Positions 1 through 42,996 of a stretch of DNA of 42,996 nucleotides are shown one piece after another. The DNA is taken from the IMG/VR virus record IMGVR_UViG_3300010157_000108, positions 1 to 42,996 of that record; one strand, 5' to 3'. Source of the DNA: a virus. A model generated the notes under the pieces. It was not told where the DNA came from, made no database searches, and worked only from the letters and a program-made list of their open reading frames with translations. Positions within the stretch are counted from its first letter, which is position 1; the number at the start of each line of letters is the position of its first letter. A program made the position numbers and the translations under genes.

Positions 1-15
1 TAATTTTAAATTTTA

Positions 16-429
16 CTACGTAACTTGGGTTTTTCTAAACCGTTGAATGATATTAACTTTGGATTCGTTATTTACGATTGAATCTCGGTTCCAATTAAGT
101 ATATATTTTTCTTTTGCTACTAGGACTAAATTAGTGCCATCTTCAGCTAAAACCAGCTCTGCATCCGCCATATCCGCACGTTCCAGTAGACTTATAGTAT
201 ACATGATTCCTAGCCCGCGAGCAAGATCACAATAGACATTGTCGCTCAGAAGTTGCCAAGGATCGGGCCAATCTGTTTGGTCGTCCCAATGTAAATAGTA
301 AGGTTGCCAAGGGGAATTGAACCACCATTGATTAACGGCAGTTAATGCGGATTCTAAATTAAGAGTTTGGCAACGACTGCGAAGTTCTACCCAGGCTTGT
401 AGCCTATTATCAAATGTTACAGGCCACAT
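16..429 (-). CDS. conserved hypothetical virion-region protein
   Basis: A 137-residue soluble protein of unknown function. The ATG at 427-429 is preferred over the in-frame TTG just upstream because it lies four bases after the stop of the tailspike gene, as expected for translational coupling. It is rich in Trp and Tyr in its first half (WWF, PWQPYYLHWDD, WPDPW around residues 35-58), followed by a DLARGLGIMYT segment and a more polar C-terminus. From memory, proteins of this look sit beside tail-fibre or tailspike genes in aquatic T4-like phages, so a tail or adsorption role is plausible. No enzymatic motif, signal peptide or membrane segment is seen. It could be a chaperone or connector for the tailspike, but that rests on position only. 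Confidence 0.7.
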   Translation of the reverse strand: MWPVTFDNRLQAWVELRSRCQTLNLESALTAVNQWWFNSPWQPYYLHWDDQTDWPDPWQLLSDNVYCDLARGLGIMYTISLLERADMADAELVLAEDGTNLVLVAKEKYILNWNRDSIVNNESKVNIIQRFRKTQVT

Positions 430-433
430 CAAA

Positions 434-2011
434 TCAGGCTAGGTAGTTGATAGAATAGTTAATTGTTCCGTTACCCAAGGTATTTTCAGCGGAGTATGTT
501 ATTGTTATTGTAGTGTTAACTTGAGTAACTGACAATGTAACTCCGGTGTCTGCGTTTTGCACAAAGTCATCAGACCAAACAGGATTACCGGTTCCGTTAA
601 CCGATGATATCAATATGGTTCCTGTGCGGTGTGTAGTGCCTCTTGCAATGGTATAGTTGACTGCAAACGCACTAGTTTGATCTGTAGATACCGTAGTAAC
701 TGTATTGGTATCATCGTTGGATATTTCAGTTTGAGATCCACTTTGTCTTATATAAGTTCCAGTGGCCAATACAATCTGTGAACCGTTTGTGGTAGCAACA
801 AAGTTGGTGGCTATGTCAGCATACACTCTAGGATAAGTTACAGCATCTGCGTCACTGCGAGAAAATAAATCGCTGATACTAATGTTATTACTGTTATTAA
901 GAACAATAATAGAAGTAAACGGAGTAGTGTCGGGTGCGTGATTTCCTACATTATAAAAAATATTATGTCCAGAGGCATTTGAATTAGAGTACTCACCAAA
1001 TATAATTCCTTCAGCATAAATGTTATCAAACAAATTACTAGTAATACGAATACCAGTTGGCGAAACCAGTGTAGGTGCTAAAGTTCCTAATAACACACCT
1101 TGATATAATGTATTAAATTCAGAATTTGAAATAGCAACACCACTGACTTCTTCATTGGTGTTGATTCCATAAACTGTTCCACTTAATACACATCCATCAA
1201 AAATTATGTTTTCGCATGAATAAGAAGCAGTTGTATTAAAATCTACTGCAATAGTAGCAGCAGTGTCTGTAGTTGGTGCAGATTGATTTGGGCCATAAAA
1301 TCCTACATTATTAAAACGACAATTAGTGGCTTGGCCAACTAAAAATACGCTGGCTGCAGTATCAACCGTTTGAAATCCAAGATTGGTGATAGTGATATTT
1401 TGTGGTGGTGTTGCTCCACCAGATCCAATGTTGACTCCTGTCTGTTGCAAGCTGTCAGCCGTTTGTGCCACATAGGCTGCTCCTGAATCTAATGAAATTA
1501 CAGAATTATCTAGGCCTTCACCATACAAGGTAGCATAGGGAGGAATGTTGATCGTGCCAGTTACTTTGTATACTCCGGCTGGGAAAAATAAACTACGACG
1601 TATTTGTGGGTTAACTTCTCTACAATACAATTGATACAACGCACGATTGATTGCTGCTGTGCAGTCTGTTGAGCCGTCACCTACTGCACCAAAATCTAAT
1701 ACTGAAGCAAACTGATCAAGCCAACTTTGTAAACTTAGATCAATTGGCGTACCCGAAGTAGGGCCAGTTTGCACTGTGTAACCAGCGGCCAGTCCTTTGT
1801 AAGTGTAGGTTGTAGAAAAATTCAAAATATCACTGAATTCCGTTAAGATTTCAGTGTTGCCAATGACTGGTGCACCATCTTCCAAGGTGCCATTGCCAAT
1901 CCAGAGTTGACGTGTGTCGGTACTCCAGCCAAACTCTGCGCCGGCTAGTTGTGGTAGATTTTCTGCTAAACCTTTACGGTTTGTAATTTGGGATATTTGA
2001 ACAATGGCCAA
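434..2011 (-). CDS. tailspike / tail fibre with pectin-lyase-like beta-helix
   Basis: A 525-residue adsorption protein. Residues 1-55 (AEFGWSTDTRQLWIGNGT) look like the short N-terminal domain of phage tropism or fibre proteins that anchors to the baseplate. Around residues 105-180 comes the pectate-lyase-3 signature: a FGAVGDGSTDCTAAINRAL turn, then FFPAGVYKVTGTI and YGEGLDNSVI. Residues 180-400 have the Asn-, Ile- and Gly-rich pattern of a right-handed parallel beta-helix. The C-terminus is a Thr-rich beta domain. Such proteins bind, and often cleave, surface polysaccharide. The start is a TTG at 2009-2011, supported by a strong AAGGAAG ribosome-binding site about seven bases upstream. A late promoter box lies at 2038-2043. 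Catalytic residues for polysaccharide cleavage cannot be assigned by eye. Confidence 0.85.
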   Translation of the reverse strand: MAIVQISQITNRKGLAENLPQLAGAEFGWSTDTRQLWIGNGTLEDGAPVIGNTEILTEFSDILNFSTTYTYKGLAAGYTVQTGPTSGTPIDLSLQSWLDQFASVLDFGAVGDGSTDCTAAINRALYQLYCREVNPQIRRSLFFPAGVYKVTGTINIPPYATLYGEGLDNSVISLDSGAAYVAQTADSLQQTGVNIGSGGATPPQNITITNLGFQTVDTAASVFLVGQATNCRFNNVGFYGPNQSAPTTDTAATIAVDFNTTASYSCENIIFDGCVLSGTVYGINTNEEVSGVAISNSEFNTLYQGVLLGTLAPTLVSPTGIRITSNLFDNIYAEGIIFGEYSNSNASGHNIFYNVGNHAPDTTPFTSIIVLNNSNNISISDLFSRSDADAVTYPRVYADIATNFVATTNGSQIVLATGTYIRQSGSQTEISNDDTNTVTTVSTDQTSAFAVNYTIARGTTHRTGTILISSVNGTGNPVWSDDFVQNADTGVTLSVTQVNTTITITYSAENTLGNGTINYSINYLA

Positions 2012-2037
2012 TTTAGTCTTCCTTGAATTCTATTCAG

Positions 2038-2043
2038 TATTTA
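2038..2043 (-). promoter_or_regulatory. late promoter box before the tailspike gene
   Basis: On the coding strand the sequence reads GCTAAATACTG. TAAATA matches the core of the T4 late promoter TATAAATA. It lies about 26 bases before the TTG start, with AAGGAAG between. It sits just after the stop codon of the exonuclease gene, so the tailspike can be expressed late and independently of the nucleotide-metabolism operon. Confidence 0.55.
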
Positions 2044-2048
2044 GCTGG

Positions 2049-2777
2049 TTAGGCCAGTAGGTAATACTGCTCTAAGCGGCGCCACCATTGATCTGCCCAA
2101 TAGTCAAAACGTTCAGGTTTTAATACAAATTCTTGGTAAACAGGGCGGGCCTGTGGGTTACCCATATCGTCTACTGGGGGTTTAACACACATCAACACAA
2201 CACCTTTGCGTATATTAGTTCCGTAAACTTCATTGTGTGCCAGGGCATACGCTGTTAACTGTAGATAGTAATCCTCAATCCATTCTTCTCGTTTGGGTTT
2301 GTTTGTTTGCTTGTAATCTAAAATACTTTCCTCGTTTAAGTGCAACCCACAGCCATCTGTAGTACCGGCATACAAACTAGGAAAATACAAGGGAATTTCT
2401 ACACCCCAAATTTCGTTGACATTCTTAAGGCCGTCTTCAATTACAGTCTGTGCCATTGCGTGACTTGCCCACCCAAATGGGTTTGATCCACGTTCTTTTA
2501 ATTCACCTTGTTTGATATAGTCTTCAAGGTAGGTGTGCATACGTGTGCCACGGTTAGCCGCTTCAGTAGTAATCTTTTGTGCGTTTTCTACTCCAACACG
2601 TTTGCGCCATTCGTTGAGCGCCTGTTTTTTTTCTTCAGGTTTAGTCCGGTCAAGAACTGTTGTTACACTAGGCAATCGTTTTCCATCTGGTGTAGCATAA
2701 AGACGTCGACCATCTTCAGTAACACGACTCAGAGGTTTGTAATCAAATTTTGGGTTATACATTTTCATCGTCAACAT
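2049..2777 (-). CDS. PD-(D/E)XK phage exonuclease
   Basis: A 242-residue nuclease of the PD-(D/E)XK superfamily (RecB/Cas4-like exonuclease group of T4-like phages). RLPSVTTVL near residue 35, the helix ANRGTRMHTYLEDYI near 85-100, AGTTDGCG near 140 (catalytic Asp) and SILDYKQTN near 153 (D-x-K) form the usual active-site order. QLTAYA near 173 is the typical Q-x3-Y helix. Only two cysteines are present, so this is not an iron-sulfur exonuclease. It probably acts on host or phage DNA ends during nucleotide salvage or recombination. The first ATG overlaps the dCMP deaminase gene by 23 bases; the ATGs at 2768 and 2762 are possible alternatives. It is the last gene of the iscU-iscA-deaminase operon. 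Confidence 0.85.
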   Translation of the reverse strand: MLTMKMYNPKFDYKPLSRVTEDGRRLYATPDGKRLPSVTTVLDRTKPEEKKQALNEWRKRVGVENAQKITTEAANRGTRMHTYLEDYIKQGELKERGSNPFGWASHAMAQTVIEDGLKNVNEIWGVEIPLYFPSLYAGTTDGCGLHLNEESILDYKQTNKPKREEWIEDYYLQLTAYALAHNEVYGTNIRKGVVLMCVKPPVDDMGNPQARPVYQEFVLKPERFDYWADQWWRRLEQYYLLA

Positions 2778-3201
2778 GGTTTACTTCTATTCCTGATTTT
2801 TTAAGAAACTGGGTGCCAGTATCATCCCTGTATTTTTCTCTGTAAAAAACACGCTTGATACCACTTTGAAAAATTAGTTTGGCACAATCCAAGCAAGGAC
2901 TATGAGTAATAAACATATCACTGCCAAGGCCAGATTCATTCGACCTTGCCAACTTAGCGATTGCATTAGTTTCAGCATGAAGTACCTCCGGTTTGGTTGT
3001 TAAAAATTTTATGTCACCATTGGGCCATTTAATTTCATCTTCACAATTGTTGTCCCAATCTGCTGGCATGCCATTATAGCCGATACTGATAATTCTATCA
3101 TTTTTTACTACAATAGCGCCAACATGTAATCGACGAGCATGGCTAAGTTCAGCAGTGCGCTGAGCAATGTCCATAAAATATTTGATAAATTTACTTTTCA
3201 A
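2755..3201 (-). CDS. deoxycytidylate (dCMP) deaminase
   Basis: A 148-residue zinc enzyme that converts dCMP to dUMP, feeding thymidylate synthesis for phage DNA. The HAE motif (H75, E77) and PCLDC (C103, C106) provide the zinc ligands and the catalytic glutamate of the cytidine/deoxycytidylate deaminase fold. GYNGMPADWDNNCED (residues 41-55) is the substrate loop typical of phage and bacterial dCMP deaminases. The start is a TTG sharing four bases with the iscA stop codon. The next ATG (residue 10) would remove the first helix, KFIKYF, which belongs to the family. Third gene of the operon that starts with iscU. Confidence 0.93.
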   Translation of the reverse strand: MKSKFIKYFMDIAQRTAELSHARRLHVGAIVVKNDRIISIGYNGMPADWDNNCEDEIKWPNGDIKFLTTKPEVLHAETNAIAKLARSNESGLGSDMFITHSPCLDCAKLIFQSGIKRVFYREKYRDDTGTQFLKKSGIEVNHVDDENV

Positions 3202-3518
3202 ATCCTAAAACTTTCTCCACATCCACAACGGTCTCGTTCAAGAGGATTGTTAAATTCAAAGCCTTCGTTAAGACCCTGGCGCACATAGTCTACTTCGACT
3301 CCATTTAAGTATGCTGAACTCTTAGGATCAATCACTACAACAAAGCCATCTTGTTCAACTGCAATGTCTTCTGCATTAATGGTATCAACATATTCTAATA
3401 CATAAGCAAGCCCTGAGCAACCAGTGGTACGAACACCAAGTCGAATACCTACCCCTTGGCCACGTCGAGTCAAGTTAGATACAATTTTTTTAGAGGCGAC
3501 GTCAGTAACTGAAATCAT
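3198..3518 (-). CDS. iscA: A-type iron-sulfur carrier protein (IscA-like)
   Basis: A 106-residue protein, full length for IscA/ErpA/HesB carriers. It accepts [2Fe-2S] or [4Fe-4S] clusters from the IscU scaffold and hands them to apo-enzymes. The three ligand cysteines are present: C34 in RTTGCSGLAY, and C98 and C100 in the C-terminal CGCGESF. The motif GLNEGFEFNNP before the CGCG end is typical. The sequence looks much like bacterial IscA of Gammaproteobacteria and Betaproteobacteria, which points to acquisition from a host. It starts at an ATG sharing one base with the iscU stop (TGATG), so the two are co-translated. ErpA is an alternative name, but the iscU neighbour favours IscA. Confidence 0.93.
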   Translation of the reverse strand: MISVTDVASKKIVSNLTRRGQGVGIRLGVRTTGCSGLAYVLEYVDTINAEDIAVEQDGFVVVIDPKSSAYLNGVEVDYVRQGLNEGFEFNNPLERDRCGCGESFRI

Positions 3519-3895
3519 CAGTGTTTTTTACGGTAGTCTTCGATTGCGGCTTTTATAGCATCTTCTGCAAGTATGCTACAATGTATTTTAACCGGTGGTA
3601 AGGCAAGTTCTCCAGCAATATCCGAATTTTTAATCGTTCCTGCTTGGTCAAGCGTTTTTCCTTTAACCCACTCGGTGACAAGACTTGAGCTGGCGATTGC
3701 TGATCCGCACCCGTACGTTTTAAATTTGGCATCAGTTATTACTCCTTCAGTATTTACTTTGATTTGAAGTTTCATGACGTCGCCACATGCAGGAGCTCCA
3801 ACCATACCGGTTCCAATCGAGTCGTCACTTTTGTCAAACGACCCTACATTACGTGGATTTTCGTAGTGATCAATTACTTTTTCTGAATATGCCAT
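3518..3895 (-). CDS. iscU: iron-sulfur cluster scaffold protein IscU
   Basis: A 125-residue scaffold on which iron-sulfur clusters are built before transfer to IscA or target enzymes. All functional residues stand at the same positions as in E. coli IscU: C37 and D39 in APACGDV, C63 in TYGCGSA, H105 and C106 in KIHCSIL. LPPVK (residues 99-103) is the HscA chaperone-binding motif, so the protein should plug into the host cysteine desulfurase and HscA/HscB system; no iscS is seen in this window. Overall it resembles betaproteobacterial IscU. It is the first gene of an iscU-iscA-dCMP deaminase-exonuclease operon, with AGGAG six bases before the ATG. Confidence 0.96.
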   Translation of the reverse strand: MAYSEKVIDHYENPRNVGSFDKSDDSIGTGMVGAPACGDVMKLQIKVNTEGVITDAKFKTYGCGSAIASSSLVTEWVKGKTLDQAGTIKNSDIAGELALPPVKIHCSILAEDAIKAAIEDYRKKH

Positions 3896-3913
3896 TTACT
3901 TCTCCTGTTTTAT

Positions 3914-3942
3914 ATTATAACATGTAACTGTTGTATTTACAA
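3914..3942 (-). promoter_or_regulatory. host-type promoter of the iscU operon, with an overlapping late box
   Basis: On the coding strand, TTGTAA (3937-3942), a 17-base spacer, and a perfect TATAAT (3914-3919). Transcription would start about 12 bases before the iscU ATG, leaving a short leader that holds AGGAG. A late-type TAAATA (3934-3939) overlaps the -35 box, so the operon may be read both early and late. Confidence 0.7.
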
Positions 3943-3956
3943 CCTTTTTGAACGGA

Positions 3957-4874
3957 TTATACGACTGGTTCTAGGGTGTATTGTTTTCGAGCTTGATTTT
4001 TGGTAACTGCAAATAATCTATTTTTATAGTCCAGACTTTCTGGGCAGAATTTACACATGGTCAATTGCTCATCAATCGTGTCCAAAAACTCTTGTCCGCG
4101 TTCTGCATACTCATAAGGAGATAATGGCCGGTAAGAATTTAATACGGCTCGATCCGCGTCCGAAATATCAAATCCGTGTTGTTGATCAAACTCTGGAAAT
4201 AATGCAGCTGGGCCACATTTATACAGTTTACCTTTGATCATATGATAATTTTTATGGCGCCTAAATCCACAACTGTTGTGTGCTACTTCGGGTCTACTAT
4301 TGTGTAGTGTAAATCGACCAGTAGCATCACGACCAATTGCACTGTCATAAAAATCATATTGTATCCACAAAGGAATAACAACTTTATTTTCATCTACCCA
4401 TGCTACGTCGGCACCATATTCGTTGCGAGGATCATTTTTTTCTATTTTTGTAATATTACCTTTAAGGAACTTGTAAACCTCTGTTTCAAACTCATCAATG
4501 GTGTTGGGATTGTGCCAGCTGATACCCATCCAGTTGCCATTGGCCTGTAGTGCTTCGTAAAGTCCTTTTACATTGTTTAGACGTGTGCCGTTTGACAAAA
4601 TCTGCACATTTCTCTTAAAGATACGATTGATTCCATATACCCAATCAAGTATATCTGGATTAAGCAGGGGTTCTCCACCTAGTATTACAATCCGATCAAC
4701 ATCTACATGTTCGGCCCATTTGGCATAGTCGGCTTCGTAGTCACTCCATCGTTGCCAACCAGCAAATGAGTAGTTGTTGAATCGATTACAACCTTCGCAG
4801 GTCAAATTACAAACGTTGGTTATATAGAACTCGAGTTTGGAGAATAAGTGTTTTTTCATAGTATAGTGCATCAT
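3957..4874 (-). CDS. radical SAM enzyme with C-terminal auxiliary cysteines (rSAM 1)
   Basis: A 305-residue radical S-adenosylmethionine protein. C22-x3-C26-x2-C29 (CNLTCEGC) binds the catalytic [4Fe-4S] cluster and ILGGEPLL (residues 64-71) is the SAM-binding GGEP motif. The C-terminal half has further cysteines (NSCGFR, YKCGPAA, and CKFC near residue 275) that could hold an auxiliary cluster, as in SPASM/twitch enzymes. Substrate unknown. Three in-frame ATGs occur at codons 1, 2 and 6. The first two lie inside a hairpin (4869-4891), so the third (MKKHLFSK) may be the start in practice. A late promoter box lies upstream at 4897-4902. It is encoded directly upstream of the iscU operon, which could supply its clusters. 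Confidence 0.88.
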   Translation of the reverse strand: MMHYTMKKHLFSKLEFYITNVCNLTCEGCNRFNNYSFAGWQRWSDYEADYAKWAEHVDVDRIVILGGEPLLNPDILDWVYGINRIFKRNVQILSNGTRLNNVKGLYEALQANGNWMGISWHNPNTIDEFETEVYKFLKGNITKIEKNDPRNEYGADVAWVDENKVVIPLWIQYDFYDSAIGRDATGRFTLHNSRPEVAHNSCGFRRHKNYHMIKGKLYKCGPAALFPEFDQQHGFDISDADRAVLNSYRPLSPYEYAERGQEFLDTIDEQLTMCKFCPESLDYKNRLFAVTKNQARKQYTLEPVV

Positions 4875-4891
4875 CTAATAATCAGATGATG
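4869..4891 (-). promoter_or_regulatory. leader hairpin covering the first start codons of rSAM 1
   Basis: Perfect 8-base inverted repeat CATCATCT-N7-AGATGATG. On the mRNA the right arm contains the ATGATG that opens the radical SAM reading frame, while a third ATG eight bases on stays free. The hairpin could hide the first starts or set translation level. No T-run follows, so it is not a terminator. Confidence 0.55.
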
Positions 4892-4896
4892 TTAGA

Positions 4897-4902
4897 TATT
4901 TA
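4897..4902 (-). promoter_or_regulatory. late promoter box before rSAM 1
   Basis: The coding strand reads GTAAATATC just after the stop of the next gene upstream. It matches the TAAATA late core and is followed by a leader of about 20 bases that contains the 4869-4891 hairpin. Confidence 0.4.
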
Positions 4903-4914
4903 CGACTAATGTGT

Positions 4915-5250
4915 TTACTGGCGACGTTTTAATGCCGCTTTGGCATTGCTGTCTACCACGGCTCGAGCTTGGTCCACGCTCATACCGGTTTCGGCTTCGG
5001 TATTGCCTTTGAAACGAACCACACCCGAATTGGGTTCAAGCGGTTCTAATATATTGCTTAAAGGTTCTTTACTAATCAAATCGCCTAGGTTGGCCGAAGT
5101 AACATTAACACCTAAACTTTTTGCAGCGTCGATAAAAGCCTGTTGACTAATTTGTTTTGCGGCGGCTTCATCTTCACTCCGTCCAAGCAAAAACTGGCTT
5201 AATGCAGCCAGTCGTTGTGTGTTGGGATCTGCAACTTCTCGAATTAACAT
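4915..5250 (-). CDS. hypothetical protein, late structural region
   Basis: A 111-residue, mostly helical, charged protein of unknown function. It has the sequence RLAALSQFLLGRSEDEAAAKQ near residues 13-33 and a KRRQ C-terminus. The N-terminal MLIREVAD resembles the short leaders of neighbouring proteins (MKLQELA, MQIHEIT) but lacks a clear [LIV]-x-E cleavage site. The ATG overlaps the TAA of the previous gene by one base (TAATG), so it is translationally coupled to the 396-residue protein upstream. Probably a virion or assembly protein by position. Confidence 0.65.
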   Translation of the reverse strand: MLIREVADPNTQRLAALSQFLLGRSEDEAAAKQISQQAFIDAAKSLGVNVTSANLGDLISKEPLSNILEPLEPNSGVVRFKGNTEAETGMSVDQARAVVDSNAKAALKRRQ

Positions 5251-6440
5251 TATCTGCGTTCACGGCCTAAACCGGCTGCTTGTGCGGCAGCATCCAAGTC
5301 TGCACCAGCGGCATCTAAGTCTGCAACTTCTTCGCCCGGGGCAGGAAGTTCAGCACCCATGTCAGCACCCATGTCTGGAGCGGCACCTATTTCGGCACCA
5401 GGAACTTGTGGTGCTTGTCCAGTGATTACACCCAGTGCGGCTTCCAACTGTTGTTTAGCACCTTGCAAGTTTCCTAATAGGCCACTCAATGCAGCACTGG
5501 CATCAGCATTGTATTGTGTAGCTTGATCGACCCCGACTTCATTTCTAATTTGATCCAACAGGGCTGGCAAATCTTTAAACTGCATAGCAGACACTTGCTC
5601 ACTCATCTTTTGAACTTGGTCTACCATGTCTTGGCTTGCCAACACAACTTGAGCTTGTTGAATTTCACTGGCTTCACGCAAACGACGAGCACGACTGCCT
5701 TCTGCTACGCCCTTTTTTCTAGTTACAGGATTACTTGCATCACCGTAGCCACCTTCTTTTCCCCAATCGTAAGATTGATTGTTAGGAGTTGCACCTTTAG
5801 CATGTGCTTTCTTTATATTGCCCAAAGCCTTTTGATTGAACTTGGCATATTTTTCACCTTCAGAGCCGTAATTTACTTTAGGGTCAGTCCAATGACTATC
5901 TGCGTAACCATCTCTTTCAGCAGGACGTCCTGCTAATCCTTTAGCAACACCACCTGCCCATGTTCCTTGACCTGCTCTCTTACCGGCATAACTAGTCAAT
6001 GTTGCCGGACTTAGTTCATCAAGTTGAGCTTCGGCCATGGCCATCATGGTTGGATCATTCATTTGCTTTTGCAATTGAGCAATCTCGCCTTGCTTGGCTT
6101 TGATAGCATCTTGAATTTGCTTTTTCTTTTGCTGGATCTGTGCGGCTTGCATTCCAGCTTGTGCCTGAGGATTTGCAGCAGGAGCGGCGCCTGGAGTAGT
6201 TGCGGCCGCGGCCAGAGCCTGTTCCATCATGACCAATTTCAAGTATGATGGATTTCGCTCACTGTAGTGAAATTCTGGAGTGCGACGATGTTCAGCAATT
6301 AAGCCACGCACACGCTTGAGCATGTTTCGTGCTTGGCCTTTTGATACTGTGTTGAAATCAACACGGTTGCCAAAATAGCTTTCAAAAACCTTAGCGGCTT
6401 GTTGTATTGGGTTGGCTACGGCCAGTTCTTGCAGTTTCAT
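5250..6440 (-). CDS. hypothetical late protein, coiled coil and low complexity
   Basis: A 396-residue protein of unknown function. Residues 1-75 form a charged helical domain (FESYFGNRVDFNTVSKGQ, then RRTPEFHYSERNPS). Residues 75-135 are Ala/Gln-rich with a predicted coiled coil (QQKKKQIQDAIKAKQGE). A middle part contains LDELSPATLTSYAGKRA, a short motif that recurs, from memory, in precursor-like structural proteins of many phages. Residues 255-345 are a second helical region. The end is an Ala/Asp/Gly-rich acidic tail. Low-complexity linkers suggest a scaffold or processed internal protein. A late promoter box (6464-6469) and AGAGGA precede the ATG. The first 50 bases overlap the end of the next upstream gene. 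Confidence 0.7.
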   Translation of the reverse strand: MKLQELAVANPIQQAAKVFESYFGNRVDFNTVSKGQARNMLKRVRGLIAEHRRTPEFHYSERNPSYLKLVMMEQALAAAATTPGAAPAANPQAQAGMQAAQIQQKKKQIQDAIKAKQGEIAQLQKQMNDPTMMAMAEAQLDELSPATLTSYAGKRAGQGTWAGGVAKGLAGRPAERDGYADSHWTDPKVNYGSEGEKYAKFNQKALGNIKKAHAKGATPNNQSYDWGKEGGYGDASNPVTRKKGVAEGSRARRLREASEIQQAQVVLASQDMVDQVQKMSEQVSAMQFKDLPALLDQIRNEVGVDQATQYNADASAALSGLLGNLQGAKQQLEAALGVITGQAPQVPGAEIGAAPDMGADMGAELPAPGEEVADLDAAGADLDAAAQAAGLGRERR

Positions 6441-6885
6441 TATTGAATCCTCTTAATTGTATATATTTAGCCCAGTTTACATATTTGTTTAACTGATTTT
6501 CCAGCAATTTCTTTTGTATGATTTTGCTTTCCAGCTTGGTTAGAATAATTTCTCGTAAATTAGGATCTCGGCTACGATCACCAATTGCTGCTCTGGTATT
6601 AATGTCGTTTTTAAGTGCTGTTAATTTATTATCGGTTCTTAGTATTTCTCGGGCTGTGTTATAACCATGATTTTTATCGGCTATGCACCAGCTGAGTGCT
6701 GTGCGTGTGCTGCTGAACGTGCCCACTTCTGTAATGCCACAAACAACTTGATAACCTGGTGATACAGGCTGTATTCGATAGTGCCCAAATACTTCGTATC
6801 CATCATCACTGACCCAGATCAAATTGGGTGCAACATTTTTAAATTCCTGGCGGAACATGCGTTCAAATTCTTGGTCTGGTTTCAT
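6391..6885 (-). CDS. hypothetical protein
   Basis: A 164-residue protein of unknown function. The first 75 residues form a compact beta-type domain (WVSDDGYEVFGHYRIQP, YQVVCGITEVGTFSSTRTALSWC). The second half is helical and basic (ILTKLESKIIQKKLLENQL). The ATG overlaps the stop of the upstream gene by four bases (ATGA). The last 50 bases run into the 396-residue gene in another frame, and the end may carry promoter information for that gene. No cofactor or catalytic motif is seen. Confidence 0.65.
   Translation of the reverse strand: MKPDQEFERMFRQEFKNVAPNLIWVSDDGYEVFGHYRIQPVSPGYQVVCGITEVGTFSSTRTALSWCIADKNHGYNTAREILRTDNKLTALKNDINTRAAIGDRSRDPNLREIILTKLESKIIQKKLLENQLNKYVNWAKYIQLRGFNNETARTGRSQPNTTSR
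6464..6469 (-). promoter_or_regulatory. late promoter box before the 396-residue gene
   Basis: The coding strand reads GGCTAAATATATAC, about 23 bases before the ATG at 6440, with AGAGGA between. It lies inside the 3' end of the upstream reading frame. Confidence 0.5.
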
Positions 6886-7145
6886 TTAATGATGTAGTGA
6901 GAGATCATGTAGCCCAATGCTGCTGTCAATACTCCAATAGAACCCACTGCCCAATTGATCAGTTGAGTATTTCGTTGATTGTTCATTTGGCTTACATTGT
7001 CTTTAACTTCTGCAACCATATCGCACAGATGTGCAATGCTAACACTCATGGCAGTCATTTTGTCTTCTAATGCATTGTAGCGTTCGGCACATAGTTCTAC
7101 GTGTGCTTCCAGGCTTTTCTTTTCAATATCAGTTGGCTCAACCAT
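6882..7145 (-). CDS. small membrane-anchored coiled-coil protein
   Basis: An 87-residue protein. Residues 1-60 are a charged helix or coiled coil (LEAHVELCAERYNALEDKM). Residues 65-86 form one hydrophobic segment (WAVGSIGVLTAALGYMISHYIIK) that would sit in the inner membrane with the N-terminus in the cytoplasm. The size and single tail anchor fit a small lysis or membrane-associated phage protein, for example a holin-like or spanin-like factor, but no defining motif is present. TGGAGA and a late box (7163-7168) precede the ATG, so it is a late gene. Confidence 0.7.
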   Translation of the reverse strand: MVEPTDIEKKSLEAHVELCAERYNALEDKMTAMSVSIAHLCDMVAEVKDNVSQMNNQRNTQLINWAVGSIGVLTAALGYMISHYIIK

Positions 7146-7157
7146 GATTAATCTCCA

Positions 7158-7586
7158 TCAAGTATTTATGGAAATGGGTGCAAACCAAATATTCTGTCTG
7201 TCCCCTTCAGTGATCAATGCAGTGTCAATGTCTGGGTCGTTATCAAGCTCACGCAACATAGGCACACCCGCTGCATCAGCACGTAGCACTGATACAGGGT
7301 CTGATTCTGGGCCGTAAATGCCGGCGGATTCTGTTTCAAATTCAAACATCCAACGTGTGCCTGTTTGATCTGGTATAGGATCAGTCAACGCAAACAACTG
7401 GGTACGTAGACTTAAAATTTGTGTAATTGTTTCCCAATTGCGTTGTTGGTTGCGACTGCGATTCCAAGATTCAGAATCGTGTATTAGTTGTCCAGCATGG
7501 TCATGAAATGGCATTCGGCTTTGTTTACAGTGACCGGTTACTCCGGTGGCTGTAATATCAAACAGGGTTTGGCAGGCAAATTTCAT
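7158..7586 (-). CDS. hypothetical protein of the late region
   Basis: A 142-residue protein of unknown function. It starts with TLFDITATGVTGH and contains QRNWETITQILSLRTQ near residues 48-63, features that I recall from conserved hypothetical proteins of T4-like phages. It then has an acidic C-terminal half (DNDPDIDTALITEGD). The ATG shares four bases with the stop codon of the upstream gene (ATGA), so the two are probably made together. No signal peptide or membrane segment. Confidence 0.7.
   Translation of the reverse strand: MKFACQTLFDITATGVTGHCKQSRMPFHDHAGQLIHDSESWNRSRNQQRNWETITQILSLRTQLFALTDPIPDQTGTRWMFEFETESAGIYGPESDPVSVLRADAAGVPMLRELDNDPDIDTALITEGDRQNIWFAPISINT
7163..7168 (-). promoter_or_regulatory. 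late promoter box before the membrane protein gene
   Basis: The coding strand reads CCATAAATACTTG about 17 bases before the ATG at 7145. It overlaps the end of the upstream 142-residue gene. ATAAATA matches seven of the eight bases of the T4 late box. Confidence 0.5.
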
Positions 7587-7837
7587 TCAGGGCGCCTGCT
7601 TAGTTCATAGAGTATTTCTACTTGTTCACACAAGTGATCAAGTTCTGGGTCATCGCGGCGAGCTTGAAAAATTTCAACCCAACGTTTTGATTTTTCTAAG
7701 TCTTTGAGTTCTTGTTGTAGTTTAGGATCTTGCCAATGTAGTTCTCGTTTGGTTGCGCCAGGGCTGCGAGCATATACTGTTCGCCCGCCATCTGGACTTT
7801 CAAACACTGTTAATTCTGTTATTTTGCTGACCATCAT
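7583..7837 (-). CDS. hypothetical small charged protein
   Basis: An 84-residue protein with a short beta part (LTVFESPDGGRTVYARSPG) and then a charged helical part (DPKLQQELKDLEKSKRWVEIFQARRDDPELDHLCEQVEILYELSRRPE). Function unknown. Two adjacent ATGs begin the frame at 7837 and 7834. A late box ends only seven bases before the first ATG, and no ribosome-binding site is visible, so the message may be almost leaderless. Co-translated with the 142-residue protein downstream. Confidence 0.65.
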   Translation of the reverse strand: MMVSKITELTVFESPDGGRTVYARSPGATKRELHWQDPKLQQELKDLEKSKRWVEIFQARRDDPELDHLCEQVEILYELSRRPE

Positions 7838-7844
7838 GATCTAG

Positions 7845-7850
7845 TATTTA
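7845..7850 (-). promoter_or_regulatory. late promoter box close to an ATG
   Basis: The coding strand reads CTTAAATACTAGATCATGATG. Seven bases separate the TAAATA box from the ATG, predicting a leader of about two bases. It lies just after the 7886-7907 terminator. Confidence 0.5.
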
Positions 7851-7885
7851 AGTCGTTGTTGCAAGACCCATATTAAAGTCAACAA

Positions 7886-7907
7886 AAAAGCACCCGAAGG
7901 TGCTTTT
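7886..7907 (-). terminator. rho-independent terminator with UUCG loop
   Basis: On the transcript, AAAAGCACC-UUCG-GGUGCUUUU followed by further U residues: a nine-base stem closed by the extra-stable UUCG tetraloop. It sits four bases after the stop codon of the 75-residue gene (7911) and ends its transcript. Confidence 0.9.
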
Positions 7908-7910
7908 CAA

Positions 7911-8138
7911 TTACGCTGCGTCTACAAACTTTTTGAGTTCTTCAGCCTTGACCACAATGTCTGTGGTGCTTGGAAAATCAGGCATGGTTGGGTACGGAAG
8001 AGTTCCGCGATTGGCATCATTCAGCTTGGAATGATATTCATCGCTTAGGCTACTGCGCTTGTCATGCACTGGCGTTTGAAGTATTTCCTTGGCCAGATGT
8101 AAAAGTTCGAGACGAATCTCGTAAGGTGTTTTGCTCAT
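7911..8138 (-). CDS. conserved small phage protein
   Basis: A 75-residue protein beginning MSKTPYEIRLELLHLAKEIL, with a Pro-rich middle (LPYPTMPDFP) and a helical end (AEELKKFVDAA). From memory, proteins with this start are common in T4-like phages of aquatic bacteria; the function is unknown. The ATG at 8136-8138 is chosen because it follows AGGAG by eight bases. A longer in-frame version starting near 8210 would be leader-encoded and looks like noise. It is a single-gene transcription unit between two terminators (7886-7907 and 8239-8261). Confidence 0.8.
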   Translation of the reverse strand: MSKTPYEIRLELLHLAKEILQTPVHDKRSSLSDEYHSKLNDANRGTLPYPTMPDFPSTTDIVVKAEELKKFVDAA

Positions 8139-8238
8139 GTTTTTCTCCTGTGTATGTGTGTGTCGTTCCGGTCCCGCCCTATGCAGGACAAGATTGCTAC
8201 ACGAGCACAATTACTTATACCTGTAAAATTCAGTCAAC

Positions 8239-8261
8239 AAAAAACCTGCCTCAGCAGGTTT
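8239..8261 (-). terminator. rho-independent terminator after the small virion protein gene
   Basis: On the transcript, AAACCUGC-UGAG-GCAGGUUU followed by more U residues. The stem is eight bases with a four-base loop. It lies about 20 bases after the stop of the gene ending at 8284, matching strong late expression of that gene. A TTGACT motif follows directly, possibly part of the promoter of the next gene. Confidence 0.9.
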
Positions 8262-8283
8262 GATGTTTTATGCAAAAACTTAA

Positions 8284-8685
8284 TTATGCAAGGTTTGTAA
8301 ACGAAGCTGTAGTAGAAACGTTTCCTGTTGGAACACCAATGGTTGTTGTATTGGCTGTTTGAACAGCGGCAACAAATGTAGCACTAGTGTATGCACCAGC
8401 TGGGTAAACACCAAAACTGATTGTGGTGCCGTTAGCAGCCACTTGGTACATAGAAACTGTAGCTGTTTGTTGAACTGCTTGCAACACGTTAGCAACATAA
8501 CCATTAACAGCGCCTTGAAGCGACACGTTACCGTTAGCTGTTACGCTGAAAAAGTCTAACTTTGGACCTGCTACTTGAATTGGACCTTGAACGTTCATTG
8601 CTGCTGTTGGAGCAACGTTACCATTCAATACGTCAGTTGCAAATACTGGTTGTGAACCACCAGAAACTTTAGTAATATAAGCCAT
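8284..8685 (-). CDS. small beta-rich virion protein (decoration or fibre type)
   Basis: A 133-residue protein with very few charged residues and many Ala, Thr, Val, Asn and Gly (NGNVAPTAAMNVQGPIQVAG, TATVSMYQVAANGTTISFG), a composition typical of small capsid-decorating or fibre proteins. No catalytic motif. It is a one-gene unit with a perfect late promoter (TATAAATA), a 41-base leader with AAGGAGA, and its own terminator. This layout suggests a highly expressed structural protein. The protein at 40473-40763 has a similar composition, though not a clearly alignable sequence. Confidence 0.75.
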   Translation of the reverse strand: MAYITKVSGGSQPVFATDVLNGNVAPTAAMNVQGPIQVAGPKLDFFSVTANGNVSLQGAVNGYVANVLQAVQQTATVSMYQVAANGTTISFGVYPAGAYTSATFVAAVQTANTTTIGVPTGNVSTTASFTNLA

Positions 8686-8726
8686 TTTTAAATCTCCTTA
8701 GTATATGGCCACTGTGGGCCTACTTT

Positions 8727-8734
8727 TATTTATA
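8727..8734 (-). promoter_or_regulatory. perfect T4-type late promoter
   Basis: The coding strand reads GGTATAAATAAAAG, a full match to TATAAATA. It is 41 bases before the ATG of the small virion protein, whose leader has AAGGAGA. Confidence 0.8.
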
Positions 8735-8748
8735 CCTTTTGGCAAAAA

Positions 8749-10674
8749 TTAGGAGTTAGGCACAGATTCTGGGTTGTTTATTTGACGATTTGCCGCGGTG
8801 AATCCACCGGCGAGACGATTCACAGCCTTGGCCATACCAGCCGGAGTGGCCATAACCCAACCTTCTTGCCCTGGATGCTGTAGATCCAATTGTTGTAGCA
8901 CATCCATTTTGATATCGTGTAGTAGTCCCCAAGCCGTGAATGCCGCGGCCATACCCGACAGGTTGCTACGTGGACTTTGTAAGTATTCTACAATATTTCG
9001 AAACTTTTTAGGTGTAACACGTTGTTGTAACCAAGGGCCAAAATCAGCTACTAAGTTATCAAATCCAACACCCACACGACTGTTGATATAGTCTATACAT
9101 AACTTGGGCAAGTCAGTGATCTGTAGCGCACGAAGTTCAGCAGGATTAAACAGTTGGTCAATTGCAGCTCCTTGACTACTGTAAACTGTTCTCAGCTGTT
9201 GCGTTAATTCTCGATCGGGTTTGACATTTTCTTTGGCATACACTGGCTCTAATAAAAGTAATCCAGAAACTGGTTTAAATTTAACTGTACCAATGGGTTC
9301 TTTGGCGGCACCTGGTTCGGCATATCTAGTGTGCATGGCAATGCCAACTTCGCTGGCGCCAATGCGCTTGCCCACATCACTGTTGGCTGGAATTTTGTAT
9401 TCTATGGTGTTGGGTGTAAACACATAGTTGCCGGCTTCCAATGGAGGGGTATCCATATACAACAGGTCGCCTTGCACAAATCCTCGATAGTTTGGTGGTA
9501 CTGCGGCATCTAACATACCCCACAGTTTGTTATAAATTGGTGCAAGATCCTGCACACGAGTAGCAGGTTTGCCCAACGCCGCAGCATCAGCGTCTCTGGC
9601 GGCTAAATGTTGTGTAACTTGTCGAGGACTTGTAAACAAGCCGTTATAGCCTTTGGCTGTGAATCCAGAAACATCAGTTAGAATAAATGTTCCGTTGGCA
9701 TCACGACCAAATATCAATGCTGGCTTACCGTCCCATTTGACTGTGGTAGTTTTACCTGTGTCAGCGGCTGTGTGTTTTACAATGTCCATGGCTTTTTTAA
9801 TACCGTCACTGCCGTTACGGAACACATAGTCTTCCAAATGCTCAATACCTTTGGCGCGGCCGCCTTGCACTTCGGCTTCCACAATGACCTGCATACCTTG
9901 GTTTACAATACGGTCACGCAGACGTGCTAGAAAGTGAACATCCGAAACTGGCTTGTAAAATTCAGCACTTTCTAAAAATGGTAAACCTTCACGTTCCATG
10001 TGCTGACGGAAGTCAGCTAGTTTGGCTTCACGTTGAGGATCTGTGCTGAGAGCTTGTAATATGTTTTCTACCGACGCTAAATCTTGACGTGTGGCTGATT
10101 TGTTCAACAACATTTTGGCCACTTGATCTGGATCGTCTGAAATAATTTCGTTGGTGTTGCGATCAGCAATACCGCCAATTTGATTTAATTTATAGCCCAT
10201 GCTTTTTGCCAAGCTGTTCATTAACACATTACGTTCACGTCCTTTGTATTTGCTATCAGCTGGCATTGCACCCAACACAAATTTTGACCAAGGTACATTC
10301 TTCAACAACATAAAATCTGTTTGAACATAGCCATTAGCAGGATTTCCAACGATGGGTGTAAGAAAATGTACCGCTGTTCCGGACTTTTTAACATAGTCTT
10401 CGGGTTTAAATCCGTGGCTGGCAGCCCACTGCTTGAGTCTGGCTTCTAGTTGTTCTTTGGTAACGGTATTGGCATCTACAGCAATGTCTAAATCGCCCGA
10501 CGTATCTTTGATACCGGTGGATCCCAGTGTATTGCTTTGTAAATCTAGACCAGGCAGAAGCTCTTCCAACCAGGCCAGAGTAGGCCGAACATCCGTTTGA
10601 TTGATGCGCTGTGTTACTGCCTGCCCTTTGGCGTTCTTGAATACATTGCCGCCTTCTTGTAAAGATTGTATCAT
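8749..10674 (-). CDS. nucleotidyltransferase + KxDG ligase-like fusion protein
   Basis: A 641-residue protein with two catalytic-looking modules. Residues 50-125 carry a pol-beta-type nucleotidyltransferase signature: LGS at 50-52, D61-L-D63-I, and a third acidic residue in VQTDFML (D120). Residues 279-330 have HLEDYVF and K313-WDG (VKWDGKPALIFGRD), the motif in which ATP-dependent DNA and RNA ligases carry the adenylated lysine; GFVQGDLLY and TIEYKIP further on resemble later ligase motifs. This points to nucleic acid end repair or tailing, not proven. The N-terminus MIQSLQE-GGN looks like a capsid-targeting peptide with an L-x-E cleavage site, so it may be packaged and injected. The ATG overlaps the upstream stop (ATGA). 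Confidence 0.75.
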   Translation of the reverse strand: MIQSLQEGGNVFKNAKGQAVTQRINQTDVRPTLAWLEELLPGLDLQSNTLGSTGIKDTSGDLDIAVDANTVTKEQLEARLKQWAASHGFKPEDYVKKSGTAVHFLTPIVGNPANGYVQTDFMLLKNVPWSKFVLGAMPADSKYKGRERNVLMNSLAKSMGYKLNQIGGIADRNTNEIISDDPDQVAKMLLNKSATRQDLASVENILQALSTDPQREAKLADFRQHMEREGLPFLESAEFYKPVSDVHFLARLRDRIVNQGMQVIVEAEVQGGRAKGIEHLEDYVFRNGSDGIKKAMDIVKHTAADTGKTTTVKWDGKPALIFGRDANGTFILTDVSGFTAKGYNGLFTSPRQVTQHLAARDADAAALGKPATRVQDLAPIYNKLWGMLDAAVPPNYRGFVQGDLLYMDTPPLEAGNYVFTPNTIEYKIPANSDVGKRIGASEVGIAMHTRYAEPGAAKEPIGTVKFKPVSGLLLLEPVYAKENVKPDRELTQQLRTVYSSQGAAIDQLFNPAELRALQITDLPKLCIDYINSRVGVGFDNLVADFGPWLQQRVTPKKFRNIVEYLQSPRSNLSGMAAAFTAWGLLHDIKMDVLQQLDLQHPGQEGWVMATPAGMAKAVNRLAGGFTAANRQINNPESVPNS

Positions 10675-11954
10675 CTTAATCCCAATGCTATTTTAATTTC
10701 GTTTGCAGCAGCTGGATCTTTGGCCATAGTTTTAAGAGTTTCAATTTGATCAGGATTCAACACTCTTGATAATGGAATAAGAGAAGAAACTCTGTTTCCG
10801 CCGCCTTGTTGTCGTGTTTTTGCTCGCTGTTCGGCAGACAATTTTTGCATGGCTTGACCAACCAGAATCAAATATTTTTCCACTGCCAATTGATTGTTTT
10901 TAGGGTCTTGTTGAGTTGTAACAACGTTGGACAAGGCTTGATCTAAACTCTGACTCATGTCTGGCATTTTTTCTACATCAGCTAATCCAAGTCCGGAAGA
11001 TTTATCGGCAACTTTTGATGTCACCCAGGTTTTAAAGTCTTGAGCATACTTGCGTTGACTGGCTTCATCAGGAGCTCCAGGAACAGTAGAATTATCTTCG
11101 TTGGTCGTGCCTCTTTGTTTGGCATCTGCGGCCGCGATTCGTTGTTGTAATATTTCATACTCGTCCGCAGATGGCAAGCCTGGAGACGACTTGGTAATTT
11201 TAGTAGTAGGTGTTAACCATTTTGGTGCTGTCTTTGCCGCAGTAGTAGCCGGCACTGCCGCAGGGGCGGTTTGTGGCTTGGCCGCATGGAATCGTCCTGT
11301 TGGCATCTGTGTAGTTGTGCCGCCAGTGCTGGAAACAGATTTGTTGGCACCACTCAACTGTTGAGCCATTTGTCCAAATGAGTTTCCTGTTGGTGCAGTT
11401 GCTTGGGCACGACTATTGCGTTGACGTATAGCGTTAGGAGTTTGACTTATAACACCAGGTTGTTTTCCACCGGTGCGCGATTTTGCTACAGCTGGCGTTG
11501 TAACTGGTGCCGTAGTAGGTGTGGGTTTGGCTACAACGGTGGGCTTGGTTGCTGTAGTTGGTTGTGGTAATCCAGTGTTAGCAGTTGGATTGGGTATACC
11601 TGCTGGTGCGTTAGTTGTTACATTTTTATATGCAGGACCAAAACTCGGAGTTTTGGTTGGTGTTGATGTAGGTGCTGTTGCCGCAGGTGCTTGGCCAGAC
11701 TGTTTCGACCATTCGCCAGCCAGTTGTTTTGCCCAGGTGCCTAGTTTAGCTTGTTGCTGTTGTCCTACTAGCCCTTGATAATATTTGTCTCTGGCATCTT
11801 GATATCCTCTTGCGCTGGTAAATGAGTTGGGCGTGTTCATAGCGACTTTGGCCTTGTCAAACGGAGCCTTGACAGCATTTTTAATGTCTGACCCTATTGT
11901 TCTAGCTATATCGCCTAGGCCTTCTTGTATTAAAGTTATTTCATGAATTTGCAT
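10671..11954 (-). CDS. hypothetical internal-type protein, Thr/Ala/Pro-rich
   Basis: A 427-residue protein of unknown function. It starts MQIHEITLIQE-GLGD, a short leader ending in I-x-E that resembles T4 capsid-targeting peptides. Residues 12-80 form a helical basic domain (GSDIKNAVKAPFDKAKVAM). Residues 85-280 are a long low-complexity linker rich in Thr, Ala, Pro and Gln (ATKPTVVAKPTPTTAPVTT). Residues 290-427 form a conserved-looking helical domain (DFKTWVTSKVADKSSGLGL, LAVEKYLILVGQAMQKLS). The domain-linker-domain layout fits a processed or packaged virion protein. It overlaps the small gene upstream by 14 bases and the ligase-like gene downstream by four. Confidence 0.7.
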   Translation of the reverse strand: MQIHEITLIQEGLGDIARTIGSDIKNAVKAPFDKAKVAMNTPNSFTSARGYQDARDKYYQGLVGQQQQAKLGTWAKQLAGEWSKQSGQAPAATAPTSTPTKTPSFGPAYKNVTTNAPAGIPNPTANTGLPQPTTATKPTVVAKPTPTTAPVTTPAVAKSRTGGKQPGVISQTPNAIRQRNSRAQATAPTGNSFGQMAQQLSGANKSVSSTGGTTTQMPTGRFHAAKPQTAPAAVPATTAAKTAPKWLTPTTKITKSSPGLPSADEYEILQQRIAAADAKQRGTTNEDNSTVPGAPDEASQRKYAQDFKTWVTSKVADKSSGLGLADVEKMPDMSQSLDQALSNVVTTQQDPKNNQLAVEKYLILVGQAMQKLSAEQRAKTRQQGGGNRVSSLIPLSRVLNPDQIETLKTMAKDPAAANEIKIALGLR

Positions 11955-12189
11955 CGGTGCGTCTCACAGTGCGGGTAAATTTTACTGGATCACGCTGGCT
12001 AATGGCATTGATCAATTTACGCTGTAGGTTTTGAGCATCGTCGCTGCTATAAGTAGAGTCAATTTGCTCCAACAAGCGTATAGCACTGGCTATCACGTTA
12101 GATGCGCGGTTTTCAATGATGTGGCGCTGATCGCGCTCAATATACATTGAGTCTAATTCTTCTAATAAACTGCGAGTTTTCTTTTGCAT
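11941..12189 (-). CDS. conserved small helical phage protein
   Basis: An 82-residue, mostly helical protein: SLLEELDSMYIERDQRHIIE, then ASNVIASAIRLLEQI and a basic C-terminus (DPVKFTRTVRRTDANS). I recognise the pattern as a conserved small protein of T4-like phages, but no function is known to me. It is first in a late unit with the 427- and 641-residue genes, preceded by a TAAATA box (12211-12216) and a leader without a strong ribosome-binding site (AAAAAGG about 12 bases upstream). Confidence 0.75.
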   Translation of the reverse strand: MQKKTRSLLEELDSMYIERDQRHIIENRASNVIASAIRLLEQIDSTYSSDDAQNLQRKLINAISQRDPVKFTRTVRRTDANS

Positions 12190-12210
12190 TTTGGGCCAGA
12201 ACCTTTTTAT

Positions 12211-12216
12211 TATTTA
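12211..12216 (-). promoter_or_regulatory. late promoter box before the 82-residue gene
   Basis: The coding strand reads ACAATAAATAATAAAAAGG, about 21 bases before the ATG at 12189 and just after the stop of the radical SAM gene at 12223 on the other side. Confidence 0.5.
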
Positions 12217-12222
12217 TTGTTT

Positions 12223-13227
12223 TTATCCACATGACTCATCGCAAATTACTAATCGCCCTTGTTCATAATTATCAATTTCCCAGGCGTTTTTGACAGATTT
12301 AAACCACTCAATACATTCTTCTAATGGGTATTCTAACGCATTATTTTTTGCAATCAATGGAATTAATTGAGCATTAGCGGCTTCATGAAACCGATGAGCG
12401 CCATATGTTTTTGGATAAAACCCAAGATAACAACAAGGACTTACATCTCCGTTAGCAGCAATGTAGATACTCTTTAGTCTTTTAGTCTCACAATTTAAAG
12501 ATTTTGCAGGAATACGCCCAGGAAGAATATCTTCTAGTAGAATTTTATATGCTTTTTTCTCGTGGTATAATATTTCAAAATCTTTCTCTCCGGTATAATT
12601 GCCTATTACATGTGTGAGTTCACCGTGATTATTAAAAACCGGGCCGGTGTCACGCCCACTATCAGGTGATAGTAAAAATTGTGTAAAGCCAAGCTCTTTA
12701 CTAAGTGCGCGGCACTGCTCAATTTGGTGACGATTATGATCAAATGGTATCATTTTCCAAATGGCATCACCACCGGCGGCTATAAATGTTTGTGCATTAC
12801 GTATAACTGTGGCCCATACTGTATTTTGCCTATACAGGTGATGGGTATCTTCTAATCCGTCTAAACAAAAATAAACTGTGACTCTGCTTTTTGCCAGCCT
12901 GGTCCAGAACGTTTGATCTCTTGCTCCGCCATTGGTGCTGATAGTAATTTTTAAATTGGGATTAATACTAATAAAATATTCAACAATATCAGGTCCTTCG
13001 GGATTCATTACAATATCCCCAAAATTACCATTGATTCGAATACTGGTCAACTGTGTTAAAAAATCTTCAGTAAAGATTTGTTTAGCGTGTGTTAATGTTA
13101 AGTTAGTTTCTGGGTATCCAGCGTTGAACGAATATCCCCAAAACGTCCTAGGACACAACGGGCAACTAGCATTACATAAACTAGAAATTTCAAGATGAAC
13201 ATCTTGTATATCTTGATAGGCTATCAT
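12223..13227 (-). CDS. radical SAM enzyme with SPASM-like tail (rSAM 2)
   Basis: A 334-residue radical SAM protein. C18-x3-C22-x2-C25 (CNASCPLC, then PRT) binds the catalytic cluster. The usual GGEP is replaced by INGNFGD near residues 65-71, a variant known in some SPASM-type enzymes. The C-terminal third has an auxiliary set: C in LNCETKR, SPCCYLG, EECIEW, and the extreme C-terminal CDESC. SPASM enzymes commonly modify peptides or proteins, or act in cofactor and sugar chemistry; the substrate here is unknown. It is the last gene of the primase-helicase operon, overlapping the helicase stop by four bases, so it would be made with the replication proteins. Confidence 0.88.
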   Translation of the reverse strand: MIAYQDIQDVHLEISSLCNASCPLCPRTFWGYSFNAGYPETNLTLTHAKQIFTEDFLTQLTSIRINGNFGDIVMNPEGPDIVEYFISINPNLKITISTNGGARDQTFWTRLAKSRVTVYFCLDGLEDTHHLYRQNTVWATVIRNAQTFIAAGGDAIWKMIPFDHNRHQIEQCRALSKELGFTQFLLSPDSGRDTGPVFNNHGELTHVIGNYTGEKDFEILYHEKKAYKILLEDILPGRIPAKSLNCETKRLKSIYIAANGDVSPCCYLGFYPKTYGAHRFHEAANAQLIPLIAKNNALEYPLEECIEWFKSVKNAWEIDNYEQGRLVICDESCG

Positions 13228-14666
13228 GACTGTTTAATCTGTCCTAGTAATTGTTTTAGTTTGGCACTTTGCACATCAGCAGTTATCTTGGGTTCTTGTT
13301 CCCAAGCTGGAGTTCCTGTGGGACGTTCCCACTTTGGTGATGTGCTTTCGTTACCGGAGTCAGCAGACTTGACTTGGCTCTTGGCTTTGATACTATCTAA
13401 TAGATTACCTTTAGCAAACGAATTAACCGGTCCTGCATCTTCGCCCGGATCAGTGATACGCATAGTTTCAATGTTATAATCCAAGTCAATTTTCATACCA
13501 ACACCGGTACTACTACGCGATTTCATACATTGTATTTGATACTTGCCACGTTCACGCATAGCACGACTTGTAAAGATACCAAACACGTTATCTGCAGTAT
13601 TGATCTTTGAAATACCACCCGAAATGTGACTGTGGTCAAATTCAATCTCTTCCACTGCACTACGATTCAACTGCGATGCTGTTACAAACAACACATTGAG
13701 TTCTTTGGCCAAGTTACGCAATTCTTCTGAAACATACTTGTCTTTGACAAACAAATCGTTTGGACTGACCTTGGCACTGACTGGCATTAACAAGTCCAAG
13801 TAATCACACATGACAAAGTCAATCTTGATTCCTGTTTGCACTTGAACTTCTTTGATGTAACTACGAATGTCATTGATGTTGCTTTGTGCTGGCAATGCCT
13901 TAATACGATATTGACCGGTTTTCTTTGAAATCAATTTGACTTTAAGAGTTGCCTGGTCAATATCTTTGCGAATTTCTTTTGTGCTCATTCCAGCCAGCAT
14001 GGCATCAGTTCTTAATGCACACAATTCTTCGCTCAGTTCTAAACTGATATACACACCACTGAGTCCGGCTTGTAACCAACTCAGGGCTATGTTCATCATG
14101 ACCAAACTTTTACCAGATCCAGATCCACCAGCAAAAATATTTAGTTCTCCGCGACTAAATCCACCATACAAGATTTTGTCCATCTGTGGCCAGCCAGTGC
14201 TTACTTGCCCGCCTGAGTTGAAGTATCGGTTAATACGAGCACTAGGATCACTGAAGTAATCCGTGCCCATGTCTTTAGTAAGTGATATCTGTACCGCATC
14301 TTTGATTAATTTCTCTACAGGGTCATACTCGCCCTTTTCCAACAAATCTGCACTCTTTAAAATTGCTCGTTCCAATTCTTGTCTGCGAGTAAAGCCTTCA
14401 AACTCATCCATGAACCATTCAAAATGTCCTTCATTTAAATCAGGAATGTTGTTAAGTTTAACGCCGGTGCTGGCACTGATCTGTTCCGTTGTGGGCAGTG
14501 TCTTGTGTTGGTCACTGTGTTTGGCAATAAACTCAGCTGCTGGCCTGAGACTGCGGTCAAAGTTTTCTGGGTTGTAAATGTTTTGAACGCGAACATAACT
14601 TTCTGCGTCCTGCAACATCATTTCTAAGAATAAGCGTTGGACGTCAAGTCCGTAATCTTTTAACAA
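13224..14666 (-). CDS. 41: replicative DNA helicase (T4 gp41 / DnaB type)
   Basis: A 480-residue hexameric helicase that unwinds DNA at the phage replication fork and works with the primase. Residues 1-130 form the helical N-terminal domain. Walker A is GGSGSGKS (180-187). VYISLELSEE follows, Walker B lies in FVMCDYLDLL, and the C-terminal sensor region contains TASQLNRSA and GISKINTADNVFGI. The tail (420-480) is low complexity and ends LKQLLGQIKQS. The start is a TTG with AGGAAG nine bases upstream, inside the end of the primase gene (23-base overlap). Gene order primase-helicase matches T4. Confidence 0.95.
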   Translation of the reverse strand: MLKDYGLDVQRLFLEMMLQDAESYVRVQNIYNPENFDRSLRPAAEFIAKHSDQHKTLPTTEQISASTGVKLNNIPDLNEGHFEWFMDEFEGFTRRQELERAILKSADLLEKGEYDPVEKLIKDAVQISLTKDMGTDYFSDPSARINRYFNSGGQVSTGWPQMDKILYGGFSRGELNIFAGGSGSGKSLVMMNIALSWLQAGLSGVYISLELSEELCALRTDAMLAGMSTKEIRKDIDQATLKVKLISKKTGQYRIKALPAQSNINDIRSYIKEVQVQTGIKIDFVMCDYLDLLMPVSAKVSPNDLFVKDKYVSEELRNLAKELNVLFVTASQLNRSAVEEIEFDHSHISGGISKINTADNVFGIFTSRAMRERGKYQIQCMKSRSSTGVGMKIDLDYNIETMRITDPGEDAGPVNSFAKGNLLDSIKAKSQVKSADSGNESTSPKWERPTGTPAWEQEPKITADVQSAKLKQLLGQIKQS

Positions 14667-15606
14667 GTTGTTTCTTCCTTAGTTCTATTTTAATCTTACT
14701 GGTTTCTCGGGCCTGCATTATAGTTAGCAAAGTTGCCAATCTACCCCAACGAATCACAGCATCGTTTACATCCTTTACATCCACAGGCCAATCGGGCATA
14801 CTAACTGCCCATCCTAGTTCTACTGCACGGTCTACTAACCGCATACCGGCTTCGTCTTGATCCGGAACAACAATAATATCACGTCCTAGACTGCGAATTA
14901 ATCTAGCCTGTGCATCGTTGATCTCTGCGTGTAACACCGCTAGGCCATTGATACTAAGTGCATCAAACACTCCTTCCAGCACAATAACACAGGTCCAGTT
15001 ATCGTGCAACAAATCTGTTCCAAACACATAGCCCGGTTGTATATCTTGAATATATCTAGGTGTACGATTGTCTAAGAACCGTGTGGTGTGTCCTACCACT
15101 TGATTTTCATAGGTAAACGGAATTACCACACCGGGTCTGGGCATTGTTTTATACAAGAACGGATAGTCTAAAGGTATGCGCCTATTCTGCAAATATTCTA
15201 TAGCAGCATCGTTAAGTGGTTGTGTAGTTACCGGCAAGTCTCGATCTTCAAACGAGATCGTTTGCAGTTGTTGCATAATAGCTTGACGTTCGCCTAACCA
15301 GCCTTGGATTGATCGATGCTTCAGACTTTCAAGATTAATTCGCTCAATTTCTTCTTGTGGTACATTTAGCCATTCAAGTAATCGACGAGCTTTAAATGTT
15401 AGGTTACGACCCAATACAAAACTTGCAGTATAGCCACAATTGAAACAGTGGTAACTCCATGCACCATCTGTGTTGGGCTTGATGCCGCCACGCTGTCGTT
15501 TGTCTTGAGTATCTCCGCGATGAACACAACAGGGTGCGTTGAAACTTATCCAACCACTAGCTGTTTGTTTTCTTTTATTCGGAAGAAAAGAAATCACATC
15601 AATCAT
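14644..15606 (-). CDS. 61: DNA primase (T4 gp61 type)
   Basis: A 320-residue primase that lays RNA primers for lagging-strand synthesis. An N-terminal zinc-binding site is seen at C26, C27, H29, C54 and C57 (APCCVHRG and HCFNCGY). The Toprim domain has E211 in LEGVFDALS and the acidic motif VPDQDEAG (247-254), which holds the metals. The length is close to T4 gp61. The ATG at 15606 lies only six bases downstream of a perfect TATAAT, so the mRNA probably starts at the ATG itself. It is first in the operon primase-helicase-rSAM 2. Confidence 0.93.
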   Translation of the reverse strand: MIDVISFLPNKRKQTASGWISFNAPCCVHRGDTQDKRQRGGIKPNTDGAWSYHCFNCGYTASFVLGRNLTFKARRLLEWLNVPQEEIERINLESLKHRSIQGWLGERQAIMQQLQTISFEDRDLPVTTQPLNDAAIEYLQNRRIPLDYPFLYKTMPRPGVVIPFTYENQVVGHTTRFLDNRTPRYIQDIQPGYVFGTDLLHDNWTCVIVLEGVFDALSINGLAVLHAEINDAQARLIRSLGRDIIVVPDQDEAGMRLVDRAVELGWAVSMPDWPVDVKDVNDAVIRWGRLATLLTIMQARETSKIKIELRKKQLVKRLRT

Positions 15607-15612
15607 GCTACG

Positions 15613-15641
15613 ATTATAGCAGATTTATTACTGAATCACAA
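15613..15641 (-). promoter_or_regulatory. host-type promoter of primase, predicted leaderless
   Basis: TTGTGA (15636-15641), 17-base spacer, TATAAT (15613-15618), then six bases (CGTAGC) and the primase ATG. The normal start site about seven bases after the -10 box coincides with the A of the ATG. No ribosome-binding site is present. Confidence 0.7.
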
Positions 15642-15653
15642 GTGAGTTTGGTA

Positions 15654-16799
15654 TTATCTATAAAGAAGATCGACTACATAACCTGTGCTGATTATAACTG
15701 CAGCACCTGTTTGGTTAGGATTATTTGGATACACACCTGCACCCATACCTGCGTTGGGCAGGTACCAATAGCCCGAACCGCCATTGGTTACTTCAACACC
15801 GGTTACTACACCTTGGTCAACTGTGGCCACAGCAGTGGCACCAGCGCCATCGCCAATGAAGTTGATATGTGGCGGTGCCAAATAACCTGTACCGCCGTTG
15901 GTGATAGTAACGCTGGTCACTACTCCGTTTTCAGTAGTTGCATAACCAATGGCCGGAGTTCCGGGTTGTGTTGGTACAGCAAATATGCTGTTGTTAAAAG
16001 CTAATCTAAGCAAAGGATGCCATCCTACAATGTTCATATAGATAGTACGAGTTTCATTGTAGTAGGTGGTTGACTCAGAAACATTGTACCAAATACTTTC
16101 GTAGTTTGGCGCGGCCTGAGCTTTGATTGTACCTGTATATCCTACCAAGGTCATTTGTATAGTTGTAATGGCGTTAGTGGGTTCAATGAAACTGCTATAA
16201 AATTCTGTGTTGGCAAAACTGTTCCAGTAGTTGCCACCGTTGGGATTGCCTGACCAATAGGTTCCGGGACTATAGCTGCCCCAGGCTGTGCCATCTAAAC
16301 TGGCCTGAGCACTCAATTTGGTGGTGGGAATTGTCAATGGAGCACTAGGAACATGCTGTGGCAATATGCTGTCTACAATGTTGGCAGGAGCACGAGCACC
16401 TGCTTGTGCATTGGTAAACACAGCTTCTGTTAAATTACCACTGACACGTTGGATACTATAGCTAGCAGGCTGTGCCAATACTTCTAATAAATCTGCACTG
16501 GTTAGCGTAACTTTTGCACGGCCTGTGGCAGCGTTGAGTATAACCATGGGTTTTTCAACTAAAATATCAGCGCCATTGGTGCTGATAGCACGGAACAGGA
16601 AGTCGCTTCCTGTGATGTTGACAGGCTTTTCTTGTTGATTGATGAACTCAAATAAAAGCACATTGTCAACGCCTTTGTTTATGGTTAGTTGTTTTGCATA
16701 CACGGGATCGTACCTATAGATAAAAGTTTCGCCTGCACCGGTGTCCATGAGTAACACTTGGGTAATTTGCTGGTAGATATAGACTTGGGTTGAATACAT
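15654..16799 (-). CDS. tail fibre / baseplate upper protein-like structural protein
   Basis: A 381-residue late structural protein. Residues 30-110 (LTINKGVDNVLLFEFINQQE, SDFLFRAIS, LVEKPMVILNAATGRAKVTL) resemble the N-terminal domain of baseplate upper protein BppU-type adhesin anchors. The middle has aromatic, Gly- and Ser-rich beta segments (SYSPGTYWSGNPNGGNYW). The C-terminus holds two copies of a beta repeat, VVTSVTITNGGTGYLAPP and VVTGVEVTNGGSGYWYLP, common in phage fibres. Host recognition or attachment is likely. A late box (16806-16811) stands six bases before the ATG, with no ribosome-binding site. Confidence 0.75.
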   Translation of the reverse strand: MYSTQVYIYQQITQVLLMDTGAGETFIYRYDPVYAKQLTINKGVDNVLLFEFINQQEKPVNITGSDFLFRAISTNGADILVEKPMVILNAATGRAKVTLTSADLLEVLAQPASYSIQRVSGNLTEAVFTNAQAGARAPANIVDSILPQHVPSAPLTIPTTKLSAQASLDGTAWGSYSPGTYWSGNPNGGNYWNSFANTEFYSSFIEPTNAITTIQMTLVGYTGTIKAQAAPNYESIWYNVSESTTYYNETRTIYMNIVGWHPLLRLAFNNSIFAVPTQPGTPAIGYATTENGVVTSVTITNGGTGYLAPPHINFIGDGAGATAVATVDQGVVTGVEVTNGGSGYWYLPNAGMGAGVYPNNPNQTGAAVIISTGYVVDLLYR

Positions 16800-16805
16800 A
16801 CATTA

Positions 16806-16811
16806 TATTTA
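16806..16811 (-). promoter_or_regulatory. late promoter box, near-leaderless, divergent pair (left)
   Basis: The coding strand reads CACTAAATATAATGTATG; six bases separate TAAATA from the true ATG at 16799. It faces a second late box on the plus strand (16845-16850). Nested inverted repeats ATATTTA/TAAATAT and AGACC/GGTCT span the region between them. Confidence 0.55.
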
Positions 16812-16844
16812 GTGCTTTTGCTAGACCTGACGAAATTGGTCTGG

Positions 16845-16850
16845 TAAATA
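16845..16850 (+). promoter_or_regulatory. late promoter box of the only plus-strand gene
   Basis: The plus strand reads GGTAAATATCCGTAGACATG. TAAATA lies nine bases before the ATG at 16860, the right half of a divergent late promoter pair. Confidence 0.5.
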
Positions 16851-16859
16851 TCCGTAGAC

Positions 16860-17237
16860 ATGACAAACGATTTTATTAATAAATTAGCTGAAAAATACCC
16901 ATTCATTACCCTATGTGTCTATGCCTCAACGGAATATGTGGGTATTATACAAAATCAAGATGACGCAATAACCACCATCTATGACTTTGGTGCTATATCA
17001 AACGCGGATCTGAAACGTCATTTTTTAGAATTAGCCAATGTTTGGTGGTGGGAAAGTAATCGTAGTATCCCTATCAACATATTCCTCAAAGGTGATTGGG
17101 ACGTATTTAGGCCTTACCTTAAAACTTTTACCAATAAAGATCTAGAAGTATTGCATGGGCCTATTTGCAGTCTGAGTGAAATGAGTCGTAAAAAAAGCAA
17201 ACGCAAATCAATCACTTTGGTTCGCCGAGTCGATTGA
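16860..17237 (+). CDS. conserved hypothetical protein, only plus-strand gene
   Basis: A 125-residue protein of unknown function: an N-terminal alpha/beta part (ITLCVYASTEYVGIIQNQDD), a Trp-rich segment (LANVWWWESNRSIPINIFL), then DWDVFRPYLKTF and a very basic C-terminus (SEMSRKKSKRKSITLVRRV). It is accepted as real, despite facing against all other genes, because it fills a region with no minus-strand frame, has its own late-type box, and has the composition of a folded protein. The basic tail could bind nucleic acid. Its 3' end overlaps the convergent gene ending at 17212 by 26 bases. No clear ribosome-binding site. Confidence 0.75.
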   Translation: MTNDFINKLAEKYPFITLCVYASTEYVGIIQNQDDAITTIYDFGAISNADLKRHFLELANVWWWESNRSIPINIFLKGDWDVFRPYLKTFTNKDLEVLHGPICSLSEMSRKKSKRKSITLVRRVD

Positions 17238-17898
17238 CAAAATAATCTGCTATCGCTTTCATTCCATCACGGTCCGGATGGCGTTGTTGGCCAGTTAATG
17301 CAAGCATATCAAAATTCAAAAAGTTCAATACATTTGGATCAGCAGTTAGCCACTGATAAAACGGATCATTGACATTTAAATGACTTTTAAAGTCAGCTGG
17401 TCCAGCGTATATCAAATATTGAATATTGTTTGCTCGAAAAAACGAAACAAGTCCTACCAATCTAGAAAACAATTCAGCATCAACCGCATCGGGTTTTTGT
17501 AACACCGTATGAAGTTTTCCATACTGCTTTACTTCGTCGGGCCAGTTTTCGTAGTCGCTGGGTTTGAGAGATTCAAATTGATCTTGTGCTGGAACAAAAT
17601 CTATTCCTGTGTTGATCTCTCCGTATTTCCAACGGTTGGAATCATCTGGGGTTCCAGCATACTCAAATCTCTCTTTGAACGTTAACTGAATCAGCGCCAC
17701 GATTGGTTCATTGTGCGTCAACAGATCAATGCAGTCTCGCATGGCACACCGAATAATTTTACTGTTGCACGAGCCCGATACGGCTCGGTCAACCGACCTC
17801 CAACCAAAATGTTTGCTGATTACAAACGGATATCGATGCCATCTTGGCACGTCACGGTTGGCTGTAAAACTGCATCCATTACTGTATAAAAGTGTCAT
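17212..17898 (-). CDS. SGNH/GDSL hydrolase-like protein
   Basis: A 228-residue protein with the outline of an SGNH (GDSL) esterase. NGCSFT (residues 7-12) is the block I position with the nucleophile serine S10, as in the GCSF variants found in phages. Near the C-terminus HPDRDGMKAIADYFVNRL supplies the block V Asp/His region (residues 207-224). Family members deacylate lipids or sugars, so surface glycan or O-acetyl modification is possible. Blocks II and III are not obvious, so activity is uncertain. It is the last gene of the 21366-to-17212 operon, 12 bases after the sulfotransferase-like gene. Confidence 0.65.
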   Translation of the reverse strand: MTLLYSNGCSFTANRDVPRWHRYPFVISKHFGWRSVDRAVSGSCNSKIIRCAMRDCIDLLTHNEPIVALIQLTFKERFEYAGTPDDSNRWKYGEINTGIDFVPAQDQFESLKPSDYENWPDEVKQYGKLHTVLQKPDAVDAELFSRLVGLVSFFRANNIQYLIYAGPADFKSHLNVNDPFYQWLTADPNVLNFLNFDMLALTGQQRHPDRDGMKAIADYFVNRLGEPK

Positions 17899-17910
17899 AA
17901 ACTTTTTAAT

Positions 17911-18837
17911 TTAATCAAGAATTACTTGGAACCAATGTTCGAAATAATTTATCAAATCTTGATCATTGGTGGCAGGTAAATTCAACCAGTCTAAACATTT
18001 TTTAATATTTTTTAAAAACTCTTGACTATTTTTAAAATTATTGCCTGTGTCCCAGATAAAACATTGTTCGCCTGCTTGGTCTTGATACTGCTGAACCATA
18101 CTGTCATATATTTCATCTATTAGCGGCTGATAATTTAAAAATTTACCTATATATTGATGAGTCTGCGACCTTAGTTGTTGTTGGATAAACATTGGCAACT
18201 GTTCCAATTTGTGTTGATCAGTGGGTGGATTCAGTGGCCAGTTAAGTTCTTTAACTGAGTCCCAATATTCAGTCAATTCAGCTGATTGCGTTGGCACAAA
18301 TACCCATTCGCCAACCTTGGAATAATATCCGCTGTCTAGTAGTCCAGATTTGTTCTTGTGCGGTTGCACTGTTGCCTGCTGTCGTGCGTTGATAAATTTT
18401 CTATAGTTGGTAAAAAAAATTACCCGGGCATTGGGCCAAAATTTTAAAAAAGCGTTTATCAAATTTGGCGAATGTGCGCTCAACATCATGTGTAAATTTT
18501 GATTCATAATGTCTTCAACCACTGGCAACATTTGGCGAGCCAAAATTTCGTGATAGTGTGTGCAAAATTGAGTGTGTTCAATTCCTAACAATTGAATGTT
18601 ACCAAGATCTAAATCAGTCCAAGTAGATGACTGCCCGGCAATTTTCAATTTTTCATGTAGGTATTGCAGTTTGTTAGCATATTGAAATTGCCCGGCTATT
18701 TGTTTTTTTGCCAACTCAGCATGTTGAAAAACTGATTGATCATTTAGACCCAGGCAATTGATCAAAAAATGGCCGCCAGCAAAACTAGGATGACCAACTA
18801 GTGTAATTCTTTGATACGGATTAGGACACTGAATCAT
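17911..18837 (-). CDS. hypothetical protein, possibly sulfotransferase-like P-loop fold
   Basis: A 308-residue protein. The start ITLVGHPSFAGGHFLINCLGL resembles the PAPS-binding loop region of sulfotransferases (beta strand, Gly-rich turn, helix). LKFWPNARVIFFTNYRKFINARQ (around 130-152) resembles the second PAPS-binding strand and helix (VIFxxRNP in sulfotransferases), but the usual Arg and Ser are altered. A role in modifying surface molecules would suit its SGNH neighbour. This is weak fold-level similarity only; it may be a family of its own. It overlaps the upstream gene by four bases (ATGA). Confidence 0.6.
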   Translation of the reverse strand: MIQCPNPYQRITLVGHPSFAGGHFLINCLGLNDQSVFQHAELAKKQIAGQFQYANKLQYLHEKLKIAGQSSTWTDLDLGNIQLLGIEHTQFCTHYHEILARQMLPVVEDIMNQNLHMMLSAHSPNLINAFLKFWPNARVIFFTNYRKFINARQQATVQPHKNKSGLLDSGYYSKVGEWVFVPTQSAELTEYWDSVKELNWPLNPPTDQHKLEQLPMFIQQQLRSQTHQYIGKFLNYQPLIDEIYDSMVQQYQDQAGEQCFIWDTGNNFKNSQEFLKNIKKCLDWLNLPATNDQDLINYFEHWFQVILD

Positions 18838-19394
18838 ACCAGCAAGTTCATATGTAGTGCCACCAATGCAGCATATCCAATGGCATGTGCGTGTTTGAAT
18901 ACAAATCCACGACTTGCATCACCGTCCCACACTGACTCGAAAACTTCAGCCCACGGGCGTGTTTGTAAATGTGCTTTGCCCGGACGAATAATACTTATAA
19001 ATGCTGCCATCCTGGGTATGCTATCTGGCCTCATTGTTTGTAACAAATCTGTATAGTTGCCCACGTGAACCAGTTGCTGAGCCCACTCTACGTCGGTCCA
19101 TAAGCGAGACCAAGGCGGTTCTTTTGCTAACATTGCTTGGTAATGTTCTGGACCGGTTATTAATTGATACACACTCATGTTTAACAAATCAATTTTAAAA
19201 TAACCCAACTGCTCGGCCTCCTCGTAATCTATAGCGGCACAGGTATTGACTGGATCATACGGAATATCTGTAACATATACACCACTGTTGTGTCGACGTA
19301 CCTGGCCTTGATGCAGTTGACGTGCTGGAGTAGCACGAATCAACTTTAACAGTTGATCCCTGTCGGCTAAGTCAATGTCAATGTCTGCGCTCAT
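18834..19394 (-). CDS. miniature DNA polymerase III alpha (DnaE)-like protein
   Basis: A 186-residue protein that follows C-family polymerase motifs in order. ADIDIDL (3-9) matches the PDFDVDF motif with catalytic D401 and D403 of E. coli DnaE. HNSGVYV (35-41) matches the HAGGVVI block. GYFKIDLLNM (64-73) matches GLVKFDFLGL with catalytic D555. LLQTMRPDSIPRMAAFISIIRPG (split around 117-139) matches the palm/fingers block ending ALFRPG. FKHAHAIGYAALVALHMNLL (166-185) matches the FNKSHSAAYALVSYQ block. The PHP, most fingers and all C-terminal domains are missing. It could be a regulator, a decoy or a cut-down nucleotidyl transferase. Located in an operon of unknown proteins with ATGA overlaps on both sides. 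Confidence 0.7.
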   Translation of the reverse strand: MSADIDIDLADRDQLLKLIRATPARQLHQGQVRRHNSGVYVTDIPYDPVNTCAAIDYEEAEQLGYFKIDLLNMSVYQLITGPEHYQAMLAKEPPWSRLWTDVEWAQQLVHVGNYTDLLQTMRPDSIPRMAAFISIIRPGKAHLQTRPWAEVFESVWDGDASRGFVFKHAHAIGYAALVALHMNLLV

Positions 19395-19747
19395 TCTTGC
19401 ACCAATGCGGCTACGATTCTAACTTGTTCCTGTGCTTGCTGAACTGCTTTAAGTGCATCTGCTACCGCTGGATGTTTTTTTGCCAATACCTCAAGTCTTT
19501 TTTCTTCTGCCATCTGTCGTTGTACCCAATCAATTGCTTCCTCAGCCGCCCCATTAAGTCCTACACTGGCATGTGGCGTGTTTAATTCCAACCAAGTCAT
19601 GCCATCATACACTTCTAATCGTTGCTGACTGGTGTTGAAACGCAAGTTACCAACTCCTTGTGACCCGGCTTGGGCACTCACATAGGTGCTGGCACTGCCG
19701 CCTATTACTTGTATATACTTTCCACTGGTATGAATTGCTTTGATCAT
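19391..19747 (-). CDS. conserved small phage protein with coiled-coil tail
   Basis: A 118-residue protein. Residues 1-60 form a beta-rich part typical of fibre-associated phage proteins (TSGKYIQVIGGSASTYVS, GNLRFNTSQQRLEVYDGMTW). Residues 65-118 form a charged helix (EEAIDWVQRQMAEEKRLEVL). The LRFNTSQQRLEVYDGxxW pattern also appears near fibre N-termini. The function is unknown; a virion or chaperone role is possible. Start ATG two bases after the upstream stop, so it belongs to the 21366-to-17212 operon. Confidence 0.75.
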   Translation of the reverse strand: MIKAIHTSGKYIQVIGGSASTYVSAQAGSQGVGNLRFNTSQQRLEVYDGMTWLELNTPHASVGLNGAAEEAIDWVQRQMAEEKRLEVLAKKHPAVADALKAVQQAQEQVRIVAALVQE

Positions 19748-19748
19748 G

Positions 19749-20423
19749 CTACCATCCTGCCTTTGCTAATATATCCCGGGCATACTCTTGGTCTGCTGGA
19801 TAGTCTTTAAATTTTTTCATCCAAAAGTCTGCGTCAATGTAAGGCCACACCATAGCTATTTGTGTGGCATCTAATTCGGCTAGGAACTTTTGTCCTGATT
19901 CACTGTTGTAAATGATCCAAGGACTTATGCGACCTGCGGTTACTGCATACACCATTGCATTGGTGTTGCCATAACGCAAGCAATCTTCTGCCGGGTGTCC
20001 CGACTGTTCTGACCAATCAATACCAAACTCCACAGCACGAGCCAGAGCATCGTTTATATTTTCCACACGCAAGTAGTCAGTTAGGTATTCTGTGTATACT
20101 GTGTCTTTGCACCAATGGTCAATCTTTTTGTTTTGTTTCAATACCCATTCTACAAAACGTGCAGGATTAACAGCACGGATATCTACACAATAGCGACCAA
20201 ACTTTACAAACGCACGATAGTAGGCACTTTCACAAAAGTCATCGTAGGTTTTTAGCTTGGCACTACCCTGTGTCAGTTCATAAAATTTCAAGTAGGCGTT
20301 AAAGCCAAGACGCACACCTGCTTCGTCTTTTTCTATGCGTCGACGTCGCGGCTCACATGAATGCACCGCAAGACTGGACTCTTTCATAAAGTCTTTCCGA
20401 CAATACTGACAGGTATAGGTCAT
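19749..20423 (-). CDS. conserved phage protein with N-terminal zinc finger
   Basis: A 224-residue protein starting with a C2HC-type zinc finger (C5-x2-C8 in TCQYCRKDF, H21 and C23 in AVHSCEP), followed by RRRRIEKDE and a conserved helical domain (LKFYELTQGSAKLKTYDDF, AYYRAFVKFGRYCVDI). The C-terminal part (DADFWMKKFKDYPADQEYA) is also charged and helical. From memory the family is widespread in aquatic T4-like phages. A nucleic-acid or transcription role is suggested by the finger alone. Its ATG shares four bases with the stop of the upstream gene. Confidence 0.75.
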   Translation of the reverse strand: MTYTCQYCRKDFMKESSLAVHSCEPRRRRIEKDEAGVRLGFNAYLKFYELTQGSAKLKTYDDFCESAYYRAFVKFGRYCVDIRAVNPARFVEWVLKQNKKIDHWCKDTVYTEYLTDYLRVENINDALARAVEFGIDWSEQSGHPAEDCLRYGNTNAMVYAVTAGRISPWIIYNSESGQKFLAELDATQIAMVWPYIDADFWMKKFKDYPADQEYARDILAKAGW

Positions 20424-20866
20424 TTCTTTGCGTCTTGCCCTGAGGCTTTTAAATATTCATCAATGTCTTTTTTGGTATTGATTTGTGCCATTAGTTCTAG
20501 TTCATCGTCTTTGAGATGTGGATATAGTTCTGCTAATTGTTTACGAATACTACCAGCGCCAGGTTCCTTTTTCTTAGGAGCAATCCACTGATGACGCTGT
20601 GTGCCTAACCCCGGACTCACAGTTGTAGCACATAGCCATTGTAGTTTTGGATGCCGGTTGATATTAAAAAACTGTTTGTTAAGTCTTTCGTTTGTGGATA
20701 TCAAGTAAAACTCTTGCAGATCTCGACTGCCTTGCACACTTGACCCATATCGAATCATCAAGAAGTTACTGAACTTTTTACGTTCTTCTGGTGTTAGGTT
20801 ATTGTAAAACTCTCGATCCTTGCGATCAAACACAGCCATTTCGTTATTGATACTGAGCTTATCCAT
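20420..20866 (-). CDS. conserved phage hypothetical protein
   Basis: A 148-residue protein: AVFDRKDREFYNNLTPEERK, FSNFLMIRYGSSVQGSRDLQ, NERLNKQFFNINRHPKLQWLCAT in two blocks, then a basic KKKEPG linker and a helical acidic C-terminus (LAELYPHLKDDELELM). The ATG at 20866 is preferred over the GTG two codons upstream because it gives the TAATG one-base overlap with the upstream stop. Function unknown. It does not match the clamp-loader small subunit (gp62) pattern that its position near replication genes might suggest. Confidence 0.75.
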   Translation of the reverse strand: MDKLSINNEMAVFDRKDREFYNNLTPEERKKFSNFLMIRYGSSVQGSRDLQEFYLISTNERLNKQFFNINRHPKLQWLCATTVSPGLGTQRHQWIAPKKKEPGAGSIRKQLAELYPHLKDDELELMAQINTKKDIDEYLKASGQDAKK

Positions 20867-21366
20867 TACCACGCCAAGTTATAGTTTACCACTTCACAGT
20901 TACGACTGATGTCTTTGACAAAATACACACACTCGGGTTCATCTCCTTCGCTGATTGGCACACACAACATCTGACCATTCTTTAGTTTAGGAGCATACCA
21001 GGACACTTCTTGATAGATGTCAATGATTTCAATGTCTGGAAAGCTGGGTCTAAAACTGCTGAGTGGATTAAATTGAAATGCCTTAAACCCACGATCGTTT
21101 ATACTGGTAAGAGGTAACACTTCTAAATCACCAATGTCGGGTTCTCCTATTAGGATCTGCCAATCAACTGGCATGCGAATTCTGTGCGAACCTATTCGTA
21201 ACACCAAAGCTGGCGCTGTAAAACTTTCTAAGAAGATTAGCGGAATATAGTGATAGTCTGGATCCTTGGGATCGCTATTGTCAAAAATAGCAAAACGCAT
21301 GTCATCTACTTCTTCCGGAAGGTGATCTAGATCAAATGGTTCATTGTCAAGTGTTAGTATTCTCAT
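20866..21366 (-). CDS. conserved phage hypothetical protein, predicted leaderless
   Basis: A 166-residue protein with strongly patterned blocks: FDNSDPKDPDYHYIPLIFLE, ALVLRIGSHRIRMPVDWQIL, GDLEVLPLTSINDRGFKAFQ, and VSWYAPKLKNGQMLCVPI, ending VVNYNLAW. The look is that of a conserved T4-like phage protein of unknown role, beta-rich and soluble. It is the first gene of a seven-gene operon. Its ATG lies six bases after a TATAAT, without a ribosome-binding site, so the message is probably leaderless. Confidence 0.8.
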   Translation of the reverse strand: MRILTLDNEPFDLDHLPEEVDDMRFAIFDNSDPKDPDYHYIPLIFLESFTAPALVLRIGSHRIRMPVDWQILIGEPDIGDLEVLPLTSINDRGFKAFQFNPLSSFRPSFPDIEIIDIYQEVSWYAPKLKNGQMLCVPISEGDEPECVYFVKDISRNCEVVNYNLAW

Positions 21367-21372
21367 AAGTGT

Positions 21373-21400
21373 ATTATAACATATTTTGTCACAAGTGCAA
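21373..21400 (-). promoter_or_regulatory. host-type promoter of a seven-gene operon, predicted leaderless
   Basis: TTGCAC (21395-21400), 16-base spacer, TATAAT (21373-21378), then ACACTT and the ATG at 21366. The -35 match is weak, the -10 perfect. The six-base gap places the transcription start at the ATG. Confidence 0.65.
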
Positions 21401-21403
21401 CCT

Positions 21404-22864
21404 TTATTTCCATTCCAACTTCTCTTGTGTAAATGGGTAGTTGGCCTCTTTATAAAAAGTTTTACGTTTGGTCAAGTGACGCTTGGCAAATTTACAAGTG
21501 CTGGTTACGTCCCAGATCTGGACATGGTCTTTGTCTTCCGCTTTTCTAATGCCGCGCCCAATTGATTGTATAACGCGGACAAAGCTCTTTCCGGGCTCCA
21601 CAAGAACCAGATTAAAAATCCTAGGCAAATTAATACCCACAGCGGCCACACCGTAAGTTGCCACAATAATCTTGCCAGTGCTGGTGGCAACTTCATCATA
21701 CTCATCTTGTCTATCCTTTGCTTTGGTTGCGCCACTGACAAAAACAGCCAAGTCACCTAGTAACTCTACCAGGGCATGGCCCCCGGCTACTCGATCTACC
21801 AGCACCAATGTATTGCCTGTGGCGTTGACTTGTGCGATCAATTGGGCTATTGTTTTAAGTCTATCAGGTTCTTCCAATAGAAACTTCAATTCACTTTGGT
21901 AGTTGGTGAACTCAGCGTGGTCAACCAACTGAACAATGTTCACGTGGCATTGTGCCAACACACCTTGGCTTTGTAGTTCACTAGCAGTGAGTCGACCAAT
22001 TACTGGACCAAGGCTACACTTGAGTGCTTGGAATTCAAATGGTTCTTTGGGTATGGTTCCTGTGAGTCCCCAACGTATAGGTACACGACTCATTACACCA
22101 GTCAGCAAACTCTTTAATGCGTCGGCTTTGGCCATGTGAACTTCGTCAACAATAACACACACTACATCTTCCAAGAACTCTTGTATGGTTACATCACCTA
22201 CCGAGTTCTTTGTGTTTTTAAGCAAGACATTTAAACTTTGCCAAGTGCAGATGGTGTGCTGTCGTCCCCATTCCTTGCGATCACCAAAGTAAACACCCAC
22301 ATCCTGTTGCATGTTGATGTAGTCTTTTTCTGTTTGTGTCACTAGATTCTTGTTGGGCACAATTACAACTGTACGACCATATGGCGCCACTGCATTCGAT
22401 AGTGCAGCCGTAATAACAGTTTTACCTGCGCCGGTGGCAATCTCTTGTATACATTGTGGATCAGCCAAAAAGTTATTGATAATCTCAACTTGATAATCAC
22501 GCAACACCATTGGTTCGCCTTCTAGCGGATGACCTTTACTCCAAGCAATGTGACTAAATGATTGTTCAGTCACACTCTCAAACTTGAATGTAGTCAAGTA
22601 GTCGCGCTGGTCATCTAGTTCAATATCATAGTTGAACTTTTCCAAGATGGGAATGATCTCTGGCAACAGGTTCACATAAGTGCTGCCACCCAGTTGAAAA
22701 TAACTGACCTTGCCGTCCCATCGTCCTAATCTAACTGCTGGCAAGTAACGAGCGCCCGGAACATCATACTTGAAAGCCGTAACCAATGCACGACGAGCAT
22801 CAAGCTCAAGTCCTTCTATTTTGATATTAACTTCGTCACGGATTATAATTTTAGCTGTTCGCAT
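21404..22864 (-). CDS. uvsW: recombination DNA helicase UvsW
   Basis: A 486-residue superfamily 2 helicase that in T4 remodels branched DNA and switches replication from origins to recombination. The N-terminal DNA-binding domain (residues 1-100) contains ARYLPAVRLGRWDGKVSYF. LRDYQVEIINNF is the Q-motif-like block, Walker A is ATGAGKT (143-149), and DEVH (240-243) is the Walker B box. GLTGTIP is motif III and QSIGRGIRK is motif VI. The length is close to T4 UvsW. It starts six bases after a TATACT box, so it is probably leaderless. No terminator is visible before the next operon promoter. Confidence 0.95.
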   Translation of the reverse strand: MRTAKIIIRDEVNIKIEGLELDARRALVTAFKYDVPGARYLPAVRLGRWDGKVSYFQLGGSTYVNLLPEIIPILEKFNYDIELDDQRDYLTTFKFESVTEQSFSHIAWSKGHPLEGEPMVLRDYQVEIINNFLADPQCIQEIATGAGKTVITAALSNAVAPYGRTVVIVPNKNLVTQTEKDYINMQQDVGVYFGDRKEWGRQHTICTWQSLNVLLKNTKNSVGDVTIQEFLEDVVCVIVDEVHMAKADALKSLLTGVMSRVPIRWGLTGTIPKEPFEFQALKCSLGPVIGRLTASELQSQGVLAQCHVNIVQLVDHAEFTNYQSELKFLLEEPDRLKTIAQLIAQVNATGNTLVLVDRVAGGHALVELLGDLAVFVSGATKAKDRQDEYDEVATSTGKIIVATYGVAAVGINLPRIFNLVLVEPGKSFVRVIQSIGRGIRKAEDKDHVQIWDVTSTCKFAKRHLTKRKTFYKEANYPFTQEKLEWK

Positions 22865-22870
22865 TGTGCT

Positions 22871-22900
22871 AGTATAACATACTTAGTCTAGTAAAGTCAA
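22871..22900 (-). promoter_or_regulatory. host-type promoter of uvsW, predicted leaderless
   Basis: TTGACT (22895-22900), 18-base spacer, TATACT (22871-22876), then AGCACA and the uvsW ATG. The -35 box begins inside the T-tract of the preceding terminator, so terminator and promoter share bases. Confidence 0.7.
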
Positions 22901-22931
22901 AAAAACAGGTATCTTTTTACAGATACCTGTT
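22899..22931 (-). terminator. rho-independent terminator after the AAA+ ATPase gene
   Basis: On the transcript ACAGGUAUCU-GUAAAA-AGAUACCUGU followed by a run of seven U. The ten-base stem is perfect. It ends the AAA+ ATPase transcript; the T-run merges into the -35 box of the uvsW promoter. Confidence 0.92.
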
Positions 22932-22968
22932 GTAAATGGGCAGTTTGCACTGCCCAGGAGCTAATTGA

Positions 22969-23994
22969 TTAACTGTTCTTCATACAGGTGCTGGCGGCCA
23001 GGGCCCTCCAATTTGTCTCGGACACTTTGGTCAAGTCAGCAATCTTGAGCGCCATACGCAGGCTCATTTCACGTAGACGAGTTTGATTTGCTTCCATGAA
23101 TCCAATGATTTCATCGCCTTGTTCCGAGCTAAAATCGTAGTCTGCGAACAGTTCACCTTTGAGGTAAATTTGCTTGATACGCAAAAAGCGATCACGCATG
23201 GTGTTGAGTGTGAGGTCCAAAAAGTGACAACGACTCTGCAATGCCTCTAAATGGTCTTGCAACTTCTTGCTCTTGAGATTACTGAACTGCAAATTGGTGA
23301 TGAAGATACAAGCACCTTTGAAGTCAAACATGTCTGGCACTCCTTCACGACGCAACATGGCACTGTCACTGTTCCAGTAGATACGACGTTTCTTGCCAGA
23401 GTCCAGTGCCGCTTTTAAAATGTTTAACGATAAGTCATCTTGGAATACTGAGTCACAGTCGTCGAACACCAACACATTGTTCCGGTCTGAATGTTTATAC
23501 AAAGTGCAATACAAACCAATCGGAGTCATTGCACCTTTGATAACTTCGTATTTGATCTTGCGACCACTCAACTGGTCAAACAAGCCCGAGTGCTCCAACT
23601 GTTTTTCTACACCGTAGCTCTTGCCCACACCCGGAGGGCCAACCACAATCATAGCACGGACGTCACCGGCAATGGTGGCCTTGGTCATTTGGTCCAGGAT
23701 ATCAAAACGCTCGCCAATACGAGTCATAACTTCCTCGTCAGTTTCCACTGGCGCCTTGGCTGGAGCCTGGGCAACAGGTGCCGCAACAGAGTCACCTGTG
23801 GTAAACTCTATATCTTCAATTGAATTGACACGGATACGAACTACGTCCGGAGTGTCTTCACCAAAGTAACCTTCAGCGTTTACTGTCACATAGCCTCCTT
23901 TGGCTCCTGTTTGGTAACCTTTAACAAGAGCAAAGGTTACATTGTTTACGGGTTGATTGCGATAACTACCATGTTTTACAAGAATTGTAGACAT
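22969..23994 (-). CDS. AAA+ ATPase
   Basis: A 341-residue protein. Residues 1-70 form a small beta domain (VKGYQTGAKGGYVTVNAEGY), then a Pro/Ala linker. The AAA+ core has Walker A GPPGVGKS (119-126), Walker B VLVFDDCDS (174-182) and sensor 1 IFITNLQF. LREMSLRMALKIADL near the end belongs to the lid. It lacks the features of the T4 clamp loader gp44, and the N-terminal domain is different, so it is probably a separate phage ATPase, perhaps a remodeller of replication or host complexes. It has an early promoter of the TTGACC family, AAGGAG six bases before the ATG, and a terminator. Confidence 0.85.
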   Translation of the reverse strand: MSTILVKHGSYRNQPVNNVTFALVKGYQTGAKGGYVTVNAEGYFGEDTPDVVRIRVNSIEDIEFTTGDSVAAPVAQAPAKAPVETDEEVMTRIGERFDILDQMTKATIAGDVRAMIVVGPPGVGKSYGVEKQLEHSGLFDQLSGRKIKYEVIKGAMTPIGLYCTLYKHSDRNNVLVFDDCDSVFQDDLSLNILKAALDSGKKRRIYWNSDSAMLRREGVPDMFDFKGACIFITNLQFSNLKSKKLQDHLEALQSRCHFLDLTLNTMRDRFLRIKQIYLKGELFADYDFSSEQGDEIIGFMEANQTRLREMSLRMALKIADLTKVSETNWRALAASTCMKNS

Positions 23995-24029
23995 TTTTAG
24001 CTCCTTAACTATGTTGTTAATATGTGTAT

Positions 24030-24058
24030 ATTATAAACTAAATGGATTTAATGGTCAA
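24030..24058 (-). promoter_or_regulatory. early promoter A (TTGACC family) of the AAA+ gene
   Basis: TTGACC with the -35 hexamer at 24053-24058, 17-base spacer, TATAAT (24030-24035). The spacer contains the dyad AAAT-CC-ATTT. The preceding gene stops two bases before the TTGACC. Confidence 0.8.
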
Positions 24059-24060
24059 CC

Positions 24061-24312
24061 TTAGTTGGCCATTAAAGTGATTTGAACGTCAATGCCCTCG
24101 TGGGTGATACCAACCCCCACTGGGCGGGCTTCACCAGTAAAACTACTGTGACGGCGATCGTAAGCCAGTTTTTGGATTGCAAGGCGCAGGGCGGCACCAT
24201 GTGTGACTGTGGCTGTTTTTGTAAAGATATCGTTTACTGTACCATACATGCCAAACCCGTCAATGACGAAACGAATTCGTGTGCTGTTACTAAATCCTGC
24301 TACGTGGCGCAT
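24061..24312 (-). CDS. small early protein, unknown function
   Basis: An 83-residue protein, MRHVAGFSNSTRIRFVIDGF at the start, then VNDIFTKTATVTHGAALRLA, and GITHEGIDVQITLMAN at the end. It looks like a compact alpha/beta protein. The ATG at 24310-24312 is preferred to the longer frame because it follows AAGGAGC by eight bases and a TATAAT promoter at 24343-24348; the extra upstream codons would read through that promoter. Second module of an array of small early genes that each carry a near-identical promoter. Function unknown; many such phage early proteins act on host processes. Confidence 0.75.
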   Translation of the reverse strand: MRHVAGFSNSTRIRFVIDGFGMYGTVNDIFTKTATVTHGAALRLAIQKLAYDRRHSSFTGEARPVGVGITHEGIDVQITLMAN

Positions 24313-24315
24313 TTT

Positions 24316-24363
24316 GGGCTCCTTTTTAGTTTCTATACAAGTATTATAGCAAATGGACCATTT
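24316..24363 (-). repeat. 48-bp direct repeat, copy 1 (promoter and leader)
   Basis: A 48-base stretch identical to 24618-24665. It contains most of the promoter spacer, the TATAAT box, the leader and the AAGGAGCCC ribosome-binding site of the 83-residue gene. Confidence 0.95.
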
Positions 24364-24371
24364 CTGGTCAA
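24343..24371 (-). promoter_or_regulatory. early promoter B (TTGACC family)
   Basis: -35 TTGACC (hexamer 24366-24371), 17-base spacer with the perfect dyad AAATGG-N-CCATTT, TATAAT (24343-24348). The stop codon TGA of the upstream 81-residue gene lies inside the TTGACC. Confidence 0.85.
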
Positions 24372-24613
24372 GCATTTTCGCCAAATCCAACACAATCTTC
24401 AAAAATACTTTCTAACAGGCAGTCTAGGTCGCCTTCGCCACTGTTGTTTTCTTCCCACACTTGCTTCAAGTCTGCAGCCAGCATTTTAGCAAATGCCTTG
24501 CTGTTAAAGATCTTTTTAAACTTGGCATCGTTTGTAATGTCAAGTCCAGTCGCTTCAATAATGCTTTTAAACTCTTTTTCTGAAAACTCTACTGTAACTG
24601 CAATCTTACTCAT
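24368..24613 (-). CDS. small acidic early protein, unknown function
   Basis: An 81-residue protein: MSKIAVTVEFSEKEFKSIIE, a helical middle (NSKAFAKMLAADLKQVWEEN) and an acidic end (GEGDLDCLLESIFEDCVGFG). Strongly negative towards the C-terminus, as in many phage inhibitors that mimic DNA or bind host enzymes, though nothing specific is recognisable. AAGGAGCCC precedes the ATG by five bases and a TTGACC-17-TATAAT promoter lies directly upstream. Its stop codon is part of the next promoter's -35 box. Confidence 0.75.
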   Translation of the reverse strand: MSKIAVTVEFSEKEFKSIIEATGLDITNDAKFKKIFNSKAFAKMLAADLKQVWEENNSGEGDLDCLLESIFEDCVGFGENA

Positions 24614-24617
24614 TTCT

Positions 24618-24665
24618 GGGCTCCTTTTTAGTTTCTATACAAGTATTATAGCAAATGGACCATTT
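24618..24665 (-). repeat. 48-bp direct repeat, copy 2 (promoter and leader)
   Basis: Identical to 24316-24363 over 48 bases, 302 bases away. The two copies flank the 81-residue gene, so recombination between them would delete that gene with its own promoter and leave one intact module. Confidence 0.95.
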
Positions 24666-24673
24666 TAGGTCAA
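24645..24673 (-). promoter_or_regulatory. early promoter C (TTGACC family)
   Basis: -35 TTGACC (hexamer 24668-24673), 17-base spacer with the perfect dyad AAATGG-N-CCATTT, TATAAT (24645-24650). The stop TGA of the 47-residue gene lies inside the TTGACC. Confidence 0.85.
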
Positions 24674-24813
24674 CCAAAATCTGCACTCTTTTTATGCTTG
24701 GGCTGGCGCTGATAACGGGTTTTAAGCTCAACTTGTTTGGGCTTAAAAGGGGTGTTGCAGGAAAACAACACCCAATGAGCGCGAGTTTTGCGGGTATTTT
24801 GCTTGACTTTCAT
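24670..24813 (-). CDS. 47-residue basic early protein
   Basis: A short reading frame found by following the promoter array: MKVKQNTRKTRAHWVLFSCN, then TPFKPKQVELKTRYQRQPKH and KKSADFG. It is strongly basic (Lys and Arg spread along the length) with Trp and Cys in the middle. The TTGACC-17-TACAAT promoter lies nine bases before the ATG, and no ribosome-binding site is visible. The stop codon is shared with the next promoter's -35 box, exactly as for the 81-residue neighbour, which argues that it is a real module of the array. A nucleic-acid-binding or host-directed role is possible. Confidence 0.6.
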   Translation of the reverse strand: MKVKQNTRKTRAHWVLFSCNTPFKPKQVELKTRYQRQPKHKKSADFG

Positions 24814-24822
24814 AATAGTATA

Positions 24823-24851
24823 ATTGTAGCAAATGGGTCATTTCGGGTCAA
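24823..24851 (-). promoter_or_regulatory. early promoter D (TTGACC family)
   Basis: -35 TTGACC (hexamer 24846-24851), 17-base spacer reading CGAAATGACCCATTTGC, and a -10 box TACAAT (24823-24828). The dyad is imperfect here. It lies just downstream of the terminator at 24856-24882. Confidence 0.7.
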
Positions 24852-24855
24852 CCAT

Positions 24856-24882
24856 AAAAAAACCCTCCAAAATGAAGGGTTT
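24856..24882 (-). terminator. rho-independent terminator before the early cassette array
   Basis: On the transcript AAACCCUUC-AUUUU-GGAGGGUUU followed by more U, a nine-base stem with one G-U pair. It ends the unit of the 160-residue gene and shields the early cassettes from late read-through. Confidence 0.9.
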
Positions 24883-24906
24883 CTAGTAGGTTAGTGCAGA
24901 CTAACT

Positions 24907-25389
24907 TTATTCGTCATTGAATCCAGTAGTAGATACAGTGAGATCGTGTTCCAGTATTGACCCAGGATCTACTGTCCAGTGCCATGTTCCTTTTCCTAAC
25001 AATCTGTCAGCTGTTTGCTTGACACCGTCAATGGTTACATTGGTGCGAGGATCTTTAACACCATTGTCGTCGTCTTCGGCAATGTCCACATAGTCATCTG
25101 GACCGGTACTGAATGTTACTGTGTCCATATGTAGCTCGGTGTAATTTGCTACAATTTGGCCAAATTCCACTGTGTTTCCTTTTACAGAAATCGTCATATG
25201 TTTAGTTCCGGTAAAATCCAATGGAATTTCAAAAGAAAATAATACAGGTGATGTTTGCTCACTTTCATTATCGTTGGTCTTTTCTACCAACTCAACTGGA
25301 CCAGAGAATACAGTTAATCCATCTAGGATCGCAGTTATTTCAGCTGTGCCCGAGCCCCATCCTAATGCTTTTACAGTTCTGTTTACCAT
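24907..25389 (-). CDS. beta-rich late virion-type protein
   Basis: A 160-residue protein with immunoglobulin or jelly-roll-like strands: VNRTVKALGWGSGTAEITAI, LDGLTVFSGPVELVE, VLFSFEIPLDFTGTKHMTIS, and RTNVTIDGVKQ followed by GTWHWTVDPGSILEHDLTVS. An acidic stretch (DIAEDDDNGVKD) may bind calcium. I recall similar proteins among late genes of aquatic T4-like phages, where they could decorate the capsid or bind carbohydrate. Late box at 25413-25418, strong AGGAGAAGG seven bases before the ATG, and its own terminator: a one-gene late unit. Confidence 0.75.
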   Translation of the reverse strand: MVNRTVKALGWGSGTAEITAILDGLTVFSGPVELVEKTNDNESEQTSPVLFSFEIPLDFTGTKHMTISVKGNTVEFGQIVANYTELHMDTVTFSTGPDDYVDIAEDDDNGVKDPRTNVTIDGVKQTADRLLGKGTWHWTVDPGSILEHDLTVSTTGFNDE

Positions 25390-25412
25390 TTTATCCTTCT
25401 CCTAATTACGAT

Positions 25413-25418
25413 TATTTA
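25413..25418 (-). promoter_or_regulatory. late promoter box before the 160-residue gene
   Basis: The coding strand reads CGATAAATAATCG, 23 bases before the ATG, followed by AGGAGAAGG. It matches the ATAAATA part of the late box. Confidence 0.6.
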
Positions 25419-25426
25419 TCGAGCTG

Positions 25427-26188
25427 TTATCGGCGTTCGATATCTTCTTCAACGCAATTGTCACCGTATTGTATTTCTACAATTTTTAACGGAGCGTCAG
25501 TTTCATTGCACAACTGATGCCATTCGTTACAATTGATATGTATATGTTTGTGTATTTCAAAGATACCCACCAACTCTGGATCGCTTTTTCTATTTATGCT
25601 GTAAACTGTGGCTGTACCTTCAGAAACATGCCAATGTTCGGCTCGATCTTGGTGGCGTTGCATACTAAGACGCTGGCCAGGCATAACAGTAAGTTCTTTG
25701 ACTTTGGTACCAGGTACATCATGTAATACCCGGTAATAGCCCCATGGGCGTAGTGCCTTAGGTGCTTTCCATTCTTCCAAAATCCAACTACTACTATTTG
25801 CTTTGTCAACTCCGCCAACACCAAATGCAAATGCTAAATTATCATCATCGGCGTCCATTTCTGGAATATTTGAGTGTGTGCGATCACCACCGTTTGCAAA
25901 AATAATTTTATCATCAGGATAATGTGCTCGAACTTGACGTAGCAAATGACAAGCAGTTCCGTCTTCGTCGTCAAAAGTATATACTTCATCTACTGAAGAT
26001 AAGTTGTTTAATACGCACAGTCTTTCGTTCCACGGCATAAAGGCGCGACCTTTTTTGCGAGTCAGCCACTCGTCACTGTTGATTCCTACGATCAACATAT
26101 CACCCAATAAACGGGCTTCCTTTATCAGTTTAATGTGTCCCGAATGTACCGGATCAAATCCGCCGCTTACTATTACTATTTTTTTCAT
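25427..26188 (-). CDS. cytidylyltransferase-like + mannose-6-phosphate isomerase-type cupin fusion
   Basis: A 253-residue two-domain protein. Residues 1-135 are a nucleotidyltransferase of the glycerol-3-phosphate cytidylyltransferase/HldE type: GGFDPVHSGH (9-18) with the HxGH motif and a later NGGDRTHSN block. Residues 145-253 form a type II mannose-6-phosphate isomerase or ManC-like cupin: RPWGYYRVLHD, VKELTVMPGQRLSMQRHQDR, EHWHVSEGTATV and NEWHQLCNETDAPLKIVEIQ. Together they suggest making or activating a sugar for a surface glycan, DNA modification or virion decoration. A perfect TATAAATA late box ends five bases before the ATG, so the mRNA should start at the ATG. Confidence 0.85.
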   Translation of the reverse strand: MKKIVIVSGGFDPVHSGHIKLIKEARLLGDMLIVGINSDEWLTRKKGRAFMPWNERLCVLNNLSSVDEVYTFDDEDGTACHLLRQVRAHYPDDKIIFANGGDRTHSNIPEMDADDDNLAFAFGVGGVDKANSSSWILEEWKAPKALRPWGYYRVLHDVPGTKVKELTVMPGQRLSMQRHQDRAEHWHVSEGTATVYSINRKSDPELVGIFEIHKHIHINCNEWHQLCNETDAPLKIVEIQYGDNCVEEDIERR

Positions 26189-26193
26189 GCAAA

Positions 26194-26201
26194 TATTTAT
26201 A
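26194..26201 (-). promoter_or_regulatory. perfect late promoter with leaderless start
   Basis: The coding strand reads CTATAAATATTTGCATG: TATAAATA, five bases, ATG. In T4 the late box spans -13 to -6, which puts +1 exactly on the A of the ATG. Confidence 0.75.
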
Positions 26202-26206
26202 GCCCG

Positions 26207-26953
26207 TTAAACGGCCATGCTCAATAAACTGCCGTCAATCCAAGGAATAACTAAATCTTGTTGTCTTAAAGCACTGTGAGCATAAATGCTTTTTACAGCA
26301 GACTGGGGTAAAAGATTAAGCTCTACCAATGTGTTCCAATTGATATCACGTGGGTTTTGAGGAGGTTGAGCACTTTTATAAACCACCGCATGTATCCACG
26401 GCTCAGTGAGTGTTTGTTTAAAAAACCCAGCACCACAATCCCATCCGGCTGTGGCCAACATATACATGAGACTGACCATGGTGTAATGATAGTAATGTCC
26501 ATTGGGCAACACATAACTAAGTTGTCGACGATGTATTTGTTGAGTCACTGGTACAGTCAGTGACAGCATACCGCCTGGGCTGGCAATATGCCACCAATTG
26601 CTGAGAGTTTGTATTGGGTTAACAGCATACTGAAATGCATCGTGGCACCATAGTATATCAAATCCACCATCTGGAACAGTTAATGTATCTTCAAAATTAC
26701 ACTGTTGATAGGTAATATTTTCATGTTCGTTAACAACCAATGAGTTTCCACCTAGATCAATGCCGTGACATTTGATGTTCAGCGGCTGGGGATCGTCGCG
26801 AGTTGTTCGGGTCGCCCACCATACCAAATCGTCACCAGAGCCACATCCAAGATCAATCATGTTGCGTATACTCAGCATGAAATCATCATACTCATACAAC
26901 TGACGTAGTGTTTCAAGACTGTGTTGATGGCTGTCGCCAGGATGTGCAAACAT
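26207..26953 (-). CDS. SAM-dependent methyltransferase (class I)
   Basis: A 248-residue Rossmann-fold methyltransferase. Motif I is DLGCGSGDD (34-42), GIDLGG is the acidic strand II end, then QQCNFEDTL (motif III region), DILWCHDAFQY (motif IV) and SPGGMLSLTVP (motif V to VI). The pattern is that of small-molecule or sugar-lipid methyltransferases, not DNA methylases, since there is no DPPY or PC motif. Neighbours (sugar nucleotidyltransferase, SDR, radical SAM) suggest glycan or cofactor modification. The ATG overlaps the uvsY stop by one base (TAATG), so it lies at the end of the recombination operon. Confidence 0.85.
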   Translation of the reverse strand: MFAHPGDSHQHSLETLRQLYEYDDFMLSIRNMIDLGCGSGDDLVWWATRTTRDDPQPLNIKCHGIDLGGNSLVVNEHENITYQQCNFEDTLTVPDGGFDILWCHDAFQYAVNPIQTLSNWWHIASPGGMLSLTVPVTQQIHRRQLSYVLPNGHYYHYTMVSLMYMLATAGWDCGAGFFKQTLTEPWIHAVVYKSAQPPQNPRDINWNTLVELNLLPQSAVKSIYAHSALRQQDLVIPWIDGSLLSMAV

Positions 26954-27405
26954 TATACTTGAACATCCTCCATACCGGCGGCTCGTAATCTCACAATGTG
27001 TCCCAGCATAAAGTTCTTACTTTCCATTCCTTTAAGAATGCCCAAGTATCGATTACGTAACAGTGCAACTTCGTTGATTAAGGTTTCAAATTCAATGACT
27101 TCGTCTTCGCCATCAACATACTTTTCAGCATCACGACTTGTCAATGCTCGAGCGTACCCTTCAAGATATTTTTGAAAGTGCTTGCGTCGTATTTTGCGTA
27201 GTTGTATATTGAGGTAATTTAACACTGCTTCAACTTCTTGCAACTGGTTAAACCTATGTTCTGTAAGGCCTGGCAAAGCTGTAATATTTTTTTCAACAAG
27301 TCCACCAACTCGACAGTCGCGTTTGGCTTCGTCAAGTTCGTGTTCGTAATGTGTGATAAAATCTGGAATATTACCTAGATCCGCTACAACTTTGCTATAC
27401 CACAT
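26953..27405 (-). CDS. uvsY: UvsY-like recombination mediator
   Basis: A 150-residue helical protein that matches T4 UvsY in its second half: a basic helical stretch (RKIRRKHFQKYLEGYARAL), the acidic break VDGEDEVIEFETLINEVALL, and MESKNFMLGHIVRLRAAGME, which lines up with the UvsY C-terminal SRGFAIKHIQDMRAFEAG. UvsY loads UvsX onto gp32-covered single-stranded DNA. Position supports this: uvsX lies two genes upstream in the same operon, and gp32 heads it. The N-terminus is diverged, as usual. One-base overlaps on both sides. Confidence 0.82.
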   Translation of the reverse strand: MWYSKVVADLGNIPDFITHYEHELDEAKRDCRVGGLVEKNITALPGLTEHRFNQLQEVEAVLNYLNIQLRKIRRKHFQKYLEGYARALTSRDAEKYVDGEDEVIEFETLINEVALLRNRYLGILKGMESKNFMLGHIVRLRAAGMEDVQV

Positions 27406-27662
27406 TAGTTTTCCCAGTCTTCGTCTTCGTCGTAATCTTCGTCGTCGACTTCTTCCTCTTCAATTTCATCATGCTCTTTGAGGTAACTGGTCAATGCTTT
27501 TTTAACGTCACTGTCGGTTTTAAAAACTGCTTTGATCTCGTCGGCACTGACATCGTTGTCAATTAGGACCGATACCAATGTTTCTGCCGCTTCATCACGA
27601 TCTACTGTGTTGACATATCTTTTAAGTTCTGACCAAATTTCATTTGCTAATTCAACTGTCAT
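27405..27662 (-). CDS. small acidic protein between uvsX and uvsY
   Basis: An 85-residue protein with a helical body (ANEIWSELKRYVNTVDRDEA, ETLVSVLIDNDVSADEIKAV) and an extremely acidic tail (EIEEEEVDDEDYDEDEDWEN). A tail like this resembles the C-terminal acidic tips of single-stranded DNA-binding proteins that recruit partners. Position between uvsX and uvsY hints at a recombination accessory role. From memory, similar small acidic proteins are found in cyanophage relatives. Function unknown. Confidence 0.75.
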   Translation of the reverse strand: MTVELANEIWSELKRYVNTVDRDEAAETLVSVLIDNDVSADEIKAVFKTDSDVKKALTSYLKEHDEIEEEEVDDEDYDEDEDWEN

Positions 27663-27664
27663 TG

Positions 27665-28723
27665 TTATTCCTCCGTTGCGGTTTCTTCAGTGGTTACTGT
27701 TTCTTTCTGATTTTTAAAATCTGTCATTACTTTGTCCAAGCAACCATCTTCGTTGGATTCCCAAGCCTTACGGAACTGTTTAATTATCTCACCTTCGCTG
27801 GTAACAAACATCAAACGATTGCCATCTTTCTTAAGTATACCTTTTTTCTCTGCTAGATCAGTCAATCCACTATAAGGGTTCATGCCTGTTTCATACGGAA
27901 TCTTAACCTGCATACCTTCAAATGGTTTAGCATAACGAGTTTTCATTACCTTACATCCAGCACGGATACCCATTACTTCAGAGATTTTGTTACCTTCTTC
28001 ATCTTCTTTGAGTTTCATTTTCTTCATAGCAACAACAATACTTGATGCATAGATAAAGCCTTGGCCACCTGAAATCTTATCATCTGGGTCAAACATATCC
28101 TGGCTTGCGTAGGTGTGATTCGTACAAACCATTCCAACATTGAAGCCACCAAACATGTTGACTGAATTACGAACAAGACTTGTTAGTGCTTTGGGCTTAC
28201 GACCCATATCACCTTTCATGTCACCGGCTTCAAATTGATTCACATCAGTTGGAGTCAACAACATACCCAATGAGTCGATAACCCATAATACCTTCATGCG
28301 CTCACCATCTGGTAGAGCTTTGTAATCAATCATGAATGTTGAAATAGCCTTGGCAACGTCATCAATCATACTCATGTTTAATTTAAGTAACTTGTCTGCA
28401 CCGGTATCTACACCAAGCGCATGTAGCCATGTTTCGTCTAGTGCGTTTTCTGTATCAACCAAGATGACAAAGATACCTTGCTCTTGTGCGTTCTTAACAA
28501 TGTTGCCTGAACAAATATAGCTTTTTCCTGCACCAGACTCACCGGCAAATACTGTAATCTTGCCCAGTGGAATACCTCGATTAAAGTCTCCACTGATAAG
28601 ATAGTTCAAGGCAAAATTGCCTGTTGAGATCCAATCAGTTGGATCATTGAAACCAATACTTAGGCCTTCAATGCTTTTGGTGATGTCCTTGCGGAACTTG
28701 CTTATATCAAATGGTTTTGCCAT
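27665..28723 (-). CDS. uvsX: UvsX recombinase (RecA-like)
   Basis: A 352-residue strand-exchange ATPase. Walker A GESGAGKS (61-68), Walker B VLWVIDSLGMLL, and the RecA-type loops with MVCTNHTYASQDMFDPD and KISGGQGFIYASS. The C-terminal domain (GILKKDGNRLMFVTSEGEII) and an acidic Thr/Glu-rich tail fit T4-type UvsX. It performs recombination-dependent replication and repair with gp32, UvsY and UvsW. AAGGAAAG precedes the ATG, and only two bases separate it from radical SAM gene 3. Confidence 0.96.
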   Translation of the reverse strand: MAKPFDISKFRKDITKSIEGLSIGFNDPTDWISTGNFALNYLISGDFNRGIPLGKITVFAGESGAGKSYICSGNIVKNAQEQGIFVILVDTENALDETWLHALGVDTGADKLLKLNMSMIDDVAKAISTFMIDYKALPDGERMKVLWVIDSLGMLLTPTDVNQFEAGDMKGDMGRKPKALTSLVRNSVNMFGGFNVGMVCTNHTYASQDMFDPDDKISGGQGFIYASSIVVAMKKMKLKEDEEGNKISEVMGIRAGCKVMKTRYAKPFEGMQVKIPYETGMNPYSGLTDLAEKKGILKKDGNRLMFVTSEGEIIKQFRKAWESNEDGCLDKVMTDFKNQKETVTTEETATEE

Positions 28724-28725
28724 GA

Positions 28726-29880
28726 TTACTTTCCTTCTTTAAGTTTGTATAATTCTGTAAAAATTTTACTGCTGTCTACTCCACGCCGTTGATCCATTGT
28801 TGCCAATTGTTCAAATGAATTTGTTAAATTCTTCTCAATTGGTTGCTCAATGTAATGCAACATATTCCGATAACTATCTTCAAGTAGGTACCCTGGATTT
28901 TCGTTGATCTTTGATTGTAATTTTAACTTTAACGAGTTTAACACATTTTCTGGTAAATGTCTAATATTTAGGTAATCAGGAGTGAGTAACGCACCAATGA
29001 CAAAACTATTATTATGGAATCCTAGACCTTTAAGGTAGTCTACATATCCAAATACCGAGTCATAATTTAAAAGAAACCATAGCATGTTGAAACTTATCTT
29101 ATGGTCAAGTTTTCTAATTGTGTTTAGATTGTCTAAAAAATCCTGCCACTTACCGCCGAATCGTATGTATTCAAATTCATCTTCTATGGTTTCTGCACTC
29201 ACTGTCCAATGAACATTTTTGAATTGGCATACTGCATCAAACACTCCTGTATCAACCTTGCTAAGATTTGTGTTTATCCTAAGATTAACGTCTGGGTTTA
29301 ATTCTCGAAGTAGTTTTAAATTTTCCTTCATCAACAAGGGTTCGCCACCGGCTAGGTATACATGTTTGAGATTCTTGGCGTGTTGATAAATGTAGTCTCT
29401 GAAATCCTGTTGCTGTTGTTCGGTTGGTTGTGATATTTTTTTACCCAATTCGTCTGCCCAACGACTACTAAACACAGGGCCACAATATACACAAGCAAGA
29501 TTACACAAATTGGTCCACCGAACATCAATGGTTTGTAGATTAAAATTATTGGGTCGATAAGTATCCAATGGGGTTTGTTTGAATTCTCGTATGTAGAAAA
29601 TTCTATCACTGATAATATCAAAACCTTCTTTACCATGTTCTAAATCGTAACAAGTATGACAGCCAGCAGCCGGCTGGTTATTGATTATATTAGTTTGTTT
29701 GGTAACATTGACAGGTCCTAACAGTATTTCTTCAATGGTGTTGTCTTTGATATTGCCTAGACCACCGGTTGTAAAATCACTGCGAATACAATTTTTTACT
29801 TTGCCATCAACGTTATACATCAACCCAGTCCATGGCATTGGGCAAAAATTCTTGTTGGTTAATATATCTTTGGGGGTCAT
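28726..29880 (-). CDS. twitch/SPASM-type radical SAM enzyme (rSAM 3)
   Basis: A 384-residue radical SAM protein with an N-terminal auxiliary-cluster module: FCPMPWTGL (C13), VKNC (C31), and C74-x2-C77 (AAGCHTC). The radical SAM core follows with C126-x3-C130-x2-C133 (CNLACVYC) and LAGGEPLLMKEN. The N-terminal twitch-like layout is shared with rSAM 4 and rSAM 5, so the three are one subfamily. Such enzymes often act on peptides, but substrate and product are unknown. It lies between an SDR gene (four-base overlap) and uvsX, so it is expressed with the recombination genes. Confidence 0.88.
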   Translation of the reverse strand: MTPKDILTNKNFCPMPWTGLMYNVDGKVKNCIRSDFTTGGLGNIKDNTIEEILLGPVNVTKQTNIINNQPAAGCHTCYDLEHGKEGFDIISDRIFYIREFKQTPLDTYRPNNFNLQTIDVRWTNLCNLACVYCGPVFSSRWADELGKKISQPTEQQQQDFRDYIYQHAKNLKHVYLAGGEPLLMKENLKLLRELNPDVNLRINTNLSKVDTGVFDAVCQFKNVHWTVSAETIEDEFEYIRFGGKWQDFLDNLNTIRKLDHKISFNMLWFLLNYDSVFGYVDYLKGLGFHNNSFVIGALLTPDYLNIRHLPENVLNSLKLKLQSKINENPGYLLEDSYRNMLHYIEQPIEKNLTNSFEQLATMDQRRGVDSSKIFTELYKLKEGK

Positions 29881-30416
29881 ACCGGTCCTAAAGAAATATC
29901 TGGAATTCTAAGATTGTTTTTTGCGGCCATATCTAATAGACCCAATAAGGTTTTAGCCCAGTTATCGACATCGGCGGCAGGTGGCACTGTTTTATCCAAG
30001 TTTGTGGCAATGTTACCAGGACGAACTACTACGATCTTTACTTTGAGTCGACGATGTCGTATTTGACGCACAGCTTCTTCTAATGTAACTTTTTGCAAAC
30101 GATAATGATCCATGTCTAGTCCAGTCAACGACGACACAGGTTCTTGAGTCATCATTGTGCTGATCACAATAATCTGTTTGCCGGTGCCCGACCAGCGTTG
30201 TGCCATTTCAAACAACAACTCGGTCTGTGCATATCCGGCTTGTGCGTTGTTAACAAAAACATCACACGGTTCAATTTGATCACAAATCTTAACGGTGTTG
30301 CGAATATTGTTGCCGTCACGTTGACTAAGACCTACAATTTCATAACCCATGAGTTGATATTCTTCAGCAAGAGCTTGACCTATGCCGGCGGTGTGACCAG
30401 TGATTGCTATTTTCAT
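29877..30416 (-). CDS. short-chain dehydrogenase/reductase
   Basis: A 179-residue oxidoreductase, short for the family (usually about 250). TGHTAGIG (6-13) is the NAD(P)-binding Gly motif, VNNAQ (55-59) the NNAG-like block, VISTMM the Ser strand, and Y105-RLQK109 the YxxxK catalytic pair. VVRPGNIATNL is the conserved PG motif. The C-terminal substrate loop is shortened. It could oxidise or reduce a sugar or the product of the flanking radical SAM enzymes, which overlap it by four bases on both sides. The basic RQIRHRRLKVK stretch after the active site is unusual. Confidence 0.85.
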   Translation of the reverse strand: MKIAITGHTAGIGQALAEEYQLMGYEIVGLSQRDGNNIRNTVKICDQIEPCDVFVNNAQAGYAQTELLFEMAQRWSGTGKQIIVISTMMTQEPVSSLTGLDMDHYRLQKVTLEEAVRQIRHRRLKVKIVVVRPGNIATNLDKTVPPAADVDNWAKTLLGLLDMAAKNNLRIPDISLGPV

Positions 30417-31288
30417 ACTATGCCTCTTAGTTGTTTTTGTTTTGCTATATATGCATCTCTAGCAGGAATGTCAGTATTATCAACACTCAACTCAACGGGC
30501 GTTTTTAAGTAAGCATAACTGTGATCAATGCTGTGCTCTAAGGCAAATTTTTGAATGTTGGGCAAGTCATCTACATTCAACACACTGACTGTTGTCCACA
30601 AATTCAATGTGACTGGCATTGTTTTATAGGTCATTAAATTACGATAAAAATCTTGCCAAGGTATAGGCCAGCGCACAAAGTCATGCACTGTGCCGATGCC
30701 GTCACAACTTACTGTGACTGTAACTTCGATGCCACTGCGGGCTATATCAACTAGTTCAGTTAATACTGTGCTACAATTTGTATTTAATCTGAGCGTTTTT
30801 AAATTAGGTGGCAAATTTTTCAACAGTCGTTTATAGTTTTTACTATAACTGGGCTCGCCGCCATTGATATCTAAATGCATAATTCGTTCTTGTGGCAATT
30901 GCCAGAATTGATCCGTATTATTGATAATTGGAAATACAGGTCCGGCTAAGCTGCCGATTCTACTGCTGAGATTTTGATTGCATGTTTGGCAAGCGGCATT
31001 GCACAGATTGTCCAACACACCACCTACTTGTAAATAATCTTTCTGTTCAGTTTGATGGTCTAACTCTGTTGCATACGCTCGTATGCTGTCAGGTTCAGTT
31101 TCTTCACAACGTATACATTCGTCAGGCCATTGTCCACTACTCATCAAATGTTTGGTATTGACCAGCCACTCACTGGATTCCATTGCTTCAAGCGTGGCAA
31201 ATTCTGGTGCGTTGACCATGTGTCCACAGCGACTAACTGTGCCGTTGCTGTTGAAACGAACAAAATGATCTAGTCTAGGACAATACAT
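30413..31288 (-). CDS. twitch/SPASM-type radical SAM enzyme (rSAM 4)
   Basis: A 291-residue radical SAM protein of the same layout as rSAM 3 and rSAM 5 but shorter at the C-terminus. N-terminal cysteines C3, C21, C58 and C61 (MYCPRL, SRCGHM, ECIRC) could form the auxiliary site, and C96-x3-C100-x2-C103 (CNAACQTC) is the catalytic cluster motif. LDINGGEPSYSKN is the SAM motif. The substrate is unknown. It overlaps the sulfotransferase-like gene by 14 bases and the SDR gene by four, so the module is tightly coupled. Confidence 0.87.
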   Translation of the reverse strand: MYCPRLDHFVRFNSNGTVSRCGHMVNAPEFATLEAMESSEWLVNTKHLMSSGQWPDECIRCEETEPDSIRAYATELDHQTEQKDYLQVGGVLDNLCNAACQTCNQNLSSRIGSLAGPVFPIINNTDQFWQLPQERIMHLDINGGEPSYSKNYKRLLKNLPPNLKTLRLNTNCSTVLTELVDIARSGIEVTVTVSCDGIGTVHDFVRWPIPWQDFYRNLMTYKTMPVTLNLWTTVSVLNVDDLPNIQKFALEHSIDHSYAYLKTPVELSVDNTDIPARDAYIAKQKQLRGIV

Positions 31289-31934
31289 AGGTTGGATTTA
31301 AAATCTGTTGTGCATACTCAATCACATACTCGTATGCTGTAGGATCAGCGGTTTTTATCCGTTGTAATAACTGTTGCCAAGTCAACGACTGTCCAATACA
31401 ATCAAATATCACTGCATCGATACGCTGATACATGTTGTTGTTTTTCACTGATGAGATTCGTTTTATTAGTTCTGTGTTAGCCGGAAGCACACCTTCGGGC
31501 TTTGAATCTCTTCCTGTGAGTTCTCCGATGGCCGCCATTGGCAACAAGTTCAACGTGGTATTGGGATTCAAATACCTTGCTAAATTTAATAACCACACAA
31601 ACTGTGAAGCATAATGGCGATTCAACGATATGTAATTCAATGCGAACCATTCTACTGTAACCGGATCAAGCGCAGGATTATCTCTCACGGTGTGTTGTAT
31701 AAATGTGTTGATTCCTGAAATTAATCGATCTTGAGGATTTCGTATGATTACATCAATTGTGTTGATTCGTCGAATCTGTTGATTGATACGTATTGGCCAG
31801 TTGTTCTTTTTTTGTGGCGTAAAGAAACTAGTATGTCCATTTTTAAAAATAACATAGACATACCGCTGTGAGGGTATGATTTCAATTACCTCACAGCGGT
31901 CTGGAAACAAAACGCGATCTAAATGCGATAGCAT
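31275..31934 (-). CDS. sulfotransferase-like protein
   Basis: A 219-residue protein. YVIFKNGHTSFF (around 28-39) resembles the sulfotransferase 5' PAPS-loop of the KxGSTS type, and IDVIIRNPQDRLISGINTFIQ, split here around residues 60-80, resembles the RDPxxRxxSxY 3' phosphate-binding motif. These enzymes transfer sulfate from PAPS to sugars or other acceptors. The rest (FALNYISLNRHYASQFVWLL) also fits the family. It is the first gene after gp32 and starts four bases after its stop, but a 12-base perfect hairpin lies in its first codons (31862-31900). Confidence 0.7.
   Translation of the reverse strand: MLSHLDRVLFPDRCEVIEIIPSQRYVYVIFKNGHTSFFTPQKKNNWPIRINQQIRRINTIDVIIRNPQDRLISGINTFIQHTVRDNPALDPVTVEWFALNYISLNRHYASQFVWLLNLARYLNPNTTLNLLPMAAIGELTGRDSKPEGVLPANTELIKRISSVKNNNMYQRIDAVIFDCIGQSLTWQQLLQRIKTADPTAYEYVIEYAQQILNPTYVLS
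31862..31900 (-). promoter_or_regulatory. strong hairpin just downstream of gp32
   Basis: A perfect 12-base inverted repeat, ACCGCTGTGAGG and its complement (31862-31873 and 31889-31900), with a 15-base loop, inside the start of the sulfotransferase-like gene. No U-run follows. It may protect the gp32 message from 3' decay or reduce translation of the downstream genes. Confidence 0.6.
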
Positions 31935-31937
31935 TTG

Positions 31938-32942
31938 TTACGCTTTTTGACGGGCCCTAATCATTGCCAAGATGTCTTGAGCTTTGTCTGAAGATGGCTT
32001 GGCCACTACTGGAGCACTGGCCACTGCTGGCTCATCATCAAAATCACTTGATGCCGCTGTTGCGGGTGCTGACTTGGCTTCAACTTCGTGAACATCACCG
32101 TGTCCATCAACAACGGCTGTTGCTGGCGCTGGTGTAGCACTGCCTGCTGGAGCATTAACACCAGCTGGACGGAAATACTGACCCCAACGTTCTGTGTCGT
32201 AACTCTGTCCATCAACACTTGCTTCAAACATTTCTTTGATTACCTTGAGTTCAACTTCACCGGGCTTCTTGGGCATAAATGTGCTCAAGTCAAACAGGCC
32301 ATGCTTTTCAATGGCTGCTTGTTCGGCTTCAGTGAGTGCTGTCTCTTTGCGAGCCCACTTTGATCCGTTGTAGTCAGCAAAGCCGCCTTTGCTACCTTTG
32401 CTGATGCGGAAGTCTAATCCACGCAGGTAGTCTGTTGGCAATTCTTCCAACTCAGGATCCATCAATGCACCCTTGATAGTGGTAAAGATTTGTGGACCAA
32501 TAATGAATCTACGGATTGGATTTTCTGGAGTCTTGTCGTCGCCTAGTGGATTCTCACGAACAAAGCCTTGGAAAATGTAACTGCGTTTTTTCCAATACTT
32601 ACGACCCATTTCTTCAAGGCTCTTGTCCTTGAACCAAGTGCGAACTTCTGTCAGCACAGGACAAGTTTCTTGCCACATTTCCACGCAAGGGACTTGCACA
32701 TATACTTGTTTGGATTCCATTTCACCTTTGACGCCATTGAATGGCAAACGAATCATTGCTCGTTCTTGCCAAAAGAATGTGTTCTTGGTGTTGCCGTCTG
32801 GGAGGAATCGGAGTGTTGCGCTTGCGCCTTCTTCCATGTTCCAGTGTGGATAAATTGCATTATCGCCACCGGTGGAGTTGCCGCCTTGTTTGTTACCTTC
32901 TGATTGTGCGAGTCTCGCACGGATGTCTGCTAATGATGCCAT
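31938..32942 (-). CDS. 32: single-stranded DNA-binding protein gp32
   Basis: A 334-residue protein that coats single-stranded DNA in replication, repair and recombination. MASLADIRARLAQSEGNKQG is the basic N-terminal cooperative-binding region. AIYPHWNMEEGASATLRFLP and NTFFWQERAMIRLPF begin the OB-fold core, and KYWKKRSYIFQGFV and IRRFIIGPQIF are typical blocks. Two cysteines (VPCVEMWQETCP) stand in the zinc subdomain position, but the full T4 zinc set is not obvious. The C-terminus is an Ala/Pro linker and acidic region (SSDFDDEPA) ending in a basic helix. First gene of the recombination operon, with its own promoter and an unusual repeat-bearing leader. Confidence 0.93.
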   Translation of the reverse strand: MASLADIRARLAQSEGNKQGGNSTGGDNAIYPHWNMEEGASATLRFLPDGNTKNTFFWQERAMIRLPFNGVKGEMESKQVYVQVPCVEMWQETCPVLTEVRTWFKDKSLEEMGRKYWKKRSYIFQGFVRENPLGDDKTPENPIRRFIIGPQIFTTIKGALMDPELEELPTDYLRGLDFRISKGSKGGFADYNGSKWARKETALTEAEQAAIEKHGLFDLSTFMPKKPGEVELKVIKEMFEASVDGQSYDTERWGQYFRPAGVNAPAGSATPAPATAVVDGHGDVHEVEAKSAPATAASSDFDDEPAVASAPVVAKPSSDKAQDILAMIRARQKA

Positions 32943-32947
32943 AGTTA

Positions 32948-33007
32948 GTTGCCTTTCAAAGTTTAGTTACTATGTTGCCTATCTAAAAATTTAGATTTGA
33001 GTTGCCT
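32948..33007 (-). promoter_or_regulatory. gp32 leader with three AGGCAAC repeats and a hairpin
   Basis: On the coding strand AGGCAAC occurs at 33001-33007, 32974-32980 and 32948-32954, spaced 27 and 26 bases, the last overlapping the AAAGG ribosome-binding site. Between the first two lies the hairpin ATCTAAA-AA-TTTAGAT (32981-32996). This looks like a translational operator for autoregulation by gp32. Confidence 0.6.
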
Positions 33008-33023
33008 GTGATGCTGAATAGAA

Positions 33024-33056
33024 AAAGCGCATACACATGTGTAGTATATACGCTTT
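33024..33056 (-). terminator. rho-independent terminator after the 1004-residue gene
   Basis: On the transcript, a 13-base stem AAAGCGUAUAUAC / GUGUAUGCGCUUU (two G-U pairs) with a seven-base loop, followed by U residues. It ends the late unit of the 33106-36120 gene. The 5' arm also holds the -10 box of the gp32 promoter. Confidence 0.85.
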
Positions 33057-33071
33057 ATTTCTCAGCGTCAA
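33043..33071 (-). promoter_or_regulatory. host-type gp32 promoter nested in a terminator
   Basis: TTGACG (33066-33071), 17-base spacer, TATACT (33043-33048). The -10 box lies within the 5' arm of the 33024-33056 terminator. RNA started here begins in the loop, lacks the full 5' arm and so escapes termination. Confidence 0.8.
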
Positions 33072-33074
33072 GTG

Positions 33075-33081
33075 TATTTAT
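33075..33081 (-). promoter_or_regulatory. possible late promoter box upstream of gp32
   Basis: The coding strand reads TCATAAATACAC between the inverted repeat GCGTCA...TGACGC. It would give a second, late start for gp32, but that RNA would have to pass the terminator at 33024-33056. Confidence 0.35.
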
Positions 33082-33105
33082 GACGCGGTTGTTCTAATTG
33101 CAGAA

Positions 33106-36100
33106 TTACTTCTTCATTCCGGAAAGTTCTTTGAGTCGGTCCAAAAAGCTAACATCCTTGGAGACTTCTTTCATTTTGCCGGCGTGTCCGTATTGTCCAG
33201 CCAAGGGCGAACGACTTTCTTCTGTGGCCGAGTCTGGGTGTGGACGGCCGTGAGCACGTTGATAGTAATCAAATTCAGCTTTACGATCCTTTTGCTCAAT
33301 GTCTTTGGCAGTCAATGGCTCTTGACCTTTGCGCTGGATGGCTGGAATTTCATAATCTCTAGGATTGGTAGGATCAATAGACTCTTCTGCTGGTGGTTGA
33401 GAATATCGAGGCGATCCAAGTTTAGCCGTATCGTACGGTCCTGTTGGTTTTGGATCAGGTTTCCAGTCTTGACCAAAATTACTTTTCATGTCAGACGTGT
33501 AATCTTTATAATTTATTACATCAAGTGGGGTCGGTTGTCCACGTGCTCCGCTAACAAATTCAGATGGAATATCGCCCTCTTCTACTTCTTTGGCATCAAC
33601 ATCAATGACATCACCAGATTTAGCGGCCAGGCCAGATTTTTGAGGTGCTGATGTTTTGGCAGGAACGCCGCCGCCGCCCCATTTTATTTTATCTGCTTCT
33701 GCATCTTGTTTCTGCCAAGTATTGTGTTTTTCTAATTCAGGGTTGGCCATTTTTTCAGTATCAGGGTTCATGATAGTAGTGCCTGGGTTGACCATAACAG
33801 CTTCATCGGTAGTTTTGTCATCACTACCCATTGCATTGCCAATTGCGTTGCCAAGTGATGCACCAATTCTTGCTCCGGCTGGACCTCCTACCAATGCTCC
33901 ACCAATGCCACCTAGTGCGGTACCTATTAGGCCTTCTTCCATGTCGGCATGATCGTATTCGGGTGCAGGACGTGGTTTAGCAGGAACACCAGCAATTTTC
34001 AGTATGCCCGACAGCGAGTCTTGATACTCGTCAGCATAGTCGCCTACGCTTTCACGTTCCATTCCGTAATCAGAATCTGGAATGCCAGGGCTGTTTCCGC
34101 CATAGCCGTCGATGCCCAAGTCTGCACCAAAACGATCTGCTACCCATTCGTACGGATCACCGTCACGAGCTTTCTTTGTGCCATATGGCATGTCATCAAA
34201 GTAGTAGTCATACAGGGCATTGTGCAGTTCGTCACTGACTTCGCCAGTTTCTTTGAAGTCTCGAACATCACGTTTGAATGTGTCAAGTATGTGTTGGAAT
34301 GTGCTGCCGGTGCTGTCGGTAAGAACGTTTTCAGTCAAGCCGGCGGTACGACGTAAACTATTCAAATCACTTTCGTCAATTTGACTTTGTAAAACACGAA
34401 TCTTGCGTAATAGTTGCTGTGCTTCTTGTGGACTATTGATCTTGACTGGATATGTTTTACCTTGGAATTCAAATTGTGGTTGTCCCGATCCTGCGGCTTT
34501 TAAATGTGCATCAGCAAATGCCAATGCTTCTTCTTTGGTTCCAAACAATTTTTGTGCCAACCAATTTAGACCCTTGTATGTTAAGAATCCGCCTAATGCG
34601 GCAGCGGCACCACCTAAAGCACCTGCGCCTAATGCTGGTGCAAACAAAGCAGATGCTCCTACAGCAGTAGTTGCCATTGTAGATCCAGCCATTGCACCAG
34701 CACCTGCTGCTGGCATCATTCCCATTGCAAATTTTGCAGAACCAGATTGCCCTTGTTTTCGCTTAAAGTCTCGCAACTTGTCACCAATGGCACTACCTGG
34801 AAACATGGCTTCGTCTGTTTGTTCAAGATCAGCCGGATTAGTGGCTTCGGGTGGATTCATTTCAGCAGTAGCATCAATTTGCAATTGATCCAATACCGCA
34901 CGAACTTCAGGAAAGTCACTGAGTTCTTGCAGTCGATCCATGATAACTTGACGTGCATCTGCATTGGCATCGCGGTCAGCCAGTTCGCCCAACTGGTCAA
35001 ATAACTCGTCATCGCCAACAAGGTCATACAGTTGTTCTGTGGCATTGGTAGCATCAGCGCCCACTGGCAAGTCCGTACTCAACAGTTCAATCAATTGGTC
35101 TTGTTTTTCTGGAGTATCTGGCAACGCCCAAGTTCCTTCTGCAAGTCGTTCGACCCAGGCTTCAAATATGTTGGCTTCTTTCATTTCAGTTCCTTGTTGT
35201 TGTATTTTGGCCAGCAGCGGTAGTGCTGACTCAATTCTTGTGTCAATGCTCTGCTTGACAAAAAGATTCTTTAAACTTTCAATCACTACATCCTGTTCTG
35301 AAATTTCAGCCGGGCTCCATGATTCAAAATATGTGGTGTATCCAGTGCGAGTACCAAGCCCTTTAAGGCTGCGTTGCAAGTTTGATTGGTATTCTTTAAC
35401 TTGTTCTACCAGTTGCTGTGTATCACCTTCAAAGATTTGTCCTTGATTGGCTCGGCGGAAACGACTTAGCACCGCCAGTTCTGTAACTATTTCACTGATG
35501 TGATTACCTCTGGCATCGTAAGGACGTCCGCCTTGGCGCACATGCTCCAACATGGCACGGCCAGCAGTTAAACTGGTAAATGGCAACTTGTAACGCTCGC
35601 TATCAGCTGTTTCAATAAACAAACTTTCGATGTAGCGGAAACGAGCATCACCTTCGGCAATGTTCTTTTTGTGGCGGATCATCAAGCGAGCTTCAGTTGG
35701 CGCACCATTCCAGCTGGTGGTTCGATTTCCAGTCCAACTTTCAAACAGGCCTTCTTTGATGGCAGCTTGCCCTTGCATACTGTAACGTAAACGATTCAAG
35801 TTTTTGATGCCAAACGTCATGAAGTTTCTAACGGCAAAGTTTTTCAACTGTTCCAAGAAAGCAAACCAGTCGTTTTTGTCGTCACCTTCCATGCTGCGGC
35901 CCACATTGTCCGAGCAATAAACTTCAAGATCATTGTCGTCGCCCAGCATGATTACCACTGTGCCATAGTCTTTGCCGCTTTGGGCACGGAAGTCAAAACT
36001 GTATATTTCAGTTTCTGCAGGGTCAGCGGCTGGTTTACCAGAACTGTCCAGCATTTCTGGGTCAAAATCTCTACTGACCAGTAGATCAAATAATTTTCGA

Positions 36101-36120
36101 GCGGGTGTAATATCTGCCAT
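33106..36120 (-). CDS. large conserved late protein with glycine-zipper segments
   Basis: A 1004-residue protein of unknown function. Residues 1-380 form a conserved folded region (SGKDYGTVVIMLGDDNDLEV, NRLRYSMQGQAAIKEGLFES, ESLFIETADSERYKLPFTSL). Residues 465-540 are hydrophobic and Gly/Ala-rich (ALGAGALGGAAAALGGFL) and could insert in a membrane. A Gly-zipper repeat (GTALGGIGGALVGGPAGARI) follows near residue 735. The rest is hydrophilic linker with several [LI]-x-E sites that a prohead protease could cut, and it ends FLDRLKELSGMKK. Probably a virion internal or ejection protein. A late box (36128-36133) ends seven bases before the ATG. Confidence 0.75.
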   Translation of the reverse strand: MADITPARKLFDLLVSRDFDPEMLDSSGKPAADPAETEIYSFDFRAQSGKDYGTVVIMLGDDNDLEVYCSDNVGRSMEGDDKNDWFAFLEQLKNFAVRNFMTFGIKNLNRLRYSMQGQAAIKEGLFESWTGNRTTSWNGAPTEARLMIRHKKNIAEGDARFRYIESLFIETADSERYKLPFTSLTAGRAMLEHVRQGGRPYDARGNHISEIVTELAVLSRFRRANQGQIFEGDTQQLVEQVKEYQSNLQRSLKGLGTRTGYTTYFESWSPAEISEQDVVIESLKNLFVKQSIDTRIESALPLLAKIQQQGTEMKEANIFEAWVERLAEGTWALPDTPEKQDQLIELLSTDLPVGADATNATEQLYDLVGDDELFDQLGELADRDANADARQVIMDRLQELSDFPEVRAVLDQLQIDATAEMNPPEATNPADLEQTDEAMFPGSAIGDKLRDFKRKQGQSGSAKFAMGMMPAAGAGAMAGSTMATTAVGASALFAPALGAGALGGAAAALGGFLTYKGLNWLAQKLFGTKEEALAFADAHLKAAGSGQPQFEFQGKTYPVKINSPQEAQQLLRKIRVLQSQIDESDLNSLRRTAGLTENVLTDSTGSTFQHILDTFKRDVRDFKETGEVSDELHNALYDYYFDDMPYGTKKARDGDPYEWVADRFGADLGIDGYGGNSPGIPDSDYGMERESVGDYADEYQDSLSGILKIAGVPAKPRPAPEYDHADMEEGLIGTALGGIGGALVGGPAGARIGASLGNAIGNAMGSDDKTTDEAVMVNPGTTIMNPDTEKMANPELEKHNTWQKQDAEADKIKWGGGGVPAKTSAPQKSGLAAKSGDVIDVDAKEVEEGDIPSEFVSGARGQPTPLDVINYKDYTSDMKSNFGQDWKPDPKPTGPYDTAKLGSPRYSQPPAEESIDPTNPRDYEIPAIQRKGQEPLTAKDIEQKDRKAEFDYYQRAHGRPHPDSATEESRSPLAGQYGHAGKMKEVSKDVSFLDRLKELSGMKK

Positions 36121-36127
36121 AGTAGTG

Positions 36128-36133
36128 TATTTA
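36128..36133 (-). promoter_or_regulatory. late promoter box, near-leaderless, before the 1004-residue gene
   Basis: The coding strand reads GCGCTAAATACACTACTATG. TAAATA overlaps the terminase stop codon and lies seven bases before the ATG, predicting a leader of about two bases. No ribosome-binding site. Confidence 0.55.
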
Positions 36134-37696
36134 GCGCCTTACGCTGATGAATGGCATCGGCGGGATTATGTTATCTCCGTGGTCTCGCAGCTGAGTATCA
36201 ATGCTGTTATCGTAGGTTTGTAGCAATTGTAGCATACGCACCGTCAGCACTGTGCTCATAACCAAGTCATCAGTTTCTCCTATTTTGGCTGCATAGCCTG
36301 CACCAGAAGCCACAAAGGTTTTGAGTTCGCTGACCAGGCTTGAACTGCGTACCTTCATACGTCCTGATTCGATTAGTGTTTTTAACTTGTTACAAGCGGC
36401 CAGCTTGGGTTTGTTTGTGGTGTTGAATCCTTTGCGGTATCTCTTATTTCCGCCATTGTGCGGGTCACTTAGAAAATAGCCCTGTATGTTTTCCTCGCCA
36501 TATTCGTCAATGCTGATCAATGCAGCTTCGCCAATGGTATTGTTTTCTATGCTGTAGTATATTTTTTGTGGATCCTTAACTGTTTCATTGATGTGAGCAC
36601 AAATAGCTGCTAAAATGCGAACCTGCTCAGGTATTGGTGTTCTATTGTGACGCCACTCAGCCACTTGTTCTGTAGTTTCTGCTTCAAATATTTGTATAGC
36701 AGCAGCATCACCACCAGTGCCCAAACTAGGGTCAAGCCCAATTACATAGGTACGGCCTGACTTGGGGCGCTGATACCAACGAACCTGCCCAGTCTTATAC
36801 AAGGGTTCATGCCCTTGCAAATCTAATAATTTAGTTGGTGCTATAAGTGTTTCATCGTTGATAATAAATTCGCACCCCATTTCACGGCGGAAACGATCAT
36901 CGCCTAACTGTGCTCGCTGTTCGCTAGCCCACTTTTCATCACGGTCTGGGTGTTCGTTCCAATAACTGCGATAACTCTTAAATCCATTGATACCAACGTC
37001 AGTGGGGTTACCAAATTCATCTTCGCACTTGAGAGCACCTTTCCACAACAGGGCAAACTGATCTTCGTCACTGTTTGGAGTGCTTGTAATAATTGCCTTA
37101 CCACCAGTGGCCAGTGTAGGGCTAATAGAAGTCCAGAACTCTTTGGCAATGCCAGGGCGAACAAACGCGAACTCGTCACAGTATAAGAGTGATATACTCA
37201 TACCACGACCGGTATTTTCTGTTGTGGTGGTTGAAACTATGCGTGATCCGTTTTCAAAGTCCAAGTTACCTTTGTTGTAACTAGTAACTCCGGCACGGAT
37301 ATGATCTGGACACAGCTCGTAGGCATAGCGAATACGTTGCATGATCTCTTGTGAGCCAGTGTATTTGTGTGCGGCAATAAGAATAGTTGAATCTGGACGG
37401 AACATGGCCACCCATAACAAATAGCCAGCGGCACTGGTACTCTTACCGGTTTGTCGCGGCATCATGCTGATGCTGAAGCGATAGTTGTGATAGGTATCTA
37501 TCAGTCGCTTTTGATAGTCAAACGGATGATACAACATCTTGCCTTTGGTAGGATGCTGTATATGAAAAAAGTTATCAAGAAAATATTGCGGACCTGTTAC
37601 AGGATCAGCACATTTTACAAACTCCTCTAACTGTTGATCAGTAAAGGCTGTTTTCTTGTATGGTGTTTTAACTAAAGTAGATTCGGTTTGGCTCAT
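36131..37696 (-). CDS. 17: terminase large subunit (gp17 type)
   Basis: A 521-residue DNA-packaging motor and headful nuclease. The ATPase part has Walker A MPRQTGKS (79-86), Walker B LLYCDEFAF (170-178) and ITSTPN (coupling motif). The RNase H-like nuclease has GLDPSLGTGGD (320-330) with D322, then SIENN and GETDDLVMS with further acidic metal ligands. The length is slightly shorter than T4 gp17 (610). It shares four bases (ATGA) with the stop of rSAM 5 upstream. No small terminase is seen in this window. Confidence 0.96.
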   Translation of the reverse strand: MSQTESTLVKTPYKKTAFTDQQLEEFVKCADPVTGPQYFLDNFFHIQHPTKGKMLYHPFDYQKRLIDTYHNYRFSISMMPRQTGKSTSAAGYLLWVAMFRPDSTILIAAHKYTGSQEIMQRIRYAYELCPDHIRAGVTSYNKGNLDFENGSRIVSTTTTENTGRGMSISLLYCDEFAFVRPGIAKEFWTSISPTLATGGKAIITSTPNSDEDQFALLWKGALKCEDEFGNPTDVGINGFKSYRSYWNEHPDRDEKWASEQRAQLGDDRFRREMGCEFIINDETLIAPTKLLDLQGHEPLYKTGQVRWYQRPKSGRTYVIGLDPSLGTGGDAAAIQIFEAETTEQVAEWRHNRTPIPEQVRILAAICAHINETVKDPQKIYYSIENNTIGEAALISIDEYGEENIQGYFLSDPHNGGNKRYRKGFNTTNKPKLAACNKLKTLIESGRMKVRSSSLVSELKTFVASGAGYAAKIGETDDLVMSTVLTVRMLQLLQTYDNSIDTQLRDHGDNIIPPMPFISVRR

Positions 37697-38814
37697 AATA
37701 AAGTTGCTAGTTCAGGCCACAGTTGTTCAAAGCGACCTGCAGCACCAGCATGATATTTACTTTCAATTTCGGCAATGTGATTTATAAATTCTGGTAACAT
37801 ATTGTTGTTGGCCAGCTGATGTCGAGCTTCGGTTTCTTGTAGGAAGTTGCGTTGACCGTGATCCAAATCGGGTCTACTTAATACTGTTCGTAATTCTTTT
37901 AAGGCCAACTGCCTAAACTCAGGTCCCAGTTGTAGCGGATCTAAACAAGCAGGATGATATAGGCTTTGCCAATGCACGGGTATTGTTTGATCATGTGCCC
38001 AAGAAATCAATTCAGATAGTCTAGTGGCATTGTAAATGTTGTAAAGCGGATGTATGCCTAATCTATGCCCTGAGCAGGCCTGTATTATTTTGATATTTTG
38101 TTCAATTTGACTCCATGTACCACCATACCTGACATATTCAAATCTATCACCCGTATTGTCAATGCTTATGTTCCACCCAACCTGTTGTCGTTGTGCTAAC
38201 TTAGCAAATATCCGATTGCTTTCTAAGTCTACACCAAGATTGGTTATAACGTCAACTTGACAATCCAAAGGAATTGCATCTAGTAGTCGTTCATTTTCTT
38301 TGAGCAACAACGGCTCACCACCAATTAGAGCCACTTTCTTAATGTGTGCTTGATGTTGTTCGAGATAGTTGCATACTTGGTCAGAATAGGGTCTGGTGCC
38401 GGACTGAACTGACAATTGTTTTAGACTGGCCCATTGACTACTACTGTGTTCGTTGCAGTAGTTGCAACTGAAATTGCAAGTGGTGTTCCAGCGTATGTCA
38501 ATCAGCACTGGATGGTGTTCTGTATCTGAGGCTTGGCCAGCATCAAAGCCGGGATTTATTCTGTTGTGCCAGTCACGTTCACTACGACCATAGCGTTCGG
38601 CCTGCACACAATTGTGACAATACTGCTCATGTGGGCGTCCCTCACGCAGGGTTTGTCTTACTTCTTGCAGTGCAGAGCCGTGTAGAATCTCCTCAATAGT
38701 TTGGCTGTTTAAGTTGCCCAACATGTTAGGATCACCTGCACAACAGGTTTTGACACTGCCTTGTGGATTGATGTGCAGACCCCTCCACGGAGCTGCACAC
38801 AAGAAATTGCTCAT
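37693..38814 (-). CDS. twitch/SPASM-type radical SAM enzyme (rSAM 5)
   Basis: A 373-residue radical SAM protein, the same subfamily as rSAM 3 and 4. The N-terminal module is LCAAPWRGLHINPQG with C6, C24-C25 (KTCC) and C66-x2-C69 (QYCHNC). The catalytic motif is C113-x3-C117-x2-C120 (CNFSCNYC), followed by LIGGEPLLLKEN. The ATG at 38814 is chosen because the protein then begins MSNFLCAAPW, matching rSAM 3, and because a CATAAT box lies exactly six bases upstream; a longer frame from 38880 would overlap the nuclease gene. It precedes the terminase gene with an ATGA overlap. Substrate unknown. Confidence 0.87.
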   Translation of the reverse strand: MSNFLCAAPWRGLHINPQGSVKTCCAGDPNMLGNLNSQTIEEILHGSALQEVRQTLREGRPHEQYCHNCVQAERYGRSERDWHNRINPGFDAGQASDTEHHPVLIDIRWNTTCNFSCNYCNEHSSSQWASLKQLSVQSGTRPYSDQVCNYLEQHQAHIKKVALIGGEPLLLKENERLLDAIPLDCQVDVITNLGVDLESNRIFAKLAQRQQVGWNISIDNTGDRFEYVRYGGTWSQIEQNIKIIQACSGHRLGIHPLYNIYNATRLSELISWAHDQTIPVHWQSLYHPACLDPLQLGPEFRQLALKELRTVLSRPDLDHGQRNFLQETEARHQLANNNMLPEFINHIAEIESKYHAGAAGRFEQLWPELATLL

Positions 38815-38820
38815 ACTGTA

Positions 38821-38849
38821 ATTATGAGCAGATTGACTGCTGGAACAAA
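38821..38849 (-). promoter_or_regulatory. weak host-type promoter of rSAM 5, predicted leaderless
   Basis: -10 CATAAT (38821-38826), six bases (TACAGT), ATG. The -35 is poor: TTTGTT at 17 or TTGTTC at 16 bases. It is included because the spacing equals the other leaderless starts. Confidence 0.4.
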
Positions 38850-38852
38850 CTT

Positions 38853-39677
38853 TTAATCGATGTCGGCGTTGGCGCCACACAACTTGCGTTTTGCATTAGT
38901 CAATGCGCCAAAGTCCACTGGCCATTCTTGTCCAGGTTGTAGCTCTACTGCGCCTTTAGGAAATGCATAATTAACACCTGCTTGTTGTTCAATCTGTGCC
39001 ACTGGTACGCGGAATTTAGTCAAGTCATTGCCTAGATTAGGATATGGTGCTACGTGTGGAAACAACCAACCTGCATATTGTCCTGTGTTTTCGTCTATGA
39101 CAATCTTGTAGAAAGCATGTGGAACAACTACGCCAGCACCAATCTTTTTGTCTTGTGCTGTGTATAATCCACCACTGACTATGTTGAATGTGTGTCCAGT
39201 TTGAGCTGCCCAACCACGCACTGATGTTTCTAACAGTTTCCAAATACCACGATTTAAACTGCCGGCCTGTGGGCTCATGTTGGTCATCAAGAAACTTTCA
39301 TACTCAACCTGTTGATCCCAACTTTGGTCTCCGTCTGGAGCCATGTGTCCTTTGTCGTAGCCTGTGCCTGCGTAGTCACCTGGTACTGCACCACCCTGGA
39401 TGCTTTGGTCAGCGGCAAATGCATTTGACCGTGCTACGCAACCCAATGCGTGTCCAGGGGTCAAGGTCCACATAACAAAACGTGGAACTTTGGCCTGAGA
39501 ATCATAGGCTGATAGATAAGCTTCACGGCAAATTGGTTGCACAGCACCTTGCACTTGTGGAACACCGTATGGTGTATGCACTTGACATTGTGCTAGGGTG
39601 CCAGGGGCACGTTGTGTCCAGGCCAATGCTGATGATGCAATTAGCGCAATTATTAAACTTGTTAAGATTTTTTTCAT
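38853..39677 (-). CDS. exported DNA/RNA non-specific endonuclease (Serratia/NucA family)
   Basis: A 274-residue nuclease of the beta-beta-alpha metal type. Residues 1-19 are a classical signal peptide (MKKILTSLIIALIASSALA) with an AxA-like site after A19, so the enzyme goes to the periplasm or outside. The active site is D108-KGH111 (GYDKGHMAPDGDQ; H111 general base) and the metal-binding block TNMSPQAGSLNRGIW. Cysteines at 31, 50, 80 and near the C-terminus could form disulfides, fitting export. It may degrade superinfecting phage DNA, host or environmental DNA for nucleotides, or help release. It follows the two internal-protein-like genes with only 20 bases between. Confidence 0.92.
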   Translation of the reverse strand: MKKILTSLIIALIASSALAWTQRAPGTLAQCQVHTPYGVPQVQGAVQPICREAYLSAYDSQAKVPRFVMWTLTPGHALGCVARSNAFAADQSIQGGAVPGDYAGTGYDKGHMAPDGDQSWDQQVEYESFLMTNMSPQAGSLNRGIWKLLETSVRGWAAQTGHTFNIVSGGLYTAQDKKIGAGVVVPHAFYKIVIDENTGQYAGWLFPHVAPYPNLGNDLTKFRVPVAQIEQQAGVNYAFPKGAVELQPGQEWPVDFGALTNAKRKLCGANADID

Positions 39678-39697
39678 GTTAATTTCTTTCTTATTAA

Positions 39698-40090
39698 TTA
39701 TCGTGGATATCCTTTGAATCCTGCAACAGGACTGCGTTTGTCTACATCGGGCATTTCTTCACTGGCCATCGTGCCAATCTGCACTGCATCACTTGGAGGC
39801 ATGCCCATGGCTCTGAGAGCATCATGTATATAATCTACTACATGCGGATCATAGCTTACTACAATCTCGTTTTCGCCAAACTCTGATTCTTTGCCATCAA
39901 ATGGTGGAACACCGTCCGCTGCACGTTGAGCCGCACCTTTGGCTCCGGCAATGGCCACACCAAAACGATACTGCAAATAAGGATCTTGATTTTTCAATGC
40001 TGGAATTTTAAACGCACCAGGTAACGAACGACCCACATCATATGTTATCGAACCTGTTCGACCTTCGGTGACAAATTCTCTGGCTCTCAT
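39698..40090 (-). CDS. small protein with T4 internal-protein-like N-terminus (paralogue 1)
   Basis: A 130-residue protein, MRAREFVTE-GRTG at the start, very like the capsid-targeting peptide of T4 internal proteins (MKTYQEFIAE, quoted from memory) with a V-x-E cut site. It has a folded middle (YLQYRFGVAIAGAKGAAQRA, VSYDPHVVDYIHDALRAMGM) and ends SPVAGFKGYPR. Start and end match the neighbour at 40087-40470, so the pair arose by duplication. Likely packaged in the head and injected with the DNA. ATGA overlap with the paralogue. Confidence 0.7.
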   Translation of the reverse strand: MRAREFVTEGRTGSITYDVGRSLPGAFKIPALKNQDPYLQYRFGVAIAGAKGAAQRAADGVPPFDGKESEFGENEIVVSYDPHVVDYIHDALRAMGMPPSDAVQIGTMASEEMPDVDKRSPVAGFKGYPR

Positions 40091-40470
40091 CGGCCGTAGC
40101 CTTTGAACGCTTTTATTGGACTTACTCGATGTGTGTCTGGGTGTTCTACACTGCGATGGTCTGACACAACATGATGACTTTCAGCGCCGATTGTTTTCAT
40201 GGCACCGTGAATCATGTTGTCTTCTTCTCGGGTATATGGATGTGCTGTGTTGTATTTTTCAACCCAGCTTGCTGGATCCATTTGATCTCTTGGCACAGCA
40301 TTTTTTGTTTTACCATCATGACAAGCAGCTGCCATCATCATACGATTCAAATGATTGGTACGATCATATCCGCCATTGTCACGCATGATATGTGCGCCGG
40401 GCATTGAATTGTCATGGCCACCGGGAATTTTACCTTTGCGGTCCTCAGAGATAAACTCATCTGCTCTCAC
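40087..40470 (-). CDS. small protein with T4 internal-protein-like N-terminus (paralogue 2)
   Basis: A 127-residue protein starting MRADEFISE-DRKG (GTG start at 40468-40470; I-x-E cut site) and ending SPIKAFKGYGR, as in paralogue 1. The middle is His- and Met-rich (HLNRMMMAAACHDGKTKNAV, GAESHHVVSDHRSVEHPDTH), and could bind metal. The shared ends and different middles suggest a delivery frame carrying varied cargo. It starts two bases after the stop of the small virion gene at 40473. Confidence 0.7.
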   Translation of the reverse strand: MRADEFISEDRKGKIPGGHDNSMPGAHIMRDNGGYDRTNHLNRMMMAAACHDGKTKNAVPRDQMDPASWVEKYNTAHPYTREEDNMIHGAMKTIGAESHHVVSDHRSVEHPDTHRVSPIKAFKGYGR

Positions 40471-40472
40471 AA

Positions 40473-40763
40473 CTAGGCTCCAATTACGCCGGCTTGTGCT
40501 GAACTTGCGGTGCCTAGTTCCTGAATAGTAAAGTTTGCGCCAGTAATTGTTATGTAATTTCCAACGCCTACATAAATTTCTGTAACGGTAGCGGCTGGAA
40601 CACTTACAGCGTTGCTATAGATATTGCCGACTGCGGCAGCTGTGCCGACTGCAGGAGCATATACATTAAATGTCACAGCAGTATTGCCTGTGCTAATACT
40701 GGCTTTGTCAGTATACCAGACAGTATTTGCTGACAGACTTGTAAAAACATTTGCTTGAGCCAT
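40473..40763 (-). CDS. small beta-rich virion-type protein
   Basis: A 96-residue protein almost without charged residues: ALA-, VAL-, THR- and GLY-rich strands (NTAVTFNVYAPAVGTAAAVG, VTEIYVGVGNYITITGANFT) and a C-terminus SSAQAGVIGA. Composition like the 133-residue protein at 8284-8685. Probably a structural or decoration protein. AAAGG precedes the ATG in the five-base gap after the large gene upstream. Confidence 0.72.
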   Translation of the reverse strand: MAQANVFTSLSANTVWYTDKASISTGNTAVTFNVYAPAVGTAAAVGNIYSNAVSVPAATVTEIYVGVGNYITITGANFTIQELGTASSAQAGVIGA

Positions 40764-40768
40764 TTTAA

Positions 40769-42996
40769 TTAACCTTTATAATTTTGCCAAGTTTTGAACA
40801 AATTACGCTCAAGTTCTAATGACTCTTCCATACTGGCCTGACGACGTAACTGGCTGGCCAATACTGGTGTTGTTGATTGTCCAGTTGATTTAGGGCCATT
40901 CAACCCACCTGAGTAGGTGCGTAGATTAGGATCTGCTGCCAGTGTTTCTGTGTTGCTTGGCCAGTCTGGTGCGTTTTCGTCTACCATTTGATCGCAACCG
41001 CATGGGCTGGCACCGCAGGTTGGACAGGCCTTAGGAATTTGACTTTCAAGTCCGGCCAACTTCAACAACATCATCAACTTGGCCGCTTCTTCACCATCGG
41101 CTTGGATAGTGATTGCCGGAGCCATTTCGCCGTCACCGCACTCTTGCATCTTGGATTCAATATTGATACTTTCAGTTAAGGCCTGTTTGAACTGACGGTC
41201 TAAACTTTCGTAAACACCTTTGCCAAACTGCATGCCTTTGCTGGGCTTGCCGCTTGGAGAAGCTGTGGCCACTGATCCGGATACAGTTGTTTCATCAACT
41301 TTTTCTTCTTTTTTGCCTTTGGCCTGTTTGGCAGCCTGTTTCATTGGCTCAGTTTTGTTGCCATCTTTGTCTAGGTCAATAAAGTCTGGTTTACCGCCTT
41401 CTTTGACCTTTTTAGGCAGGCCTTTTTCTTTAGTAGCAGCAAACTTGTGCAGTTCACCTTGTGGCATCTTGGCCATTTCTTTTGACGCACCACGCAATTT
41501 GCTCTTGGGGATTTCACCCTTTTGTGCTGCGTGTGCAATGCCAGCGGCTCTGCGCTGTGCTTGACTCACTGCTTTTTCAAACACCTGAGCATCGTTTGGT
41601 TGCTGTGCTTGTATCAGTTTCATAGCTGACCATAATGTATTTTCTAATTGCGAAGCAAAGCCCTGTGGGAACTGTCCGCCGCCTTGAACTTGTTTTGCAA
41701 ACTTGCGTAAATTTGCAAGTTCATTGTAAACTGCCTGTGCCTGTGCCTTGTCAATACCTTCGGCCATTGGTTCAATGGTAATGCCTTCACGGCCCAGGTG
41801 TTGCTCTGCATCACGTTCGTGTGTGCTGATAATATAGTCACTAACACTGCTCATCATGCCTTTGATCTGGCCAACCTTTTCCTGCACCCATTCTGGCAAG
41901 TTTTCATTTTGGCGTAGGCATTTTTCTAATTCGCGGGCATGACGCACAATGGTGTGCAATGAATCTTTGGTCATACCGGCTTCGTCATTGTATTCACCTT
42001 GCTCAGCAGGGCTAACACTTTCACTGCTCATGTTGCTGGGGCGAGTCATCATAACGCCATCAGTGTCAACGTCTTCTTTGGTCTTGGTAGGACGACCGTC
42101 TTTATATTTGTAACTTTTGGCTGTGACACGTTCTGGGCGTTTTTCTTTTGTGGGGCGCCCTTTTTTCTTGGGACCGTCGGATACTGCAGCTTTTTTCTTG
42201 TTCTTCAAATTGCCGTATTCATCATAGTCATCGTCATTGCCGGTATCATCACGGTCACTGCGATAGCCATACTTTTTGTGTCGGTTGCGTTCACTTTCGC
42301 TGTCGGTATTGCTGGCTTTCATTGAACCTTGTGCGCCTTTGAGTAATCTCATGTCCAGTTCTTTAAGCGGCAACTCTTTGCCACCAACACGGATCTTTTC
42401 ACCTTTTTGTATGCCATCACGTTTGGCATCAACTACGGCTTTGCTAAATGCATTGCCTTCATTGCATTCACACGGAGCACAATCACATGCAGGGCAGTGG
42501 CCTTCTTCAATACTGCTGGTATCTTTAAATGTTTTGTCGCCTAATTTAAAATTGCCACCTTTGGGTGTGGCTTTTAACTTGCCTGTGAACGCATTGCCTT
42601 CTTCAGTGCTGGACCTGTACGGTGTTACACCTTTGGCCATTGCATCATACCCACCTGACACACGTTTACCAGTTGCATCAGTGGTTTTATTCATTGCCAG
42701 TTTACCACCGGCGGCACGAGCAGCCTTGGCCATTGCGGCTGTGGCATCACGATGTGCTTGACCTTGTGGTGTTTTGCCAGCAATAGAATTTTTAGGAACA
42801 TAAGCGGCTGTTCCTCTTGTGACTTGCGACCCTTCGGGCTTGGCCATAATACGCACTGCTGATTCGTCCATGTCGGCTTCGGCCATGTTTGGACCGCCAG
42901 CAACGCCTTTGCCTTGACCTGGTTTGATTTGTAAATTACCGTAATTATCAAGGTGTTTTGGGTTTGAATAGTATGGGTGTGTTTTTTCACTATCAA
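40769..42996 (-). CDS. large precursor-like virion protein (5' end beyond the window)
   Basis: A hydrophilic protein of at least 742 residues. The frame stays open from the ATG at 42886 to the window edge with sensible coding sequence (HLDNYGNLQIKPGQGKGVAG), so the true start lies to the right. It has two cysteine clusters (HCPACDCAPCECN and CPTCGASPCGCD) that could bind zinc, a dockerin or EF-hand-like DLDKDGNK loop, long basic and low-complexity stretches, and a conserved-looking C-terminal part (NAPDWPSNTETLAADPNLRT, TYSGGLNGPKSTGQ). Likely a scaffold, internal or processed head protein. It heads the late string running to 38853. Confidence 0.75.
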   Translation of the reverse strand, partial: DSEKTHPYYSNPKHLDNYGNLQIKPGQGKGVAGGPNMAEADMDESAVRIMAKPEGSQVTRGTAAYVPKNSIAGKTPQGQAHRDATAAMAKAARAAGGKLAMNKTTDATGKRVSGGYDAMAKGVTPYRSSTEEGNAFTGKLKATPKGGNFKLGDKTFKDTSSIEEGHCPACDCAPCECNEGNAFSKAVVDAKRDGIQKGEKIRVGGKELPLKELDMRLLKGAQGSMKASNTDSESERNRHKKYGYRSDRDDTGNDDDYDEYGNLKNKKKAAVSDGPKKKGRPTKEKRPERVTAKSYKYKDGRPTKTKEDVDTDGVMMTRPSNMSSESVSPAEQGEYNDEAGMTKDSLHTIVRHARELEKCLRQNENLPEWVQEKVGQIKGMMSSVSDYIISTHERDAEQHLGREGITIEPMAEGIDKAQAQAVYNELANLRKFAKQVQGGGQFPQGFASQLENTLWSAMKLIQAQQPNDAQVFEKAVSQAQRRAAGIAHAAQKGEIPKSKLRGASKEMAKMPQGELHKFAATKEKGLPKKVKEGGKPDFIDLDKDGNKTEPMKQAAKQAKGKKEEKVDETTVSGSVATASPSGKPSKGMQFGKGVYESLDRQFKQALTESINIESKMQECGDGEMAPAITIQADGEEAAKLMMLLKLAGLESQIPKACPTCGASPCGCDQMVDENAPDWPSNTETLAADPNLRTYSGGLNGPKSTGQSTTPVLASQLRRQASMEESLELERNLFKTWQNYKG

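Follow-up and report, generated by a model that had tools for sequence, protein, structure and literature searches.

The closest described counterparts of the locus studied here are the iscRSUA-hscBA-fdx operon of bacteria and two sets of phage genomes. Nishimura et al. (2017, PMC5332604) described marine viral genomes that are T4-like and carry genes for IscU and/or A-type carriers together with radical SAM (rSAM) genes; one such genome, with an A-type carrier, has 12 rSAM genes, and it was proposed there that the viral assembly proteins serve virally encoded as well as host proteins. A link between phage-borne iron-sulfur (Fe-S) cluster assembly and phage rSAM enzymes, which the first-pass annotation of this DNA had offered as a new idea, was therefore already in print. 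As far as the accessible part of that paper extends, it describes neither a linkage with ErpA or superoxide dismutase (SOD), nor a co-occurrence test, nor an intein in IscU. Phages of the HMO-2011 type, another marine group, likewise have iscU and erpA on their genomes, although the available portion of the report describes no linkage with SOD or IscA (PMC9038755). In the open-licence PMC literature we found no account of an A-type carrier together with MoaA, none of a phage linkage between ErpA and SOD, and none of an IscU intein.

With the bacterial operon the phage locus has in common the order of iscU followed by iscA and the same residues, but phage loci differ from it in being without IscR, HscB and Fdx. 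Limnohabitans queries in tblastn at E 1e-8 matched none of these three in 101 phage loci (IscU being present in 99), and on this ground bacterial contamination was rejected as an explanation of the IscU loci assigned to phages. IscS gave one weak match in the same 101 loci, in L077. HscA-like matches were present in three loci (L024, L012 and L073), of which only that in L024 was classified; the gene at L024:13596-15479, within the iscU locus, is a phage-borne DnaK scoring 993 bits. IscU matches labelled 'Acinetobacter phage MD-2021a' (CAKLQF020000009.1, L583) were set aside because that sequence, in which the isc operon is complete, reads as host chromosome.

The window, by which we mean the whole stretch of 42,996 bases that was analysed, is the IMG/VR virus record IMGVR_UViG_3300010157_000108, and its features are collected in Table 1. 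It is covered over its entire length at 99.98% identity by a viral record of 148,970 bp, here called G001, which represents the same virus and may itself be partial. The nearest named relatives of the window's large terminase are Pseudomonas phage PA5oct and its kin (53.6%), and environmental relatives of the window virus reach 346,856 bp. We regard this virus as a T4-like phage, in a clade whose records run up to about 347 kb; to our knowledge the HMO-2011-type phages are not T4-like.

Table 1. Features of the window and, in the last line, of G001 (window positions unless stated otherwise)
Feature	Position	Strand	Remarks
Fibre-like gene	434-2011		Judged by eye
PD-(D/E)XK exonuclease	2049..2777	-	Downstream of iscA; conserved neighbour in 18 of 18 relatives
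dCMP deaminase	2755..3201	-	phrog_174; 4-bp overlap with iscA; one of 18 relatives has it here
iscA	3198..3518	-	A-type carrier, 106 aa; one base (3518) common to iscU
iscU	3518..3895	-	Fe-S scaffold, 125 aa; TIGR01999, catalytic residues and dN/dS
Promoter candidate, sigma-70-like	3914..3942	-	TTGTAA-17-TATAAT, TG before the -10, upstream of iscU; consensus match only
rSAM protein	3957..4874	-	305 aa; ends 61 bp ahead of iscU; not constant at the locus
Virion structural family match	5250-6440		Neighbour of iscU/iscA
rSAM protein, possible client	12223..13227	-	CxxxCxxC; PF04055 22.6 against a cut-off of 29.5
UvsX-like recombinase	27665..28723	-	phrog_97; control locus
rSAM protein, possible client	28726..29880	-	N-terminal twitch/SPASM-like domain; adjoins uvsX
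rSAM-like protein, possible client	30413..31288	-	NF033640 126.1 bits against a cut-off of 170; no Pfam match
rSAM protein, possible client	37693..38880	-	N-terminal twitch/SPASM-like domain
Overlapping SOD and erpA genes	L563:489-1399 = G001 about 110,988-111,898		Outside the window, same virus

Comparisons were made in a cohort of 50 large viral records, 37 of them seeded by terminase or UvsX and 13 by IscU, with L080 excluded. IscU is present in 37 records (a tally that takes in G008, where the gene is split by an intein, and G035, where the frame is broken), an A-type carrier in 38, and rSAM in 47, the last being PF04055 matches at E 0.001, some of which lie below the family cut-off and which give an incomplete count (eight of the nine in G001). 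The records carry no CheckV values and their completeness is uncertain, so that absences weigh little. Near-identical records were kept in the tallies of rSAM density and SOD, where G021, G022 and G039 have matches in common, as have G041, G042, G043 and G049. For the locus counts, 80 iscU loci less 16 near-duplicates gave 64 distinct loci, 80 uvsX loci were reduced by seven to 73 distinct loci for density, and 44 ErpA loci were reduced by 11, and then by one IscA-like locus among the remaining 33, to 32 distinct ErpA-like loci.

In a family scan the IscU of the window scores 224.9 bits against TIGR01999, above the curated cut-off of 192.4, and it retains C37, D39, C63, H105, C106 and the LPPVK motif at 99-103. 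The best model for IscA is TIGR02011, at 144.4 bits slightly below the equivalog cut-off of 150.6, while the rival A-type models SufA and ErpA give 111 and 70.9 bits, both well below the TIGR02011 score; the protein also exceeds the cut-off of TIGR00049, and the cysteines C34, C98 and C100 are all in place. The two genes are thus intact at every residue for which this had been claimed. Ten tested IscU positions are invariant across 83 phage and 78 bacterial sequences, and dN/dS for iscU lies between 0.015 and 0.154 in the 13 printed comparisons, which cover plus-strand relatives with unsaturated synonymous differences. Strong purifying selection acts on phage IscU. For the further claim, that the pair has its own promoter, the sequence offers a candidate. 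A sigma-70-like site with an extended -10 and ten of twelve consensus matches lies upstream of iscU (the scan gave 19 sites against 8.5 in shuffles), but because only 61 bp separate iscU from the end of a preceding rSAM gene of the same orientation, a private promoter is no more than plausible.

Bacterial IscU sequences nearest to that of the phage come from Rhodoferax and other Betaproteobacteria and are 89% identical. In a tree of the kind that had been suggested, phage and bacterial IscU are largely apart (three label changes against 39.5 in shuffles); built from 161 sequences thinned to 126 over 125 columns and with 2 of 123 inner branches starred, this tree is poorly resolved and serves for the coarse split only. 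The observation that the window has no cysteine desulfurase extends to the whole of G001, possibly a partial record, in whose 148,970 bp there is no PF00266 match. As had been proposed, the intact and selected IscU/IscA pair would then need sulfur from the host.

Within the cohort PF00266 was matched in four of the 50 records, strongly in G026 and G046. The first of these (L558, 208,932 bp) has an IscS-family cysteine desulfurase at 653.5 bits, over the cut-off of 643.2, and no IscU match. The second (245,550 bp) has genes for SufC, a SufD-like and a SufS-like protein directly before iscU-iscA (L077:7308-11000), SufC being over its cut-off and the other two below theirs; this locus adjoins a gene of 2854 aa, by eye a tail fibre, and ClpP-like, QueD-like and UvdE-like genes, also recognised by eye, are found nearby. 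Judging from its gene content, a desulfurase may be phage-encoded in this relative at least. The one match for phage sufC/sufS in the accessible open-licence PMC text concerned bacterial MAGs.

The statement that five rSAM genes accompany iscU and iscA in the window proved correct: all five proteins contain CxxxCxxC, and three (3957, 28726 and 37693) pass the PF04055 cut-off. A PDB look-up for the protein at 3957 gave no informative match, and viperin identity was rejected for the rSAM proteins, the weak matches of PADLOC viperin models being read as the shared rSAM core. Two of the rSAM genes have near them, at 25427-26953 of the window, a methyltransferase and a fusion of a cytidylyltransferase with a mannose-6-phosphate-isomerase-like cupin, which may point to sugar chemistry. 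A repeat some 66 bp long occurs twice in the window (24310-24378 and 24610-24681) and again in G001 near 80.5, 102.8, 103.1, 104.7 and 105.0 kb.

Within the clade, the specific link between IscU and phage rSAM genes was not supported. Of the terminase- or UvsX-seeded records, those that reach 80 kb have a median density of 3.82 rSAM matches per 100 kb where IscU is present (21 records) and 4.89 where it is not (eight records; p = 0.30), and at 140 kb or more the median is 4.09 (n = 13) against 6.22 (n = 5; p = 0.010), which runs against the hypothesis. All nine records of at least 290 kb have 12-19 PF04055 matches, the eight with IscU (12-19 each) as well as the IscU-less G028 (328 kb, 15 matches), and G011 (152 kb) has IscU and no rSAM match. 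By position, rSAM genes exceed chance around iscU only at the shortest distance tested. An rSAM gene lies within 200 bp of iscU in 6 of 64 distinct loci, against 2.6 by random placement (P = 0.029), a mild enrichment, but within 2 kb in 8 against 6.3 (P = 0.24) and within 5 kb in 11 against 9.9. Around uvsX rSAM density is 10.03 per 100 kb (72 in 718 kb, 73 loci), fourfold the 2.30 found around iscU (19 in 827 kb, 64 loci), and 46 of the 73 uvsX loci have at least one rSAM gene. Gene order is constant in 18 IscU relatives, namely p4915-[rSAM]-iscU-iscA-exonuclease-fibre-like gene, with NrdA next in 16; the rSAM slot holds a homolog of the 3957 gene in four, other rSAM genes in two (one relative being common to both) and none in 13. 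In our view, the presence of five rSAM genes in the window thus owes more to the abundance of such genes in the clade, and to the part of the genome around uvsX, than to any association with iscU.

Between clades the proposed co-occurrence does appear. Ten named phages without IscU, hand-picked, have 0, 4, 4, 0, 1, 6, 2, 1, 0 and 1 rSAM genes, or 19 in 3.02 Mb, far fewer than in the clade of the window, the six belonging to Vibrio phage K566, while C48C1, among the 11 hand-picked named records, combines IscU with one rSAM gene. The coincidence of IscU with many rSAM genes therefore exists at this level, which favours the first-pass proposal, but it is confounded by descent, one clade amounting to one event.

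What IscU tracks better than rSAM is the A-type carrier, a distal ErpA and SOD. Every one of the 37 records with IscU has an A-type carrier, against one of 13 without, and in 53 of the 64 distinct loci iscU and an IscA-like carrier gene share their orientation and are no more than 2 kb apart (no more than 60 bp in 35). In G001 a second A-type carrier is ErpA (NF010147, 156.4 bits, cut-off 117); its gene is 72 kb away from iscU/iscA, and the record also has an Fe/Mn SOD (PF02777, 76.7 bits). Two A-type carriers over cut-off are found in 19 of the 50 records, and the distal one is far closer to ErpA than to IscA in 18 of 18 compared, that is, in all but G043. SOD is present in 20 of the 37 records with IscU (it was not seen in the other 17) and in none of the 13 without. 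In all 20 no more than 1.2 kb separates it from erpA (14) or iscU (6), against 0.67 expected, a tally in which the distal carrier of G043 is assumed to be ErpA without effect, since SOD adjoins iscU there, and in which independent cases number about 15 once near-identical records are allowed for (by eye, from identical scores). At the level of loci, 11 of the 64 distinct ones around iscU include SOD and none of the 80 around uvsX does; in an ErpA-seeded sample that includes G001 it is present in 21 of 32 distinct ErpA-like loci, 17 of these within 20 bp. Among the eight ErpA-seeded large records besides G001, IscU is found in one and was not seen in seven. Of the nine records of at least 290 kb, eight possess IscU, a nearby A-type carrier, ErpA and SOD.

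Analysis of sister phages revealed a further feature of the scaffold gene. The IscU of G008 is split between Gly62 and Cys63 by a predicted intein of 340 aa (L658:2001-3020), whereas the window IscU is without one. A search with this sequence gave 40 loci (L657-L696), and all 36 full-length copies (27 distinct sequences from 23 distinct loci) sit exactly at the catalytic Cys63; the four partial copies agree on the side that is visible. C1, the block-B TxxH, the terminal HN and the Cys at +1, which are intein motifs, show no variation among the 36 full-length copies, and 32 of the 40 loci pass a stricter automatic test. An invariant PD...ExxxK stretch within the intein is, by eye, a possible endonuclease. 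The match to the Pfam Hint model is 22.8 bits (E 8e-5), below the cut-off of 29.7; there was no NCBIfam match and no match in INPHARED or PLSDB, and the best intein-like PDB match had an E of 0.76. The mycobacterial SufB intein is likewise inside an Fe-S assembly protein, and its splicing is reported, in the accessible part of the source, to be sensitive to oxidative stress (PMC6034842). The phage element differs in lying in IscU at the catalytic cysteine, in being confined to sister phages and in that its splicing is predicted.

These results bear on what the genes are for. On balance it seems somewhat probable that the window phage carries a general Fe-S cluster set, not an rSAM-specific one, which would build, deliver and protect clusters and be fed by the host. 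From the presence of the genes, their intact residues, the selection on iscU, the recurrent pairing of iscU and iscA and the repeated placing of SOD beside erpA or iscU, we infer a path in which host cysteine desulfurase would give sulfur to phage IscU, host HscA/HscB would discharge it, IscA and the phage ErpA would carry [4Fe-4S] clusters to apo-proteins, and the SOD encoded beside erpA would limit cluster damage. Because the phage encodes the IscU, IscA and ErpA steps and G001 has no desulfurase, electrons and chaperones, like sulfur, would come from the host. Genetics in E. coli support the sequence IscU to IscA to ErpA under air, according to the available part of the study (Vinella 2009, PMC2682760). 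Host enzymes whose clusters are labile are probably among the clients, and so, probably, are phage enzymes, rSAM proteins included.

A role in protecting labile clusters would fit the position of SOD next to either erpA or iscU. According to the accessible text of Rohaun and Imlay (2022, PMC9576991), sampled rSAM clusters are largely superoxide-resistant and dehydratase clusters are not, and the linkage would on that account point more to superoxide-labile enzymes than to rSAM proteins. If phage rSAM enzymes behave like the sampled ones, which were few and included none from phages, host dehydratases could be among the main clients. SOD could also serve some end that has nothing to do with clusters, and its place beside erpA may be synteny passed down in a single clade. 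It is a tentative and on the whole doubtful extension that during infection the IscU to IscA to ErpA line with SOD of this clade of aquatic T4-like phages maintains clusters in phage enzymes and in superoxide-labile dehydratases of the host, and that the Cys63 intein of sister phages makes the scaffold splicing-dependent, possibly as a redox switch.

The alternative that phage IscU and IscA form a dedicated line, chiefly loading [4Fe-4S] clusters into phage rSAM enzymes, would account for the nine rSAM genes in the 148,970 bp of G001, for their abundance in the largest records compared with the hand-picked IscU-less phages, and for the rSAM gene that lies 36-61 bp upstream of iscU in some loci, and a broader form of it is the one in print (Nishimura et al. 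2017, PMC5332604, accessible part). We nevertheless think it unlikely, given that density within the clade is no higher with IscU, that G028 and K566 have rSAM genes without IscU while G011 and C48C1 have IscU with none or one, and that rSAM genes crowd near uvsX and are not enriched within 2 or 5 kb of iscU. Another alternative is support for deoxynucleotide synthesis, in which the set would keep iron cofactor supply and redox right for a phage class Ia ribonucleotide reductase. Of the 64 distinct iscU loci, 33 include NrdA and 32 NrdB, and neither occurs in any of the 80 uvsX loci; within 2 kb of iscU there are 6 NrdA and 11 NrdB, on either side of it, and in L008 and L043 iscU lies between the two. 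In G001 the class 1a NrdA (819.8 bits, cut-off 813) starts just past window position 1, and dCMP deaminase belongs to the gene run in the window. The small subunit of the class Ia enzyme needs a di-iron centre, but we know of no Fe-S cluster in this reductase; a Fer2 ferredoxin was rejected as client, none being over cut-off in the 50 records, the deaminase is at the locus in only one of 18 relatives, and NrdA order is one conserved block, so that proximity may be inherited. We hold this explanation to be quite improbable.

A takeover of host metabolism, with phage IscU and IscA binding host IscS or iron and so diverting or throttling host cluster synthesis, has in its favour that a scaffold without its own desulfurase in G001 must meet that of the host. 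A decoy, however, would not need C37, D39, C63, H105, C106 and LPPVK, which are invariant in 83 phage sequences, and neither the linkage of ErpA and SOD nor the SufC, SufD-like and SufS-like genes added by one relative (G046) agrees with it, making it very unlikely in our estimation. Use in the virion, as a source of iron or clusters for metal-bearing tail proteins, is suggested by the match of the gene at 5250-6440 to a virion structural family and by the fibre-like gene seen by eye at 434-2011; nucleotide genes are in the same neighbourhood, and we give this idea hardly any credence.

If they form a general Fe-S cluster set, the genes described here have consequences for how the metabolism of these phages is viewed. 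Phage papers, in the accessible open-licence PMC literature, name Fe-S genes one at a time or in loose groups. The joint occurrence of linked IscU-IscA and SOD-ErpA in eight of nine relatives of at least 290 kb suggests that cluster metabolism is maintained as a system. The intein in IscU is an independent sign of the value of the gene to phages, and the scaffold may possibly be redox-controlled. With the linkage in view, oxidant-labile enzymes of the host become the likelier clients and phage rSAM enzymes the less likely ones.
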